Under the pieces are notes generated by a model that was not told the DNA's origin, did no database searches, and worked only from the letters and a program-made list of their open reading frames with translations. Below, piece by piece: positions 1 through 64,000 of a stretch of DNA of 64,000 nucleotides. Every line of letters begins with the position of its first letter. Within the stretch, counting starts at the first letter, position 1. Source of the DNA: Pseudomonadota bacterium. Lineage in GTDB: Bacteria > Pseudomonadota > Gammaproteobacteria > Burkholderiales > Burkholderiaceae_C. The DNA lies in the NCBI GenBank assembly GCA_021808445.1, contig JAKBBP010000003.1:44442-108441 (forward strand), in the 5' to 3' direction. Made by a program: the position numbers and the translations under genes.

Positions 1-1
1 G

Positions 2-907
2 GTGCGCCCCTACGACCTGGCCAGCCAGGACCGGATCGTGCGTGGGCGCATGCCCACGCTGGAGGTCATCAACGAGCGCTTCGCGCGCCTCTGGCGCGTC
101 GGGCTGTTCAATTTCCTGCGCCGCTCCAGCGAGATCTCGGTGTCGTCGGTGCGTCTGCTCAAGTACAGCGAATTCATCCGCACCCTGGTGGTTCCCAGCA
201 ACCTGAACCTGGTGCAGCTCAAGCCCCTGCGCGGAACGGCGCTGTTCATTTTCGATCCGCGCCTGGTGTTCAGCGTGGTCGACAATTTCTTCGGTGGCGA
301 CGGGCGGTTCCATGCCCGCATCGAGGGGCGTGATTTCACGAACCTCGAGCAGCGCATCATCGGGCGCATGCTGGACATGGTGTTCAAGGAATACCGCAGC
401 GCCTGGAGCCCGGTGCTGGGCCTGGACATCGAGGTGCTGCGCTCCGAGGTCAATCCGCAGTTCGTCAACATCGCCACGCCGACCGAGGTGGTCATCACCT
501 CCACCTTCGACGTGGAGATCGAGGGCGGAGGCGGCTCGCTGCACATCTGCATCCCCTACAGCATGGTCGAGCCGATTCGCGACCAGATGACCACCGGCAT
601 GACCACCGACCGCAACGAGGTGGACCAGCGCTGGATGCAGGCCCTGCAGAGCGAGATGCGCGAGGCCGAGGTCGAGATGCGCGTGGAGTTGCTGCAGCGC
701 GACGTGCTGGTGCGGGAACTCCTGGGCATGCGCGTGGGCGACGTGATCCCCGTCGAGATGCCCGAGACCGTGGTGGCGCGCGTCGACGGAATTCCGGTGC
801 TGGTCGCAGAATACGGGCAACGCGACGACACCATGGCCATCAAGGTACGCCAGCGCCTGCTCGCGGAGGCTGGACTGGGCCAGTCGCCGAAGGCGCATCT
901 GCGCTGA
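2..907 (+). CDS. fliM: Flagellar motor switch protein FliM (5' partial)
   Basis: FliM is the C-ring switch subunit that binds phospho-CheY and links FliG to FliN. The visible 301 residues hold the CheC-like middle domain (about residues 10-190; 'FFGGDGRF' and 'NPQFVNIATPTEVV' are family-typical) and the C-terminal SpoA domain (about 215-290) that pairs with FliN. The family is usually 330-340 residues long, and the N-terminal CheY-binding segment (EIDALL type) is absent because the gene enters from beyond the left edge; the GTG at base 2 is an in-frame valine codon, not the start. fliN follows 61 bases downstream. Identification is secure. Confidence 0.95.
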   Translation: MRPYDLASQDRIVRGRMPTLEVINERFARLWRVGLFNFLRRSSEISVSSVRLLKYSEFIRTLVVPSNLNLVQLKPLRGTALFIFDPRLVFSVVDNFFGGDGRFHARIEGRDFTNLEQRIIGRMLDMVFKEYRSAWSPVLGLDIEVLRSEVNPQFVNIATPTEVVITSTFDVEIEGGGGSLHICIPYSMVEPIRDQMTTGMTTDRNEVDQRWMQALQSEMREAEVEMRVELLQRDVLVRELLGMRVGDVIPVEMPETVVARVDGIPVLVAEYGQRDDTMAIKVRQRLLAEAGLGQSPKAHLR

Positions 908-968
908 GCACCGGCCCCCCCGCCGCGCGCACAGCTTCCGCAACCCCTTTTTCCTCCGCACCAAGATC

Positions 969-1427
969 ATGGCCGAATCCGAGCAACCCGGCGCAATCGA
1001 CGAGCTGACCGACACCGCAGCGTCGGATGCCGCGATGGCCGACGACTGGGAAGCCGCGCTGGCCGAACAGGGGCCGGTGGAGACCGGGGCCCAGGCGGCC
1101 GCGCCGCAGGCGCAACGCGCCAGCTTCGCGCAATTGCAGCCGGACCCCGCCCCTGGCGGCGCCGTTCCCGAACAGCTCGACCTGGTGATGGACATCCCGG
1201 TCACCCTGTCGGTGGAACTCGGGCGCACCAAGATCCAGATCCGCGAACTCCTGCAACTGGCGCAGGGTTCCGTGGTGGATCTGGACCGGCTTGCCGGCGA
1301 GCCCATGGACGTGCTGGTCAACGGCTTCCTCATCGCCCGCGGCGAGGTGGTGCTGGTCAACGACAAGTTCGGCATCCGTCTCACCGACATCGTCAGCCCC
1401 AGCGAGCGCGCCCGTCGCCTGGGTTGA
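969..1427 (+). CDS. fliN: Flagellar motor switch protein FliN
   Basis: FliN forms the base of the flagellar C-ring with FliM and docks the export ATPase complex. The 152-residue product has an acidic, alanine-rich, probably flexible N-terminus (about residues 1-70) and a C-terminal SpoA domain (about 75-148) with the family core 'RELLQLAQGSVVDLDRLAGE' and 'VNDKFGIRLTDIVSP'. The ATG start at 969 lies 61 bases after fliM, so the two are probably co-transcribed. In many proteobacteria fliO-fliP-fliQ-fliR come next; here the next gene is convergent and unrelated, so the cluster ends at fliN in this genome. Confidence 0.95.
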   Translation: MAESEQPGAIDELTDTAASDAAMADDWEAALAEQGPVETGAQAAAPQAQRASFAQLQPDPAPGGAVPEQLDLVMDIPVTLSVELGRTKIQIRELLQLAQGSVVDLDRLAGEPMDVLVNGFLIARGEVVLVNDKFGIRLTDIVSPSERARRLG

Positions 1428-1445
1428 GCCGGCAGGGCTCGAGAC

Positions 1446-1470
1446 CGATCCGCGTCGATCCGCGTCGATC
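1446..1470. repeat. Short tandem repeat in a convergent junction
   Basis: The unit cgatccgcgt occurs twice in tandem and is followed by a partial third copy (cgatc). It sits between the ends of fliN and the convergent PA2778-like gene and reaches the latter's stop codon. There is no strong hairpin or T-run. It is probably a small slippage product. Confidence 0.5.
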
Positions 1471-2470
1471 AGGGCTTGCGGGAGGAAGCCGCCGCGGCCT
1501 CGATCTGCTCGCGGGTCCTGGTGTAGACCTGCGCATTGGGCTTGCCGATGGCCAGCGCCTGGTCCACGGCGTGGCGCGCGCCGCGCAGGTCGCCGGCCGC
1601 CAGCAGGGCCTGGGCGAGGTTGTTCCAGGGGTCTCCATCGCCCGGGTGGGCGCGCGCGGCCTGTGCGAATCGGGCAGCGGCCTGCGCATCGTCCTTGCGC
1701 GCATAGGCCAGATTGCCCAGGCCCATCATCGCCACCCAGGCGTCGGGCCAGCGGGCCAGGGCGTCGCGATAGGCCTGGCGCGCGGCTTGCGGGGCCACGC
1801 TCTCCATGGGTGCCACCGCTTGCAGATAGCGCAGGGCCTGGACCTGCGCGGGGAATTCGCCCGGGCGCAGGGCCACGAACCCCCAGCGCCCGCCGCCGGC
1901 CCAGGTCGCATCGAACTGGCCGATGGAAAGCACCAGGTCGCGCGCCGTGCTCGAGCGCAGGCTCACGCTGTCGTGCCGCAGGTCGTAGCCGACGACCACG
2001 GCGAAATGCCAGACGTTTCCAGGAATGCCCAGGCGCTGCAGCACCACGACCGGGTGGCCGTGGGCGACGTTGTCGAACAGTTCGCCCAGGCTTGGCCGGA
2101 TCACGTAGGCCACGCGTGCCGCACGCCGGGTCGCACCGAGCATGTCGTACTGCAGGGTGCCGTCCAGCGCCGGGGTGATGAGTTGCGGCTTGAGTCGCTC
2201 GACGTCGGTATCGACTCCGGCGAAGCGCAGGACCTCCGCCAGCGAGGCCGGGCCGCAGGCGTTGGTGTCGTCGGGGTAGAAGGGCACCGCGGCCACGTGG
2301 GCCTGCTCGGGCAGGCCGGCCGGACGCTGTACCAGCCTGCCGTCGCGGAACTGCGGCGGACCCGAGGAGAGGGGCAGGGCACAGCCTCCCAGCGCCGCGG
2401 CCAGGGCCAGGGCCACCCCGAGTCCCTTCACGCGGCGCGGCGGGCGCGGCCCGGCCCAGGGGGCTGTCAT
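1469..2470 (-). CDS. PA2778-like lipoprotein: C39-type cysteine peptidase domain plus TPR
   Basis: Product of 333 residues. The N-terminus is a lipoprotein signal ending in a lipobox (LGGC). A papain-like C39 fold follows, with 'ACGPASLAEVLRFAG' holding the presumed catalytic Cys and 'GNVWHFAVVVGYD' the His, so it should cut or bind peptides at the inner face of the outer membrane. The C-terminal 110 residues hold TPR repeats ('WVAMMGLGNLAYARKDDAQA'). I chose the ATG at 2470 because it precedes the signal sequence and overlaps the stop of the upstream PA2779-like gene (TGATG), which indicates translational coupling; the ORF track extends it too far upstream. The pair matches the Pseudomonas PA2779-PA2778 arrangement. 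The substrate is unknown. Confidence 0.82.
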   Translation of the reverse strand: MTAPWAGPRPPRRVKGLGVALALAAALGGCALPLSSGPPQFRDGRLVQRPAGLPEQAHVAAVPFYPDDTNACGPASLAEVLRFAGVDTDVERLKPQLITPALDGTLQYDMLGATRRAARVAYVIRPSLGELFDNVAHGHPVVVLQRLGIPGNVWHFAVVVGYDLRHDSVSLRSSTARDLVLSIGQFDATWAGGGRWGFVALRPGEFPAQVQALRYLQAVAPMESVAPQAARQAYRDALARWPDAWVAMMGLGNLAYARKDDAQAAARFAQAARAHPGDGDPWNNLAQALLAAGDLRGARHAVDQALAIGKPNAQVYTRTREQIEAAAASSRKP

Positions 2471-2850
2471 CAAAGCGCGACCACGACCAGGATGGCCACC
2501 AGCAGGATGATCACGGTTTCCTGAAAGCCCAGGGTGCCCGCCGCGGGCATGGACTGGATGCGCGAGGCCAGGCTGGCCACCTCGGAGTCGCTGAGCGCGG
2601 CCACGCGTTCGCGGGTCAGGTCCGCGCTGACGCCCATCTGCTCCATGCGGTGGCGCACGTCGGCCCGCGCCAGGAACTGTTCGACCACGGTGCGATCGTG
2701 CGCGATGTCGGCCGTGCCGCGGCCGCTGGCCTGGCGCGCGATCTGCTGGGTGCCGATCAGGTCGGCCCGGGCCATGGGAGGCAGCGCGAGCATGCCGGCG
2801 CTGAGCAGCGCGGCCACGAGTTGGCGGGAAAGGCGTCGGGAATGCATCAT
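2470..2850 (-). CDS. PA2779-like small exported membrane protein
   Basis: Product of 126 residues. It has an N-terminal signal peptide ('LVAALLSAGMLALPPMARA'), a charged helical middle (about residues 30-95) and one C-terminal hydrophobic helix ('VIILLVAILVVVAL'), consistent with a periplasmic helical protein anchored in the membrane. The ATG at 2850 has a good ribosome binding site (AGGAGA) on the minus strand. It is the partner of the downstream PA2778-like peptidase, with which it overlaps by one base. The biochemical role is not established; a shared function in envelope peptide processing or protein export is inference from the conserved pairing. Confidence 0.8.
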   Translation of the reverse strand: MMHSRRLSRQLVAALLSAGMLALPPMARADLIGTQQIARQASGRGTADIAHDRTVVEQFLARADVRHRMEQMGVSADLTRERVAALSDSEVASLASRIQSMPAAGTLGFQETVIILLVAILVVVAL

Positions 2851-2957
2851 GGGTCTCCTGGGCGTACGGGCGGACCGGTCTGGATGCCAGGCCACCCCAG
2901 CTGGGCTCGGACTCCGGGCTGCCGGTGCCCGGCCCCGGAGAACACGCGGGGAAAAGT

Positions 2958-5081
2958 TTACGACGAGTGCCCTGGCATCGTGTCCCCTGCGTCCGGAGCG
3001 GCCGGCTCCGTCCGGGCCGGCCCGGATGCCCGATGCGCACGGCGTGGAATCGGCACACGCGCAGCGCGCCACCCCAGGTGGCGCTGCCCGGGTGGCCCGG
3101 CGCCCGCCGGGGCGTAGCGGGCGAGTTCCAGCTCCATCAGCAGCGCGCGGACCGCCCGCAGGCCCGGGTCCCCGCCCAGGTCCCGGGCCAGCGCCGCAGG
3201 GGCCTGGGTGGGCTGAGCCCGCACTCCCGCCCGACGCAGCCGCGCGCACAGCAGCGAGTAGGCCCGCTGCCAGGGGTCCTGGCGCGGGCGTCCACGCCAC
3301 AGCAGCCAGCTACCCCCCAGGGCCAGCAGCAGGCCCAGGCTGAGCGCCGCGTCGCCTCCCAGGCGCGCCGGGTCGGTGGAGGCCAGGCCGAGTTCGCGCA
3401 ACAGGCGGCGTTGGCGCGTCTGGCCGTACTCGAGCACCCAGTCGTTCCAGCCCTGGTCCACCGCGTCCCCCAGATTGCGCAGCCAGCGCAGCGCAGTGGC
3501 ATCGCGGGGACCGAGCATGGCCAGGCCCAGCAGGGGCTCGGTGGCGTCCAGGGTCTGACCGCTGCGGTCGATGCGAGCCGGGTCGACCATGGACGTGGGG
3601 TCGGCGCGCACCCATCCGCTGCCTGCAAGCCAGTATTCCGCCCAGGCATGCGCATCGCTCTGACGGACGACCCACAGGCCATCCACGGGATTTTCCGAGC
3701 CGCCCTGGTAGCCGGTGACCACGCGGGCCGGAATGCCCGCGGCCCGCATCAGGACCACGAAAGCCTGGGCGTAATGTTCGCAAAAGCCGACGCGTCGCTG
3801 GAACAGGAACTGGTCGATGGCGTCGGGTCCGCGGTAGGTGCCGGGGTGCAGGCTGTAGCGGAAGGGCTGCTGCCGGAACATGCGCAGCGCCGCCGCCGCC
3901 ACCGCGCGCGCCCCGCCGGCGGCCTCGCGGTGTGCCAGTTCGCGCCCGAGTGCCACGGTGCGCGGATCGTAGCCCGGGGGCAGGGCGGTGTAGGCCTTCA
4001 GACGGGCGGCCGGCTCCGGCTGCGTCCCGTCGTGGCGCAGCCAGGACGCGAGGGTGTAGCGCGTGACCTGGCTCAGCGCATGGTTGGAGCGAAGCTCCAG
4101 GTCGTGCGTCAGGCGCAGCTGCGTGCCGGGCTGGCCGCTCAGCGCCGGCGCGCTCGCGGGTACGTCCAGCGCGAAGGCGAAATGGCGCTGCGTGGGCTGC
4201 AGGGTCACGGTGTAGCGCACGGGCTCGCCGAGCCCGCGCAGGCTCGCGGGCGGGGCGCTGCCGCCTGCCGGGGAAGGAGGCAGCGCGCTCCAGCGCCGGC
4301 CGTCGAAAGCCCCCAGGACGGGGCCCCGCCAGTACATCCGGTTCTGGGGCGGACGCCTGCCCAGGAAGCGCACGTTGAAGGCCACGCTGTCGTCCAGGGC
4401 GAGGCGTGCGATGGCGCCCGGGTCCATGTCCGAGGCCAGGCCGGTGCGTGCGCGCGCGTCGTCGGGCAGGCTCCACAGCGGTCCGCTCAGGCGCGGGAAC
4501 AGCAGGAACAGCGCCGCCATCACGGGCAGGCCCAGGCCGAGCAGGCGCAGGCCCAGCCCGAGGCGCCGCGCCAGCGTCGGGCGTCGGCCCGGCAGGTTGG
4601 CGTCGATCAATGCGATCAGCCACCCCAGGGTGCAGGCCAGCATCCACGCCGCGGCCCAAGCGGACTGGGCGTACAGGAACTGCGCGAACACGCAGAACAG
4701 CCCGAGGTAGAAGACCACGTAGGCATCGCGTCGGCGGCGTACCTCGAGCAGCTTGAGCGCCAGCAGCATGCACACCAGGCACACGCCGGGATCACGCCCG
4801 ACCACGCTGTGGTAGCGCAGCAGCACCGCGGCCACGGCGGCCGCGAGCAGGGCCGCCAGCAGCAGGCGCGAGGGCAGGGGGCGCGAACGCCAGGCCAGCG
4901 TCCCTCTCCACAGCAGCAGCGCCAGGCTGAAGACGCCGGCCCAGCCGGGCAGCTGCGGCAGCAGCGGAGCCACGCTCAGGGCCGCCACGGCCAGCACCAG
5001 CAGGGTGTCCTGCGCCGGCGTCGGCAGGGCTCGCAGGCGGGCGGCCAGCCCGGCGCGCGGCGCGGCGGAGGATTCAGCCAT
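2958..5081 (-). CDS. TgpA-type membrane transglutaminase-like protein (DUF3488)
   Basis: Product of 707 residues. The first 190 residues hold about six membrane helices (DUF3488/TgpA_N), a periplasmic transglutaminase-like domain follows (about 380-520), another helix lies near 590, and the C-terminus is cytoplasmic. The catalytic triad is visible: Cys in 'RRVGFCEHYAQAF', His in 'SDAHAWAEYW' and Asp in 'WVRADPT'. In Pseudomonas aeruginosa TgpA is essential for viability; its substrate is not known. The ATG at 5081 overlaps the DUF58 gene by 8 bases, and moxR lies just before that, the usual conserved trio. Confidence 0.92.
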   Translation of the reverse strand: MAESSAAPRAGLAARLRALPTPAQDTLLVLAVAALSVAPLLPQLPGWAGVFSLALLLWRGTLAWRSRPLPSRLLLAALLAAAVAAVLLRYHSVVGRDPGVCLVCMLLALKLLEVRRRRDAYVVFYLGLFCVFAQFLYAQSAWAAAWMLACTLGWLIALIDANLPGRRPTLARRLGLGLRLLGLGLPVMAALFLLFPRLSGPLWSLPDDARARTGLASDMDPGAIARLALDDSVAFNVRFLGRRPPQNRMYWRGPVLGAFDGRRWSALPPSPAGGSAPPASLRGLGEPVRYTVTLQPTQRHFAFALDVPASAPALSGQPGTQLRLTHDLELRSNHALSQVTRYTLASWLRHDGTQPEPAARLKAYTALPPGYDPRTVALGRELAHREAAGGARAVAAAALRMFRQQPFRYSLHPGTYRGPDAIDQFLFQRRVGFCEHYAQAFVVLMRAAGIPARVVTGYQGGSENPVDGLWVVRQSDAHAWAEYWLAGSGWVRADPTSMVDPARIDRSGQTLDATEPLLGLAMLGPRDATALRWLRNLGDAVDQGWNDWVLEYGQTRQRRLLRELGLASTDPARLGGDAALSLGLLLALGGSWLLWRGRPRQDPWQRAYSLLCARLRRAGVRAQPTQAPAALARDLGGDPGLRAVRALLMELELARYAPAGAGPPGQRHLGWRAARVPIPRRAHRASGPARTEPAAPDAGDTMPGHSS

Positions 5082-6081
5082 GCCCGTCGTCCTCCGGCAG
5101 TCCCCAGGCCGCGAGCAGGCGCAGGCAGGTGCGCGCCTGTGCGTCGCCGCCGGCCGGAGGCACGCTCCGCCCGGGCAGGCGCAGGCCGTAGTCGAGCTCG
5201 CGGGCGCGCGCGGCCAGCACCCATGCGCTCAGGCGCCGCAGCCGCGCCTCGGTGTCGGGGACGGCGGACGCGGCGTCCCAGTCCAGCCACAGCCGCAGGC
5301 GCGCGGGCGAGCTGCCCGCGGCGCGCACCACCCGCTGCTCGCCGCGGGTCTTGCGCCACACCACGCGTCGCAGCTCGTCGCCGTCCCGCCAGGCGCGAAG
5401 CTCGTCGAGTTCGTCGTGCTGCCCGATGCGCCGGGCGGCGCCCTCGCCCGCCAGCGGCTGAGCCGGTGGAAGCGCAGGGCAGGGTTGCTCGGGCGCCGGA
5501 ACGACCCACAGCCGATCCGGTGGGCGCCACACGCTCCAGGCGCGCCACAGTCCCAGGGGGAATCGGGTCTCCAGGCGCAGCGCCGGCCAGGCAAGGTGCC
5601 CGCGGCGCGGCGGTGTCCAGGCCAGCGCCAGCTCGACATCGGTGCCGGGCTGCAGGTCCGCCACTTGCGCGCCGCCGTCGCCCAGTCGGGCCAGCAGGCC
5701 CCAGCGCGCGCCGCGCTCGGCACGCAGGCGCAGCGCCAGCGTGCCGGGGCGTCCCGCGTACAGCTCAGGCTCCGTGGCCTGTGCCACCGACACGCGCACG
5801 CCGCGCAGGTTGGCATGGGTGACGTGCATGGACATGAGCGCGCTGCCGGCCAGCGCGAAGGTGAACAGATACCCCAGGTTGAGCTGGTAGTTGATCGATC
5901 CCAGCAGCAGGACCACCACCGTGAGGGCGAACATCCACCCCGCCGCGGTGGGCAGGATGTAGACATTGCGCTGCCCCAGCAGGGTGCTGGGCCCCGGCGG
6001 GTGGCGGGCCAGGGCCCATTGCGCGAAGCGCTCGCGGGCGCCGGCCGACCGAAGCCTGCGAGGAGGGGCGGGCGCGTGCAT
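5074..6081 (-). CDS. DUF58 domain membrane protein
   Basis: Product of 335 residues. Two adjacent membrane helices lie near residues 45-90 ('TAAGWMFALTVVVLLLGS'), then comes a beta-rich segment and the DUF58 core with its signature region ('DELRRVVWRKTRGEQRVVR', about 230-250). DUF58 proteins are related to von Willebrand A-like folds and are nearly always paired with a MoxR AAA ATPase, here 11 bases upstream. The ATG at 6081 was chosen because it opens the known domain order; the ORF track start at 7050 runs through moxR in another frame. It probably works with MoxR as a chaperone-like assembly or maturation factor; that role is inferred. Confidence 0.88.
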   Translation of the reverse strand: MHAPAPPRRLRSAGARERFAQWALARHPPGPSTLLGQRNVYILPTAAGWMFALTVVVLLLGSINYQLNLGYLFTFALAGSALMSMHVTHANLRGVRVSVAQATEPELYAGRPGTLALRLRAERGARWGLLARLGDGGAQVADLQPGTDVELALAWTPPRRGHLAWPALRLETRFPLGLWRAWSVWRPPDRLWVVPAPEQPCPALPPAQPLAGEGAARRIGQHDELDELRAWRDGDELRRVVWRKTRGEQRVVRAAGSSPARLRLWLDWDAASAVPDTEARLRRLSAWVLAARARELDYGLRLPGRSVPPAGGDAQARTCLRLLAAWGLPEDDGHG

Positions 6082-6092
6082 GGCGCCGCCCG

Positions 6093-7013
6093 CTACAGAG
6101 CCACGTGCTGCAGCATGTCCTGCAGCAGCGCTCGCACCTGGGGCCCGCCCCCGGCGTGCTCGCCCACCGCCATCAGCCGATGGGCGGCGACCGCGGGAAG
6201 CACCTGCTGCACGTCCTGCGGCGAGCAGTAGTCGCGGCCCTGCATGAGCGCATGCGCGCGCGCCGCGCGCAGCAGCGCCAGGCCGGCGCGCGGGCTCAGC
6301 CCGGCGGCCAGGGAGCGGCTGTCGCGGCTGGCGGCGAGCAGGCGCTGCACGTAATCGGCCAGCGCAGGAGCCACGTGCACCTGCTGGGCCTGTTGCTGCA
6401 GGCGCAGCAGCGCGTCGCGGTCCAGGCGCGCCGGCAGGCGCCTCAGAAGCTCGCGCCGGTCCTCGCCCAGCAGCAGGGCGCGCTCGGAGGCCGCGTCCGG
6501 ATAGCCCAGCGACAGGCACATGAGGAAGCGATCCAGCTGGGATTCGGGCAGCGCGTAGGTGCCGCGCTGGTCGTGGGGGTTCTGGGTGGCGATGACGAAA
6601 AAGGGCTCGGGCAGCGCGTGCGAACGCCCGTCCACGCTGACCTGGCGCTCCTCCATCGCCTCCAGCAGCGCACTCTGGGTCTTCGGGGGGGCCCGGTTGA
6701 TCTCGTCGGCCAGCAGCACCTGGGTGAACACCGGCCCGGGATGAAAGCGAAAGACCCCCGTCTCGCGCTCGGGCATGCTCACGCCCAGCAGGTCGGCGGG
6801 CAGCAGATCGGCGGTGAACTGCACCCTCGTGAAGCCCAGCCCGAAGCCATGCGCGAGAGCCTGCGCCAGGGTGGTCTTGCCGACGCCGGGCAGATCCTCG
6901 ATCAGGAGGTGGCCGCCGGCCACCAGGCAGCACACCGCCAGTTCGAGTTGTGCATGCTTGCCCACCAGCACGCCATCGAGTTGTGCAACGAGTCCGCCAA
7001 GTTCGTGATTCAT
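6093..7013 (-). CDS. MoxR family AAA+ ATPase
   Basis: Product of 306 residues. Walker A is 'DLPGVGKTTLAQ', Walker B is 'LLADEINRAPPKTQSALLEA' and sensor 1 is 'FFVIATQNP', followed by the MoxR lid domain. These ATPases act as chaperones for maturation of vWA-type or metal-containing complexes. I start the gene at the ATG at 7013 (MNHELG), where family similarity begins, rather than the track start at 7127, which would overlap the divergent deacetylase-fold gene. It leads a three-gene operon with DUF58 and TgpA on the minus strand. Confidence 0.92.
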   Translation of the reverse strand: MNHELGGLVAQLDGVLVGKHAQLELAVCCLVAGGHLLIEDLPGVGKTTLAQALAHGFGLGFTRVQFTADLLPADLLGVSMPERETGVFRFHPGPVFTQVLLADEINRAPPKTQSALLEAMEERQVSVDGRSHALPEPFFVIATQNPHDQRGTYALPESQLDRFLMCLSLGYPDAASERALLLGEDRRELLRRLPARLDRDALLRLQQQAQQVHVAPALADYVQRLLAASRDSRSLAAGLSPRAGLALLRAARAHALMQGRDYCSPQDVQQVLPAVAAHRLMAVGEHAGGGPQVRALLQDMLQHVAL

Positions 7014-7069
7014 CGCAATCCGCCGCCGTCCGGGCGGGAGCACAATGCAAGGTCGAGGAGGGTTATTGT

Positions 7070-7095
7070 GCCTGTGCGTGCCCGCGGGCACAGGC
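7070..7095. promoter_or_regulatory. Inverted repeat in the divergent moxR / deacetylase-fold region
   Basis: Perfect 8-base arms gcctgtgc (7070-7077) and gcacaggc (7088-7095) flank a 10-base loop. The element lies between the divergent starts at 7013 and 7120, only 25 bases ahead of the deacetylase-fold ATG, so it would form a hairpin in that leader or act as a DNA-level dyad for a regulator. No further evidence distinguishes these. Confidence 0.4.
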
Positions 7096-7119
7096 CCGCA
7101 TCCACACCCAGGAGACACC

Positions 7120-8052
7120 ATGCGCACCGGGTACTACACCCACCCCGACTGTGCCCGCCACGAGATGGGCCAGGATCATCCCGAGTGTCCAGCGCGGCTG
7201 GCCGCCATCGAGGACCGCCTGATCAGCGCCGGCCTCGACTGGGCCCTGCAGCGCCCGCAGGTGCCGCTGGCGCAGGAGCAGGAACTCGAGCTGGCGCACA
7301 GCGCACTGTACCTGGCCGAGCTGCGCGAGCGCGGCAAAGTCGACGAGGGCTACGCGTGGATCGATCCGGACACGCTGATGAATCCCCACACGATGCGCGC
7401 GGTCTTGCGTGCGGCCGGCGCCGCGGTGGCCGCCACCGACGCCGTGCTCGACGGCACGCTGGACAATGCCTTTTGCGCCGTGCGTCCCCCCGGACACCAC
7501 GCCACCCACGACCGCGCGATGGGGTTCTGCTTTGTCAACAACGTCGCCGTGGCGGCGCGCCACGCGCTGGACCGCCGGGGCCTGGAGCGCGTGGCCGTGG
7601 TCGATTTCGACGTGCACCACGGCAACGGGACCGAGGACATCCTGGCCGGTGACTCGCGGGTGCTGATGGTGAGCTTTTTCCAGCATCCCTTCTACCCCTA
7701 CAGCGGCACCGAGGATCCGGCCTCCAACATGCTCAACGTACCGCTTCCGGCGTACAGCGCCGGCGCCCAGGTGCGCGAGGTGGTCGCGCACCGCTGGCTG
7801 CCGCGCCTGCGCGAGTTCGCCCCGCAGATGATCTTCATCTCCGCCGGCTTCGATGCGCACCGGGAGGACGACATGGCCCAGATGGGCCTGGTGGAGGCCG
7901 ACTACGCCTGGATCACGCGCGCCATCCGCGAAGTCGCCGACGAGCTCTGCCAGGGACGCATCGTGTCCTGCCTGGAGGGCGGCTACAACCTCAGCGCGCT
8001 GGGCCGCAGCGTGGTGGAACATGTGCGCGTGCTGGCCGGGCTGGAATCCTGA
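7120..8052 (+). CDS. Histone deacetylase family / acetylpolyamine amidohydrolase-like protein
   Basis: Product of 310 residues with the arginase/deacetylase fold. It removes acyl groups from amine substrates using zinc. Visible landmarks are 'RPPGHHATHDRAMGFCFVNN' (catalytic His pair), 'DFDVHHGNG' (zinc Asp and His) and 'SAGFDAHREDD' (second zinc Asp). Bacterial members act on acetylpolyamines or other small amides rather than on histones; which one applies cannot be read here. The ATG at 7120 follows 'ggagacacc' and fits the family N-terminus ('GYYTHPDCARHEMG'). Confidence 0.9.
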   Translation: MRTGYYTHPDCARHEMGQDHPECPARLAAIEDRLISAGLDWALQRPQVPLAQEQELELAHSALYLAELRERGKVDEGYAWIDPDTLMNPHTMRAVLRAAGAAVAATDAVLDGTLDNAFCAVRPPGHHATHDRAMGFCFVNNVAVAARHALDRRGLERVAVVDFDVHHGNGTEDILAGDSRVLMVSFFQHPFYPYSGTEDPASNMLNVPLPAYSAGAQVREVVAHRWLPRLREFAPQMIFISAGFDAHREDDMAQMGLVEADYAWITRAIREVADELCQGRIVSCLEGGYNLSALGRSVVEHVRVLAGLES

Positions 8053-8160
8053 GCCGGGGTGCTTCGGCCGGGTCGTAGCCCCGCGCCCTTGATCTCCGCT
8101 ACGCTTGCTGCTGGCGGCCGGCTCGCCCGGGCGCCGTCCTTTTCCGACTGGAGAGTCCCG

Positions 8161-8982
8161 ATGTCCGCCGTCACCGAGCCCGCCGCCTCCGCCGCGGCTG
8201 CAGACAGTCCCCTGCTGGTCGATCGAGACGCGCGCGGCGTGGTCACGCTGACCCTGAACCGCCCGCGGGCCTTCAATGCGCTGTCGCGCGCCCTGTTGCT
8301 GGCCCTGCGCGAGGCGCTGGCCCCCCTGCGCGAGGACGCGCAGGCGCGGGTGGTCGTGCTGCGCGGCGCCGGCAAGGCCTTCTGCGCGGGGCACGACCTG
8401 CGCGAAATGCGCCCGCAGGCGGGCAGCGAGGGCATCCATGAGCTCTTCGATCTGTGCGGCAAGTTCATGCAGGACCTGGTGGCCTTGCCGCAGCCCGTGA
8501 TCGCCTGCGTGCACGGCATGGCCACCGCGGCCGGTTGCCAGCTGGTCGCGCAGGCGGACCTGGCGGTGGCCAGCCTGGACGCGAGCTTCGCGACCTCCGG
8601 CGTGAACCTCGGACTGTTCTGTTCCACGCCCAGCGTACCCCTGGGGCGCAACCTGCCCCGCAAGCGGGCGATGGAAATGCTGCTGACGGGCGATTTCATC
8701 GACGCCGCCACCGCCGCCGACTGGGGCCTGGTCAACCGGGCGGTTGCGGCGGATCGGCTGGAGGCCGAGCTCGAGGCCCTGGTGAGCACGATCCTGGGCA
8801 AGCCGGCGCAGGCGATCGCGCTGGGCAAGTCGCAGTTCTACCGCCAGATGGAAATGGGACTGGCCGGGGCCTATCAGCTCGCCTCGCAGACCATGGTGTG
8901 CAATTTCCACGAACCCGACACCCTCGAAGGCGTGCAAGCCTTTCTGGAAAAGCGGCCGCCGTCCTGGAAAAAACCGCTGTGA
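8161..8982 (+). CDS. Enoyl-CoA hydratase/isomerase family protein (ECHDC3-like)
   Basis: Crotonase-fold protein of 273 residues. The CoA-binding and oxyanion-hole segments are clear ('GKAFCAGHDLREM', 'VHGMATAAGCQLVAQADL'). The two glutamates that catalyse hydration in classical enoyl-CoA hydratases appear to be replaced: the first position reads Gln in 'AGCQL', and no Glu occurs in the second loop ('TSGVNLGLFCSTPSV'). This pattern fits the ECHDC3 subfamily, whose reaction is poorly defined, so hydratase activity should not be assumed. The start is the ATG at 8161; the track adds 34 residues with no similarity. The next gene overlaps its stop. Confidence 0.85.
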   Translation: MSAVTEPAASAAAADSPLLVDRDARGVVTLTLNRPRAFNALSRALLLALREALAPLREDAQARVVVLRGAGKAFCAGHDLREMRPQAGSEGIHELFDLCGKFMQDLVALPQPVIACVHGMATAAGCQLVAQADLAVASLDASFATSGVNLGLFCSTPSVPLGRNLPRKRAMEMLLTGDFIDAATAADWGLVNRAVAADRLEAELEALVSTILGKPAQAIALGKSQFYRQMEMGLAGAYQLASQTMVCNFHEPDTLEGVQAFLEKRPPSWKKPL

Positions 8983-10292
8983 GTCGCGCCTTGCCCATGC
9001 GCGACGGCTCGCCCTTGCTGCAGGCCATCGCGCATCCCGGTTGGGGCGAACCGCTGCACCGCCAGCTGCTGGTGCTGGTGGGCTCGGCCCTGCTGGGCCT
9101 GCTGGTCGGGACGGTGGTGGAGCGCCGCTTCACCGCCTCGACCTGGAAGGGCGCCTTCGTCGCTGCGCTGCGGCACGGCGTGGGCCTGCCGCTGGTGGCG
9201 CTGCTTGCCCTGCAACTGACCCGCCATGTCTCGCGCGACCTGCAGCGCGCCGAACTGCTCAAGGTCATGTTGCCCGTGCTGGCGGTCTGGCTGCTGGCGC
9301 GGGTGGCCGCGCGCGCCGCGCACCGGGTGCTGGCCGATCCCCACAGCGCCCGCTGGCTGACCTGGGTGGTGCGCCTGTGCGCGGGGCTCGGACTGCTGTT
9401 GTACCTGACCGGTGCGCTGCCGGAGATCATCGAGGCGCTGGACGCCGTCTCGGTGCATATCGGTCCGCAGCGACTGACCGCCTGGACCCTGCTGCGCGGC
9501 GTGGTGTCGGTGGCCGTGACCCTGTTGCTGGCCTTGTGGCTGTCCTCGCTGATCGAGGCGCGGCTGCTGGCCTCGCCGCTGGACATCAACCTGCGGCTGG
9601 TGGTCTCCCGCCTGGTGCGCGCAGGGGTCTTCACGGCGGCCCTGCTGACCGCGCTGCAGATGGTGGGCATCGACCTGACGGTGCTGGGAGTGTTCGGTGG
9701 CGCGCTGGGCGTCGGGCTGGGCCTGGGCCTGCAGCGCATCGCCGCCAACTATGTGTCGGGCTTCGTCATCCTGCTCGAACGCAGCGTACGCGTGGGCGAC
9801 AACGTGCGCCTCGACACTTTCCAGGGGCGCATCCAGGACATCAAGACCCGCTACACGGTGGTGCGCAGCGCCGGCGGCACGGAGTCCATCGTGCCCAACG
9901 AGATGCTGATCTCCAGCCGCATCGAGAATCTTTCCTACACGGATCCGAACGTCTGGTTCTCCACCGTGGTGTCGGTGGCCTACGGCAGCGACCTGGAACA
10001 GGTGCTGGCACTGCTCCCCGCCGCGGCGGCCACGGTGCCCAGGGTCGTGGCCCAGCCCGGCCCCTCGGCCGTGCTGAGCAATTTCGGCGCCGACGGGCTG
10101 GAGATCACCGTCGGGTTCTGGATCGCCGATCCCGAGAACGGTACCCTCAATGTTCGCGGAGCCGTGAACCTGGCCCTGTGGCGCACCCTGCGCGAAGCAG
10201 GGATCGAGATCCCGTTTCCGCAGCGTGTGCTGCACTGGGCCGCCGGCGCTGCGCCGGGAGCCGGTGCGGCGCAGTCCGGGCTCGGGGCTTGA
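8979..10292 (+). CDS. MscS family mechanosensitive ion channel
   Basis: Small-conductance mechanosensitive channel homologue, about 431-437 residues. Several N-terminal membrane helices precede the pore-lining TM3 ('GGALGVGLGLGLQRIAANYV') and the MscS beta domain ('LLERSVRVGDNVRLDTFQGR', 'SIVPNEMLISSRIENLS'), then the alpha/beta C-terminal domain. Such channels release solutes on hypo-osmotic shock. The start is uncertain: a GTG at 8979 overlaps the upstream stop (GTGA), and an ATG at 8997 is also in frame; neither has a clear ribosome binding site. The ORF-track start at 8454 lies inside the crotonase gene and is not real. Confidence 0.88.
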   Translation: MSRALPMRDGSPLLQAIAHPGWGEPLHRQLLVLVGSALLGLLVGTVVERRFTASTWKGAFVAALRHGVGLPLVALLALQLTRHVSRDLQRAELLKVMLPVLAVWLLARVAARAAHRVLADPHSARWLTWVVRLCAGLGLLLYLTGALPEIIEALDAVSVHIGPQRLTAWTLLRGVVSVAVTLLLALWLSSLIEARLLASPLDINLRLVVSRLVRAGVFTAALLTALQMVGIDLTVLGVFGGALGVGLGLGLQRIAANYVSGFVILLERSVRVGDNVRLDTFQGRIQDIKTRYTVVRSAGGTESIVPNEMLISSRIENLSYTDPNVWFSTVVSVAYGSDLEQVLALLPAAAATVPRVVAQPGPSAVLSNFGADGLEITVGFWIADPENGTLNVRGAVNLALWRTLREAGIEIPFPQRVLHWAAGAAPGAGAAQSGLGA

Positions 10293-10339
10293 TTCGACAT
10301 CGGACTTGCCGATACACTGCAAAAAAAGAACGATCGTTC
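10289..10339 (+). promoter_or_regulatory. Putative etfBA promoter with a TetR-type palindrome
   Basis: A possible -35 (TTGATT, 10289-10294) and -10 (TACACT, 10313-10318) are separated by 18 bases. Just downstream lies the perfect 12-base palindrome GAACGATCGTTC (10328-10339), preceded by a run of seven A. Its position at or just after the likely start of transcription is what a repressor site would need. TetR-type regulators of fatty-acid oxidation genes bind sites of this sort in beta- and gammaproteobacteria; the regulator here is not known. Confidence 0.5.
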
Positions 10340-10403
10340 GCTTTTGGTCGCGAGCCGCTTCCGGCGGCGATGCGCGGCCGTCATCTCCTGAGGAGTCTGA
10401 GGC

Positions 10404-11153
10404 ATGAAGGTTCTGGTCGCCGTCAAGCGGGTCGTGGACTACAACGTGAAGGTCCGCGTGAAGTCCGACGGCAGTGGTGTGGACACCGCCGGGGTGAAGA
10501 TGAGCATGAACCCCTTCGACGAGATCGCGGTGGAGGAGGCGGTGCGCCTGAAGGAAAAGGGCGCGGCCACCGAGATCGTGGCCTTCAGCGCCGGGGTGGC
10601 GGCCTGCCAGGAGACCCTGCGCACGGCGCTGGCCATCGGCGCCGACCGCGGCGTGCTGGTGCAGACCGAGACCGAGCTGCAGCCGCTGGCGGTGGCCAAG
10701 CTGCTCAAGGCCGTGGTGGACAGGGAGCAGCCGCGCCTGGTGATCCTGGGCAAGCAGGCCATCGACGACGACAGCAACCAGACGGCGCAGATGCTGGCGG
10801 CGTTGCTGGGCTGGGGCCAGGCCACCTTCGCCTCGAAGGTGGAGATCGACGGCGACAAGGCGCGGGTCACGCGCGAGGTGGACGGCGGGCTGGAGACCCT
10901 GGAGCTGGCGCTGCCGCTGGTGGTCAGCACCGACCTGCGCCTGAACGAGCCGCGCTACGTGACCCTGCCCAACATCATGAAGGCGAAGAAAAAGCCCCTG
11001 GATACCCACAGCCCCGAGGAGCTGGGCGTGGACGTGGCGCCGCGCCTGAAGACGCTGAAGGTGGCCGAGCCCCCGAAGCGCGGCGCCGGCGTGAAGGTAC
11101 CCGACGTGGCCACGCTGGTGGCCAAGCTCAAGAACGAAGCCAAGGTGATCTGA
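10404..11153 (+). CDS. etfB: Electron transfer flavoprotein beta subunit
   Basis: The beta subunit of the FAD/AMP-containing heterodimer that takes electrons from acyl-CoA dehydrogenases and passes them to ETF-ubiquinone oxidoreductase. The 249-residue length is normal. The N-terminus '[17 protein letters not shown]' and the segments '[19 protein letters not shown]' and '[19 protein letters not shown]' are characteristic. etfA follows 10 bases later, and an acyl-CoA dehydrogenase comes next, so donor and carrier are encoded together. A palindromic operator candidate lies at 10328-10339. Confidence 0.97.
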
Positions 11154-11163
11154 AGGAAGCCCC

Positions 11164-12096
11164 ATGAGCGCACTTGTCCTTGCCGAACACGACAACCAGG
11201 CCGTCAAGGCGGCGACCCTCAACACGGTGGCCGCGGCCGCCGCCTGCGGCGGCGAGGTGCACGTGCTGGTGGCCGGCCACGGCTGCGGCGCCGCCGCGCA
11301 GGCGGCCGCGCGCATCGCCGGCGTGACCAAGGTGTTGTGCGCCGATGCGCCTGCGCTTGCCGATGCGCTGGCGGAGAACCTGGCGGCGCAGATCGTCGCG
11401 CTGGCGCCGGACTACAGCCACATCCTGGCGCCCGCCACGGCCTCGGGCAAGAACGTGATGCCGCGCGTGGCTGCGCTGCTGGACGTGATGCAGATCTCCG
11501 ACATCATCCACGTGCTGGCGCCCGACACCTTCGACCGCCCGATCTACGCCGGCAACGCCATCGCCACCGTGCAGAGCGCCGACAAGGTGAAGGTGATCAC
11601 GGTGCGCACCACCGGCTTCGACCCGGTGGCCGCCGAAGGAGGCCATGCCACGGTCGAGCCGGTCGACGCGGCGCCCGACAGCGGCAAGAGCCGCCTGGTG
11701 GGGCGCGAGCAGACCAAGAGCGAACGCCCGGAACTCGGCGGCGCGAAGATCGTCGTCTCGGGAGGGCGCGGGCTGGGTTCGAAGGAGAACTTCGACGCCG
11801 TGATGACCCCGCTGGCCGACAAGCTCGGCGCGGCGCTGGGTGCCAGCCGGGCCGCGGTGGACGCGGGCTACGCCCCCAACGACTGGCAGGTGGGGCAGAC
11901 CGGCAAGATCGTCGCCCCGCAGCTGTACGTGGCGGTCGGCATCTCCGGGGCCATCCAGCACCTGGCCGGCATGAAGGATTCGAAGGTGATCGTGGCCATC
12001 AACAAGGACGAGGAAGCCCCCATCTTCGGCGTGGCCGACTACGGACTGGTGGCCGACCTGTTCACCGCCGTGCCCGAGATGGTTCGCGCTCTCTGA
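11164..12096 (+). CDS. etfA: Electron transfer flavoprotein alpha subunit
   Basis: The FAD-binding partner of EtfB, 310 residues. The C-terminal FAD domain is clear: '[14 protein letters not shown]', '[20 protein letters not shown]' and '[20 protein letters not shown]'. The N-terminal domain carries the typical opening '[20 protein letters not shown]'. Translated 10 bases after etfB, so they form one operon; a GC-rich hairpin then separates it from the acyl-CoA dehydrogenase gene. Confidence 0.97.
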
Positions 12097-12105
12097 TCTC
12101 CCCCG

Positions 12106-12124
12106 GGCCGGGGCTGCCCCGGCC
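12106..12124 (+). terminator. GC hairpin between etfA and the acyl-CoA dehydrogenase gene
   Basis: Perfect 8-base arms ggccgggg and ccccggcc with a 3-base loop (ctg) lie in the 51-base gap after etfA. No T-run follows, so it is more likely an mRNA-stabilising or partially attenuating hairpin that lets etfBA accumulate above the downstream genes than a full terminator. Confidence 0.5.
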
Positions 12125-12147
12125 GGAACTTCCTGCTGGATGCCCCG

Positions 12148-13935
12148 ATGAGTGACTACAACGCCCCGGTGAAGGACATGATGTTCGTGCTCGGCAAGCT
12201 CGCCGGGCTCGACGAGGTGGCGGCGACCCCCGCCTACCGCGATGCCGGCGCCGACGCCGAGACCGCGGCCGCCGTGCTGGACGAGTGCGCGCGCTTCACG
12301 CGTGAGGTCGTGGCGCCGCTGAACCGCTCCGGCGACAAGCAGCCCTCGATCTGGAAGGACGGCTCGGTGAGTACCTCGCCGGGCTTCCGCGAGGCCTACG
12401 CGAGCTTCACCCAGGGTGGATGGCAGGGGCTGCAGCACCCCCAGGAGCACGGCGGCCAGGGCCTGCCCAAGCTGATCGGGGCGGCCTGCAACGAAATGCT
12501 CAACAGCGCGAACCTCAGTTTCGCGCTGTGCCCCTTGCTCACGGACGGTGCCATCGAGGCGCTGCTCACGGCCGGGTCCGCCTCGCAGCAGGCGCGCTAC
12601 CTGCCGCGTCTGGTGTCGGGCGAGTGGACCGGCACGATGAACCTCACCGAGCCGCAGGCGGGTTCGGACCTCGCGCTGGTGCGCACCCGGGCGGTTCCGC
12701 AGGACGATGGAAGCTACCGGCTTTTCGGCCAGAAGATCTTCATCACCTACGGGGAGCACGACATGGCGGACAACATCGTCCACCTGGTGCTCGCGCGCCT
12801 TCCGGACGCTCCGGCCGGGGTCAAGGGTATTTCGCTGTTCATCGCGCCGAAGGTGCTCGAGGACGGTCGGCGCAATGACGTCTGGTGCGCGTCGCTGGAA
12901 CACAAGCTGGGCATCAAGGCGAGCCCGACCGCGGTGCTGCTGTACGGCGACGACAAGGGCGAGGTCGGTCCGGGCGCCATCGCCGAGATGGTGGGCGAGC
13001 CCGGTCGAGGGCTGGAGTTCATGTTCATCATGATGAACGCCGCGCGCTATGCCGTGGGCATGCAGGGCGTGGGGCTGGCCGAGCGCGCCTACCAGCAGGC
13101 GGCCGCCTATGCGCGCCAGCGCGTGCAATCGCGCCCGCCGGGCGCGCGCGAGTCCACGACCATCGTGCACCACCCCGACGTGCGGCGCATGCTCATGACC
13201 ATGCGCGCGCTCACCGAGGGTTCGCGCGCGCTGGCCCTGGTCGCCGCCGGGCTGCACGACCTGGGCATCGGCGAGACCGACGCCTCGCGCCGCGCCGCAC
13301 ACACGGCCGCCTATGAATTCCTGGTGCCGGTGGTCAAGGGCTTCAGCACCGAAGTCAGCCTCGAGGTGAGTTCGCTGGGTGTGCAGGTGCACGGCGGCAT
13401 GGGTTTCATCGAGGAAACCGGTGCCGCGCAGCATTACCGCGACGCGCGCATCCTGCCGATCTACGAAGGCACCACGGCCATCCAGGCCAACGACCTCGTG
13501 GGACGCAAGACCCTGCGTGATTCGGGGGCGCTCGCCGGCCAATTCGCCGATCGCGTGCGCGCGACCCAGCGGGAACTGGCCGCGCAGTCGCAGGCCGGCG
13601 CCCGCACCATGGCCGTGCGCCTGGACGAGGCCCTGGTCGCCTACGGCGACGTGGTCGACTTCCTGGTGCGCAATGGCGCCGAGGCCCCCGAGAAGGCCTA
13701 TGCCGGCAGCGTGCCCTACCTGATGCTGTGCGGCTATCTGTTCAGCGCCTGGCAGATGGGTCGGGCCTGGCTGGCCGCCGGCGCGCTGCCCGCCGAGGAG
13801 GGAGAGTTCGCGAGGGCCAAGCAGACCACCGCCGAGTTCTTCTGCACCCACCTGCTGCCGCGCTGCGCCGCGCTGCGTGACGCCGTGGTCGACGGGGCCG
13901 CCAGCGTCATGGCGCTTCCCGTCGAGCTTTTCTGA
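12148..13935 (+). CDS. Acyl-CoA dehydrogenase, long form with C-terminal domain
   Basis: FAD enzyme that makes trans-2-enoyl-CoA and passes electrons to ETF. At 595 residues it belongs to the longer DmdC/AidB-like group: an N-terminal extension (1-75), the usual alpha, beta and alpha domains ('MNLTEPQAGSDLALVRT' beta-domain signature; 'YEGTTAIQANDLVGRKTL' with the catalytic Glu) and an extra C-terminal acetyl-CoA-dehydrogenase-like domain (about 465-595). The substrate chain length cannot be read from sequence. It sits 51 bases after etfA and 12 bases before the nitronate monooxygenase-like gene. Confidence 0.92.
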   Translation: MSDYNAPVKDMMFVLGKLAGLDEVAATPAYRDAGADAETAAAVLDECARFTREVVAPLNRSGDKQPSIWKDGSVSTSPGFREAYASFTQGGWQGLQHPQEHGGQGLPKLIGAACNEMLNSANLSFALCPLLTDGAIEALLTAGSASQQARYLPRLVSGEWTGTMNLTEPQAGSDLALVRTRAVPQDDGSYRLFGQKIFITYGEHDMADNIVHLVLARLPDAPAGVKGISLFIAPKVLEDGRRNDVWCASLEHKLGIKASPTAVLLYGDDKGEVGPGAIAEMVGEPGRGLEFMFIMMNAARYAVGMQGVGLAERAYQQAAAYARQRVQSRPPGARESTTIVHHPDVRRMLMTMRALTEGSRALALVAAGLHDLGIGETDASRRAAHTAAYEFLVPVVKGFSTEVSLEVSSLGVQVHGGMGFIEETGAAQHYRDARILPIYEGTTAIQANDLVGRKTLRDSGALAGQFADRVRATQRELAAQSQAGARTMAVRLDEALVAYGDVVDFLVRNGAEAPEKAYAGSVPYLMLCGYLFSAWQMGRAWLAAGALPAEEGEFARAKQTTAEFFCTHLLPRCAALRDAVVDGAASVMALPVELF

Positions 13936-13947
13936 GCCATCGCGTCC

Positions 13948-14907
13948 ATGTCCCTGCCCGCCATCCTGTCGAGCCTGCGCCTGCCGGTGATCGGCTCGCC
14001 GCTGTTCATCCTCTCCAACCCCGAGCTCGTGATCGCGCAGTGCACCGCGGGCATCGTCGGCAGCTTTCCGGCGCTCAACGCGCGTCCCGCCTCCCAGCTC
14101 GACGAGTGGCTGGCGCAGGTCACCGAGGCGCTGGCCGCCTGGGATCGAGCGCATCCCGGGCAGCCGGCGGCTCCCTTTGCCGTGAACCAGATCGTGCATC
14201 GCAGCAACGAGCGCCTGGAGCACGACATGGAGCTGTGCGCGCGTTACCGGGTGCCGCTGGTGATCACCTCGCTGGGCGCGCGCCCCGAGGTGAACCAGGC
14301 CGTGCACTCCTGGGGGGGCATCGTGCTGCACGACGTCATCGACGATCGCTTCGCCCGCAAGGCGGTCGAGAAGGGAGCCGATGGGCTGATCGCGGTGGCG
14401 GCGGGGGCTGGCGGACACGCCGGCACGCTGTCGCCCTTCGCGCTGGTGCAGGAAATCCGCGCCTGGTTCGACGGACCGCTGGTGTTGTCGGGGGCCATCG
14501 CGCGCGGCGATTCGATCCTGGCCGCTCAGGCCATGGGCGCCGACCTGGCCTACATCGGCAGCGCCTTCATCGCCACCGAGGAGGCGCGCGCGGTCGGCGC
14601 CTACAAGCAGATGGTGGTGGATTCGAGCGCGCGCGACATCGTCTACTCCAGCCTGTTCACCGGCGTGCTGGGCAATTACCTGCGCGGCTCCATCGTGGCT
14701 GCGGGGCTCGACCCCGAGCACCTTCCGGCGGGCGACCCCAGCCAGATGGACTTCGCGGCGGCCATCGGCGGGGCCAAGGCCTGGAAGGACATCTGGGGCT
14801 GCGGACAGGGTATCGGCGCGGTGCGCGAGGTCGTTCCGGCGCGCGCATTGGTGCAGCGCCTGCAGTCCGAGTACGAGGCGGCTCGAGCCCGCCTGTGCGC
14901 GGCCTGA
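13948..14907 (+). CDS. Nitronate monooxygenase / 2-nitropropane dioxygenase-like flavoprotein
   Basis: FMN TIM-barrel protein of 319 residues. Signs are 'LPVIGSPLFILSNPELVIAQ' at the start, the glycine-rich 'VAAGAGGHAGTLSPFAL' holding the His usually called catalytic, and the phosphate-binding 'LSGAIARGDSILAAQAMGAD'. Named members oxidise alkyl nitronates, but many homologues next to acyl-CoA dehydrogenases, as here, probably act on other substrates or as enoyl reductases. It is 12 bases after the acyl-CoA dehydrogenase gene, so it is most likely the last gene of the etf operon. Confidence 0.85.
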   Translation: MSLPAILSSLRLPVIGSPLFILSNPELVIAQCTAGIVGSFPALNARPASQLDEWLAQVTEALAAWDRAHPGQPAAPFAVNQIVHRSNERLEHDMELCARYRVPLVITSLGARPEVNQAVHSWGGIVLHDVIDDRFARKAVEKGADGLIAVAAGAGGHAGTLSPFALVQEIRAWFDGPLVLSGAIARGDSILAAQAMGADLAYIGSAFIATEEARAVGAYKQMVVDSSARDIVYSSLFTGVLGNYLRGSIVAAGLDPEHLPAGDPSQMDFAAAIGGAKAWKDIWGCGQGIGAVREVVPARALVQRLQSEYEAARARLCAA

Positions 14908-15065
14908 GCCCGCGGCGCGCCCGGGGGTGGGTTCCCGCCCCGGCGATCGCGGGTTGGGAAGAGACTGTCGCATGCAGGCAGCATGACCCGGTGACCTGAC
15001 AGCCCGTCGGGTTGCGGGGGCATGGTCGACGGACGGGTTGGGCGCAGCCTACAAGGTCCTCCTCC

Positions 15066-15081
15066 CCCTCGTCGACGAGGG
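15066..15081. promoter_or_regulatory. Perfect 16-base palindrome upstream of the porin gene
   Basis: ccctcgtcgacgaggg reads the same on both strands and lies 78 bases ahead of the porin ATG, within a 251-base gap that otherwise shows no gene. It could be a repressor operator or the stem of a leader hairpin; GC-rich DNA makes some such palindromes likely by chance. Confidence 0.35.
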
Positions 15082-15158
15082 CGCGGGGAGGAGCATGCCG
15101 GGCGCGTTGGCGGCCGCGTGGTCGAAAGGCCCTCGGTCCCTACCTCGCGATCCCGACC

Positions 15159-16334
15159 ATGAAGCTCTCCCGATGGCTTGTGCAGGCAGGCGGTGCAGCC
15201 GCCGCCTGCTGCGGCTGCGCCCAGGCGCAGGACTCCACGCTGCAACTCTACGGTTCCATCGACGTCAGCGTCGCGCGCTTCAGTGGCGTGCGCCAGCATC
15301 CCTTCGATCCCGACGCCGGGCCGGTCCCCACCTCCGTCACCGGCATGGGGGCCGGGGGCGTCACCGGCTCGCGCCTGGGCGTGCGCGGCGCGACCGCGCT
15401 GTCGCCCGGCCTGAAGCTCGATTTCCTGGCGGAGACGGGCTTTTGCGGCGTGGGGCTGAACCAGCTCGACGCCGGCGGCGATCCCGAGTGCTCCGGCGGG
15501 GGCTTCATGCAGCGCGCGGCCTGGATCGGGCTCGAAGGGCGCCTGGGCAGGCTGCGCGCCGGGCGCCAGGTCACGCTGCTGGATGAGCATTCGGCGCAGG
15601 GCGACGCCTTCGAAGGCGCCTTCCTGGGCCAGGTGGGCAATATCTCGCTGGTGGGCAACAACCACGCCGGTCTCGACATGTCGCGGCTCAGCCAGGCGCT
15701 GAGCTGGTCCACGCCGGATCTCGGCGGCTTCGGCCTGCAGGCCCAGTTCACGCCGCATGCGCGCGGCACGCGGGCCGACGAGGACGGCGACGATGCGCGC
15801 GACCCCCAGGCCTGGATCGTGGGTGCGCATTACCGCAGCGCCGCGCTGACGCTGGGCTTCGACTGGAGTCGCTGGAATCGGGCCTACACGGCCGCGGGCC
15901 AGCCGCAGGGCCAGGCCTACCGCCTGTGGCAGGTCTACGCCAGCGTGGGCGTGGGGGCGCTGGACCTGTATGCGCAGGCACAGCAGGCGAGCGCCGACGG
16001 CGCCACCGGGCACCAGCGCATGGTCGACCTGGGCCTGGGCCTGCCGCTGGGACGGGGCCGGTTGATGGCCTCGATCGGGCGCCACAGCGACTCCATGGCC
16101 CCCGCGCCCAGGCGGGTGGAACGCTCCGACGCCACCCAGTACGCGCTGGGCTACAGCCTGCCCTTGTCCGCGCGCACCCTGCTGTATGCCTCGGCGGCCC
16201 ATATCGTGAACGACGACGCCACGCCGACCCGCCTGGGTACCGAGCTGGCCGTCGGCGCCGCCGGGGATGTGGTGCACGGCATCGTGGGGCGCAATTCCAA
16301 CGGCGTGTCGCTGGGACTTTCCCACAGCTTCTGA
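15159..16334 (+). CDS. Gram-negative trimeric porin, betaproteobacterial type
   Basis: Outer-membrane general porin of 391 residues. A signal peptide ends at 'GCAQAQ', and the mature protein opens with 'DSTLQLYGSIDVSVARFSG', the classic betaproteobacterial porin start. Alternating beta-strand segments follow, and the C-terminus ends in an aromatic residue ('GVSLGLSHSF'), the signal used by the BAM machine. It should allow passive diffusion of small solutes. The ATG at 15159 opens the signal peptide; the track start at 15012 adds an implausible leader. A strong hairpin follows the stop. Confidence 0.92.
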   Translation: MKLSRWLVQAGGAAAACCGCAQAQDSTLQLYGSIDVSVARFSGVRQHPFDPDAGPVPTSVTGMGAGGVTGSRLGVRGATALSPGLKLDFLAETGFCGVGLNQLDAGGDPECSGGGFMQRAAWIGLEGRLGRLRAGRQVTLLDEHSAQGDAFEGAFLGQVGNISLVGNNHAGLDMSRLSQALSWSTPDLGGFGLQAQFTPHARGTRADEDGDDARDPQAWIVGAHYRSAALTLGFDWSRWNRAYTAAGQPQGQAYRLWQVYASVGVGALDLYAQAQQASADGATGHQRMVDLGLGLPLGRGRLMASIGRHSDSMAPAPRRVERSDATQYALGYSLPLSARTLLYASAAHIVNDDATPTRLGTELAVGAAGDVVHGIVGRNSNGVSLGLSHSF

Positions 16335-16362
16335 GAGGCCCGGACTGTCCCGCGGCGTGGCG

Positions 16363-16397
16363 CATGGGCCACATTCCCCCGGGAGTGTGTGCCCATG
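16363..16397 (+). terminator. Hairpin downstream of the porin gene
   Basis: Arms catgggc (16363-16369) and gcccatg (16391-16397) enclose a further paired stretch (cacatt with agtgtg, one bulged base). The stem is about 13 pairs and lies 29 bases after the porin stop. No U-tract follows, so it may terminate weakly or protect the 3' end. Confidence 0.45.
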
Positions 16398-16483
16398 GGG
16401 TATGGGGGCTTGCCTTGCGCACATGGCGGCCAGGGAGTATCGAGGCGCTAGCATGGAGCGCAAGCCACAGCACCAGGACCTCC

Positions 16484-17164
16484 ATGCCCCAGGAATTCGA
16501 TCCCGACTACGCCGCGCTGTTCGACAACAACCGCCGCTGGGTTCGCCGCGTCAACGACACGCGCCCGGACTTCTTTTCCACGCTGGCGCGCCTTCAGGCC
16601 CCGAAATATTTCTGGATCGGCTGCGCGGATTCGAGGGTTCCCGCCAACGAGGTCATCGACCTGGCGCCGGGAGAGGTGTTCGTGCACCGCAACGTGGCCA
16701 ATGTGATGCCGCACTCGGACATGAACTCCATGTCCACGCTGCAATTCGCGGTCGACGTGCTGCGCGTCGAGCACATCCTGGTGGTCGGGCATTACGGCTG
16801 CGGTGGCGTCAAGGCCGTGCTGGACGGAGCTCGCGTCGGGCTGGCGGACAACTGGCTGGGTCACGTGGGCGACGTCATGGAACGCCACGCCGCGCGCCTG
16901 GCCGCCTTGCCCCAGCACCAGCGCTGGGACCGCCTGTGCGAGCTCAATGCGCTCGAGCAGGCGCACAACGTGTGCCGCACCACGGTGTTGCAGGACGCCT
17001 GGGCCCGGGGCCAGCATGTGGAAGTGCACGCCTGCTGCTACGGACTGAAGGACGGCCTGCTGCGCGACCTGGGGCTGGCCGTGCGCGGCGGACAGGTGCT
17101 CACCGAGCGCTTCGGCTCCGCGCTGGACTACGTCGACCATGGTGTCACCGGAGAATCCCGATGA
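16484..17164 (+). CDS. can: Beta-class carbonic anhydrase
   Basis: Zinc enzyme interconverting CO2 and bicarbonate, 226 residues. The zinc ligands and catalytic dyad are present: Cys and Asp-Arg in 'GCADSRVPAN', and His and Cys in 'VGHYGCGGVKA'. The start at 16484 gives the expected N-terminus ('DYAALFDNNRRWV'). Its stop overlaps the next small gene by ATGA, so the two are coupled. It supplies bicarbonate for carboxylases and pH balance. Confidence 0.95.
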   Translation: MPQEFDPDYAALFDNNRRWVRRVNDTRPDFFSTLARLQAPKYFWIGCADSRVPANEVIDLAPGEVFVHRNVANVMPHSDMNSMSTLQFAVDVLRVEHILVVGHYGCGGVKAVLDGARVGLADNWLGHVGDVMERHAARLAALPQHQRWDRLCELNALEQAHNVCRTTVLQDAWARGQHVEVHACCYGLKDGLLRDLGLAVRGGQVLTERFGSALDYVDHGVTGESR

Positions 17165-17466
17165 ATTCCCCCGCTTCCGTCTACCCCGGCCTGAACGCCG
17201 ACCGCCACGGCCTGACCCAGCTCGGGCGCATCGTGCTGGACGCGCGGGTGTTCGGCCTGATTCCCGACGAGGAGGACTGCGCGGGCTGGAGCCTGGGACG
17301 CATGCAGGAGCTCACGCAGCGCGTCGAGCAGGCCTGGGATCGCCACGGCGGCCTGCCCAGCAGGCTGCCCGCCGAGTTGCTCCAGCGCCACCAGGCCGTG
17401 TACCAGCGGGCCATCGAACAGGCACGTGCCCGCGGCTGGGACCCTGAGCTGGGCGACGACGAGTAG
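17161..17466 (+). CDS. Small conserved-looking protein of unknown function coupled to carbonic anhydrase
   Basis: Product of 101 residues, unrecognised. It is soluble, mixed-charge and predicted helical ('MQELTQRVEQAWDRHGGLPS', 'HQAVYQRAIEQARARGWDP'), with an acidic end and no signal peptide or membrane segment. The ATG at 17161 overlaps the carbonic anhydrase stop (ATGA), and base composition matches the neighbours, so it is very probably a real, co-translated gene. A role linked to carbonic anhydrase is only suggested by position. Confidence 0.7.
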   Translation: MNSPASVYPGLNADRHGLTQLGRIVLDARVFGLIPDEEDCAGWSLGRMQELTQRVEQAWDRHGGLPSRLPAELLQRHQAVYQRAIEQARARGWDPELGDDE

Positions 17467-17496
17467 GCGCGGGAGGCGCGGGAGGCTTGCGCAGGC

Positions 17497-17922
17497 TCAG
17501 GCGCCGCGCCCGTGCCGTTCCCCCCGCGCCGGCAGGTGCAGCAGCGTGGCGGGCCTGTCGCTGCGGCCGCGCTGGGCGACGGCGTGCAGGGCCTCGTGGA
17601 ATTCCCGCGGCAGTCGCCGCATGGCGTCGCGCGCAGGCTCGCCGTAGCCCACCGCTTCGAAATCCACGGCCTGGTCCAGCCCCGTGCGGTGGTCGGGGCG
17701 CAGGCGCTCCCAGGCCAGCAAGGCGAGCGCGCGCTGCTGGCTGTCCACGAACACGAATTCGTCGCGATCGACGATGGCCAGCACCTGCAGGCTGCGGATG
17801 GGTACGAAGGCCACGCCGTTGGCGCTGCGCATCTGCAGCGTGCGCGCAAGGTTGTAGGTGGCCCCGGCCATGCTTCGGGGCTCGCGCCAGAGTTCGGGAC
17901 CTCGGTGCACCGTGATCTGCAT
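17497..17922 (-). CDS. Hypothetical protein, 141 residues
   Basis: Not recognised. It is a soluble protein with beta-rich hydrophobic stretches in the middle ('VAFVPIRSLQVLAIVDRDEF') and a helical, basic C-terminus; no signal peptide and no metal or nucleotide motif. The start is set at the ATG at 17922, where the protein-like composition begins ('MQITVHRGPELWRE'); the upstream 42 residues in the track look non-coding. It is convergent with the carbonic anhydrase pair and 187 bases downstream of the YihY-family gene on the same strand. Confidence 0.6.
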   Translation of the reverse strand: MQITVHRGPELWREPRSMAGATYNLARTLQMRSANGVAFVPIRSLQVLAIVDRDEFVFVDSQQRALALLAWERLRPDHRTGLDQAVDFEAVGYGEPARDAMRRLPREFHEALHAVAQRGRSDRPATLLHLPARGERHGRGA

Positions 17923-18109
17923 GTTCGCGTCTCGAGTCGACGAGAGGGACGCCCCGCGTGTCCGCGCGGCATGACCGGCTCCCGCAGGTGGCCAAGCCGA
18001 TCCTGGGGGCATTTTGCATCCCCTGCAGGTGGAGGCGCCAGTCTTCATCCCGTGTGCTTGGGGTTATTCCGGCGTGCACGGCCCCGGCTCACCGGCGCGA
18101 GACCTGGTT

Positions 18110-19333
18110 TCAAGCTGGGTCGTGTTGCAGCAGATCCTGCAGGCTCAGCGCCTGCAGCGGTTGCAGGGCCTGGGCCAGGCGCGTCGAGGCGCTGGCCGCG
18201 GCATGGTGGTCCAGCAAGAGCGGGTCCAGCAGGGCCTGGGCCGGCACCTGACTCGGCTCCACGAGCAGGGCCCAGCGCACCCATCGGTGGCGGGGCGAAG
18301 GCGCGACGCGGCCCACCCATCCCAGACCTTCGAGCAGGTCCAGCAGCGGGCGCAGGTGCAGCGGGTCGCAGCGCAGGTTCGAGCCCAGCGAGAGGATGTC
18401 GCGACCCGCGTCGGCCTTGCCGCGCGACTGCTCGAGCAGCCGCAGCAGGCGAAGCGTCAGCAGGAAGTCGGCTCCGGGGCCCCGCGCGTGGGGCTGCGCG
18501 TGCAGGCGCAGCAGGGGCAGGTGCGCGGCCACCATCGCGCCGAGCAGCACGACCATCCAGCTGCAGTAGATCCACAGCAGGAACATGGGCAGGGCCGCGA
18601 AGGTCCCGTACACCGCCGTGAAGTTGGCCGCGCTGCCCACGTACCAGGTGAACACCCGCCCGGCCAGGCCGAAGCCCACCGCGGCCAGCGCGGCCCCGCC
18701 CAGCGCGTCGCGCCAGCGCACGTCGGCGTTCGGCGAAAAGCGGTACAGCGCGCCCAGCGCCAGCGCGACGAACAGCCAGGACAGCGCCGTCAGGAAGCCA
18801 CTGGCCATCCCCGGCATGTGGTGCAGCAGGCCATGCCGCGAGGCCAGCGCGGCCCAGGACACGGCCAGCGTGGATCCCATGGCCAGTGGCCCCAGCGTGA
18901 TCGCGGCCCAGTACAGCAGTACGCGCTGGCCCAGGGGGCGGGCCCGGGCGGTGAACCAGATGCCGTTGAGCGCGCGGTCCACCGTGAGCATCAGCGAGGT
19001 CGCGCTCAGCGCCAGCCCGGCCACTCCGGCCACGCCGAGCCCCGCGGCGCGTGCCGCGAAGGCGTTGAGGTAGCTCAGCACGGTGTCGGCGATGCGCGGC
19101 GGCAGCATGGTGCTGGCCAGGCGCTGCTGCAGGTGCTGTTCCATGTGGCGAAAGGCCGGGAAGGCCGTGAACAGCGACAGGCCCACGGCCAGCAGCGGGA
19201 CCAGGGAGATCAGGGTGGTGAAGGTCAGGCTGCCTGCCGTCTGCGCCAGGCGGCACTGCTCGAAGCGCTCGCGCAGCGCACGCAGCATGCGCAGCAGGCG
19301 AAGCCATTCAGGTCGGGCGGTCCAGTCGCGCAT
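18110..19333 (-). CDS. YihY/BrkB family inner-membrane protein
   Basis: Product of 407 residues with six predicted membrane helices in the first 280 ('TFTTLISLVPLLAVGLSLF', 'GLGVAGVAGLALSATSLML', 'FLTALSWLFVALALGALYRF', 'AALPMFLLWIYCSWMVVLLG') and a cytoplasmic C-terminus. The family was once called RNase BN in error; its true role is uncertain. The ATG at 19333 lies only 11 bases from the divergent WrbA-like start; an internal ATG at codon 16 is an alternative. Confidence 0.88.
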   Translation of the reverse strand: MRDWTARPEWLRLLRMLRALRERFEQCRLAQTAGSLTFTTLISLVPLLAVGLSLFTAFPAFRHMEQHLQQRLASTMLPPRIADTVLSYLNAFAARAAGLGVAGVAGLALSATSLMLTVDRALNGIWFTARARPLGQRVLLYWAAITLGPLAMGSTLAVSWAALASRHGLLHHMPGMASGFLTALSWLFVALALGALYRFSPNADVRWRDALGGAALAAVGFGLAGRVFTWYVGSAANFTAVYGTFAALPMFLLWIYCSWMVVLLGAMVAAHLPLLRLHAQPHARGPGADFLLTLRLLRLLEQSRGKADAGRDILSLGSNLRCDPLHLRPLLDLLEGLGWVGRVAPSPRHRWVRWALLVEPSQVPAQALLDPLLLDHHAAASASTRLAQALQPLQALSLQDLLQHDPA

Positions 19334-19335
19334 AG

Positions 19336-21394
<2,059 letters not shown>

Positions 21395-21398
<4 letters not shown>

Positions 21399-22615
21399 CC
21401 ACCGGCGACCCCCCGGGGCCGGCGCCGCGCCTGCGCGCGCTGCCCGGCCTGGTCGAGTCGCGCATCGGGGGCCTGCGGCGGGCGTGGAACTCGGCCGGCC
21501 CGCAGGCCCTGGCGGCGCTGGTGGCGGCGGCCGCGGGCGCCATGCTCATGCGCCCGCAGTTCGCCCATGTCGCCAGTTCCCTGCGCATGCTGAACCATCC
21601 GCAGGCGGCGCTGGGCCTGGCCGACATGCTGGTGCTGCCGCGGGTGCTGCTGGGCCTGGGGCTGGTGCTGATGAGCCTGGGACTGCTGGCGCGCGCCCGG
21701 GTGGCCTGGGTCATCACGCTGCTGCTGAGCCTGCTGGGAGCCGGGGATGCCCTGGTGTCCTCGCATCGCACCGGGCCGCTTTTCATGCTGTGCCTGCTGC
21801 AACTGGCCGTGCTGCTGCTGTGGGCGCGCCGATTCAACCGCAGCAGCATCGCCGCCGGGTCGCTGTTCGCGCTGCTGAGCATCGGCAGCCTGCTGCTGTA
21901 CGGCATGCTGGGCAGCCTGTGGTTCGGCGAAGGCTACGCGCCCCCCATCCGCAACCTGGGCACGGCGCTGTACTACGCGGTGGAGACCATGTCCACCGTG
22001 GGCTACGGGGACATCGTTCCGCGCACCATGCACGCGCGCATGTTCACGGTCTCGCTGATCGTGCTGGGCATCTCGGTGTTCGCGACCACCTTGTCGCTGA
22101 TCATCGGGCCGGTGATCGGCGGAAGCATCAAGCGGGCTCTGGAGGGTCGCATGCAAAAGCAGCAACGCCGCAATCACTACGTCATCCTCGGCATCTCGGC
22201 GCTGGCCTACACGACCTGGAAGGCCCTGCAGCAGCGCGGGGTCCCGGTCACGGTGGTGGTGTCCTCCGCCGCGCAGTCTCCATTTCCCCCCGAGGCCGAC
22301 GTGGTCGTGGGGGACGCGACCAGCAACGAGGTGCTGGAGCGGGCTGGCGTACCGCAGGCCAAGGCGGTGCTGACCCTGCGCGAGGACGACGCCGAGAACG
22401 CCTTTGCCGTGCTGGCGGTCAAGGAACTGGCTCCCGGCGTGAAGACCATCGCCGGGGTCAACGACGCCCGCCACGTGGCCAAGATCCGCCGCGTCCAGCC
22501 CGACGTGCTGTTCGCGCCGCAGTTGCTGGGCAGCGATCTGCTGGTGCGTTCGCTGTTCGACGAGCCGATCGACAACCAGACCGTGGCCAAGCTGCTGTTC
22601 GCCGATCCCGATTGA
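21395..22615 (+). CDS. kch: Voltage-gated-like potassium channel with RCK (TrkA-N) domain, Kch-like
   Basis: Product of 406 residues. Several N-terminal helices (about residues 35-180) precede the pore with selectivity filter 'TMSTVGYGDIVP', then a cytoplasmic RCK domain (about 250-385; 'VVGDATSNEVLERAGVPQAK', 'AVLAVKELAPGVKTIAGVND'). The nucleotide-binding glycine loop is degenerate ('YVILGISALAYTTWKAL'), as in E. coli Kch, so NAD binding is doubtful. The ATG overlaps the upstream stop. Confidence 0.87.
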
Positions 22616-22649
22616 CGCGGGGCGGGGCGCAGCCTGTCGGTGCGCCGAC

Positions 22650-22690
22650 GCGATCTGGATCAAGGCCGGCGTCTGCGCGGGCGCTATGCT
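22650..22690 (+). promoter_or_regulatory. FNR/ANR-like box and -10 element upstream of the phosphorylase operon
   Basis: GCGATctggATCAA (22650-22663) matches 8 of 10 positions of TTGATnnnnATCAA, with the right half perfect. A -10-like TATGCT sits at 22685-22690, 31 bases from centre to centre, close to the spacing of class II FNR promoters (box at -41.5). The first gene of the operon starts at 22719. This suggests activation at low oxygen. Confidence 0.55.
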
Positions 22691-22718
22691 GGACAGGCCA
22701 GGACTACCAGGTCGTGCC

Positions 22719-24257
22719 ATGGACGATTCCGTACCAGGCGATGCTCCGTTGTTCTCCCTGCTGCCCAGGCGCCTGGGCGTCGACACCCACCACGAGCCCG
22801 TGGTGGTCTTGCGCGCGGACTCTCCGGTGGTGCGTGCCGAGGGCTTCGAGGCGCATGCCCGCATCGAGGTCCTGGGCGAGCGCGCCAGCATCGTCGCCAC
22901 GCTGAACATCCTGAGTTCCGGCGGGCTGCTCGGCCCGGACGAGGTGGGGCTTTCCGAGGCGGCCTGGCTGCGACTGCAGCCGCGCGCCGATGAGCGCCTC
23001 CGATTCCGCTTCGCACGGCCCAGCGACGCGATGAGCCACGTGCGGGCCAAGATCTTCGGCAAGCGACTCGCCGAGGGGGCGTTCGAGGCGATCATCGCCG
23101 ACACCGTGGCCGGGCGCCTGTCCAACGTGGAGATCGCCGCGTTCCTGGTGGCCTGCGCGTCGGGAACCATGAGCCGATCGGAAGTCACGGGCCTGACCCG
23201 GGCGATGGTGCACAGCGGAGCGCGCATGAGCTGGCCCCATGCGCTGGTGGTCGACAAGCATTGCATCGGCGGGTTGCCGGGAAACCGGACCACGCCCATC
23301 GTCGTGGCCATCGCCACCTCGCTCGGGCTGATCATGCCCAAGACCAGTTCGCGCGCCATCACCTCGCCGGCGGGTACCGCGGACACGCTGGAGACCATGA
23401 CCTGCGTGGACCTCGACCTGGCGCGCATGCGCCGCGTGGTCGAGGCCGAGGGGGGCTGCATGGTATGGGGCGGGGCGATGAACATGAGCCCCGCCGACGA
23501 TCTGCTGATCCGCGTGGAGCGCATGCTCGACCTGGACAGCGAGGCCCAGCTGGTGGCCTCGGTGCTGTCCAAGAAGGCCGCGGCAGGATCCACGCACGTG
23601 GTCATCGACATTCCCATGGGCCCCAGCGCCAAGGTGCGCAGCGCCGAGCAGGCGCAGTCGCTGCTGCGCGCCTTGCAGGCGAGCGCGGCGGCGCTGGGCC
23701 TGCGTCTGGCCGGCATGATCACCGACGGCTCGCAGCCGGTGGGGCGAGGCATCGGCCCGGCGCTGGAGGCGCACGACGTGCTGCGCGTGCTGGGCAACCA
23801 TCCGCAGGCCAGCGCGGACCTGCGCGAGCGGGCGCTGGATGTGGCCGCCGCGGTGATCGAACTGGGCGGACGGGCGCCGGCGGGTCCCGACGGCGCCGCG
23901 CGCGAGCTGGCCGCGACGGTACTGGCCGACGGGCGCGCGCTGCGCAAGTTCCAGGCCATCTGCGAAGCCCAGGGTGCCTTTCGGGAGCCGGGCGTGGCGC
24001 CGTTCCAGCGCCCCGTGCCGGCGCCGTGCACGGGGCGGGTGCAGGCCATCGACAACCGCCTGCTGGCGCGGGCCGCGAAGCTGGCCGGCGCGCCCCACGC
24101 GCGCACCGCGGGCTTGCTGCTGGGGGTCCACGTGGGCGAGCGCATCGAGCGCGGCCAGCCGCTGTTCGAGTTGCATGCCGAGTCGCAGGGCGAGCTGGAC
24201 TACGCGCTGGATTTCGTGCGAGGCCATCCCGGCATGTTCCACCTGGACAACGCATGA
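22719..24257 (+). CDS. Thymidine phosphorylase family protein, AMP phosphorylase-like
   Basis: Product of 512 residues, the length of archaeal AMP phosphorylases rather than of 440-residue E. coli DeoA. It has an extra N-terminal beta domain (1-90), then the glycosyltransferase fold with the family signature 'VDKHCIGGLPGNRTTPIVVA' and 'SSRAITSPAGTADTLETM'. The predicted reaction is phosphorolysis of a (deoxy)nucleotide or nucleoside to free base plus pentose-1-phosphate or ribose-1,5-bisphosphate. Start at ATG 22719; the track adds 11 residues. Coupled by ATGA to the PRPP synthetase-like gene, so its sugar phosphate product may feed PRPP metabolism. An FNR-like box lies upstream. Confidence 0.85.
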   Translation: MDDSVPGDAPLFSLLPRRLGVDTHHEPVVVLRADSPVVRAEGFEAHARIEVLGERASIVATLNILSSGGLLGPDEVGLSEAAWLRLQPRADERLRFRFARPSDAMSHVRAKIFGKRLAEGAFEAIIADTVAGRLSNVEIAAFLVACASGTMSRSEVTGLTRAMVHSGARMSWPHALVVDKHCIGGLPGNRTTPIVVAIATSLGLIMPKTSSRAITSPAGTADTLETMTCVDLDLARMRRVVEAEGGCMVWGGAMNMSPADDLLIRVERMLDLDSEAQLVASVLSKKAAAGSTHVVIDIPMGPSAKVRSAEQAQSLLRALQASAAALGLRLAGMITDGSQPVGRGIGPALEAHDVLRVLGNHPQASADLRERALDVAAAVIELGGRAPAGPDGAARELAATVLADGRALRKFQAICEAQGAFREPGVAPFQRPVPAPCTGRVQAIDNRLLARAAKLAGAPHARTAGLLLGVHVGERIERGQPLFELHAESQGELDYALDFVRGHPGMFHLDNA

Positions 24258-25186
24258 ACACCGGGCAGGCCGGCGGGCTGCAGCTGTATCCGATGCCCGG
24301 CAACGAGCGATTGGCCGACGCCCTGGTCGCGCGGCTGGGACCCAGGGTGCGGCGAGCCGGTCTGTGGCTGCACCGCTTTCCCGATGGCGAGTCGCTGGTG
24401 CGCGTGGAGCCGCCGCGGGCTGCGGCAGCGCTGGTGTGCACGCTGCGCAACCCGGACGCCCTGAGCCTGCCCTTGCTGATGGCGGCGGCCACGCTGCGCG
24501 AGCTTGGAGCCCCCCAGGTCGGCCTGGTCGCGCCCTACCTGGCCTACATGCGCCAGGATCGCGCCTTCGAGCCTGGACAGGCGGTCTCCGCGCGCATTTA
24601 CGCGGCTCTTTTGTCGGCCCACTTCGACTGGCTGCTGACCGTGGATCCGCACCTGCACCGCATCGATTCCCTCGATCAGGTGTACCGCCTGCGCAGCCGC
24701 GTCGTGCACGCCGCCGGGCCGATCGCGCGCTGGGTTGCCAGCGAGATCGCCCAGCCCCTGCTGATCGGCCCCGACGCCGAGAGCCGCCAATGGGTGGCCG
24801 AGGTCGCCGAGCGCGTGGGCGCACCGATGCTGGTGCTGGACAAGCAGCGCCGGGGAGACCTCGACGTGTCCAGCCGCTTGCCCGATCTGCGGCCCTGGGC
24901 CGGGCGTACGCCCGTGCTGCTGGACGACATCGCCAGCTCCGGGCGCACGCTGGCGGGGGTGCTGCAATCCCTGCGCGCACGCTCCATGGCCCCGGCAGCC
25001 TGCGTGGTGACCCACGGGCTGTTCGCCGTGGATGCGCTCGAGCTCGTGCGTGCCGCCGGCGCCACCCGGGTGGCCTGCACGGACAGCGTGGAGCCGCCGC
25101 CGTCCGTGGAACGCATCACGCTCGACGCGGAGCTGGCGCAGGCCCTGGGGGAAATGACCGCAACCTTGAGGGAGCCCCGACCATGA
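24254..25186 (+). CDS. Ribose-phosphate pyrophosphokinase-like protein
   Basis: Product of 310 residues in the PRPP synthetase family. Visible are 'APYLAYMRQDRAFEPGQAVS' (ATP/ribose site), 'TVDPHLHRIDSL' (metal His) and the PRPP loop 'VLLDDIASSGRTL'. It is divergent from housekeeping Prs: the flexible catalytic loop (KRR type) is reduced to 'DKQRRGDLD'. It is likely a second, specialised enzyme rather than the essential one. Both ends overlap neighbours by ATGA, tying it tightly to the phosphorylase and the metallo-hydrolase. The track start at 23261 runs through the phosphorylase and is false. Confidence 0.85.
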   Translation: MNTGQAGGLQLYPMPGNERLADALVARLGPRVRRAGLWLHRFPDGESLVRVEPPRAAAALVCTLRNPDALSLPLLMAAATLRELGAPQVGLVAPYLAYMRQDRAFEPGQAVSARIYAALLSAHFDWLLTVDPHLHRIDSLDQVYRLRSRVVHAAGPIARWVASEIAQPLLIGPDAESRQWVAEVAERVGAPMLVLDKQRRGDLDVSSRLPDLRPWAGRTPVLLDDIASSGRTLAGVLQSLRARSMAPAACVVTHGLFAVDALELVRAAGATRVACTDSVEPPPSVERITLDAELAQALGEMTATLREPRP

Positions 25187-26580
25187 TCCGACTGTCCTGC
25201 CACGGCGCGGCCAAGCAGGTGACCGGCTCGTGTCACCTGGTGCGCACCGAGTCCGCCAGCGTGCTGGTCGATTGCGGCCTGTTCCAGGGCGGGCGCGAGC
25301 TGGCCGAGGAAAACGCCGCCGAGTTCGGTTTCGAGCCTTCCGGCATCGACGTGCTGCTGCTCACCCATGCCCACCTGGACCATTGCGGGCGCATTCCCCT
25401 GCTGGTCAAGCGGGGCTTCAAGGGGCGCATCGTGTGTACCGCGGCCACGCGCGAGCTGGCGCGCCTGGTGCTGGCGGATGCCGCGGGGCTGCAGGAGGAG
25501 GACGCGCGTCGCGCCCAGCGGCATGGCCGGCACGCGGGGGAGGGAGGAGCCCCCCTGTACACCCTGGCGGACGCCTTTCACGCCATGGACTATTTCGACG
25601 GCTCGGTGGAGTACGGCGCACGCCTGGAGGTCGCCGCCGGCGTGCACGCGACCTTCGTCGACGCGGGACACATCCTGGGGTCGGCGTCCATCCTGCTCGA
25701 GCTCGAGGACACGGGGGAGCACCGCACCGTGTTCTTCTCCGGCGACATCGGCAACCCGGGGCGCCCGTTGCTGCGCGATCCCCAGGCGCCCCCGGCGCGT
25801 CCCGACTACGTGGTCATGGAGACGACCTACGGGGACCGCGACCACCGCGACTGGCAGGCTTCCTACGAGGAGCTGGTGCAAGCGGTGTCCGACACCCTGG
25901 CCCGCGGCGGCAACGTGATCGTTCCCACCTTCGCGCTGGAGCGCGCGCAGGAGCTGCTGTACGTGCTGGCGCGGGCCATCGAGCAGCGGCGCCTGCCCCG
26001 GCACCTTCCGGTATTCCTCGACTCTCCGATGGCGATCTCCGCCACCGAGATCTTCCTGCGCTACCCCCGCTGCCTGCGCCCGGACTTCGCGGCCCGGCTG
26101 CATGGCCCGGATCCTCTGCAGCTTCCGGGCCTGCGCCTGACGCGCGAGACGGCGGAGTCGATGGCCATCAACACCATCCGCGGCGGCGCCGTGATCATGG
26201 CCGGCTCCGGCATGTGCAGCGGTGGGCGGGTGCGCCACCACCTGCGCCACAACCTGGGCAACCAATCGAACAGTGTGGTCTTCGTGGGTTTCGCCGCGCA
26301 GGGAACCCTGGCGCGGCGCATCATCGACGGGGTGCGCCAGGTGCGGCTGTTCGACCAGGACATCGAGGTGCGCGCACGTGTCCACACCATCAACGGCTTT
26401 TCGGCCCATGCCGGGAGCAGCGAGCTGCTGGCCTGGCTCCAGGCCTGCGGACACCCGCGCAGGGTTTTCCTGGTGCACGGCGATCCGGACACCGCCATGC
26501 AGGCCTTCGCGCAGCGCCTGGAGCAACTGGCCATGCCCCATCAGATCCCCGGCGACGGCGAGCCCATCCTGTTGCGCTGA
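25183..26580 (+). CDS. MBL-fold beta-CASP metallo-hydrolase (RNA-processing exonuclease family)
   Basis: Product of 465 residues. The zinc motif 'LLTHAHLDHCGRIPLL' opens a metallo-beta-lactamase fold; further motifs are 'DAGHILGSASILLE', 'FFSGDIGN' and, in the C-terminal RMMBL part, 'HTINGFSAHAGSSELLAWL'. The beta-CASP insert ('AGSGMCSGGRVRHHL') is typical of YSH1/CPSF73-like nucleases. In low-oxygen gene clusters of Burkholderia this family travels with phosphorylase and PRPP-synthetase genes. RNA cleavage is the family expectation, not shown here. Start at ATG 25183 (ATGA overlap). Confidence 0.87.
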   Translation: MIRLSCHGAAKQVTGSCHLVRTESASVLVDCGLFQGGRELAEENAAEFGFEPSGIDVLLLTHAHLDHCGRIPLLVKRGFKGRIVCTAATRELARLVLADAAGLQEEDARRAQRHGRHAGEGGAPLYTLADAFHAMDYFDGSVEYGARLEVAAGVHATFVDAGHILGSASILLELEDTGEHRTVFFSGDIGNPGRPLLRDPQAPPARPDYVVMETTYGDRDHRDWQASYEELVQAVSDTLARGGNVIVPTFALERAQELLYVLARAIEQRRLPRHLPVFLDSPMAISATEIFLRYPRCLRPDFAARLHGPDPLQLPGLRLTRETAESMAINTIRGGAVIMAGSGMCSGGRVRHHLRHNLGNQSNSVVFVGFAAQGTLARRIIDGVRQVRLFDQDIEVRARVHTINGFSAHAGSSELLAWLQACGHPRRVFLVHGDPDTAMQAFAQRLEQLAMPHQIPGDGEPILLR

Positions 26581-26584
26581 GCCG

Positions 26585-26618
26585 CCCCGCGACCCCGCCT
26601 GCGACCCGCTTCGCGGGG
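26585..26618 (+). terminator. Inverted repeat after the metallo-hydrolase gene
   Basis: Perfect 8-base arms ccccgcga (26585-26592) and tcgcgggg (26611-26618) begin 4 bases after the stop. A second small hairpin, cgtggc-tgc-gccacg, lies at 26620-26634. No T-run follows. It marks the end of the phosphorylase operon or a processing site. Confidence 0.45.
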
Positions 26619-26624
26619 CCGTGG

Positions 26625-26666
26625 CTGCGCCACGTCAAGGAATGCGCGGCGCACCGGGCGCACACT
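26625..26666 (+). promoter_or_regulatory. Weak FNR-like box ahead of the methyltransferase-esterase gene
   Basis: CTGCGccacGTCAA (26625-26638) matches only 6 of 10 consensus positions, but a -10-like CACACT follows exactly 32 bases centre to centre (26661-26666), the spacing seen at the two better sites in this block. On its own this would not be called. It overlaps the small hairpin noted just upstream. Confidence 0.25.
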
Positions 26667-26712
26667 GTGGCAGGCGTGCCGCGCAGGCGCGCGGCCGTGC
26701 AGGAGAGCTCCG

Positions 26713-28704
26713 ATGGATCATCCGGACTACGCGCGCAGGCGCCAGACCATGGTGCGCCAGCAGATCGCGTCGCGAGGCGTGGACGACGATCGGGTGCTCG
26801 CAGCCCTGCGAGAGGTCGCGCGCGAGCGTTTCCTGCCGGATTCGGCGCGCGACGCCGCCTACGAGGAAGTCTCGCTGCGCCTGGAGGACGGGCGCCTGCT
26901 GCCCCAGGCCTACGTCCAGGCGGTGGCGCTGGCGGCACTCGCCCTGCGAGGCGACGAGAAGGTGCTCGAGATCGGCACCGGTTGCGGCTACGGCAGCGCG
27001 CTGCTCGCACGACTTGCCGCGCAGGTGCGCACCGTGGAGCCCGACGCACGCCTTGCCGAGCGAGCGGCGGGGGTCTTCGCGCTGCTGGGGCTGCGCGAGG
27101 TGCACGTGCGCCACGGTGAGGCGTCGGCCGGATGGGAGCAGGAGGGTCCCTATGACGCCATCCTCGTGCAGCCGGGGATCGAGGCCTCGGAGCCGTCCCT
27201 GCGCAGCCAGCTTCGGGTCGGGGGGCGCCTGGTGATGGCGCAGGGCGGCAGCCCGACGGTGCTGGAACTCGTGCGTACCCGGCGCGTGTCCGAGTTGCGC
27301 TTCGAGTCCGAGGATCTCGCGGACCTGCGCCTCGCGCCCGAGGTACCGGCCGGCCCGGCGCGCGCCGGCTCGCGCCGCGGCCAGGCAGGGGCCGCCGAGC
27401 ATGCGCAGGCGCGGCTTTCGGTGGCCGTCGGCCGCGCAGGCGAGGCGTTCGAGGACCTCGAGGCCGCCGAACTGGAGCCGTTGCTGCGCCGCATCGGGCG
27501 AGCGCGCGTGGTCCTGATCGGCGAGGCCACACACGGGACCTCCGAGTTCTATCGCATGCGTCAGCGCATCACGCGCGCCCTGATCGAAAGGCGGGGCTTC
27601 GACTTCGTCGCCGTCGAGGGGGACTGGCCCGACTGCGCGCGCATCGACCAGTACGTGCGCAACGCCGAAGAGCCCGCCGCGCGCTGGAAGGCCTTCGCGC
27701 GCTTTCCGGCCTGGATGTGGCGCAATCGGGAGGTGGCCGCATTCGTCGACTGGCTTCGGGAATGGAATGCGCAGCAACAGCCGCGCCTGCGCACGGCCTT
27801 CTACGGGCTGGACTTGTACAGCCTGTATGGCTCCATCGAGCGCGTGCTGGAATACCTCGAGCGGGTGGATCCGCAGACGGCGCGCCTCGCGCGCCAGCGC
27901 TACGGCTGCCTCAGCCCCTGGGAGGACGACCCCGCCGGCTACGCGCGCGCCACGATGACCGCCGGTTATCGCTCCTGCGAGGCTGACGTGGTGGCGATGT
28001 TGCGCGAACTGCTGCACGCGCGCTCCAGCTACGGCGGCTACGACGGCGAACGCTTCCTCGATGCGCTGCAGAATGCGCGCCTGGTGGCCAATGCCGAGCG
28101 CTACTACCGCACCATGTACTACGGCTCGCGCGAGTCCTGGAACCTGCGCGACGGGCATATGTTCGAGACCCTGCGCACGCTGCTGGACTTTCGAGGGCCG
28201 CAGAGCCGTGCCGTCGTCTGGGCCCACAATTCCCACGTGGGCGATTCGGCCGCTACCGAGATGGCCCTGCGGGGCGAATTCAACCTCGGGCGCCTGTGTC
28301 GCAAGGCCTTCGGCTCGCAGGCCTACGCGATCGGCTTCGGAACCCATGCAGGGCAGGTCGCGGCGGCGGATTCCTGGGGCGCGGACATGCAGGTGATGGA
28401 GCTGCGCCCCAGCGCGGCGGGAAGCCATGAACGCGTGTTCCACGACAGTGGCGTGCCGGGGCTGCTGCTGCCCCTGCGCTCGCTGCCCGCGGATCCCGAT
28501 CTGGCGGGCTTGCGCGAGTCGCGCCTGCAGCGGGCGGTCGGGGTGCTGTACCGGCCGCTCACGGAGATGGCCAGCCACTACTTCGAATCGGTGCTGCCGG
28601 AGCAGTACGACGAGTACATCTGGTTCGACCGCAGCCATGCCGTCACCCCGCTCGACAGCCTGAGCCTGGAAGGCGTGCCCGAAACCTATCCCTTCGGCGT
28701 ATGA
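26713..28704 (+). CDS. Fusion: isoaspartyl methyltransferase-like domain plus erythromycin esterase-like domain
   Basis: Product of 663 residues. Residues 1-210 form a protein-L-isoaspartate methyltransferase fold with SAM motif I ('VLEIGTGCGYGSALLARLAA'); residues 240-660 form an erythromycin esterase family domain with the catalytic His loop 'IGEATHGTSEFYRMRQ', the Glu in 'VAVEGDWPDC' and 'WAHNSHVGD'. The methyltransferase lacks the usual GQTISQPY-type loop with its essential Ser, reading 'DGRLLPQAYVQAVALAAL', so repair activity is doubtful. Esterase relatives outside resistance contexts have unknown hydrolase functions. ATG 26713 follows a ribosome binding site (ggagag). Confidence 0.88.
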   Translation: MDHPDYARRRQTMVRQQIASRGVDDDRVLAALREVARERFLPDSARDAAYEEVSLRLEDGRLLPQAYVQAVALAALALRGDEKVLEIGTGCGYGSALLARLAAQVRTVEPDARLAERAAGVFALLGLREVHVRHGEASAGWEQEGPYDAILVQPGIEASEPSLRSQLRVGGRLVMAQGGSPTVLELVRTRRVSELRFESEDLADLRLAPEVPAGPARAGSRRGQAGAAEHAQARLSVAVGRAGEAFEDLEAAELEPLLRRIGRARVVLIGEATHGTSEFYRMRQRITRALIERRGFDFVAVEGDWPDCARIDQYVRNAEEPAARWKAFARFPAWMWRNREVAAFVDWLREWNAQQQPRLRTAFYGLDLYSLYGSIERVLEYLERVDPQTARLARQRYGCLSPWEDDPAGYARATMTAGYRSCEADVVAMLRELLHARSSYGGYDGERFLDALQNARLVANAERYYRTMYYGSRESWNLRDGHMFETLRTLLDFRGPQSRAVVWAHNSHVGDSAATEMALRGEFNLGRLCRKAFGSQAYAIGFGTHAGQVAAADSWGADMQVMELRPSAAGSHERVFHDSGVPGLLLPLRSLPADPDLAGLRESRLQRAVGVLYRPLTEMASHYFESVLPEQYDEYIWFDRSHAVTPLDSLSLEGVPETYPFGV

Positions 28705-28731
28705 GCGCAGGGTGCCGATGCTCCGGCCCCG

Positions 28732-28773
28732 CTGATCCAGGTCAAGGACAGTCCGCGGCGGCGGGTCGATACT
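28732..28773 (+). promoter_or_regulatory. FNR/ANR-like class II promoter ahead of the phasin operon
   Basis: CTGATccagGTCAA (28732-28745) matches 8 of 10 positions of TTGATnnnnATCAA. The -10-like GATACT (28768-28773) is 32 bases away centre to centre, which places the box at -41.5 relative to a start near 28780. The phasin ATG follows at 28817 with a good ribosome binding site (aggag). Confidence 0.6.
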
Positions 28774-28816
28774 TCCCGGTGAATCTCATCCGTTCGCATG
28801 CCGCAGGAGCCGCGCC

Positions 28817-29263
28817 ATGAACCCCCAGTCCCAGATCCAGGCCGCCCAGCGCGCCGAGGTCGAATGCCTCACCGACCTGTTCGACGCTGCCATGGACGGA
28901 TTCGAGCAGCTCACCCGCCTGCAGTTGCAGGCCATGCGCGAGTTCTCCCGCAACCACTCGCAGCGTCTGTTCGAGGCCATGCAGGCCCGCGACGCACGGG
29001 ACTGGGCGGCCTTGCCGCAGCAGGCGCTGCGCCCGGATCCGGACGGTGCGTTGCAGTACCTGCAGGAATTCGGGCGCATCGCGGGCTCGGTGCAGGCTGC
29101 CATGTCCGAGGCCTTGCAGCAGGGCGCGGCCCGGCTGCAGCACCACCTGCAGGAGGCCGTCGAGCAGGCCGGCGCGCAAGCGGCGCCCGGGGCGCCCGGG
29201 GCGCCCGGCGCACCCAAGCGCCAGCCGCCGCGTGCGCGCGCAGCCGCCGGCCGCGCCTCCTGA
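28817..29263 (+). CDS. Phasin family protein (PHB granule-associated)
   Basis: Product of 148 residues, helical and amphipathic ('FDAAMDGFEQLTRLQLQAMR', 'ALQYLQEFGRIAGSVQAAMS'), as in phasin_2 proteins that coat polyhydroxyalkanoate granules. The C-terminus is a basic, low-complexity tail of Ala-Pro-Gly repeats ending 'RARAAAGRAS', which resembles the alanine/proline/lysine tails of PhaF-type phasins and could bind DNA. acetoacetyl-CoA reductase follows 43 bases later, which supports the PHB link. An FNR-like promoter lies upstream. Confidence 0.8.
   Translation: MNPQSQIQAAQRAEVECLTDLFDAAMDGFEQLTRLQLQAMREFSRNHSQRLFEAMQARDARDWAALPQQALRPDPDGALQYLQEFGRIAGSVQAAMSEALQQGAARLQHHLQEAVEQAGAQAAPGAPGAPGAPKRQPPRARAAAGRAS
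29182..29208 (+). repeat. Nine-base tandem repeat inside the phasin gene
   Basis: Three perfect copies of ggcgcccgg encode the Ala-Pro-Gly run of the phasin tail. Copy number could vary by slippage without breaking the frame, changing tail length. Confidence 0.7.
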
Positions 29264-29306
29264 TTTCCAACCTGGCGGGCTGCCGGCACGGCCCGGGGAG
29301 AACGTC

Positions 29307-30032
29307 ATGCCAAGAATCGCCCTGGTCACCGGAGGCACGCGCGGCATCGGCGCGGCCATCGCACGCCGCCTGGCCGCGGACGGCCTGCGGGTGGCCGTGA
29401 ACTACCGCGGCAATGAATCGGCCGCCCAGGCCTTCCGCGAGGACAGCGGGCTGCCGGCCTTCCGCTGGGACGTGGCCGATTTCGAAGCCTGCCAGGCAGG
29501 CGTGCGGGAGGTCGAGCGCGAGCTCGGAGGGGGCATCGAGGTGCTGGTGAACAATGCCGGCGTGACCCGTGACGCCATGCTGCACCGGATGGAGCTGCGG
29601 CAGTGGCGGGAGGTCATGCAGGACGATCTCGACGCCATGTTCCACATGTGCCGCTCGGTCATCGACGGCATGCGCGCGCGCGGCTGGGGGCGCATCGTGA
29701 ACATCTCCTCGGTCAACGGCCAGAAGGGGCAGCTGGGACAGGCCAACTATTCCGCGGCCAAGGCAGGCGTGATCGGATTCACCAAGGCGCTGGCGCTGGA
29801 GTCGGCACGCAAGGGCATTACCGTCAACGCGGTCGCGCCGGGTTACACGGACACGGACATGCTGGCCGGAATCGACCCCTCGGTGCTCGAGGGCATCAAG
29901 GCGCAGATCCCGGCCGCACGCCTGGGGCGGCCGGAGGAGATCGCGCACGCGGTATCCTTCCTGGTCGACGATCGCAGCGGTTTCGTCACCGGCGCCACGC
30001 TGGCCGTCAACGGCGGGCAATACATGGTGTGA
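29307..30032 (+). CDS. phbB: Acetoacetyl-CoA reductase (PhbB-type short-chain dehydrogenase)
   Basis: NADPH-dependent reduction of acetoacetyl-CoA to (R)-3-hydroxybutyryl-CoA, the second step of PHB synthesis. The 241 residues show the cofactor loop 'LVTGGTRGIGAAIARRLA', 'NNAGVTRDAMLHRM', catalytic Tyr-Lys in 'ANYSAAKAGVIGFTKALALE' and the family C-terminus 'GATLAVNGGQYMV'. It follows the phasin gene and precedes ppk2, so NADPH can be disposed of as PHB under low oxygen. The ATG at 29307 gives the standard N-terminus; the track start is too far upstream. Confidence 0.9.
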   Translation: MPRIALVTGGTRGIGAAIARRLAADGLRVAVNYRGNESAAQAFREDSGLPAFRWDVADFEACQAGVREVERELGGGIEVLVNNAGVTRDAMLHRMELRQWREVMQDDLDAMFHMCRSVIDGMRARGWGRIVNISSVNGQKGQLGQANYSAAKAGVIGFTKALALESARKGITVNAVAPGYTDTDMLAGIDPSVLEGIKAQIPAARLGRPEEIAHAVSFLVDDRSGFVTGATLAVNGGQYMV

Positions 30033-30060
30033 ACCCTGGTGTCCTGTCCCGTAACGAACC

Positions 30061-30873
30061 ATGACCAAGGCCATCGCAGCCCAGGATCCCCCCGGTGATG
30101 CATCCGCGCCCGAGCCGCGGGCCGATTCCTACGCGAGGACCCTGCGGGCCTTGCAGATCGAACTGGTCAAGTACCAGAAACACCTCATCGCCCACGACGA
30201 GCGCCTGCTGCTCATCCTGGAGGGGCGCGATGCCGCCGGCAAGGATGGAACCATCAAGCGCATCGTCGAGCACCTGTCGCCTCGCGAGACCCGCGTGGTC
30301 GCTCTGGGCAAGCCCTCCGACCGCGAGTCCACCGCCTGGTATTTCCAGCGCTACGTGCCCCACCTGCCCAGCGCCCAGGAATTCGTGCTGTTCAACCGCA
30401 GCTGGTACAACCGCGCGGGGGTCGAGCCCGTCATGGGCTTCTGCGATGCGGCGCAATACGAGGAGTTCCTCGACACCGTCCCGGTATTCGAGCACATGCT
30501 GGTGCGCTCCGGCGTCCGGCTGTTCAAGTACTACCTGGACATCGACCGGGACGAGCAGCGCAGGCGCCTGCAGGCGCGGCGCCGCGATCCGCTCAAGCAG
30601 TGGAAGCTCAGCCCCATCGACGCGGCCGCGCAGGCGCACTGGAAGGATTACAGCCGTGCGCGCGACACCATGTTCGCTCGCACCCACACGCTGACCGCTC
30701 CGTGGTACGTGGTGCGCGCGGCCGACAAGCGAGCGGCCCGCCTGGATGTGATCCGCCACCTCCTGGGGCATCTCGAATACCACGGCAAGGACCACGGGCT
30801 GCTGCGTTCCGACTCCGGCCTGGTGTTCTCCTACTCCGAAGAGGCGCTGCGCGCCGGACGGATCGCCCCCTGA
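30061..30873 (+). CDS. ppk2: Polyphosphate kinase 2 (PPK2 family)
   Basis: Transfers phosphate between polyphosphate and nucleotides. The 270-residue product has a single PPK2 domain with Walker A 'LEGRDAAGKDGTIKRIVEHL', the lid and Walker B region 'FNRSWYNRAGVEPVMGFC' and conserved 'DPLKQWKLSPID'. A 25-residue Ala/Pro-rich N-terminus precedes it. Sequence alone suggests class I (NDP kinase direction), but class assignment is uncertain. Lying 28 bases after phbB and 13 before a universal stress gene, it could generate nucleotides from polyphosphate when respiration is limited. Confidence 0.93.
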   Translation: MTKAIAAQDPPGDASAPEPRADSYARTLRALQIELVKYQKHLIAHDERLLLILEGRDAAGKDGTIKRIVEHLSPRETRVVALGKPSDRESTAWYFQRYVPHLPSAQEFVLFNRSWYNRAGVEPVMGFCDAAQYEEFLDTVPVFEHMLVRSGVRLFKYYLDIDRDEQRRRLQARRRDPLKQWKLSPIDAAAQAHWKDYSRARDTMFARTHTLTAPWYVVRAADKRAARLDVIRHLLGHLEYHGKDHGLLRSDSGLVFSYSEEALRAGRIAP

Positions 30874-30886
30874 CATCGAGGTCGCC

Positions 30887-31330
30887 ATGTACTCCCGCAT
30901 CCTTGTCGCGCTGGACGCCAGCGCCACCGCCCAGCAGGCCGCCGAGCACGCCATCGGCCTGGCCCGTGCCCTCCAGGCCTCGCTGCGCATGGTCTGCGTG
31001 GTCGACGTGGCGGGGCTGGCCGGGGCGCTGGCCGACGTGAGCCGCGTGATGAGCGACGACGCCAGGTTGTTGCTGGACGACTGGATGAACCGCGCGGCCC
31101 AGTTCGGCGTGGACGTCAGCACCGGCATCGTCGAGACCGGGCGCCACGCTGTCCGCGTGGCCGACGCCATCCGCGCCGAGGCCCGGCGCTGGGATGCGCA
31201 GCTCATCGTGCTGGGAAGCCACGGGCGCAGCGGCGTGGGCAACCTCATGCTCGGCAGCGTGGCCGAGGCGGTGGCGCGCGACAGCCGCTGCGCCGTGTTG
31301 CTGGTGCATCCCGGCGACGCCCAGTCCTGA
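30887..31330 (+). CDS. Universal stress protein (UspA family)
   Basis: Product of 147 residues with one Usp domain. The N-terminus 'YSRILVALDASATAQQAAEH' and the ATP-binding loop 'GSHGRSGVGNLMLGSVAEAV' (G-x2-G-x9-G-S type) are intact, so nucleotide binding is expected. It is the last gene of the phasin-phbB-ppk2 operon, 13 bases after ppk2. Single-domain Usp proteins of this kind are common in oxygen-limitation regulons. Its partner is not known. Confidence 0.93.
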   Translation: MYSRILVALDASATAQQAAEHAIGLARALQASLRMVCVVDVAGLAGALADVSRVMSDDARLLLDDWMNRAAQFGVDVSTGIVETGRHAVRVADAIRAEARRWDAQLIVLGSHGRSGVGNLMLGSVAEAVARDSRCAVLLVHPGDAQS

Positions 31331-31367
31331 TCCGGCGCGCGCAAGCGCCGACGCAAAGCCATCGTTT

Positions 31368-31409
31368 GCCAGTGTCCGGCCCCACGCATCAGCGGGACAG
31401 GACACTGGC
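31368..31409. promoter_or_regulatory. Perfect inverted repeat in the gap before the S10 peptidases
   Basis: gccagtgtcc (31368-31377) and ggacactggc (31400-31409) are perfect 10-base arms around a 22-base loop, 38 bases after the stress-protein stop. They may end the upstream operon or be an operator for the peptidase genes. The rest of the 286-base gap shows no gene or other clear signal. Confidence 0.4.
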
Positions 31410-31616
31410 GTGAACTGCCGCGTCAAGGCGGCGTGAAACTGCTGCGCGGCGCTCCGCTGGCGCCTATGTTCCCGGTGTGCTCGCAAGACACCGGATCCGC
31501 CATGCGCAGGACGGGGTGGGGCACCGGCAGGCCCCCGCATCGGAGGTCGTCCGCGAAGGCTGGGGGAGGCGCCGCGTGCAAACGCGGCCGGTCGTTCACC
31601 CCCAACTGCTACGAGC

Positions 31617-33434
31617 ATGACTGGACTCCGAGTTGTTCGATCCCTGGCGCGCAGCCGGGACGCGCGGCGCGTGCGACGCGCAGGCATGAACCTGGCCATG
31701 GGTCTCGCGCTGGGCGCCATGCTGCTGATCTGTGGTGGCGCCGCCGCGCATGCCGAGGAGCCCGCGCCGGCGGCGGGTCCAGGCTATGACGATCCTGTCG
31801 CCTATCGCATGACGCCGGACGCCAGCCTGGCTCGATCCGCGGCGAGGCAGGCCGCGGCCGTGACCCGGCACGGCATCACGCTGTCCGGGCGGCGCCTGCG
31901 CTACACCGCCACCGCGGGGCACCTGCTGGTGCGCCAGCCGGGCGACCCGTCGAAGGTCGAGGCGGCGCTGTACTACGTGGCCTATACCCTGGACGGACAG
32001 GATCCGGCGCGGCGGCCGATCACCTTTTTCTGGAACGGCGGGCCGGGAAGTTCCAGCATCTACCTGGACCTCGGCGGCTGGGGCCCCAGGACCCTGGACA
32101 TCGACGAGGCGCGCATTCCGATGGCCACGCTGGCCCGATCGCCCCGCTTCGCGCTGCGCGCCAATCGACAGACCCTGTTGGCCGACACGGACATGGTGTT
32201 CGTCGACGCCATCGGAACGGGGTGGTCGGAAGCCGTCGCGCCGTACCGCAACCGCGACTTCGAGGGCGTGGATGCCGATGCCCGGCTGATGCGCGACTTC
32301 GTCATCGACTACCTGCGGGACAACGGACGCACGATGTCGCCGAAGTACCTGTATGGCGAGTCCTACGGGGGCATCCGGACCCCCATCGTCGCACGCCTGC
32401 TGGAGCAGTACGGAGCGCTGGCCCGCGGCGCACCCGTGCTGAACGGGCTGATCATGAATTCGCCGATCCTGGACTACAAGACCAACTGCTACATGCGCTG
32501 GTACTCGGACCAGCGGCCCCTGGCGCGATTGCCGGGCGGGGACATCGCCTTCACGCGCGCGCCCGTGTCCTGCGAGGGCTACGTCCCCAGCTACGTGATG
32601 GTGCATTACGCGCAGAGCCGACCCGACGCGACCGTGGACCAGGGGCGGCGCGCCGCGCGGCGCGCCATCGCCCTGGCGCGCGAGTCCTGGAGGCCGGAGT
32701 GGCGTGCGTACCGAGCCACGCTGGCGTCGACTCACTGGCCGCTTCCCTATGTGCCCGGTGACTTCGGGCCGGCCCAGCAGCGCGTGTTCGCGCGCCTAGG
32801 AGCCGCCACGGGCCTGCGCCCTTCCGCGTGGGCAAGGGACTTCAACATGAACGTGCCGGATTTCGACTCGGCCTTGCTGGGACTGGATGCCGCGCATTGG
32901 GACCGCGCCTGGTCCAGGGTCGATCGCTACGACGCGATGGTGCGCCTGCCTGCCCGACTGAGCGGCTATGTCAACCCCAACGGGCGCTGGGAACGCTGGG
33001 TGGCGGGCTCGGACTACCTGGACGGCAGCGTACTGCGCGCAGAGCGCAATTTCACGTCGAAGTTCCTGGACTACCACGACCCGAGCCCCTACGTGGTCGA
33101 CCGCTGGCCGGCGCATTGGGACTGGCATCACGCCGGCGACCTCAGCAATCACCCCCAGTCGGTGTCGGATCTGTACGAGGCGATGACCCTGAACCCGACG
33201 CTGCGGGTGCTGATCGCGCAGGGCGAGCAGGACACCGCGGCGCCTTTCTACCAGACCATGCTCGACCTGCGCGCAGGAGGCCTGGGAACGAAACTCCGGG
33301 TGCACCTGTATCCGGGTGGGCACATGCTCTACCTGACGCAGCCGTCGCATGCGCTGTTCAAGGCGCGCCTGGATCGCTTCTATGCGCAGGCCCAGGCGCC
33401 GGGCCCTGCAAGCGCCGGCGCGAGCGGCCGTTGA
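31617..33434 (+). CDS. Exported S10 family serine carboxypeptidase, copy 1
   Basis: Alpha/beta-hydrolase carboxypeptidase of 605 residues. Motifs are the oxyanion region 'FFWNGGPGSSSIYLDLGG', nucleophile 'YGESYGGIRTPIVA', acid 'IAQGEQDTAAPF' and catalytic His 'YPGGHMLYLT'. A signal peptide ending 'GGAAAHA' directs it to the periplasm or outside; an ATG at 31686 that starts nearer the hydrophobic core is an alternative start. S10 enzymes usually act at acid pH and remove C-terminal residues. A second paralogue lies directly downstream, with an EF-hand gene after it. Confidence 0.88.
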   Translation: MTGLRVVRSLARSRDARRVRRAGMNLAMGLALGAMLLICGGAAAHAEEPAPAAGPGYDDPVAYRMTPDASLARSAARQAAAVTRHGITLSGRRLRYTATAGHLLVRQPGDPSKVEAALYYVAYTLDGQDPARRPITFFWNGGPGSSSIYLDLGGWGPRTLDIDEARIPMATLARSPRFALRANRQTLLADTDMVFVDAIGTGWSEAVAPYRNRDFEGVDADARLMRDFVIDYLRDNGRTMSPKYLYGESYGGIRTPIVARLLEQYGALARGAPVLNGLIMNSPILDYKTNCYMRWYSDQRPLARLPGGDIAFTRAPVSCEGYVPSYVMVHYAQSRPDATVDQGRRAARRAIALARESWRPEWRAYRATLASTHWPLPYVPGDFGPAQQRVFARLGAATGLRPSAWARDFNMNVPDFDSALLGLDAAHWDRAWSRVDRYDAMVRLPARLSGYVNPNGRWERWVAGSDYLDGSVLRAERNFTSKFLDYHDPSPYVVDRWPAHWDWHHAGDLSNHPQSVSDLYEAMTLNPTLRVLIAQGEQDTAAPFYQTMLDLRAGGLGTKLRVHLYPGGHMLYLTQPSHALFKARLDRFYAQAQAPGPASAGASGR

Positions 33435-33479
33435 CCCTGCCATTGACCCTGCCGTTAGCCCTGCCGTAGCAAGGCTACG
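33431..33479 (+). repeat. Twelve-base tandem repeat and small hairpin between the two S10 genes
   Basis: Units ttgaccctgcca, ttgaccctgccg and ttagccctgccg run in tandem from 33431 to 33466 and include the stop codon of copy 1. A perfect small hairpin, cgtagc-aag-gctacg, follows at 33465-33479. No promoter is obvious in the remaining 130 bases before copy 2. Confidence 0.6.
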
Positions 33480-33613
33480 CGCACGGGCTTCGGGGTCGAA
33501 TTCCGGACTACTGTTCCATCTGCGGACTCGCGGCCTTTGCAGCGCGGGTTGGAGAACACGGGGGATGGGGCCATGCGCGTGCATGGCGTTTTGTCATCCG
33601 ACCTGGTTCGAAC

Positions 33614-35473
33614 ATGCTCAGATTCCGTCATGGCGCGCCGCCGCACCGGCCCGCGCAGTCTTTGCTCCCTCTTCGACAGCCCGGCCTCGCGCGCCGCGTG
33701 CTGGCCTGGCGCCGGTGCGCCGTGGTCGTGGCCGCCGCGGCGCTCAGCGCCTGCGGCGGAGGCGGGCAGGGCGCGGGCCCGCACGTCACCGCCTATCACG
33801 CCTACGACGACCCTGTCCCCTACGATCTGCGCGCCGGGGCATCGCTGCCCGCGGCCTTCGCGAAGGCGGGGGCTGCCGTCACGCACCACGACCTGATGCT
33901 GGCGGGCCAGCAGAGGTCCTACACGGCGACGGCAGGGCACCTGCTGGTGCATTCGCGCCGGACGGGCAAGGTCGTGGCAACCATGTTCTACGTGGCCTAT
34001 ACCCTGGATGGCCAGCCTGCCGCGAAGCGGCCGGTGACCTTTTTCTGGAACGGCGGCCCGGGAAGTTCGGCGGTGTATCTCGAACTGGGGGCCTGGGGCC
34101 CGCGCACCCTGGAACTCGACGAGGCGAACGTGCCGGAGTCCGCGCTGGGCAGGCCTCCGGCGCTCAAGCTGCGGACCAACCCCGACACCCTGCTGGGCGA
34201 CACCGACATGGTGTTCGTCGATCCGGTCGGCACCGGCCTGTCGGAAGCGGTGGCTCCGCGCACCAACCAGTCCTTCGCCGGCGTCGACCCCGATGCCCGT
34301 GCGGTGCTCGACTTCATCGATGCCTGGCTGCATGCCAACCACCGCGAGATGTCGCCCAAGTTCGTGTACGGGGAGTCCTACGGCGGGATCCGCACCCCCA
34401 TCGTCGCCAGGCTGATGGAGCAGCAGGGACCCCTGGCCCACGGCGCGCCGGTGCTCAGCGGGGTGCTCATGAACTCGCCCATCATGGACTTCAAGACCAA
34501 TTGCGATTCGGCCTGGAGCTCCGTCGGCAATCCCGTGCAACAAGGGCCCTCCCAGACCTTGGCCTTCACGGTGCCTCCCGTGTCCTGCGAGGGCGACATT
34601 CCCAGTTTCGTCATGGCGCATTACGCGCTGACCCATCGAGCCACCACCGTCGCGCAGGACGCGCGCGCGGCCCGTCAGGCCATGCAACTTGCGCAAGGCA
34701 CATGGGCGCCGGAATTCAAGGCCTACCAGGCCACCGTCGGCGCAAGCGGCTTCGCCAAGGCCCACCCGGTGCCCTGGGTGGCCAGCGACTTTCCGGCGAA
34801 CCAGCAACAGGTGTTCCAGGCCATGGCCCAGGCCACCGGCACGCGAGCCGACGACTGGGCGCGGGTGTTCAACATGAACATCGAGGACTACGGCTCGGCC
34901 ATGCTGCGCCTGGACAATGCCCACTGGGATCAGGAGGACTTTCGCATCAATCCCTACGATGCGATCGTGACCACTCCGGCGCATGCCAGCGGCTACGTGA
35001 ACTTCAACGGCAAGCCGGAGACACCGCCCCAGGCCGCAGACTATTTCAACAAGGCCCTCGTGGCCGCGCAGCGTCGCTACTTCTCCAGGTTCCTGCAGTA
35101 CCAGAGCGCGGCGCCCTACGAACTGCTCAGCCCGCGCCAGATCGAGTACTGGAACTGGCACCATGACGGCGACCTGAGCAACCAGCCGCAGACGGTGAGC
35201 GACCTGATGGAGGCCATCGACCTGGGCGGGCATCTGCCGGTGCTGATCGGGCAGGGAGAAGAGGATCTGATCACCCCGTTTTTCCAGACCCTGCTGGACC
35301 TGCACAGCGCCAGGCTGGGCCGCGAGGTCGAATTCCGCGTGTTCCCCGGCGGGCACATGCTGTACCTGACCCGCGTGACCCACGACGCCTTCAAGACCAC
35401 CCTGGACCACTTCTATGCGCGTGTCGCGAACGGTACCTGGTCCCCCGACAAGCCCACGAGGATCTTCCGATGA
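33614..35473 (+). CDS. S10 family serine carboxypeptidase, copy 2 (lipoprotein)
   Basis: Product of 619 residues, clearly homologous along its length to copy 1, with 'FFWNGGPGSSAVYLELGAWG', 'YGESYGGIRTPIVARLME', 'IGQGEEDLITPF' and 'FPGGHMLYLT'. The long N-terminal segment ends in a lipobox ('AAALSAC' followed by a glycine run), so this copy should be lipid-anchored, unlike copy 1. That difference suggests division of labour in envelope proteolysis rather than simple redundancy. Its stop overlaps the EF-hand gene (ATGA). Confidence 0.87.
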   Translation: MLRFRHGAPPHRPAQSLLPLRQPGLARRVLAWRRCAVVVAAAALSACGGGGQGAGPHVTAYHAYDDPVPYDLRAGASLPAAFAKAGAAVTHHDLMLAGQQRSYTATAGHLLVHSRRTGKVVATMFYVAYTLDGQPAAKRPVTFFWNGGPGSSAVYLELGAWGPRTLELDEANVPESALGRPPALKLRTNPDTLLGDTDMVFVDPVGTGLSEAVAPRTNQSFAGVDPDARAVLDFIDAWLHANHREMSPKFVYGESYGGIRTPIVARLMEQQGPLAHGAPVLSGVLMNSPIMDFKTNCDSAWSSVGNPVQQGPSQTLAFTVPPVSCEGDIPSFVMAHYALTHRATTVAQDARAARQAMQLAQGTWAPEFKAYQATVGASGFAKAHPVPWVASDFPANQQQVFQAMAQATGTRADDWARVFNMNIEDYGSAMLRLDNAHWDQEDFRINPYDAIVTTPAHASGYVNFNGKPETPPQAADYFNKALVAAQRRYFSRFLQYQSAAPYELLSPRQIEYWNWHHDGDLSNQPQTVSDLMEAIDLGGHLPVLIGQGEEDLITPFFQTLLDLHSARLGREVEFRVFPGGHMLYLTRVTHDAFKTTLDHFYARVANGTWSPDKPTRIFR

Positions 35474-35886
35474 CTGCATTTTCCGCATGGTCTGAACGCG
35501 CTCTGGCCCGCACGTACCTGGGAGCCGGCCTGCTCGCCCTCGGCGCGGCCGCTGCGCTGGTCTGGGTACCTGCGGCCAGCGCCTCGCAGCACGGCGCTGT
35601 CGCGCAGGCGGCGGAGGGCCTCGTGCAGCCTCCGCCCGACCGCCCCGGCACGGCGACGCCGCCCCCCACCCTGGAGCAGATGGTCCACATGATGAAACAG
35701 GACATGTGGCGCCACTTCGTGCGCGCCGAGGATCCTCAGACCCGGCTGGTCAGCCGGCAGGGAGCCCGCCTCAGCCACTGGGGCTATGCGCTGGAGCATT
35801 TCCGGGCCATGGACGTGAACCACGACGGGACCCTCAGTTTCACCGAGGTGTGGAACTACGTGCGTGCCCACATGCCGGGGCGTTGA
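35470..35886 (+). CDS. Exported EF-hand protein
   Basis: Product of 138 residues. It has a signal peptide or N-terminal anchor ('YLGAGLLALGAAAALVWVPA'), a Pro-rich linker, and one canonical EF-hand loop 'DVNHDGTLSFTE' with all calcium ligands (D1, N3, D5, E12) near the C-terminus. Upstream of the loop, 'WGYALEHFRAMD' is the entering helix. It overlaps the second S10 gene by ATGA and so is translated with it; a calcium-dependent partner or stabiliser of the peptidases is a reasonable guess. Confidence 0.8.
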   Translation: MTAFSAWSERALARTYLGAGLLALGAAAALVWVPAASASQHGAVAQAAEGLVQPPPDRPGTATPPPTLEQMVHMMKQDMWRHFVRAEDPQTRLVSRQGARLSHWGYALEHFRAMDVNHDGTLSFTEVWNYVRAHMPGR

Positions 35887-35925
35887 GCGCGGCGCCGGCC
35901 GGGGGCGGCCCTGCCGTGCCCCGGC

Positions 35926-37218
35926 TCAGCCTGCGAAGGCGGCCCAGGCCAGCGAGAGCAGCATGCTGGCGGCCAGCCAGGCGGCGGCCGGCAGCATGTC
36001 GCGTCGGCGTGACAGGCCGAGCGCATAGGCGGCCTTGAGCAGGTTGTTGCTGCCCGAGGCAATCAGCACCGCGTGGATCACCGCGGAGGCGTCGACCTGG
36101 AAGTGTCCGGCCAGCAGCGACAGCACGAAGGGATCGATGTCGCTGAGACCGACCACGAAGCTGAGCACGTTCAGGCCGCCGACCCCGAAACGGGTGGTGA
36201 CGAAGGCGGTGAGCGCGGCGAACACCACGAACAGGACCGCGAACAGCAGGGCCACGGGAAGGTCCAGCGGGTTGCGCGGTGCCAGGCGGGCGGACGCCGC
36301 GGCCGTGCCGGCGCCGGCCTCGACATCCGTGCCCGCGGCGCGGCGCCACAGCAGCCAGGTCACTCCCAGGCTGAGCGCGCACAGCAGGCCGAAGGGCAGG
36401 GCCAGTCGCAGGGCAGCGTCCAGATGCCCCAGCGCGGCGATCACCACCCACAGTCGCAGGTACATCATGGCCGTGGCCAGCACCGTGGCCGCCGGCGCCT
36501 GCGCGGCCAGCAAGTCGTCCTGGCGTGCCTGGCGCGCCAGCACCACCGTCGCCGCGGTGCTGGAGTAGACCCCTCCGAGCAGGCCGGTCAGCAGCGTGGA
36601 GCCGCGCGGAAACACGTAGGTGTGGGCCAGGTAGCCGGCGTAGGAGATGGCCGAGATCAGCACCACGGCCAGCCAGACCTTGGAATAACTGATGGTGCTC
36701 AGCCCCGGGATCGGCGTGTCGGGAAGCAGCGGCAGCACCAGCCCCGCGATGATCAGGAACTTGGCCAGCGTGACTCCCTCGGACACCGGCATGGCGTCCG
36801 AGATCTTGCGGATCAGCGGCTTTTCCGCGAGCATGAGAATGGCCACGATCAGCACGGCGGCGACCAGCCAGGGCGGCTGGGTCTGGATCAGCGGGCCCAG
36901 CGCATAGGCGAGCAGGGCGATCATGCCCGGCAGCAGTTCGCCGCCGGCGCCCCCGTCGCGCCCGGCGCGCGCCAGGTCCACCGCCAGCCACACCGCCAGG
37001 GCGGCCAGTCCGACCAGGTAGAGTCCACGCGGCCGGGTTCCGTCGAGCAGCCAGAGCACGAAACCCGCGGCACCGATCAGGGTCAGGGTGCGCGTGGTGC
37101 CGAAGCCCACGCCTTCGTCCTGCGCACGCCTGTAGCTGTGCAGTTCCAGCCCCAGCACGAAAGCCAGCGCGGCGCTTGCCGCGAACTGCAGCAGAAGGGG
37201 GGGAAGACCCGGGTTCAT
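35926..37218 (-). CDS. MgtC/SapB-DUF4010 family membrane protein
   Basis: Product of 430 residues with about 12 predicted membrane helices. The N-terminal third is MgtC-like ('AASAALAFVLGLELHSYRRA', 'GFGTTRTLTLIGAAGFVLWL') and the C-terminal part is DUF4010 ('FVVGLSDIDPFVLSLLAGHF', 'VLIASGSNNLLKAAYALGLS'). Function is unknown; metal or small-ion transport is often suggested. The ATG at 37218 overlaps the stop of the FadR-type regulator (ATGA), so the two are one transcription unit. Confidence 0.87.
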   Translation of the reverse strand: MNPGLPPLLLQFAASAALAFVLGLELHSYRRAQDEGVGFGTTRTLTLIGAAGFVLWLLDGTRPRGLYLVGLAALAVWLAVDLARAGRDGGAGGELLPGMIALLAYALGPLIQTQPPWLVAAVLIVAILMLAEKPLIRKISDAMPVSEGVTLAKFLIIAGLVLPLLPDTPIPGLSTISYSKVWLAVVLISAISYAGYLAHTYVFPRGSTLLTGLLGGVYSSTAATVVLARQARQDDLLAAQAPAATVLATAMMYLRLWVVIAALGHLDAALRLALPFGLLCALSLGVTWLLWRRAAGTDVEAGAGTAAASARLAPRNPLDLPVALLFAVLFVVFAALTAFVTTRFGVGGLNVLSFVVGLSDIDPFVLSLLAGHFQVDASAVIHAVLIASGSNNLLKAAYALGLSRRRDMLPAAAWLAASMLLSLAWAAFAG

Positions 37219-37934
37219 TCGAGGCGCCGGCGGGTGTCCGCCAGCAGGCGCCGCATGCGCATGAACGCGGTGCGCTGATCCTGTTCGCGGATGGCCTGGA
37301 ACACGCGCAGGTGGTCGTCGAGGGCCTGTTTGAAGGTGTCGGCGCGGCGCGCCGACACGCCCAGCAGCATGCCCAGCGCCGAGCCGATCACGGAGGACAG
37401 GGGAATCAGCAGATCATTGTGCGTGGCCTCGAGCACGGCGACGTGGAATTGCAGGTCGGCCTCGACCCATTGCTCGACCACCTGGGAATCGCGCATGGCC
37501 TCGCAGGCACGTTCCATGGCGCGGACGTCCTCCGCGCTGCGGTTGCGTGCGGCGAGCATGCAGGCATTGGGCTCGATGATCTCCCGGATCTCTCCCAGCT
37601 GGCGCAGCATGTCGCCGCCCGGGTCGGCCGCGCAACGCCAGGCCAGCACCTCGGGGTCGAGCATGTTCCAGGACGACACCGGCTGCACGCGGGTGCCGAT
37701 GCGCGGGCGCGCCTTGAGCAGGCCCTTGGCCGCCAGCACCTTCACCGCCTCGCGCAATGCCGTGCGGCTGACTCCGAGCTCCTGGCCCAGCACCTCCTCG
37801 CTGGGCAGGGTGCTTCCGGCGGGGTAGCCGCCGCCCACGATGCGCTCGCCCAGGCGCTGCACGACCTGCCGGTGCAGCGCGGGTCCCGCCGAGCCACCCT
37901 GGGCCGGACGCGGGACGGAAGGGGTGTTGGTCAT
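37215..37934 (-). CDS. GntR family regulator, FadR subfamily (DgoR-like)
   Basis: Product of 239 residues. An N-terminal winged helix ('LPSEEVLGQELGVSRTALRE', about 40-65) is followed by an FCD ligand domain with its metal/ligand residues ('EADLQFHVAVLEATHNDLL', 'ALDDHLRVFQAIREQDQ'). It is divergent from genes for 2-keto-3-deoxygalactonate kinase and aldolase, so it most likely senses galactonate or its dehydration product and represses that pathway. A 14-base element at its own promoter recurs exactly at the dehydratase promoter near 53.1 kb. The start ATG 37934 gives a normal FadR length; the track's 1141-residue frame is spurious. Confidence 0.9.
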   Translation of the reverse strand: MTNTPSVPRPAQGGSAGPALHRQVVQRLGERIVGGGYPAGSTLPSEEVLGQELGVSRTALREAVKVLAAKGLLKARPRIGTRVQPVSSWNMLDPEVLAWRCAADPGGDMLRQLGEIREIIEPNACMLAARNRSAEDVRAMERACEAMRDSQVVEQWVEADLQFHVAVLEATHNDLLIPLSSVIGSALGMLLGVSARRADTFKQALDDHLRVFQAIREQDQRTAFMRMRRLLADTRRRLE

Positions 37935-37957
37935 GGCGTCGAAAGCGTTGTCGAATA

Positions 37958-37971
37958 TTGTATGATGATTG
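37958..37971 (+). promoter_or_regulatory. Regulon element TTGTATGATGATTG, copy 1 (regulator / kinase promoter)
   Basis: This AT-rich 14-mer lies between the divergent FadR-type regulator and the kinase gene and is identical to the sequence upstream of the dehydratase operon at 53122-53135. It contains TATGAT, a likely -10 for the kinase, and TACAAT on the other strand, a likely -10 for the regulator, so a protein bound here would block both directions. The binding protein is inferred to be the adjacent regulator. Confidence 0.65.
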
Positions 37972-38006
37972 AAAGGTCGCAACCATCGCCCAGCCCAGGA
38001 AACAGC

Positions 38007-38957
38007 ATGCCGCCGAGCCTCGATCGCGCGGTTCCCGTCGGCGCATCCGAGATCATCGGCATCGACTGGGGGACCACTCACCTGCGAGCTTACCGCGTTG
38101 CGCCCGACGCAAGCGTGATCGCCCGCTGCGAAAGCGACGATGGAGTGCTGCGTTCGCGCGGACGTTTCGGCCAGGTCTGCTCCTCGGTGCTCGAGCGCCT
38201 CGGCGCCCGCGCCGGCGAACTGCCGGTGATCCTGTCGGGCATGGTGGGGAGTTCGCAGGGCTGGCAGCCCGTGGACTACCTGGGCATCGACCAGCCCCTG
38301 CGCACCCTGGGCGAGCACCTGGTCACGCTGCGCGCGGACGACGCCCTGCCGCGCTGTCATCTGGTGCCCGGCTATGCGGTGATGCCGGAGCAGGCGGGCC
38401 CCGAGCAAGGCATCGATGTCATGCGTGGCGAGGAGGTGCAATTGCTGGGCGCGACGCTGCTGGATGCGGATGCGCGCAACCGCATGGTGGTGCTGCCGGG
38501 CACCCACTCCAAATGGGCGCAGGTCGGAGCCGGGCTGATCCGCTGGTTCGCCACCTACATGACCGGCGAGCTGTTCGCCTGCCTGAGCCAGCAGGGCACG
38601 CTGGGCGCCCTGATGGCGCGCAGCGAGGACTCCCCGGAAGCCTTCCGCGCCGGTGTGCGCCGCTCCGGCGAGACGCGCCTGGCCGGAGCCTTGTTCAGCT
38701 GCCGGGCCATGGTGGTCACCGGGGCCATGCCCGCCGAGCATGCGCGCGAGTACCTCAGCGGGGTGCTGATCGGCGCCGAACTGCACGAGGCCCTGGCCCG
38801 GGGCGGGCCGTCGGCGAGCAGGGTCTCGATCGTGGCCTCCAGGGCCCTGGCGCGTCGCTACCAGGACGCGGCGGCGCTGCTGGGCATCGAAGCCAGCTGC
38901 CTGGACCCGGATGCCGTCTACGTCGCCGCGCTGCGCGAGCTGGGGCGTAGCCTGTAG
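38007..38957 (+). CDS. dgoK: 2-dehydro-3-deoxygalactonokinase
   Basis: Phosphorylates 2-keto-3-deoxy-D-galactonate at the 6 position in the De Ley-Doudoroff pathway. The 316-residue product has the DgoK opening 'IIGIDWGTTHLRAYRV', 'PVILSGMVGSSQGW' and 'VVLPGTHSKWAQVGAG'. I place the start at ATG 38007, preceded by 'aggaa' at suitable distance; an earlier ATG pair at 37962/37965 falls inside the regulatory element. The KDPGal aldolase gene follows 51 bases later. Confidence 0.93.
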   Translation: MPPSLDRAVPVGASEIIGIDWGTTHLRAYRVAPDASVIARCESDDGVLRSRGRFGQVCSSVLERLGARAGELPVILSGMVGSSQGWQPVDYLGIDQPLRTLGEHLVTLRADDALPRCHLVPGYAVMPEQAGPEQGIDVMRGEEVQLLGATLLDADARNRMVVLPGTHSKWAQVGAGLIRWFATYMTGELFACLSQQGTLGALMARSEDSPEAFRAGVRRSGETRLAGALFSCRAMVVTGAMPAEHAREYLSGVLIGAELHEALARGGPSASRVSIVASRALARRYQDAAALLGIEASCLDPDAVYVAALRELGRSL

Positions 38958-39008
38958 CGGCGGATCCGCGCGCCTGCCCCGCCCCCTTTTTCCGCAAGGA
39001 GCCCCTCC

Positions 39009-39665
39009 ATGTCCCCTGCCGTTCCACGTCATCCCGGCCTGCCGGCCGGCGCCGTCCCCCTGGTGGCGATCCTGCGCGGCTTGCTGCCCGAACAGGCCGC
39101 TGCCGTCGGCAGCGCCTTGTTCGACGCGGGCCTGCGCTGCCTGGAGGTTCCGCTGAATCGGCCGCATGCGCTGCGCTGCATCGAGATCCTGGTGTCCATG
39201 GCGCCTGCGGACGCGCTGATCGGTGGGGGCACCATGATGAGCCTGCGTGACGTGGACGAGGTCGTCGCCGCGGGAGGCCGGTTGATGGTCTCGCCCCACT
39301 GCGACCCCGAGCTCATCGGCCATGCGGCGGAGCGTGGCATGTTCTGTGCGCCCGGCGTGGCCACCCCCAGCGAGGCCTTCCAGGCGCTTCGTGCCGGCGC
39401 GCATGCCTTGAAGCTGTTTCCGGCCGAGCAGATCGGAGCGCGCGGCCTGAAGGCGCTGTGCACCGTACTGCCCCCCGGTACCGAGGTGTGGCCGGTGGGT
39501 GGGGTGGACGAGCGGCAGATGGCCGAATGGCTGCGTGCCGGCGCGACCGGTTTCGGCATCGGCTCGCAGCTGTTCCGGCCGGGCGTGGAGGCCGCCGAGG
39601 TGGGGCTGCGTGCCGCGCGCATGCTGCGCGCCTGGCAGGAGGCCAGGCAAGGCTCGGGGGCTTGA
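39009..39665 (+). CDS. dgoA: 2-dehydro-3-deoxy-6-phosphogalactonate aldolase
   Basis: Class I aldolase of the KDPG/KDPGal family that splits 2-keto-3-deoxy-6-phosphogalactonate into pyruvate and glyceraldehyde-3-phosphate. The 218-residue product shows the catalytic Glu in 'GLRCLEVPLNRPHAL' and the Schiff-base Lys in 'GAHALKLFPAEQIG'; 'CAPGVATPSEAFQAL' is the phosphate-side loop. Adjacent dgoK fixes the pathway as galactonate rather than gluconate. The dehydratase that makes its substrate is encoded 12 kb away under the same element. Confidence 0.92.
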   Translation: MSPAVPRHPGLPAGAVPLVAILRGLLPEQAAAVGSALFDAGLRCLEVPLNRPHALRCIEILVSMAPADALIGGGTMMSLRDVDEVVAAGGRLMVSPHCDPELIGHAAERGMFCAPGVATPSEAFQALRAGAHALKLFPAEQIGARGLKALCTVLPPGTEVWPVGGVDERQMAEWLRAGATGFGIGSQLFRPGVEAAEVGLRAARMLRAWQEARQGSGA

Positions 39666-39730
39666 ATCGCGCCGGCCGGCAGGCCGGGCGCCAGAGGATT
39701 CCCGCGAGCGCAGTGGCCATGCCAGCCGCC

Positions 39731-41239
39731 TCAGCCGGCCGGCTCGCTCCAGTCCAGCGCGCGTTGCACGGCCTGTTGCCAGCGTCGCAGCAGGCGCTCG
39801 CGCTCGGCGCCCGACATCGCGGGTTCCCAGCGCCTCTGGGCCTTCCAGTGCGAGGCCAGCTCCGTGGGGCCGCTCCACAGGCCTGCGGCCAGGCCGGCGG
39901 CGCAGGCCGCGCCCAGCGCCGTGGTCTCGCTGCATACGGGACGGATCACCGGCGTATCCAGCAAGTCGGCCTGGAATTGCATCAGCAGCGAGTTCGCGCT
40001 CATGCCGCCATCGACCTTGATCTCGCGCAAATGCATGCCGCTGTCGCGTTGCATCGCCGCCACGATTTCCTGGACCTGGAAGGCGGTGGCCTCCAGCGCC
40101 GCGCGCGCGAGGTGTCCGCGATGGGCGAAATGGGTCAGGCCCACCAGCACTCCGCGCGCATCGGGGCGCCAGTGGGGCGCGAACAGGCCGGAGAACGCGG
40201 GCACGAAGTACACGTCGCCGTTGTCGGGCACGCTGCGGGCGAGTTCCTCGATGTCCGCGGCCGAGCCGATCAATCCCAGGTTGTCGCGCAGCCAGCGCAC
40301 CAGGGATCCGGTGACGGCGATCGAACCTTCCAGTGCGTAGCATGGGGCCTGCTCGCCCAGGCGGTAGGCCACGGTGCCCAGCAGGCCGCTGGGCGAAGGC
40401 GCGGGGCGCTCTCCGGTGTGCATGAGCAGGAAGGATCCGGTGCCATACGTGACCTTGGCCTGACCCGGGGCGAAGCAGGCCTGGCCGATCAGCGCGGCCT
40501 GCTGATCGCCCGCTAGCGCGGCCAGCTCGGCGCCGCGCAGGGCACCCTCGCGAATGGGGGCGATGCGCTGCGAGGTGGAGACTACCCGGGGCAGGCAGGC
40601 CAGGGGTATGCCGAGGGACTCGCAGATCTCCTCGTCCCACCGCAGGCGGTGGATGTCGAACAGATTGGTGCGGCTGGCATTGGTGACGTCACAGACATGG
40701 CTCCCGCCATCGGGTCCGCCGGTGAGGTTCCACGCCAGCCAGGCGTCGACGGTGCCGAACAGCAGCTCGCCGCGCGCAGCTGCCTGTGCGGCCCCGGGAT
40801 GCTGGCGCAGCATCCATTGCAGTTTGCAGGCGGAGAAGTAGTTGGCCGGGGGCAGGCCCGTTCGATCGCGCCAGCCCTGCGGGCCGACGCGCTGCACCAC
40901 CTCGCGTACCAGGGAGTCGGTGCGGGTGTCCTGCCAGACGATGGCATGGCCCAGCGCGCGCCCGCTCGCGCGTTCCCACAGCACGGCGGTCTCGCGCTGA
41001 TTGGCGATGCCCACCGCGGCGAGCTGGCGAGCCTCGATTCCCGCCTCGCGCAGCGCCTGCGCAGCCAGGTCCTGCACGTTGCGCAGGATCTCCGCGGGGT
41101 CGTGCTCCACCCAGCCGGGCTGGGGGCAGATCTGGCGGTGCTCGCGCTGCGCCGTCGCCACCACGCCCAGCGCCGCGTCGAACACCATGACGCGCGAGCT
41201 GGTGGTGCCCTGGTCGATGGCTGCCACATAGGTGTTCAC
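39731..41239 (-). CDS. glpK: Glycerol kinase
   Basis: ATP-dependent phosphorylation of glycerol to sn-glycerol-3-phosphate. The 502-residue FGGY kinase shows 'AIDQGTTSSRVMVFDAALG', 'GVDGGMSANSLLMQFQADLL'-type C-terminal signature and 'GTGSFLLMHTG'. The start is a GTG at 41239 that overlaps the glpD stop (GTGA) with an AGGAG site; the track start is in upstream sequence. It is the last gene of the long minus-strand galactoside operon, so glycerol is probably released from the imported substrate. Confidence 0.95.
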   Translation of the reverse strand: MNTYVAAIDQGTTSSRVMVFDAALGVVATAQREHRQICPQPGWVEHDPAEILRNVQDLAAQALREAGIEARQLAAVGIANQRETAVLWERASGRALGHAIVWQDTRTDSLVREVVQRVGPQGWRDRTGLPPANYFSACKLQWMLRQHPGAAQAAARGELLFGTVDAWLAWNLTGGPDGGSHVCDVTNASRTNLFDIHRLRWDEEICESLGIPLACLPRVVSTSQRIAPIREGALRGAELAALAGDQQAALIGQACFAPGQAKVTYGTGSFLLMHTGERPAPSPSGLLGTVAYRLGEQAPCYALEGSIAVTGSLVRWLRDNLGLIGSAADIEELARSVPDNGDVYFVPAFSGLFAPHWRPDARGVLVGLTHFAHRGHLARAALEATAFQVQEIVAAMQRDSGMHLREIKVDGGMSANSLLMQFQADLLDTPVIRPVCSETTALGAACAAGLAAGLWSGPTELASHWKAQRRWEPAMSGAERERLLRRWQQAVQRALDWSEPAG

Positions 41240-42810
41240 TGCGAATCTCCTGATCCTGCGGTCGTGCCCGGGCGGGCGCGACGGCGCTGGAACCATGCGT
41301 CGACCGCGTCGCATTGCGCAGGGCTCGTGTGCAGCCCGCACTTGCTGCGGCGCCACAGGAAATCCTCCGCGCCGCACGCCCATTCCTGATCCGCAGCGTA
41401 TTCCAGCTCGGCCTCGAACACCCCGGGGGCGATCTCGGCGCCCAGGTCGCCCGGGCCGCGGGCCGCGCCCAGCCAGCGATGCAGCCGGGTTCCGTAGGCG
41501 CGCGCCACGCGCCGGCGCATGGGCGCCGGCATCCACCCATGGCGGGCCGCCAGGGCCTGCTCGAAGTCGGCCAGATCGGTGGGCCCGGCACTCGCGCGCC
41601 CGAGTTCGGCGTACAGGTCTCCGCCGGGGAGCACGGTGCGGGCGGTCCAGGCGCCGCGCCTGCAGTCCAGCAGCGCGGCCAGGCGGTCCGCCGCCTGTTC
41701 GGCCAGCAGCCGATAGGTGGTGATCTTGCCGCCCCAGACGTTGAGCAGCGGGGCGCCGGCCTCGTCGAGCTCGAGCCGGTAGTCGCGCGTCACCGCGGAG
41801 GGGTCGCCGCTCTGGTCATCGAGCAGGGGACGTACCCCGGAGTAGCTCCAGACCACGTCTGCGCGGCCCAGGGGTACGGCGAAGTAGCGGGTCACGCTCT
41901 CGCACAGATAATCGATTTCCTGCTCGCTGATGCGCGGGGCGCCGGGATCCTGGTCGAAGCTCACGTCGGTGGTGCCGATGAGCAGGTGCTCCTCGCCGTA
42001 GGGGATCACGAACACGATGCGTCGATCGGGGTTCTGCAGCAGCCAGGCGCAGCGCATGGGCGCCCAGCGGCGCACCACCACGTGCGAGCCCTTGACCAGG
42101 CGGGGACGGCGCGGGGCCGCCGCGCCGGCGGCCTGCGCGATCTGCCCGGCCCAGGGACCGGCCGCGTTGACCAGGCTGCGCGCACGAAGCGGGAAGCTGC
42201 CATGCTCGCCATGGAGCTCGGCCTGCCAGATGCCGGATTCGCGGCGCAGCGAGCCCACCCGCGTGCGCGTGAGTACGCGCGCGCCGCGCTCGGCTGCGTC
42301 GAGGGCATTGAGCACGACCAGGCGGGCGTCATCCACCCAGCCGTCCGAGTAGGCGAAGCCCTGGCGCCACTGCGGGCGCAGGGAGCAGCCGGACGCCTCG
42401 CCCTGCAGGTCCACCATGCGTGAGCCGGGCAGCCAGCGTCGCCGCGCCAGATGGTCGTACAGCCACAGCCCGGCTCGCAGGGTCCACACCGAGCGCAGCC
42501 GCGGGTCGTGGGGCACGATGAAGCGCATGGGCCACATGATGTGCGGCGCGCTGGCGAGCAGCACCTCGCGCTCCTGCAGGGCCTTTCGCACCAGCGAGAA
42601 TTCGTGGAATTCGAGGTAGCGCAGGCCCCCGTGGATCAACTTGGTCGAGGCCGAGGAGGTGTGCTCGGCCAGGTCGTGCTGTTCGCTGAGCACGACGCGC
42701 AGCCCCCTCCCGGCGAGGTCGCGGGCGATGCCGCAGCCGTTGACCCCGCCGCCCACGACCAGCACGTCCCAGGGCTCGCCCAGGTCCCTCGCTCCCATGT
42801 CAGGCGTCAT
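41236..42810 (-). CDS. glpD: Aerobic glycerol-3-phosphate dehydrogenase
   Basis: Membrane-associated flavoenzyme oxidising glycerol-3-phosphate to DHAP and reducing quinone, 524 residues. The FAD loop 'VLVVGGGVNGCGIARDLAGR', 'TSSASTKLIHGGLRYLE' and the DAO C-terminal domain ('FLWRRSKCGLH') are typical. The ATG at 42810 has a strong site (GGAGG) and lies 22 bases after the alpha-galactosidase stop; glpK overlaps its own end. No glpF or glpR is next to it, unlike ordinary glycerol operons, which points to an internal glycerol source. Confidence 0.95.
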   Translation of the reverse strand: MTPDMGARDLGEPWDVLVVGGGVNGCGIARDLAGRGLRVVLSEQHDLAEHTSSASTKLIHGGLRYLEFHEFSLVRKALQEREVLLASAPHIMWPMRFIVPHDPRLRSVWTLRAGLWLYDHLARRRWLPGSRMVDLQGEASGCSLRPQWRQGFAYSDGWVDDARLVVLNALDAAERGARVLTRTRVGSLRRESGIWQAELHGEHGSFPLRARSLVNAAGPWAGQIAQAAGAAAPRRPRLVKGSHVVVRRWAPMRCAWLLQNPDRRIVFVIPYGEEHLLIGTTDVSFDQDPGAPRISEQEIDYLCESVTRYFAVPLGRADVVWSYSGVRPLLDDQSGDPSAVTRDYRLELDEAGAPLLNVWGGKITTYRLLAEQAADRLAALLDCRRGAWTARTVLPGGDLYAELGRASAGPTDLADFEQALAARHGWMPAPMRRRVARAYGTRLHRWLGAARGPGDLGAEIAPGVFEAELEYAADQEWACGAEDFLWRRSKCGLHTSPAQCDAVDAWFQRRRARPGTTAGSGDSQ

Positions 42811-42832
42811 GGGCAGGTCCTCCTTCCAGGGT

Positions 42833-44974
42833 TCATGCCCGCTCCAGCCCGAACACCAGCGCGGCCTCGGGATGCAGCGCGGGCAGGGGCAGCCCGCATT
42901 GAGCGAGTTCGTGTCCGTCGGCCAGCACCCCGGGGCCGGCAAGCGCCTGCAGCCAGCGGCTTTGCTGTTCGGCACGCTGGCGCAGCTGGCCGGCGCGGCC
43001 CAGCAGGTGCACGCGCCAGCGCCCGCTGCCGCGCAGACGCGGCAGACGCAGAGCCGCCGACTGCGGACCCGGCATCGCCTCGGGCTGGAATACGCACAGG
43101 AAATGGCGCTGCGGCGTGGACGCCAGCCACCAGCAGGCCCCGCTGGCGCTGTGCCCCTGGTCGATGTCCCCGTCGTGGATGGTCTCGCGCCATTGCTTGT
43201 ACAGGGTGATCCAGCCCCGCAGGCGGTCGCGCTCGTCGGTGCTCATCGCGCGCACGTCGGCCTCCACGCCCATATGCCCGAAACAGGCCACCGCGCAACG
43301 CAGGTCGATGCTCTGCGAACGCCCGGTGGCATGGGCGGGCGCGGGGCCCACGTGGCTGCCCAGCAACTCGGGCGGAAACAGGCGCAGCGCCCCGGACTGG
43401 ATGGCGATGCGCGAGCTGGCGTCGTTGTTGTCGCTGGTCCACAGGCGCTGGGTGTGGCGCAGGATGCCGAGGTCGGCACGCGCGCCGCCGGAGGCGCAGC
43501 TCTCGATTTCCACCCGGGGATGCGCGTCGCGCAGGCGCTCGAGCAGCGCGTACAGTGCCAGCACCTGGGCATGCATGCCGGGGCGACCGTGCGCATCCAG
43601 CGCCTGCGCGAGATCGCGGTTCATGTCCCATTTCAGGTACGAGATCGGCGTGTCGCGCAGCAGCGCATCGAGCTTGTCGAACAGGTACTGCGACACCTCG
43701 GGCCGGGCCAGGTCCAGCACCAGCTGATGGCGTCCGAATACCGGCTCGCGCCGCGCATCCCCGAGCGCCCACTGCGGATGCTCGCGATACAGGCGGCTGT
43801 CGGGGTTGACCATCTCGGGTTCGACCCACAGGCCGAATTCCATGCCCAGCGAGCGTACATGCTCGGCCAGCCCGCGCAAACCATGGGGATACTTGCGCGG
43901 GTCGGGCCACCAGTCGCCCAGGGCCGCGCGGTCGTCATTGCGGCCTTCGAACCAGCCGTCATCGAGCACGAAGCGCTCCACGCCCAGCTCGGCCGCGCGA
44001 GACGCCAGGTCGCGCAACTCGGCCTCGTCGTGACGGAAATACAGCGCTTCCCAGGTATTCAGATGCACCGGACGCGGGCGCCGCTTGCCGCCCGGCCAAC
44101 GCAGCACCTCGCGCCTGGCCAGTGCGTGCAGGCCGCGCGCGGCCGAGCCGATGCCGGCCTGGCCCAGCGCCAGGTACAGCGCCGGCACACGCAGACGCGC
44201 GCCGGGCGCCAGGCGGATTTCGCCGGGGGCGAACCACTCGCCGGCCTGCAGCAGCAGCCGGCCGTCTTCGTGGCGCTCCAGCGCGAAGCGGTGGTTGCCG
44301 CTCCAGGCCAGTTGCACGCCGATGGCCGGCCCCTGGTGCTCGCAGCTGTGGGCGCCGAGCACGAACAGTCCCGGCGGTGCCTGGTGCGAGCTGCGCCCGC
44401 GCCGGTTCTCGCGCGACCAGCCGTCGGCGCCCACGGCGCGGCGCTCCCACTGGAATTCGTTCGCCCACTCGCCGTGCGGGCAACTCACCTCGGTCAGCTC
44501 ATCGGGCAGCGCGATGCTGGCCCCGGCGAGGCGATCCACCTGCAGCTCGGTGTCGCCTCGATTGTGCAATTCGGCCTCCACGCGCAGCACGTCGGTGGCC
44601 GCATCGAGTCGCAGCTCGATGCGCAGCCCCAGCCCGGCGCAGAGGTCGCCGAGCTGCACGCTCAGGGAGTCTGGCGAGGGCTGGCTCCAGGACTCCACGC
44701 TCCAGTCGTGGATGGCGTCGAGGCCGTCGCGGTGGGCGCGCAGCAAACCATCCTGCGCGAGGCCGTTGCCATGGCCGGGCGCCAGGCGCGCGAGGCTGGG
44801 CGCGTCCATGCCCCCCTGGGGCATGGACAGCAGCTCCGAGCCGGGCCACGCGGCCAGCAGGTCCAGCGCGTCCAGGCGCGAGCCCAGATGGCGCCACACG
44901 GCAGTGCCGCCGGCGCTGAGCTCCAGCACGGCGCTGCAGGCATTGCCCTCGAGTCGCAACAGGGTCGGTGGCAT
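42833..44974 (-). CDS. Alpha-galactosidase, GH36
   Basis: Retaining alpha-galactosidase of 713 residues. An N-terminal beta-sandwich (1-310) precedes the catalytic barrel with 'VERFVLDDGWFEGRNDD', the nucleophile Asp in 'YLKWDMNRDL', 'SCASGGARADLGIL' and the acid/base Asp in 'LWTSDNNDA'. There is no signal peptide, so it works on galactosides brought in by the ABC transporter encoded just upstream. The gene starts 4 bases after the last permease gene. Natural targets include melibiose, raffinose-type sugars and galactosylglycerols; the following glpD-glpK pair favours the last. Confidence 0.93.
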   Translation of the reverse strand: MPPTLLRLEGNACSAVLELSAGGTAVWRHLGSRLDALDLLAAWPGSELLSMPQGGMDAPSLARLAPGHGNGLAQDGLLRAHRDGLDAIHDWSVESWSQPSPDSLSVQLGDLCAGLGLRIELRLDAATDVLRVEAELHNRGDTELQVDRLAGASIALPDELTEVSCPHGEWANEFQWERRAVGADGWSRENRRGRSSHQAPPGLFVLGAHSCEHQGPAIGVQLAWSGNHRFALERHEDGRLLLQAGEWFAPGEIRLAPGARLRVPALYLALGQAGIGSAARGLHALARREVLRWPGGKRRPRPVHLNTWEALYFRHDEAELRDLASRAAELGVERFVLDDGWFEGRNDDRAALGDWWPDPRKYPHGLRGLAEHVRSLGMEFGLWVEPEMVNPDSRLYREHPQWALGDARREPVFGRHQLVLDLARPEVSQYLFDKLDALLRDTPISYLKWDMNRDLAQALDAHGRPGMHAQVLALYALLERLRDAHPRVEIESCASGGARADLGILRHTQRLWTSDNNDASSRIAIQSGALRLFPPELLGSHVGPAPAHATGRSQSIDLRCAVACFGHMGVEADVRAMSTDERDRLRGWITLYKQWRETIHDGDIDQGHSASGACWWLASTPQRHFLCVFQPEAMPGPQSAALRLPRLRGSGRWRVHLLGRAGQLRQRAEQQSRWLQALAGPGVLADGHELAQCGLPLPALHPEAALVFGLERA

Positions 44975-44978
44975 GGAT

Positions 44979-45830
44979 TCAGCCCTTGGTCGCGCCGAGG
45001 GTGAGCCCGGCGATGAAGTGGCGTTGCATGGCGAAGAACATCACCACTGGCGGCAGGGCGGCCAGGATGGATCCGGCCGCCACGAGTTGCCATTGCGAGA
45101 TCCACTGGCCGTTCAGGGACATGAGGCCCCCGGTGACCGGCATGGCATGGCTGCCCTGGGTGAGCACCGTGGCCCAGAAATAGTCGTTCCAGACGAAGGT
45201 GAAGATGAGCACGGCCAGCGCAGCCATGGCCGGGCGGATCAGGGGAAGCACGATGCGCAGGAAGATGCGCAGCTCGCCGGCCCCCTCGATGCGCGCGGCC
45301 TCGATCAGCTCGCGAGGCAGATCGCGGATGAAGTTGCGCAGGAAAAAGGTGCAGAAACCGCTCTGGAAGGCGGTGTGGAACAGGGTCAGTCCCAGCGTGC
45401 TGTTGTACAGACCCAGATGCAGCGAGAGCTGGCGCACCGGCACCATGAGGATCTGGGCGGGCACGAAATTGCCCCCGACGAACAGGAAGAACACCGCCAG
45501 GTTGGCACGAAAGCGGTACACGCCGAGGGCGTAGCCGGCCAGGCTGGCCAGCGCGATGGATCCGATCACCGCCGGCACCGTGACCTCGAAGCTGTTGAGG
45601 ATGTAACGCAGCAGCGGGGTGTTGCGAAAGACCTGCAGGTAATTGCTCACCCCCTCCCACGAGGCCGGCAGGCCCCAGTAGTTGCCGGAGTTCATGTCGG
45701 CGGGGGTGCGCACCGACATCATCGCCACCGCCAGGATGGGCAGCAGCCAGATCAGCAGCAGCACCGGGATGCCGACGCGGTAGGCCCAGCGCGTGGGTGC
45801 GCGGGTCTGTTCGATGGGCGTGGGGAACAT
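44979..45830 (-). CDS. Sugar ABC transporter permease, MalG type
   Basis: Product of 283 residues with six membrane helices and the EAA loop 'ELIEAARIEGAGELRIFLRI' that contacts the ATPase. Typical CUT1 second permease for oligosaccharides ('LRYILNSFEVTVPAVIGSIA', 'WNDYFWATVLTQG'). ATG 45830 overlaps the MalF-type stop (TGATG). Confidence 0.93.
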   Translation of the reverse strand: MFPTPIEQTRAPTRWAYRVGIPVLLLIWLLPILAVAMMSVRTPADMNSGNYWGLPASWEGVSNYLQVFRNTPLLRYILNSFEVTVPAVIGSIALASLAGYALGVYRFRANLAVFFLFVGGNFVPAQILMVPVRQLSLHLGLYNSTLGLTLFHTAFQSGFCTFFLRNFIRDLPRELIEAARIEGAGELRIFLRIVLPLIRPAMAALAVLIFTFVWNDYFWATVLTQGSHAMPVTGGLMSLNGQWISQWQLVAAGSILAALPPVVMFFAMQRHFIAGLTLGATKG

Positions 45831-46747
45831 CAGGCGTTCTCCTTTTCCTGCACGTACACGCGCCGCAGCACGAACACGATGAACACCAGCATGATGAAGA
45901 ACAGCACCGTGGCGACGGCGGCGCCGTAGCCCATGCGGTAGCCATATTCGCTCAGCGCGACCTCGTACATGTAGTACGCCAGGGTGCGCGAGCTGCCGTA
46001 GGGGCCGCCCTGGGTCATGATGGAGATCATGTCGAAGCTGCGCAGCGATCCGATCACCGTGACCACCACGGCGATGAAGGTGGCGGGGCGCAGTTGCGGC
46101 AGCACCACCTTGAACAGCATGGACCACCCCTTGGCTCCTTCCAGCCGGGCGGCTTCGATGAGGTCGGTGCGTACCCCGTTGAGCCCGGTGAGGTAGAGGA
46201 TCATGCAGTAGGCGATCTGCGGATACAGCCCGGCGGCGACGATGCCGTAGGTGACCAGGTGCGAATCCGAGAGCACCGCCACCGGAGGAAGCCCGAAGGC
46301 GTGCAGCAGATGCACGAACAGTCCGGAGGTGGGGTCGTAGAACAGGGTGAAGATCAGGCCGATGACCACCTGGGAGATCACGAAGGGGAAGAAGAAGGCC
46401 GATTTCATCAGGCGCATGCCCGCAACGCTCTGGTTGAGCAGCAGGGCCAGCCCCAGGCCGATGGGCACCGAAAGCAGGTAGCCGAACAGCCAGATCAGGT
46501 TGTTGCGCAAGGCGATGAGGAAGGCCGGGTCCGAGGCCAGGCGCAGGTAGTTGGACAGTCCCACCCAGCGCGCGGCGCCGAGCCCGTCCCACTTGTACAG
46601 GCTCAGGCCCATGGACTCCACGATGGGCCCGAGCACGTAGACCGTGAACAGGAACAGGCCCGGCGCCAGGAACAGCCAGGGAGCGAGGGACATGTGGTGT
46701 CGCGCCCACCAGGATCGGCGGGGCGGCGTGGGCGTGGAGGAGGACAT
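45830..46747 (-). CDS. Sugar ABC transporter permease, MalF type
   Basis: Product of 305 residues, six helices ('PWLFLAPGLFLFTVYVLGPI', 'FFFPFVISQVVIGLIFTLFY') and the EAA loop 'DLIEAARLEGAKGWSMLFKV'. CUT1 family, without the long periplasmic loop of enteric MalF. It begins 84 bases after the binding-protein gene, with a strong hairpin in between, and overlaps the second permease gene by one base. Confidence 0.93.
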   Translation of the reverse strand: MSSSTPTPPRRSWWARHHMSLAPWLFLAPGLFLFTVYVLGPIVESMGLSLYKWDGLGAARWVGLSNYLRLASDPAFLIALRNNLIWLFGYLLSVPIGLGLALLLNQSVAGMRLMKSAFFFPFVISQVVIGLIFTLFYDPTSGLFVHLLHAFGLPPVAVLSDSHLVTYGIVAAGLYPQIAYCMILYLTGLNGVRTDLIEAARLEGAKGWSMLFKVVLPQLRPATFIAVVVTVIGSLRSFDMISIMTQGGPYGSSRTLAYYMYEVALSEYGYRMGYGAAVATVLFFIMLVFIVFVLRRVYVQEKENA

Positions 46748-46766
46748 GACGGGGATCTGCGGCTGC

Positions 46767-46799
46767 CCGCTCGCGCCGGTGCTTGGCCGGCGCGAGCGG
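46767..46799 (-). terminator. Intercistronic hairpin between binding-protein and permease genes
   Basis: Perfect 13-base arms ccgctcgcgccgg (46767-46779) and ccggcgcgagcgg (46787-46799) with a 7-base loop. In the minus-strand transcript it lies 32 bases after the binding-protein stop, where such hairpins protect the upstream message and keep binding protein in excess of permease. There is no U-tract. Confidence 0.7.
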
Positions 46800-46831
46800 T
46801 GGGGCGGACAGGGCCCGGGGGCCCGGCTGTC

Positions 46832-48070
46832 TTACTGGCTGTAGACCTGCTTCTCGACCTGGTCGAGGTGCTGGAGGATGTCCTGGCGGTCCGAGGGGTT
46901 CATCAGGTAGTGCTGGAAGCCGTCCAGTCCGGCCTTGGCCATCTGCGCGGGCGCGTCGCGGTCATAGAACTGCGACAGGTCCTTGGCGTTGGACAAGAGC
47001 TTGAACCCGGCCTTCAGGAAAGGATCGTCAGGCAGCTTGGCGTTCTTGTTGGTGGGCAGTTGTCCGAGGATCGCGTTCATCTTCGACTGCACGTCCGGAC
47101 GCGCCAGGTAGGCCAGGAACTTCTCGGCGTCCGCCTTGTGCTTGGCGTGCGCGGGGATGAACACGATGTCGGTCGGCGCCTCCTCGGCGTCGGGGACCTT
47201 CGGGTTGATCACCGGGAAGGGCACGAAGCCGATCTGGGACTCCTTCAGCCCGGCCGACTTCATCACGTCCACCGCGAAGTTGCCCATCAGGTACATCGCC
47301 GCCTTGCCCTTGACCAGCAGCGGAACCGCTTCCTGCCAGGCGTAGGAGGCACTGTTGGGAATGAAATAGCCGGGCTTGGTCAGCTGATCCCAGTAGTCGA
47401 ACACCTTTTCCACGCGCGGGTCGGTGTAGGACACCTTGCCCGCCATCAGCTTCATGTGGAAGGCGTAGCCGTTGACCCGCAGGTCCAGGTAGTCGAACCA
47501 GCCGGCGGCGGGCCAGGGGGCCTTGGTGCCGATGGTGAAGGGCGTGATGCCATGGGCCTTCAGGGTCGCGCAGTCACTCAGCAGTTCCTTCCAGGTCTTC
47601 GGCGGCTGCAGGCCGAGCTTGTGGAACAGGTCCTTGCGGTAATAGATGCCCCACTGGTAATAGGTCAGAGGCAGGCCCCACTTGCGGCCATTGATGGTCA
47701 TGGACGAGGCGGAGGAGGCAAAGGCCTGGTTCCAGCCATCCTTCTGCCACAGCGGAGTGACGTCGGTGAACAGACCGTCCTTGACGAAGGGAGCCATGCG
47801 GTTGGCCGCGTACCAGGTGGCCAGGTCCGGCGGATCGGCGGAGAGGAAATTGAAGATGGCGCTCTTGTACCCCTCATGGTCGAAGGTGTTCACCTTGACG
47901 TGGATGTTGGGGTAGGCGGCCTCGAATCCCTTCACGCCGGCAGCGATCGCCGCCTTGGGTCCGGGGTCGGAATAGTCGGTGTTGAACACCAGTTCATCGG
48001 CGTGCGCTGCGGCCGCGGCGGCGCCCAGAAGGGCGGCGCCGAGCACCAGCTTGCGGGACAGGCGTGGCAT
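46832..48070 (-). CDS. ABC transporter sugar-binding protein (CUT1)
   Basis: Periplasmic solute-binding protein of 412 residues with a cleaved signal peptide ('LVLGAALLGAAAAAAHA'). The fold is MalE-like ('PDLATWYAANRMAPFVKDGL', 'WGIYYRKDLFHKLGLQPPKT', 'GKAAMYLMGNFAVDVM'). Between beta-galactosidase and permease genes, it most likely recognises a galactose-containing oligosaccharide or galactosylglycerol. The ribosome binding site is good (GAGGAGA), which fits the high expression such proteins need. Confidence 0.92.
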   Translation of the reverse strand: MPRLSRKLVLGAALLGAAAAAAHADELVFNTDYSDPGPKAAIAAGVKGFEAAYPNIHVKVNTFDHEGYKSAIFNFLSADPPDLATWYAANRMAPFVKDGLFTDVTPLWQKDGWNQAFASSASSMTINGRKWGLPLTYYQWGIYYRKDLFHKLGLQPPKTWKELLSDCATLKAHGITPFTIGTKAPWPAAGWFDYLDLRVNGYAFHMKLMAGKVSYTDPRVEKVFDYWDQLTKPGYFIPNSASYAWQEAVPLLVKGKAAMYLMGNFAVDVMKSAGLKESQIGFVPFPVINPKVPDAEEAPTDIVFIPAHAKHKADAEKFLAYLARPDVQSKMNAILGQLPTNKNAKLPDDPFLKAGFKLLSNAKDLSQFYDRDAPAQMAKAGLDGFQHYLMNPSDRQDILQHLDQVEKQVYSQ

Positions 48071-48095
48071 GTTGTCGTCTCCTCTCGAGTCTTGA

Positions 48096-50108
48096 TCAAT
48101 GTGCGGAAGCCGCTGGGAGCAGCTTCCATGCGGATACGCCCCTGGGGGGCAGTTCCAGCGCGCCCAGCAGGCGCGTGGCCTCGCCTTGCGGTGGCTCCCA
48201 GCACACCGGCGAATCGGAAAAATTCAGAGCCAGCACCAGCTCGCCCACTCGGCTGATGCGCAATCCCTCGGGCAGGCGCCGCGGGACCAGCCCGGCGGAT
48301 GGCGCCACGTGTTCCAGCAGCGACACCCAGCCGGCCTGGTCGAGCCAGGCGCCCAGGTACCAGCAGTTGGCATGACGGGTCAGCGCGGCAGAGCCCTCGG
48401 CGGATCCCTCGTCCGCCCCTTGCGTGAATCGGGCCTGTACCGAGGCTCCCCGCAGCGCCAGTTGTTCGCACCAGCGGCTGGCCCGCAGGGTCGGCCCCTG
48501 CTCGCCCAGGCGCAGCGCCAGCTCCACGCCGGGGGGCAGCGAGCTCACGCGCTGGACCTGCACGCCGGCGAGCTCGGCGAACACGCCCGGTGCCAGGCTG
48601 GGCGGGATGTGCAGCTCCTCGGTCTTGGATCCGGCGCGCGGGCCCAGCAGGATCTGCGCGGAGCTTGCCCGCAGGGCGGAGGCCAGCGCGGGCTCGCCGC
48701 GCAGTTGCGAGGGCAGAAGCACCAGGGCGTAGCCCTCCAGCGACGACTGCGGCGGCAGCACGTCCACGTCCAGTCCGAGCTGGCGCGCCGCGCTGTAGGC
48801 CCGGAAGCAGGCCTCCAGCGCAAGGTAGTCGCGTCCCTGGGGCTGGATGTCGGCCATCCACAGGCTGGCGTAGTCGAACACCAGGGCGACGTCGGCGCGC
48901 CTGCGCGTGCGCGCCTCCCGCAGCTGTTCGCGCAGCCCGTCGAGCTCGCGCGCGACCTGCGCGGCTTCGATGGCTCCGAGGTCGTCGCTTGCGTCGGGGC
49001 GCTGCAGCCCGGCGTGCATCTGCTCCTGGGCATAGGGCGCCTGGCGCCAGCGGAAGTAGCTCACGATCTCCGCGCCGTGGGCCAGTGCCTGCCAGGTCCA
49101 GACGCGCACCATGCCGGGGTGGGGCGCCGGGTTCCACTGCGCCCAGTTGACCGGGCCGGGCTGCTGCTCCATCACCCACCAGCGACCGCCGCACATGCCG
49201 CGGTAGAGATCGTGGTGGAAGGCCGGAATGTCCGGGTGCCCGGTGAAGGCGTGGCGCCGCTTTTCGTCGGGGTCCAGGAAAAAGTTCTGCGTGGCACCCA
49301 GGGGGTAGGAGTCCCAGGTGGCGACGTCCAGGTCGCGGGCCAGCTTGTGGTGGTCGAACTCGGTGAAAAATCCCATGAAGTTGTGCAGCACGTCGCGGCC
49401 GGGGGAGTGACGGCGCAGGATGTCGACCTGCATGCGGTTGAACTCGATCACCTCGTCGGAGGCGAAGCGCCTCCAGTCCAGACGGTGCGAGGGATTGGCC
49501 TCGGTCACCGTCGCCGCGGGAGGGTCGATTTGCGCGAAATCGGTGTATTCCTGACTCCAGAACACCGTGCCCCAGGCCTGGTTGAGGGCCTGCACCGTGC
49601 CGTAGCGGCCTTGCAGCCATGCGCGAAAGCGCTCGCGCGCGGCCTCCGAATAACTCAGGACCGTGGAGTGGCAACCGTATTCGTTGTCGGTCTGCCAGGC
49701 ACAGACTGCGTCATGCCGTCCGTAGCGTTCGGCCATCAGCGTGATGATGCGCGCCGCCTGTTCGCGGTACACGGGGCTGGAGAAACAATAGTGCCGCCGC
49801 GAGCCGAAGCCGCGGGGGTGCCCCTGCTCGTCCAGCGCGAGGATCGAGGGATGCGCGTCCACCAGCCACTTCGGGGGCGTCGCGGTGGGCGTGCCCAGCA
49901 CCACGCGCAATCCATGGCGGTGCAGGGTGGCGAGGGCATCATCGAGCCAGTCCCAGCACAGCTCGCCGCTGCGCGGCTCGATGCGGCTCCAGGCGAACTC
50001 GCCGATGCGCACCACGCGCAGCCCGAGTTCGCGCATGTGGCTCGCGTCGCGCTCCCACAGTTCGCGGGGCCACTGCTCCGGGTAATAGCAGACACCGAGT
50101 TCGATCAT
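48096..50108 (-). CDS. Beta-galactosidase, GH42
   Basis: Retaining beta-galactosidase of 670 residues in three parts: catalytic barrel (1-390), trimerisation domain (about 395-590) and C-terminal beta domain. The acid/base Glu is in '[11 protein letters not shown]' and the nucleophile Glu in '[13 protein letters not shown]'; the N-terminal '[20 protein letters not shown]' is standard. With no signal peptide it is cytoplasmic. Finding it in the same operon as GH36 means the imported molecule probably carries both alpha- and beta-galactosyl bonds. It lies 24 bases after the ATPase gene. Confidence 0.94.
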
Positions 50109-50132
50109 CGCAAGTTTTCCAGTGTCCCCGGC

Positions 50133-51293
50133 TCAGGCGGCCGCCGCGCTCATCATGGTCGGAAGGCCTTCGGGCTGCACCGTGCGCGGCAGCGCCACGT
50201 CGGCGCCGTCGAACACGTGCACCCGCTCCGGGGGCAGGCGCAGGGCCACGCGGTGGCCGGGCGAGGCGCTGAAGTTGCCGGGAGCCTTGGCCACCCAGGG
50301 ATCTCCACAGCCTGCTGCGTCCAGGTACAGATAGGTGGCTTCGCCCAGGCGCTCCTGCCACAGCACGTCACGCCCCAGCGCGGGCTCGCCGGCTCCCACC
50401 TCGAGATCCTCGGGACGCACCCCCACGCTCAGCTCGGCTCCCGCGGGCTGGGAGCGCGCGTCGACCCGCGCCTGCACGCGCTCGCCGCTGCGCAGCTGCA
50501 GCGTGGCGAGCTCGGCGTCGCACTGCATCAGGCGCGCCGGAGCGAAATTCATGCGCGGCGAGCCGATGAAGGCGGCCACGAAGCGATTGCGGGGCTGGTG
50601 GTACAGCTCCAGCGGAGTCCCGCATTGCGCCACGCTGCCGTCGCGGGCCACCGCGGCGCCGGTGTTGAGCAGCACGATGCGGTCGGCCAGGGTCATGGCC
50701 TCCACCTGGTCGTGGGTCACGTAGATGGCGCTGGCGCGCCCGAAGTCACGATGCAGGCGCGCGATCTCGAATCGCGTCTGCACGCGCAGCGCCGCATCCA
50801 GGTTGGACAGCGGCTCGTCGAACAGGAAGACGTCGGGCTCGCGCACGATGGCCCGGCCGATGGCCACGCGCTGGCGTTGTCCGCCGGAAAGGGCCTTGGG
50901 CATGCGATCGAGCAGGGCCTCGAGTTGCAGGATCTGCGCCGCCGAGCGAACCCGGCGGTCGATCTCGGAGGGCGCGCACTTGGCCAGGCGCAGGCCGAAG
51001 GCCATGTTCTCGAACACGCTCATGTGGGGGAACAGGGCATAGCTCTGGAACACCATGGCCACGCCGCGCTGTGCCGGGGAGACGTCGTTCATCACCTTGT
51101 CGCCGATGCGCAACTCGCCGGAGGTGATGGATTCCAGGCCCGCGACCATGCGCAGCAGCGTGGACTTGCCGCAGCCGGAGGGCCCGACGAACACGCAGAA
51201 CTCGTTGTCCCCGATGTGCAGGCTGACGTCGCGCACCACGGGGGGCAGCTTGCCGTAGGCCTTGCTGACTTGTTCGAGACGGATACTTGCCAT
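50133..51293 (-). CDS. Sugar ABC transporter ATPase (UgpC/MalK type)
   Basis: Product of 386 residues: nucleotide-binding domain with Walker A '[13 protein letters not shown]', signature '[15 protein letters not shown]' and Walker B '[12 protein letters not shown]', then a C-terminal TOBE/OB regulatory domain ('[11 protein letters not shown]'). It energises the two CUT1 permeases encoded downstream. It sits between the dehydratase and beta-galactosidase genes, all in one direction. Confidence 0.94.
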
Positions 51294-51353
51294 GATCGGT
51301 CCGGATGGCCCCGCGCCATGGGGTGCGCGGGCAGATGGGAGGGGAGGGTGGGC

Positions 51354-53084
51354 TCAGTGGGATTCGCGAGGCACCGCGTCGCCACGACAGCCCGTGAGAA
51401 AGTCCAGGTCGGCCCCCAGGTTGGCCTGCTGCACATGGTGCACATACAGGCGCACGTAGCCCGAGTCGGGCAGAGGCGGCGGGGTCCACGCGGCTCGCCG
51501 GCGCTCCAGCTCGGCGTCGTCCACCCGCAGTTGCAGGCGACGCGCGTCCACGTCGAGTTCGATCAGATCGCCGTCGCGCACCAGGGCCAGCGGGCCGCCG
51601 GCGGCGGCTTCCGGGGCGGTATGCAGCACGACGGTGCCGAAGGCCGTGCCGCTCATGCGCGCGTCCGAGATGCGCACCATGTCGGTGACGCCCTGGCGCA
51701 GCAGCTTGGGCGGCAGTCCCATGTTGCCCACCTCGGCCATGCCGGGGTAGCCGCGGGGCCCGCAATTCTTGAGCACCAGCACCGAGTCGGCGTCGACGTC
51801 CAGGTCCGGGTCGGCGATGCGCGCCTTGTAGTCCTCGATGGACTCGAACACCACCGCACGTCCGGTATGACGCAGCAGCCCGGGGGTGGCCGCCGAGGGC
51901 TTGATCACGGCGCCGTCGGGGGCCAGGTTGCCCCGCAGCACCGCGATGCCGCCCTGTGCCACCAGCGGCTGCGCCAGCGGGCGGATGACCTGCTCGTCGT
52001 GGCATGGGGCCTGCGCCACGTGGTCGGCCAGCACGCCGCCGGCGACGCTGGGTGCCTGACCGTGAAGCAGCCCGGCCTCGAGCAGGCGGCGCAACACCGC
52101 GGGCAGGCCTCCGGCGTAGTAGAAGTCCTCCATCAGGAAACGCCCCGAGGGCATGAGGTCGACGATGGTCGGAACCTCGCGCCCGAGGCGATCCCAGTCG
52201 TCCAGGTTCAACGCGACGCCCACGCGCCCGGCGATCGCCAGCAGGTGGATGACCGCATTGGTCGACCCGCCGATGGCCCCGCATACGCGGATGGCGTTCT
52301 CGAAGGCCTGGCGGGTCAGGATGTGCGACGGCCGCACGTCCTCCTGCACCAGTTCCACGATGCGCCGCCCGGCGCGCTGTGCCAGGTCGAAGCGCCGCGC
52401 GTCGACCGCGGGGATGGCCGCGTTCTCGGGCAGGGCGATTCCCAGGGCCTCGACCAGGCAGGCCATGGTCGAGGCCGTGCCCATGGTCATGCACACTCCG
52501 CTGGAGCGCGACATGCAGCGCTCGGCCTGCATGAATTCCTGCTCGCTCATCGTTCCGGCGGCGACCGCCTCGGCGAATTTCCAGACATGGGTGCCGGAGC
52601 CGATGGCCTGGCCACGGAAGCGTCCGTTGAGCATCGCCCCGCCGGAGACCACGATGGTGGGCAGGTTCACGCTGGCCGCCCCCATCAGCGTGGCCGGGGT
52701 GGTCTTGTCGCAGCCGGCCAGCAGCACCACGCCGTCCAGGGGATGCGCGCGCAGTGCCTCCTCGACGTCCATGCTGGCCAGGTTGCGGAACAGCATGGCC
52801 GTAGGACGCATCAGGGTCTCGCCCAGAGAGCTGACCGGGAATTCCAGCGGCAGTCCGCCAGCCTGCAGCACCCCGTGGCGCACACGGTCCGCCAGGTCGC
52901 GGAAATGGTGGTTGCAGGGGGTGAGATCGCTCCATGTGTTGCAAATGCCGATCACTGGCCTGCCGTCGAAGCTGTCGTCGGGAAGGCCTTCGCTCTTCAT
53001 CCAGCTGCGGTGGATGAAATTGTCCTTGCTGCGGCCTTCGAACCAGGCTTGGGAACGTCGCTTCTTGGGGGTGGATGACGACAT
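51354..53084 (-). CDS. IlvD/Edd family sugar-acid dehydratase, probably D-galactonate
   Basis: Iron-sulfur dehydratase of 576 residues. Cluster cysteines are in 'GICNTWSDLTPCNHH', 'LLAGCDKTTPATLMG' and 'IRVCGAIGGSTNAVIH', the pattern of L-arabonate/D-xylonate/galactonate dehydratases rather than of IlvD. L-arabonate, D-fuconate and D-galactonate share the stereochemistry at the reacting carbons, so galactonate is plausible. It makes 2-keto-3-deoxygalactonate for DgoK and DgoA, encoded at 38-39.7 kb under an identical upstream element. I start at ATG 53084; the track's TTG at 53135 lies inside the element. First gene of the long operon. Confidence 0.87.
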   Translation of the reverse strand: MSSSTPKKRRSQAWFEGRSKDNFIHRSWMKSEGLPDDSFDGRPVIGICNTWSDLTPCNHHFRDLADRVRHGVLQAGGLPLEFPVSSLGETLMRPTAMLFRNLASMDVEEALRAHPLDGVVLLAGCDKTTPATLMGAASVNLPTIVVSGGAMLNGRFRGQAIGSGTHVWKFAEAVAAGTMSEQEFMQAERCMSRSSGVCMTMGTASTMACLVEALGIALPENAAIPAVDARRFDLAQRAGRRIVELVQEDVRPSHILTRQAFENAIRVCGAIGGSTNAVIHLLAIAGRVGVALNLDDWDRLGREVPTIVDLMPSGRFLMEDFYYAGGLPAVLRRLLEAGLLHGQAPSVAGGVLADHVAQAPCHDEQVIRPLAQPLVAQGGIAVLRGNLAPDGAVIKPSAATPGLLRHTGRAVVFESIEDYKARIADPDLDVDADSVLVLKNCGPRGYPGMAEVGNMGLPPKLLRQGVTDMVRISDARMSGTAFGTVVLHTAPEAAAGGPLALVRDGDLIELDVDARRLQLRVDDAELERRRAAWTPPPLPDSGYVRLYVHHVQQANLGADLDFLTGCRGDAVPRESH

Positions 53085-53121
53085 GATGGAGCTTGGCGCA
53101 CGGGCTCGGATGGATGACTTG

Positions 53122-53155
53122 CAATCATCATACAAATAAAGTCGTGCGCGACCAA
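53122..53155 (-). promoter_or_regulatory. Dehydratase operon promoter with regulon element copy 2
   Basis: On the minus strand TTGGTC (53155-53150), a 17-base spacer and TATGAT (53132-53127) form a reasonable promoter. The 14-mer TTGTATGATGATTG (53135-53122) overlaps the -10 and is identical to the element at 37958-37971. A repressor bound here would stop transcription of the dehydratase, transporter, galactosidase and glycerol genes. Confidence 0.65.
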
Positions 53156-53216
53156 CTCCGAGGTATCCCTGATCCCGGATGCGCGGCCGGTGGGCGGCCG
53201 GTGGGCGGCCGCGACG

Positions 53217-54197
53217 TCAGTCCCCGGCGGGCGCGGGGATGGCGCGGCGCCGCGTGGCGCGGCGCAGCGACGGCGGCCGCTGGTCCAGCGTCGAGGTTTC
53301 GTCCGCCAGCGCCTGCCGGCCCGCGTCTTGCGCGAACTGCCGCCGATAGGCGCTGGGCGTGGTCTGGCGCGCGGCCTTGAACTGCCGGTTGAAATGGGCC
53401 AGGTTGCCGAAGCCCGAGCGCACGGCCACCTCGGAGACGGGCAGGCGGGTGTCGGCCAGCAGGCGGCAGGCGCGGCCGATGCGCAGGCGTGTGAGGTGCT
53501 GGCCCACGCTTTCCCCCAGGTGTTGCAGGAAGTAGCGATGCAGGCTGCGCGGGGACCAATGCGCGGCCGCGCACAGATCCGCGATGCGCAAGGGCTCGGC
53601 CAGGCGCGATTCCATCAGCGCGAGCACGCGGTTGATGCGCTCGGGTTCATGGCCCGTGGCGGCCCCGGCGCCGGCGGGGCCGGCGAATGCGCCGGGCGAA
53701 GCCAGCGCCTCGGCCGGGGCGTCCGCAAGGCGGCACAGCAGGTCCAGCGCGGCCGCCAGGCGTCTGCGCGGCTCGGGCGCGAGCAAGCCGGGAAGCTGAT
53801 CGCGCATGGCCCGTGCCTCGGCCTCGGGGAAGCTCAGGCCGCAGGCTCCGCGGCGCAGCAGGCGGTGCAGCGCCTCGTATTCCGGGCAGCAGTCGGCCAG
53901 GCGGCGGGCCCAGGCGCCGTCGAACCACAGCACGATCGCCACCTGCGGCTGCGTGGGGTCGAAGGAGCGGTTGGAGGACCAGGTATGGGCCAGGTCGGGG
54001 GGCACGAGCACCAGGTCGTCGGCGCCGTACTCGGCCACCGAATCGCCGATGTAGCGCCGGCCATGGCTGTTGAGGGTCAGCGTGAGTTCGTATTCCGGGT
54101 GGTGGTGCCACTCGAAGGGGATGCGCGGCAGGCGCCGGTGGTAGATGCGCACCGAGCAATGCTCGCCGAATTCCACATGTTCATACGCGGGCTTCAT
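53217..54197 (-). CDS. AraC family transcriptional regulator
   Basis: Product of 326 residues. The N-terminus is a cupin sensor domain ('[18 protein letters not shown]') and the C-terminal 100 residues hold two helix-turn-helix motifs ('[20 protein letters not shown]', '[20 protein letters not shown]'). It lies directly before the galactoside operon on the same strand and is divergent from the DUF1479 dioxygenase gene, so it may activate either. Sugar-sensing AraC proteins with this cupin type are common near glycoside operons; the ligand is unknown. Confidence 0.9.
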
Positions 54198-54303
54198 GGC
54201 GAAATACGCAGCAAGAATGGCCGGATCCTATCACTTTGCCCCTGCGCCAGCCCCTATGCTGCGCCCATCGCCGGAACACACATTCCACTTCCTGGAGACG
54301 ACC

Positions 54304-55578
54304 ATGACCGCCCTGCAGATCGACGACCTGCCCGCCACCATCCGAGCCGTGAAACAGCGCCTGCGCGAGCAGCTTCCCGACCACGCGCGGGTGTTCGCGC
54401 AGCTCGAGGCCGACATGCGCGCGCAGGCGGCGGAGATCGCCGAGCTGCGGCGCCAGGGGCTGCCGGTGATTCCCGAGATCGCCTACGAGGACATCGCGCA
54501 GGGCCGGGTGAGCGAGGAGCAGTGCCGGCAGGTGCGCAGGCGCGGCGCCTGCGTGATCCGTCGCGTGTTCGATCCGGCGACGGCGCAGGCCTGGGATGCC
54601 GAGATCGCCGACTACGTGCAGCGCAATGACCTGGATGCGCGACTGGCCCACCGCGCGGAGGACAAGTACTTCGGGCAACTGGCGTCGAGCAAGCCCCAGA
54701 TCTACGGCGTGTACTGGTCGCGTCCGCAGGTGCAGGCGCGCCAGTCGCCCGAGCTGAGCGCCACGCGCGTGTTCCTCAACCGGCTGTGGCGCAGCCACAG
54801 CGAGGGTCGGCAGCACTTCGATCCCGAACGCGTGCCCGCCTACGCCGACCGGCTGCGTCGTCGTCCGCCGGGATCGGACTCCCTGGGCCTTTCGCCGCAT
54901 TGCGACGGGGGCTCGGTCGAGCGCTGGATCGATGACAATTTCCGGCAGGTCTACCGGCATGTATTCGACGGGAACTGGCAGCAGTACGACCCCTTCGACG
55001 CGGCCTGGCGCCCCGAGGTGCGCGAGGTCGCCTCGCCCGCCGTGTGCTCGATGTTCCGAACCTTCCAGGGCTGGACCGCGCTGACTCGCCAGGGGCCCGG
55101 CGACGGTACCCTGCAACTGGTGCCCATCGCCAACTCCATGGCCTACATCCTGTTGCGCGCGCTGCAGGAGGACGTGCCGGACGACGACCTCTGCGGCGCG
55201 CTGCCGGGCCGGGCCCTGTCCATCGACGCCCGCTGGCATGCGCCGCTGTTCGACGCGCTTTGCTCGATCCCGTTGATGGAGCCGGGCGACGCCGTGTTCT
55301 GGCACTGCGACCTGATCCATGCGGTGGAGGATGCGCATCGCGGGACCGGCTACAGCAATGTCATGTACATCGCGGCCACGCCGGGTTGCGCCAAGAACGA
55401 TGCCTATCTGCGGCGCCAGTTGCCGGCCTTCCTGGAGGGGCGCAGCCCGCCGGATTTCCCGGCGGACGATTTCGAGACGAATTTCGTGGGACGGGCCGGT
55501 GTGGACATGCTCAGCCCCCTGGGGCGCGAGCAGATCGGGCTCGACCCACAGCCCGCAGCCAGTGCCAGGAGGGCGTGA
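54304..55578 (+). CDS. DUF1479 family Fe(II)/2-oxoglutarate dioxygenase-like protein (YbiU-like)
   Basis: Product of 424 residues. A helical N-terminus precedes a jelly-roll core with the metal motif '[18 protein letters not shown]' (His-x-Asp) and distal His in '[17 protein letters not shown]'. The family, including E. coli YbiU, has no firmly established substrate. ATG 54304 follows 'ggagacgacc'. Position between two sugar-uptake loci and divergence from an AraC regulator suggest that a sugar or sugar-linked compound is its target, which is inference. Confidence 0.85.
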
Positions 55579-55618
55579 AATCAGGGTTTATCCCGTGCGG
55601 GTTTTCCATTTGTACATC

Positions 55619-55637
55619 GCATTGATTTATTTAATGC
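55619..55637. promoter_or_regulatory. AT-rich dyad over a possible promoter of the frc-type operon
   Basis: GCATTgatttatttAATGC has 5-base arms and encloses the -10-like TTTAAT. It is one of the few AT-rich spots in the region, and its symmetry suits a repressor such as the ROK protein encoded downstream. I could not place a convincing -35. Confidence 0.4.
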
Positions 55638-55648
55638 GGAGGGCAACA

Positions 55649-55738
55649 ATGGCGTCGTTCCCGGATGCGGCCACGAGCGCATCCGGGAGCACTGACGCCA
55701 GTGCCGGCATTCCAGGCACACCATTCCACAAGCCCTGA
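55649..55738 (+). CDS. Possible 29-residue leader ORF upstream of the binding-protein gene
   Basis: ATG 55649 has a strong ribosome binding site (GGAGG, six bases away) and opens 29 codons ('MASFPDAATSASGSTDASAG...') ending in TGA 17 bases before the binding-protein ATG. The peptide is Ser/Ala-rich with no recognisable domain. A large hairpin lies inside it. It may be a regulatory leader rather than a functional protein. Confidence 0.4.
   Translation: MASFPDAATSASGSTDASAGIPGTPFHKP
55651..55699 (+). promoter_or_regulatory. Large leader hairpin ahead of the FrcB-like gene
   Basis: Inner arms cccggatgcg (55660-55669) and cgcatccggg (55678-55687) are perfect with an 8-base loop; three more pairs and the outer ggcgtc / gacgcc extend the stem, with a 3-base bulge. 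The whole structure sits within the leader ORF, so ribosome movement would open or close it. It may be an attenuator, a stabiliser or an operator. Confidence 0.55.
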
Positions 55739-55755
55739 GCACGAGGAGACGAACC

Positions 55756-56751
55756 ATGAAATACCGCTTTGCCGCGCTGGTCGCGGTGCTCGCCGGCGCC
55801 GCTGGCGCCAGCCAGGCCGCCGAGCCGGTGATCGGCCTGATCACCAAGACCGACACCAATCCCTACTTCGTGACCATGCAGAAGGGCGCGAAGCAGGAAG
55901 CCACCAAGCTGGGGGCCAAGCTGCTGACCGCTTCGGGTCGTTTCGACGGTGACAACTCCAGCCAGGTCACCGCGCTGGAGAACATGACCGCGGCCGGGGC
56001 CAAGACCATCCTGATCACCCCGGGGGACTCCAAGGCCATCGTCCCGACCATCGAGAAGGTGCGCAAGCAAGGCGTGATGGTCATCGCGCTGGACAGCCCC
56101 ACCGAGCCCGCCAGCGCGGTCAACGCCCTGTACGCGACGGACAACTATCAGGCAGGCGAACTCATCGGCGAGTACGCGGCGAAGGTGATGAAGGGCAAGA
56201 AGCCGGTCATCGCCACGCTCGACCTGTTCCCCGGCAGTCCGGTCGGCGCGCAGCGTCACAACGGATTCATGAAGGGCTTCGGCCTGGCGGCGGCTCCGGC
56301 CTCGAGCAATGAGCTGTCCAAGGCTTCCGACATCGTGTGCATGGCCGACTCCGACGGCGATCAGGCCAAGGGGCAGACCGCGATGCAGAACTGCCTGCAG
56401 AAGAACCCGAACATCAACCTCGTCTACGCCATCAACGAGCCGGCTGCCGCGGGTGCCTACCAGGCGCTCAAGCAGGCCGGGCGCGAGAAGGGCGTGGCCA
56501 TCGTGGCCATCGATGGCGGATGCAAGGGGGTCGAGCAGGTCGCGCAAGGCATCATCACCGCCACGGCGCAGCAGTACCCGCTGAAAATGGCCGCCTACGG
56601 GGTCAAGGCCGGAGTCGAGTACGCCAAGACCGGCAAGATGGTCTCGGGCTATCACAACACCGGCGTGAACCTGATCACCGACAAGCCGATCGCCGGCGTG
56701 GCGAGCCACGGCACCAAGTTCGGCATGCGCATGTGCTGGGGTAACCGCTGA
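55756..56751 (+). CDS. Sugar ABC transporter substrate-binding protein, FrcB-like (CUT2)
   Basis: Periplasmic monosaccharide-binding protein of 331 residues with signal peptide ('RFAALVAVLAGAAGASQAA'). Typical segments are 'VIGLITKTDTNPYFVTMQKG', 'ILITPGDSKAIVPTIEKVRK' and 'NLVYAINEPAAAGAYQALKQ', nearest by eye to fructose-type FrcB proteins. It opens an operon with permease, ATPase, FucU mutarotase and ROK protein. Substrate is not certain: FucU suggests an aldohexose or fucose whose anomers matter. Confidence 0.9.
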   Translation: MKYRFAALVAVLAGAAGASQAAEPVIGLITKTDTNPYFVTMQKGAKQEATKLGAKLLTASGRFDGDNSSQVTALENMTAAGAKTILITPGDSKAIVPTIEKVRKQGVMVIALDSPTEPASAVNALYATDNYQAGELIGEYAAKVMKGKKPVIATLDLFPGSPVGAQRHNGFMKGFGLAAAPASSNELSKASDIVCMADSDGDQAKGQTAMQNCLQKNPNINLVYAINEPAAAGAYQALKQAGREKGVAIVAIDGGCKGVEQVAQGIITATAQQYPLKMAAYGVKAGVEYAKTGKMVSGYHNTGVNLITDKPIAGVASHGTKFGMRMCWGNR

Positions 56752-56840
56752 GCTGGCTTCCCCGGGGCCCTGCGGGGCCCCGGGGCGACGCCGACCCGAT
56801 CCACCATCCGGCGCCCAGGCGCCGTGCGGAGACCATCGCC

Positions 56841-57812
56841 GTGAACGCCGTATCCGTTTCCCAGCCCGCGCGACTGCGCCTGAACTGGGCCAGCCTGGGC
56901 CCGCTGGCCGCGCTGGTGCTGGCCTGCGCCTTCTTTTCCACGCAAAGCAACCGCTTCCTGCAGTTGCAGAACTTCGCGCTGATCCTGCAGCAGGTGATGG
57001 TGGTCGGCACCCTGGCCATCGGCCAGACCCTGATCATCCTGACCGCCGGCATCGACCTGAGCTGCGGCGCCATCATGGCGCTGGCCAACGTGGTCATCGC
57101 CAAGCTTGCGGTCACACTGGGCTGGAACCCCTACCTGGCGGTGCTCGCCGGCGTGGCGCTGGCCGCGGGCATCGGCCTGGTCAACGGGCTGCTCGTGACC
57201 AAGGCGCGCCTGCCCGCGTTCATCGTCACGCTGGGCACCTTGAACATCGCATTCGCCGCCACCCAGATCTACTCGGGGGCGCAGACCATCACCGGGCTTC
57301 CCGGGCCGATCACGGCGCTGGGCAACCCGCTGATGGTGGCCGGCGCTCCCGTGCTGTGGGGCTCGCTGATCATGCTGGTACTGTACCTGCTGGCCTGGCT
57401 GGCGCTGCGCGAGACCGCGCCGGGGCGCCATGTCTACGCCGTGGGCAACAGCCCCGAAGCCGCGCGCCTGAGCGGAATCTCGGTGCACCGCGTGCTGCTC
57501 GGCGTGTACACCACGGCCGGAGCGCTCTACGGCATCGCGGCCTTGCTGTCGCTGGCGCGCACCGGGGTGGGTGACCCGCAGGCCGGACAGGTGGACAACC
57601 TGGCCGCCATCACCGCGGTGGTGCTGGGCGGGACCAGCCTGTTCGGGGGACGCGGACCGATCCTGGGCTCGCTGGTGGGCGCGCTGATCGTGGGAGTGTT
57701 CCGCAACGGCCTGACCCTGATGGGGGTGGAGTCGGTGTACCAGATGCTGATCACCGGGATCCTGGTGCTGCTGGCCGTGGCCACCGATCAATTCGTGCAC
57801 AGGAAGGGTTGA
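56841..57812 (+). CDS. Sugar ABC transporter permease, FrcC/RbsC-like (CUT2)
   Basis: Product of 323 residues with eight to ten membrane helices and CUT2 signatures 'LIILTAGIDLSCGAIMALAN' and 'VVLGGTSLFGGRGPILGSLV'. Starts 89 bases after the binding-protein gene; a GC-rich stretch between them could pair weakly. The ATPase gene follows 4 bases later. Confidence 0.93.
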   Translation: MNAVSVSQPARLRLNWASLGPLAALVLACAFFSTQSNRFLQLQNFALILQQVMVVGTLAIGQTLIILTAGIDLSCGAIMALANVVIAKLAVTLGWNPYLAVLAGVALAAGIGLVNGLLVTKARLPAFIVTLGTLNIAFAATQIYSGAQTITGLPGPITALGNPLMVAGAPVLWGSLIMLVLYLLAWLALRETAPGRHVYAVGNSPEAARLSGISVHRVLLGVYTTAGALYGIAALLSLARTGVGDPQAGQVDNLAAITAVVLGGTSLFGGRGPILGSLVGALIVGVFRNGLTLMGVESVYQMLITGILVLLAVATDQFVHRKG

Positions 57813-57816
57813 GACC

Positions 57817-58638
<822 letters not shown>

Positions 58639-58651
58639 CCCACGACGTGCC

Positions 58652-59107
58652 ATGCTGAAGAACATCGATCCGCTGCTGACCCCCGAACTTCTCAAAGTGC
58701 TGGCCGAGATGGGCCATGGCGACGAGATCGCCGTGGTCGACGCCAATTTCACCGCGGCGTCCCTGGGTGCCGCCCACGGGCGCGTGCTGCGCCTGGCCGG
58801 TGCCGGGCTCACGGCGGCCTGCGACGCCGTGCTATCGCTGCTGCCCCTGGACGTGATCGACGCGGGCCCCGTCGCATACATGCAGCATGCCGGCATGCCC
58901 GAGGGGCAGCCCTCGCCGCTGCAGGCCCGGGTCATCGAGTCGGTGGTGCGCATCGGCGGCGTGCCGGCGAGTGCCTGCGAGGCGATGGAGCGCTTTGCCT
59001 TTTATGAACGCGTGCGGGGCGCCTGGGCCATCGTGCAGACCTCCGAGCCCCAGCCCTTCGGAAATTTCCTGTTCAAGAAGGGCGTGATCGTCGCGCTGCA
59101 GGCATGA
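58652..59107 (+). CDS. fucU: RbsD/FucU family sugar mutarotase, FucU-like
   Basis: Product of 151 residues. It catalyses interconversion of sugar anomers. 'MLKNIDPLLTPELLKVLAEM', 'GHGDEIAVVDANF' with catalytic-region His and Asp, and 'AFYERVRGAWAIVQTSEPQP' are closer to FucU than to RbsD. Co-transcribed with the transporter, it would present the right anomer of an incoming monosaccharide to the next enzyme. Its stop overlaps the ROK gene. Confidence 0.88.
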   Translation: MLKNIDPLLTPELLKVLAEMGHGDEIAVVDANFTAASLGAAHGRVLRLAGAGLTAACDAVLSLLPLDVIDAGPVAYMQHAGMPEGQPSPLQARVIESVVRIGGVPASACEAMERFAFYERVRGAWAIVQTSEPQPFGNFLFKKGVIVALQA

Positions 59108-60384
59108 GAATGGAGGCTTCCGACGGCGAGCCGCGCCAGGACGAGGCGGCGCTGTCCGAGCCGGCGCTGCCGGAGTCGGCGCTGCCGCGCACCCGCGCCT
59201 GGGCGCGCGGCTCCAACCACGTCGGAATGCGTCAGTTCAACGAGCGCGTGGTGCTGCAGGCCATCCGGGTGCACGGCAGCTGCTCCAAGGCGGAGATCGC
59301 CCGCAGCACCCATCTGACGGCGCAGACCGTGCAGCAGATCATCGGCCGGCTGGAGGCCGACGGGCTGGTGCTCAAGCAGGGGAGGGTGCGCGGGCGCATC
59401 GGCCAGCCCTCGGTGCCCATGGCCCTGAACGCCGACGGGGCCTACGCCATCGGCCTGACCATCGGTCGTCGCAATGCCGAGGTGCTGTTGGTGGACTTCT
59501 GCGCCAAGGTGCGAAGGCGCCTGAACGTGGAGTACGCCTTTCCCGACCCGGCCTCCCTGTTCGGGCGCATCGCCGAGATGGTCTCGAGCCTGCTGGATGA
59601 CCTGGGGCCCACGCAATCGCAATTGCTCTGCGGCATCGGCGTGGCCGCGCCGCTGTCGCTGGAGGCCTGGCAGGGCCTGCTGGGCTTCGAGTCGCAGGCG
59701 CGTTCCTGGGAAGGCATCGACATCCGTGCCCGGGTGGAGCAGATGTTCGGTCTGCCGGTGCGTTTCATCAAGGACACCAGCGCGGCCTGCGTGGCCGAGC
59801 TGGTGATCGGGCGCGGGCACGACACCCGTGACTTCCTGTACCTGTTCATGGACACCTTCATCGGTGGCGGCCTGGTGCTGAACAACCAGTTGCAGGTGGG
59901 CCTGCACGGCAACGCCGGCGCCGTGGGCTCGCTGCCGGTGCGCCTGGCGGTCGCCGGGCAGCAGCGGCCCGAGCAACTGCTCGGCGTGGCCTCGCTGCAC
60001 CAGTTGCAGGCCGCGTACCGCGATGCCGGGCTGGACCCGCTGGCCTGGCGTGACGAGCGTGCGCTGCGAGCCCCGTGGCGAGAGCACACCCTGCGCTGGA
60101 TCGACTCCGCCGCCGGGGCCATCGCCCTGGCGATCCACAATGTCATCTGCCTGCTCGACATCGACAATGTGATCATGGACGGCTCCTTCAGCGAGCCCCT
60201 GCGCGATGCGCTGCTCGAGCGCCTGCCCGCGGCGATGGACGGCTACGACTGGCAGGGGGTGGTGCGCCCCCGCATCCACCCCGGCGCCGTCGGCGCCGAC
60301 GCGCGCGCCCTCGGCGCTGCGCTGCTGCCGCTGTACGCCGAGTTCATGCCCAGCCCCGAACTTTTCCTGAAGGCGCTACGCTGA
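59104..60384 (+). CDS. ROK family transcriptional regulator
   Basis: Product of 426 residues with an N-terminal winged helix ('SCSKAEIARSTHLTAQTVQQ') and a sugar-kinase-like ROK domain. The zinc-binding Cys cluster normal for ROK proteins (CxCGxxGCxE) is absent: the equivalent stretch reads 'GLHGNAGAVGSLPVRLAVAG'. It probably represses the frc-type operon in response to its sugar. ATG 59104 overlaps the fucU stop (ATGA); a second in-frame ATG lies at 59110. Confidence 0.88.
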   Translation: MRMEASDGEPRQDEAALSEPALPESALPRTRAWARGSNHVGMRQFNERVVLQAIRVHGSCSKAEIARSTHLTAQTVQQIIGRLEADGLVLKQGRVRGRIGQPSVPMALNADGAYAIGLTIGRRNAEVLLVDFCAKVRRRLNVEYAFPDPASLFGRIAEMVSSLLDDLGPTQSQLLCGIGVAAPLSLEAWQGLLGFESQARSWEGIDIRARVEQMFGLPVRFIKDTSAACVAELVIGRGHDTRDFLYLFMDTFIGGGLVLNNQLQVGLHGNAGAVGSLPVRLAVAGQQRPEQLLGVASLHQLQAAYRDAGLDPLAWRDERALRAPWREHTLRWIDSAAGAIALAIHNVICLLDIDNVIMDGSFSEPLRDALLERLPAAMDGYDWQGVVRPRIHPGAVGADARALGAALLPLYAEFMPSPELFLKALR

Positions 60385-60417
60385 GGCCTGCGTCTTCCTT
60401 CGATCCTCACGCATCCG

Positions 60418-61479
60418 ATGACCCTCCAATTTCCCAACTACCAGGCGGATCCCCAACGCTACGACGGACGCATGCCCATGCGCAGCTGCGGGCGCAGCGG
60501 GCTTCAGCTGCCGCTGCTGTCGCTGGGCCTGTGGCACAACTTCGGCGACGCCTCCTCCCTGCAGAACCAGCGCGACATGCTGCGCACGGCCTTCGACCTG
60601 GGGATCACCCACTTCGACCTGGCCAACAACTACGGTCCGCCCTATGGCAGCGCCGAGTCCAATTTCGGGGAGTTGCTGCGCCGGGATTTCCGCCCCTATC
60701 GCGATGAACTGATCATCTCCACCAAGGCCGGCTGGGACATGTGGCCCGGTCCCTACGGCCAGGGCGGAGGCTCGCGCAAGTACGTGCTGGCCAGCCTGGA
60801 CCAGAGCCTGGCTCGCATGGGGCTGGACTATGTCGACATCTTCTACTCCCATCGTTTCGATGCCCATACCCCGCTGGAGGAGACGGCGGGGGCGCTGGCC
60901 ACGGCCGTGCACAGCGGACGAGCGCTGTACGTGGGGATTTCCTCCTACTCTCCCGCGTCCACCCGCAAGATGGCCGCGCTGCTGGCCGAGCACAAGGTGC
61001 CGCTGCTGATCCATCAGCCCTCCTACAACCTGCTCAATCGCTGGATCGAGCCCGAATTGCTCGGGACCCTGGACGACGTGGGGGCCGGTTGCATCACCTT
61101 CACCGCGCTGGCCCAGGGGCTGCTGACCGGCAAATACCTGGACGGCATCCCCCAGGACGCCCGCATCCACCGCCCGGGCGGCGGTTCCCTGCGCCCGGAG
61201 CACCTGAGCGAGGCCAACATCTCGCGCGTGCGGGCGCTGAACGCGATGGCCCAGCGGCGCGGCCAGTCGCTGGCGCAGATGGCCCTGGCCTGGGTGCTGC
61301 GGGATCCCCGCGTGACGTCCACGCTGATTGGTGCCAGCCGCGCCGAACAGATCGTGGAGAACGTCGGCGCCCTGCGCAATCTGGACTTCTCGGCCGAGGA
61401 ACTCGCCGAGATCGACCGCCACGCCCAGGAGGGCGGGGTGGACTTGTGGCGCGCGCCGTCCACCGACCAGGCCTTGTGA
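60418..61479 (+). CDS. Aldo/keto reductase, YghZ-like (L-glyceraldehyde-3-phosphate reductase type)
   Basis: NADPH-dependent aldo/keto reductase of 353 residues. The catalytic tetrad region is visible ('GITHFDLANNYGPPYGSAES' with Asp and Tyr, 'IISTKAGWDMWPGPYGQGGG' with Lys, 'DIFYSHRFDAHTP' with His). The glycine-rich loop after the Lys is characteristic of the YghZ group. It follows the ROK gene by 33 bases. It could reduce an aldehyde arising from the transported sugar or detoxify methylglyoxal. Confidence 0.9.
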   Translation: MTLQFPNYQADPQRYDGRMPMRSCGRSGLQLPLLSLGLWHNFGDASSLQNQRDMLRTAFDLGITHFDLANNYGPPYGSAESNFGELLRRDFRPYRDELIISTKAGWDMWPGPYGQGGGSRKYVLASLDQSLARMGLDYVDIFYSHRFDAHTPLEETAGALATAVHSGRALYVGISSYSPASTRKMAALLAEHKVPLLIHQPSYNLLNRWIEPELLGTLDDVGAGCITFTALAQGLLTGKYLDGIPQDARIHRPGGGSLRPEHLSEANISRVRALNAMAQRRGQSLAQMALAWVLRDPRVTSTLIGASRAEQIVENVGALRNLDFSAEELAEIDRHAQEGGVDLWRAPSTDQAL

Positions 61480-61486
61480 ACGAGGG

Positions 61487-61509
61487 GGTGCCGGGCCGTT
61501 CCCGGCACC
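61487..61509 (+). terminator. Hairpin terminator candidate after the aldo/keto reductase gene
   Basis: Perfect 9-base arms ggtgccggg and cccggcacc with a 5-base loop start 8 bases after the stop. Only a short T-containing stretch follows (gcttgtatcc), so termination may be incomplete. It fits the end of the frc-type operon. Confidence 0.6.
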
Positions 61510-61618
61510 GCTTGTATCCGCCGCGCTACACCCGCGATGACGGCGTGCCGGAAACTGGGCGGATCCGTAGAATCCCTGATATCCCAAGTCTCGCCGCGCA
61601 CGCGCGCGGCTGGTCGAC

Positions 61619-61921
61619 ATGCGCATCGAGCTGTCTGTTCTCATCGGCACCGTGGCTGCCAGCCTGACCACCTTGTCGTTCGTTCCGCAGGCCGTTCGCA
61701 CCTTCCGCACCCGCGACGTCCGGGGCATTTCGCTATGGGCCTACGGGATGTTCTGCCTCGGCGTGGCGCTATGGGTGCTGTACGGCATCTACCTGGCTTC
61801 GCTGCCGGTCATCCTGGCCAACGTGGTGACCCTGGCGCTGGCGCTGGTCATCCTGGGGATGCGCGTGCGCTTCGCGCTGAGCGACCGACCACCGAGCGGC
61901 CGGACCGACGCGCTGCTCTGA
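61619..61921 (+). CDS. SemiSWEET sugar transporter
   Basis: Product of 100 residues with three membrane helices, one half of a SWEET transporter, which works as a dimer. The PQ-loop motif is present in 'TLSFVPQAVRTFRTRDVRGI', followed by 'LWAYGMFCLGVALWVLYGIY'. Such proteins move mono- or disaccharides down a gradient. It stands alone after a hairpin and is convergent with the AEC carrier gene. Confidence 0.9.
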   Translation: MRIELSVLIGTVAASLTTLSFVPQAVRTFRTRDVRGISLWAYGMFCLGVALWVLYGIYLASLPVILANVVTLALALVILGMRVRFALSDRPPSGRTDALL

Positions 61922-61975
61922 TCCTGCGCCACCCCGCGAAGGCCGTGCGCCTGCCGCGCGGCCGGGGGCAGCGGG

Positions 61976-62950
61976 TCAATGCATCAGGTGCAGCCAACCC
62001 GCCTGGTGCAGGGTCGCCACCCAGGCGATGAGCGTGAGGAAGGCCGCCGAGGTGGCCAGCAGCACCGTGGCCGAGCACAGGCCGTGCATGTCGCGCAGGC
62101 GGCCGATCACCGGGTAGGAACTCAGCATGGGCATCGCCGCCATCAGCACGCCGGCGCCGGCCAGCCCGGGCGGGCCGGGGTGCAGCAGCAGCATGGCCAG
62201 CAGCACCAGCAGGGGGTGCCCGAACAACTTGGCCAGGCTGAGCGCGCCCGCCGGCGCCAGGCTGCGCCGCAGGGGGGTGCCGGCCAGCGAGCCTCCCAGA
62301 AAAAACAAGGCGGCGGGCGCCGAGGCATGCGCCAGCAGCCCGATGGCGTCGTGCACGGGTCGCGGCGGGTGCAGCTTCAGTCCCTGCATGAGCAGGGCCA
62401 GGGCGATCGCCGCCAGCACCTGATTGCGTCCCAGCGCGCGCAGGGTATCGAGGAGCAGTCGCCAGCGGCGGGCCGGGGGCCGCGCCGCGTCGCCGCGCGG
62501 TTGTGCAAGGCTCAGGCACAGCGGCAGCATCAGGGTGTTCTCCACCACCACGGTCAACGCCAGCGCGAGCGAGGCGATGGGGCCCAGCAACTGATGCAGG
62601 ATGGGAAAGCCCATGAACGCGCTGTTGGAACAGGACGCGCCGAGCGCCAGCACCGCCGCGTCCGCGCCCTCCACCCGGCGCAGGCGCCGCGCAAGACCCA
62701 GCACCACTCCGAACATGCCCAGTGAGCCCAGCGCATAGGCGCCCAGGTAGCGAGCGTCCAGCAGGTCGTGCAAGGGAAACTCCGACACGGCCGAGAAGAT
62801 CAGGGCCGGCAGGCAGACGCGCAGCACGAATGCGGCCAGCCCGTCCAGGCTCGCGCCCCCCAGGTAGCCGGCGCGAGCGGCCACCCAGCCGGCGGCGATC
62901 AGCAGAAACAGCGGCGCGCTGGTCTGCGCGATGGTGGCGACCAGGCTCAT
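61976..62950 (-). CDS. AEC (auxin efflux carrier) family transporter
   Basis: Product of 324 residues with ten predicted membrane helices in two halves ('LFLLIAAGWVAARAGYL', 'NSAFMGFPILHQLLGPIASL'). The family exports or exchanges organic acids such as malate, and a few other compounds; the substrate cannot be assigned. It precedes mgsA on the same strand order (mgsA upstream, 33 bases away), so the two may be co-transcribed. Confidence 0.87.
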   Translation of the reverse strand: MSLVATIAQTSAPLFLLIAAGWVAARAGYLGGASLDGLAAFVLRVCLPALIFSAVSEFPLHDLLDARYLGAYALGSLGMFGVVLGLARRLRRVEGADAAVLALGASCSNSAFMGFPILHQLLGPIASLALALTVVVENTLMLPLCLSLAQPRGDAARPPARRWRLLLDTLRALGRNQVLAAIALALLMQGLKLHPPRPVHDAIGLLAHASAPAALFFLGGSLAGTPLRRSLAPAGALSLAKLFGHPLLVLLAMLLLHPGPPGLAGAGVLMAAMPMLSSYPVIGRLRDMHGLCSATVLLATSAAFLTLIAWVATLHQAGWLHLMH

Positions 62951-62983
62951 CGCAGGCCCGCGACGCCGGCCCGGGATGCGAGC

Positions 62984-63361
62984 TCAAGCCCCGCGGGCAT
63001 CGCGCAGGCTGAGCAGCAGGCGCCGCGCGCTGGCTTCGTTGGTGGCGCAGGCCACGTCGTGCACGTCGCAGGCGCGCAACAGTGCGGTGATGTCCGGCTC
63101 ATGGGGCTGCGCGGTCATCGGGTCGCGCAGGAAGATCACCATGTCGATCTCCCCCTGCGCCAGGCGCGCGCCGATCTGCAGATCTCCGCCCAGCGGGCCG
63201 CTGCGCAGGCATTCCACGTCCAGGCCGGCCTGCTCGCGCAGGCGCGAGCCGGTCGTGCCCGTGGCCACCAGACGGTGCTCCGCGAGCAGCCAGGCGTGCT
63301 CGCGCGCCAGGCGGATCATGGCGTCTTTTTTCGCGTCGTGGGCGATGAGTGCGATGTTCAT
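62984..63361 (-). CDS. mgsA: Methylglyoxal synthase
   Basis: Converts DHAP to methylglyoxal and phosphate, relieving triose-phosphate build-up. The 125 residues show '[19 protein letters not shown]', the phosphate loop '[10 protein letters not shown]' and catalytic Asp region '[20 protein letters not shown]', then '[20 protein letters not shown]'. ATG 63361. DHAP is the end product of the glpK-glpD branch 20 kb away, so it may act as an overflow valve during growth on glycerol-yielding substrates. Confidence 0.93.
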
Positions 63362-63736
63362 GGGAAGAAGGGCGCGAAGTGCGGGCGCGGGTCCCCGCTC
63401 ATGGTGCCATGATGCAACAGCCAGGGATATAAAAACCTGTAGTTAAGTATCATCATAACAACATCCCGGCCCCCAACTCCCAGGTCAACCTGCGGCACCA
63501 TGGGCCGAAAACCGCTGAAAATTGGGGGAAAAGTCGACTATTTCCAAATGTAATTGTTGCTGTTAGGGAAAACACGAGAGGGCGTGTTGCGTAGTATTGC
63601 TACATTGTCTCCATCCGGCAACGAAGCCCGCTCCAACGGGTCCAATCCGGATCAGCGCGCGGTGCAGGGAGTGCGAAGGGGACTCTCTGCATTGCTCACG
63701 ACTCGCCTACAACTCTCTGGCTAAGGAGACAACACG
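63362..63736. promoter_or_regulatory. Divergent mgsA / maltoporin intergenic region (375 bases)
   Basis: No gene is seen here. The region is clearly more AT-rich than its surroundings. It holds ATCATCATA-ACAA at 63449-63461, a near copy (one base inserted) of the reverse complement of the regulon element found at 37958 and 53122; a hairpin tgcagggagt / actctctgca at 63663-63691 with one G-T pair; a second copy of actctctg near 63711; and an aaggag ribosome binding site at 63723 for the maltoporin. Promoters are not resolved. Confidence 0.5.
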
Positions 63737-64000
63737 ATGCAATCCCTGAGGAGACTTCAACTCACCGCGATGGGCGCTGCGATGGCCGCGGCCTTCGGGC
63801 TGAGCCTGCCCGCGCATGCGGACACCTTCAATTTCGGCGGCTACTTCCGCGCCGGCCCCGGCACCACGAGCAGCAGCTCCAACGGCGGCCCTGCGCGCCA
63901 GTGCTACAACCTTCCGGGAGTCGACGCCGGGCACTACCGTCTGGGCAACGAGTGCAATTTCTACGGTGAGTTCGGCTTCAACGATTACGGCAGCGTGGGT
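63737..64000 (+). CDS. LamB-type maltoporin (3' partial)
   Basis: Only the first 88 codons are in the window. A signal peptide ('AMGAAMAAAFGLSLPAHA') is followed by 'DTFNFGGYFRAGPG', then 'CYNLPGVDAGHYRLGNECNF' and 'YGEFGFNDYGS', the normal start of LamB/ScrY-type sugar porins including the N-terminal cysteine pair. It should be an outer-membrane channel for oligosaccharides. The rest, and any partner genes, lie beyond the right edge. Start ATG 63737 with a clear aaggag site. Confidence 0.88.
   Translation, partial: MQSLRRLQLTAMGAAMAAAFGLSLPAHADTFNFGGYFRAGPGTTSSSSNGGPARQCYNLPGVDAGHYRLGNECNFYGEFGFNDYGSVG

Follow-up and report, generated by a model that had tools for sequence, protein, structure and literature searches.

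The window analysed here, a 64-kb stretch of DNA whose nearest relatives among public genomes are Thiomonas (Burkholderiales), carries a gene for a GntR/FadR-type regulator that is divergent from dgoK and dgoA (Table 1). Facing this pair on the opposite strand is a long co-directional series that begins with an IlvD/Edd-family dehydratase and continues through the ABC ATPase, the GH42 enzyme, the sugar-binding protein, the permeases, the GH36 enzyme, GlpD, and GlpK. A 14-base element, TTGTATGATGATTG, is found in two exact copies, one in the gap between the regulator and dgoK and the other upstream of the dehydratase. Copy 1 is 35 nt ahead of the ATG of dgoK (38007) and 23 nt ahead of the divergent regulator start codon (37934, - strand); copy 2 is 37 nt ahead of the dehydratase start codon (53084, - strand), and each copy has the orientation of the catabolic gene downstream of it. 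The dgoK-dgoA and dehydratase-to-glpK series converge, so the predicted operators lie at the outer ends of one cluster. The 15-kb spacing of the copies arises because they flank this convergent cluster; in five other members of the genus with both copies on one contig the spacing is 15.13-15.32 kb.

Table 1. Features of the locus, with positions and strands in the 64-kb window.
Feature	Position	Strand	Remarks
GntR/FadR (FCD) regulator, DgoR-like	37215-37934	-	239 aa; proposed binder
Operator copy 1 (predicted), TTGTATGATGATTG	37958-37971	+	Regulator/dgoK divergent promoter region; conserved block about 37956-37974, TATTGTATGATGATTGAAA
TATGAT, -10-like, within copy 1	37961-37966	+	Weak -35-like TCGAAA 16 nt upstream
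dgoK, 2-keto-3-deoxygalactonokinase	38007-38957	+	PF05035
dgoA, 2-dehydro-3-deoxy-6-phosphogalactonate aldolase	39009-39665	+	
GlpK, glycerol kinase	39731-41242	-	Frame from about 41239; sole copy found in draft genome
GlpD, glycerol-3-phosphate dehydrogenase	41236-42810	-	Sole copy found in draft genome
GH36 alpha-galactosidase (Melibiase)	42833-44974	-	
Two ABC permeases	44979-45830, 45830-46747	-	
Sugar-binding protein of ABC transporter	46832-48070	-	
GH42 beta-galactosidase	48096-50108	-	
Sugar ABC transporter ATPase, MalK/UgpC type	50133-51293	-	
IlvD/Edd-family sugar-acid dehydratase	51354-53084	-	Leads long operon; proposed galactonate dehydratase
Operator copy 2 (predicted), TTGTATGATGATTG	53122-53135	-	Upstream of dehydratase operon; conserved block TTTATTTGTATGATGATT
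TATGAT, -10-like, within copy 2	53127-53132	-	TTGGTC (53150-53155) 17 nt upstream

Beyond copy 2 lies a gene for an AraC-type regulator (53217-54197, - strand); only close Thiomonas relatives have it in this position, just ahead of the dehydratase operon. Divergent from it is a gene for a Gig2-like protein (PF07350; 54145-55578, + strand); the predicted starts of the two overlap, so the true start is probably later. A second sugar cluster (55756-60384, + strand), which by eye from the translations comprises a ribose-type ABC transporter, an RbsD/FucU-like mutarotase, and a ROK regulator, has no copy of the motif.

The preliminary description had reported an identical 14-base element at two promoters and attributed it to the adjacent FadR-type regulator, and the identity is exact: the 64-kb window has no further match to TTGTATGATGATTG at up to three mismatches, and a pattern search of the 3.38-Mb draft genome (92% complete) returned exact matches only at these two places and one extra place at up to two mismatches. 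The many unrelated genomic copies that had been named as an argument against an operator were thus sought genome-wide and not found.

The regulator has an N-terminal GntR winged helix-turn-helix domain (PF00392, E=4.4e-17) and a C-terminal FCD domain (PF07729, E=1.8e-22). Its best PDB match is 7c7e (E=2.8e-30), an entry that matches Escherichia coli DgoR over its full length, and the two proteins are 33% identical. DgoR has a D146-H150-H195 metal triad, described (PMC7674646) as unlike the three-His site seen in FCD domains elsewhere; all three residues, together with R102, are invariant in the alignment. Among the other residues of the DgoR galactonate pocket, R224 is kept and S221 is replaced by T, while W181 and D184, which are implicated in galactonate binding, are not conserved, so the effector may differ.

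Within Thiomonas the element and the regulator occur together. The regulator was called present (E below 1e-60) in 9 of 28 genomes; the first 13 bases of the element, TTGTATGATGATT, are found exactly in eight of these nine and in none of the 19 regulator-free genomes, and the ninth has a one-mismatch copy, TTGTATGATGAAT, in the same place. Thiomonas sp. FB-6 is among the genomes with orthologs of the regulator and of copy 1 (L038). At face value the Fisher probability of this distribution is about 3e-6, a figure to be read with the fact that members of a single genus lack independence; a site is inherited along with its cluster, so that the counts do not represent independent events. Across seven regulator/dgoK gaps from orthologous loci, all 14 bases and roughly three more 3' of them do not vary within diverged flanks; upstream of the dehydratase, TTTATTTGTATGATGATT is unchanged at almost all positions in eight sequences, again between diverged flanks. 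The motif is absent upstream of dehydratase paralogs (67-71% identical), both those from the same genomes and those from related genera.

The motif can be recovered from sequence outside the genus. De novo motif discovery was applied to 14 intergenic regions from seven genomes of five non-Thiomonas genera, with regulator orthologs 53-61% identical and with all Thiomonas sequence left out; the search settled on TTAATTCATCATACAAA, with one site in each of the 14 regions. Over the window the resulting matrix gives 25.6 bits for copy 1 and 22.4 bits for copy 2, and 7.9 bits for the next place; elsewhere in the genome, eight additional places that match the 13-base consensus with one mismatch score no higher than 12.0 bits. 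Regulator loci held out from six genomes have two sites each (12 of 12 expected, 14.7-26.7 bits), four of the six loci being from a genus represented in training, so that the hold-out is at genome level and not in every case at genus level. In the other genera the regulator is flanked on one side by dgoK and/or dgoA and on the other by the dehydratase, GH42, the ABC ATPase, or a pair comprising an SDR (sugar dehydrogenase-like) and a lactonase-like protein. The motif is common to at least six genera of the family; order- and class-level searches gave no further orthologs outside the family, so the comparison is limited to family members. The site occurs with the regulator and at target promoters and is absent elsewhere, and the regulator is the sole transcription factor seen to be common to the motif-bearing loci.

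Several other origins of the element can be weighed against this pattern. Repeated 14-mers are in themselves frequent in a biased sequence of 64 kb (546 pairs observed in the window, 168 in simulation), so that the repeat by itself is weak evidence and might be fortuitous. AT-rich 14-mer repeats (at least nine A/T; GC content is 70%) appear in none of 60 simulations, however, and number three in the window, one self-overlapping, one in two adjacent paralogous genes, and the third TTGTATGATGATTG; a first-order Markov model predicts 2.2e-5 copies of TTGTATGATGATTG per 64 kb and 0.0012 per genome. The view put forward earlier that chance identity is very unlikely is borne out by these figures, and with cross-genome conservation and the independent rediscovery of the motif, which refute a chance repeat, such an origin can practically be dismissed. 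(The paralogous neighbours, 31617-33434 and 33614-35473 on the + strand, share the 14-mer ACCTTTTTCTGGAA and have by eye a serine carboxypeptidase-type look.) The AraC-type regulator is a candidate binder in that its gene immediately precedes the dehydratase operon both here and in six of six close orthologs. An AraC homolog is nevertheless absent within 1.5 kb of the motif-bearing dehydratase in a diverged Thiomonas lineage (L135) and from all motif-bearing 15-20 kb loci of other genera, and copy 1 is 15 kb from the AraC gene and adjoins the FadR-type gene. The motif thus persists where the AraC gene is missing, and its assignment to the AraC-type protein was rejected as highly improbable.

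The overlap with promoter sequence requires more thought, since both copies contain the -10-like hexamer TATGAT. A weak σ70 promoter can be drawn at copy 1, and at copy 2 the TTGGTC upstream matches three of six positions of the -35 consensus, under the scan threshold; the TATGAT-bearing elements are at a plausible distance from the start codons (35 and 37 nt) and co-oriented with the genes, as would be expected if the 14-mer were merely a strong shared -10 element with no specific regulator. Against this, conservation spans a block of 17-19 bp, more than a -10 hexamer; no other promoter in the genome has the sequence; the site is missing where the regulator is missing within the genus; and among seven other genomes, six have the copy in the gap between regulator and dgo genes pointing towards the regulator and away from dgoK/dgoA. 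On these four grounds the promoter-only account was rejected, and we regard it as quite unlikely. Of the caveat entered earlier, that part of the identity could be promoter, the TATGAT overlap is real; as an explanation it falls short of a conserved block that exceeds the hexamer and of an orientation relative to dgoK that is reversed in most other genera. The simplest reading is that the 14-mer is a predicted operator set on the -10 region. Its earlier attribution to the adjacent FadR-type regulator is upheld as a prediction by co-occurrence, conservation among orthologs, rediscovery outside the genus, the held-out sites, and the exclusion of the AraC-type protein.

Comparison with characterized operators suggests that the element belongs to a known class. 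E. coli DgoR represses dgo via two promoter-overlapping inverted repeats, with D-galactonate as effector, and its IR1 contains TTGTAGTACAA (PMC12288454). The locus described here resembles that system in having a GntR/FadR protein beside dgoK and dgoA and predicted sites that overlap the promoter, and TTGTATGATGATTG resembles the E. coli operator in its TTGT half-site and GT-N3-A spacing. In other respects they differ. The second half-site of the element reads ATGA, not ACAA, its symmetry is weak, and it has an AT-rich extension. Each of two operons, 15 kb from one another, has one site, where E. coli dgo has two repeats side by side at a single operon. An IlvD/Edd-type dehydratase takes the place of DgoD, the predicted regulon adds the transporter, GH42, GH36, and glycerol genes, and two galactonate-contact residues are not conserved in the regulator. 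When the matrix is run on the E. coli dgo region the known DgoR operators are not the top matches (9.6 bits at one); hence the two motifs, though related, cannot substitute for each other.

Sites of the FadR subfamily typically have TKGT and ACMA boxes three bases apart, GT-N3-AC (PMC4494728). The element shares with them its AT-richness, the TTGT box, an A after the 3-nt spacer, and a location in a divergent intergenic region over the promoter. It departs from the consensus at one conserved base, in that the 11-bp core TTGTATGATGA has T for the C of the AC pair, as do 88% of 42 distinct sites; the window site, TTGT-ATG-ATGA, keeps the first box, the spacing, and six of the seven fixed positions of TNGTNNNACNA. 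The full consensus TTGTATGACAA (TTGT-ATG-ACAA) is found only in some relatives, e.g., L124 and L172. The matrix is only weakly self-symmetric, with r = 0.37 about the expected centre and 0.45 about a different one. The site probably works like a DgoR operator and probably belongs to the FadR-type class, its second half-site having drifted. Several FadR-type paralogs in the family that are 35-40% identical have a related TCATATGAYGATTG-like site, mostly directly upstream (L023, L020, L028, L018, and L014), which fits a motif travelling with this protein family. At L023 the site (1344-1360) lies in the gap that separates the regulator from a divergent IlvD/Edd dehydratase, and genes for a TRAP-type transporter are on the opposite side; the L023, L020, and L028 paralogs (35-39% identical) differ from the window regulator in a TCAT first half-site, and L023 also in its TRAP type of transporter. 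A literature search confined to freely accessible papers found no published DgoR-type operator in Burkholderiales and no published galactose regulation in Thiomonas.

It is very likely that the 14-mers are operators through which the DgoR-like regulator represses the two convergent operons, with repression relieved by a sugar acid. By analogy to its family, the regulator would occupy each 14-mer over the -10 region as a dimer. Bound at copy 1 it would occlude RNA polymerase at dgoK-dgoA and probably also repress its own divergent gene; bound at copy 2 it would block the operon that runs from the dehydratase through the ABC, GH42, and GH36 genes to glpD and glpK. One of the pathway's sugar acids, galactonate or 2-keto-3-deoxygalactonate, would bind the FCD domain and release the regulator, resulting in joint induction of galactoside uptake, hydrolysis, and oxidative degradation. 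The sequence comparisons establish the sites, how rare and how conserved they are, where they lie, and their association with this regulator; physical binding, the dimer, the sign of regulation, autoregulation, and release by the effector are inferred parts of this scheme. Activators exist among GntR/FadR proteins, and the regulator might bind the site as one or have a dual role. The sites are on the -10 region, however, where a bound protein normally blocks RNA polymerase, and E. coli DgoR represses from promoter-overlapping sites (PMC12288454), which makes an activating or dual role improbable. With the regulator as repressor, a single protein would very probably switch on all the genes for galactoside uptake and breakdown jointly.

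The content of the long operon may point to a substrate. Sole copies of GlpK and GlpD in an operon with GH36, GH42, and a sugar ABC transporter would suit galactosyl-glycerols (algal galactolipids or floridoside), and Thiomonas is mentioned together with the alga Euglena mutabilis in papers on acid mine drainage. It is conceivable, as a tentative proposal that we consider doubtful, that one DgoR-like repressor acting at an asymmetric, non-textbook operator controls a complete regulon for scavenging galactosyl-glycerol of the galactolipid headgroup or floridoside type: the ABC transporter would take up the compound, GH42 and GH36 would free galactose for degradation by the De Ley-Doudoroff enzymes, and the only GlpD and GlpK detected in the genome would handle the glycerol. 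No described catabolic cluster of this type for galactosylglycerol or floridoside was found in a literature search.

The predicted regulon is a solid case, new but ordinary, of a gene switch whose type is already known. Sequence alone here defines about eleven genes as a regulon, names their regulator, and provides an operator that can be tested, in acid-mine and related bacteria whose regulation of sugar use is little studied; it also shows how far a DgoR-type operator can drift from the FadR consensus yet stay with the same pathway.
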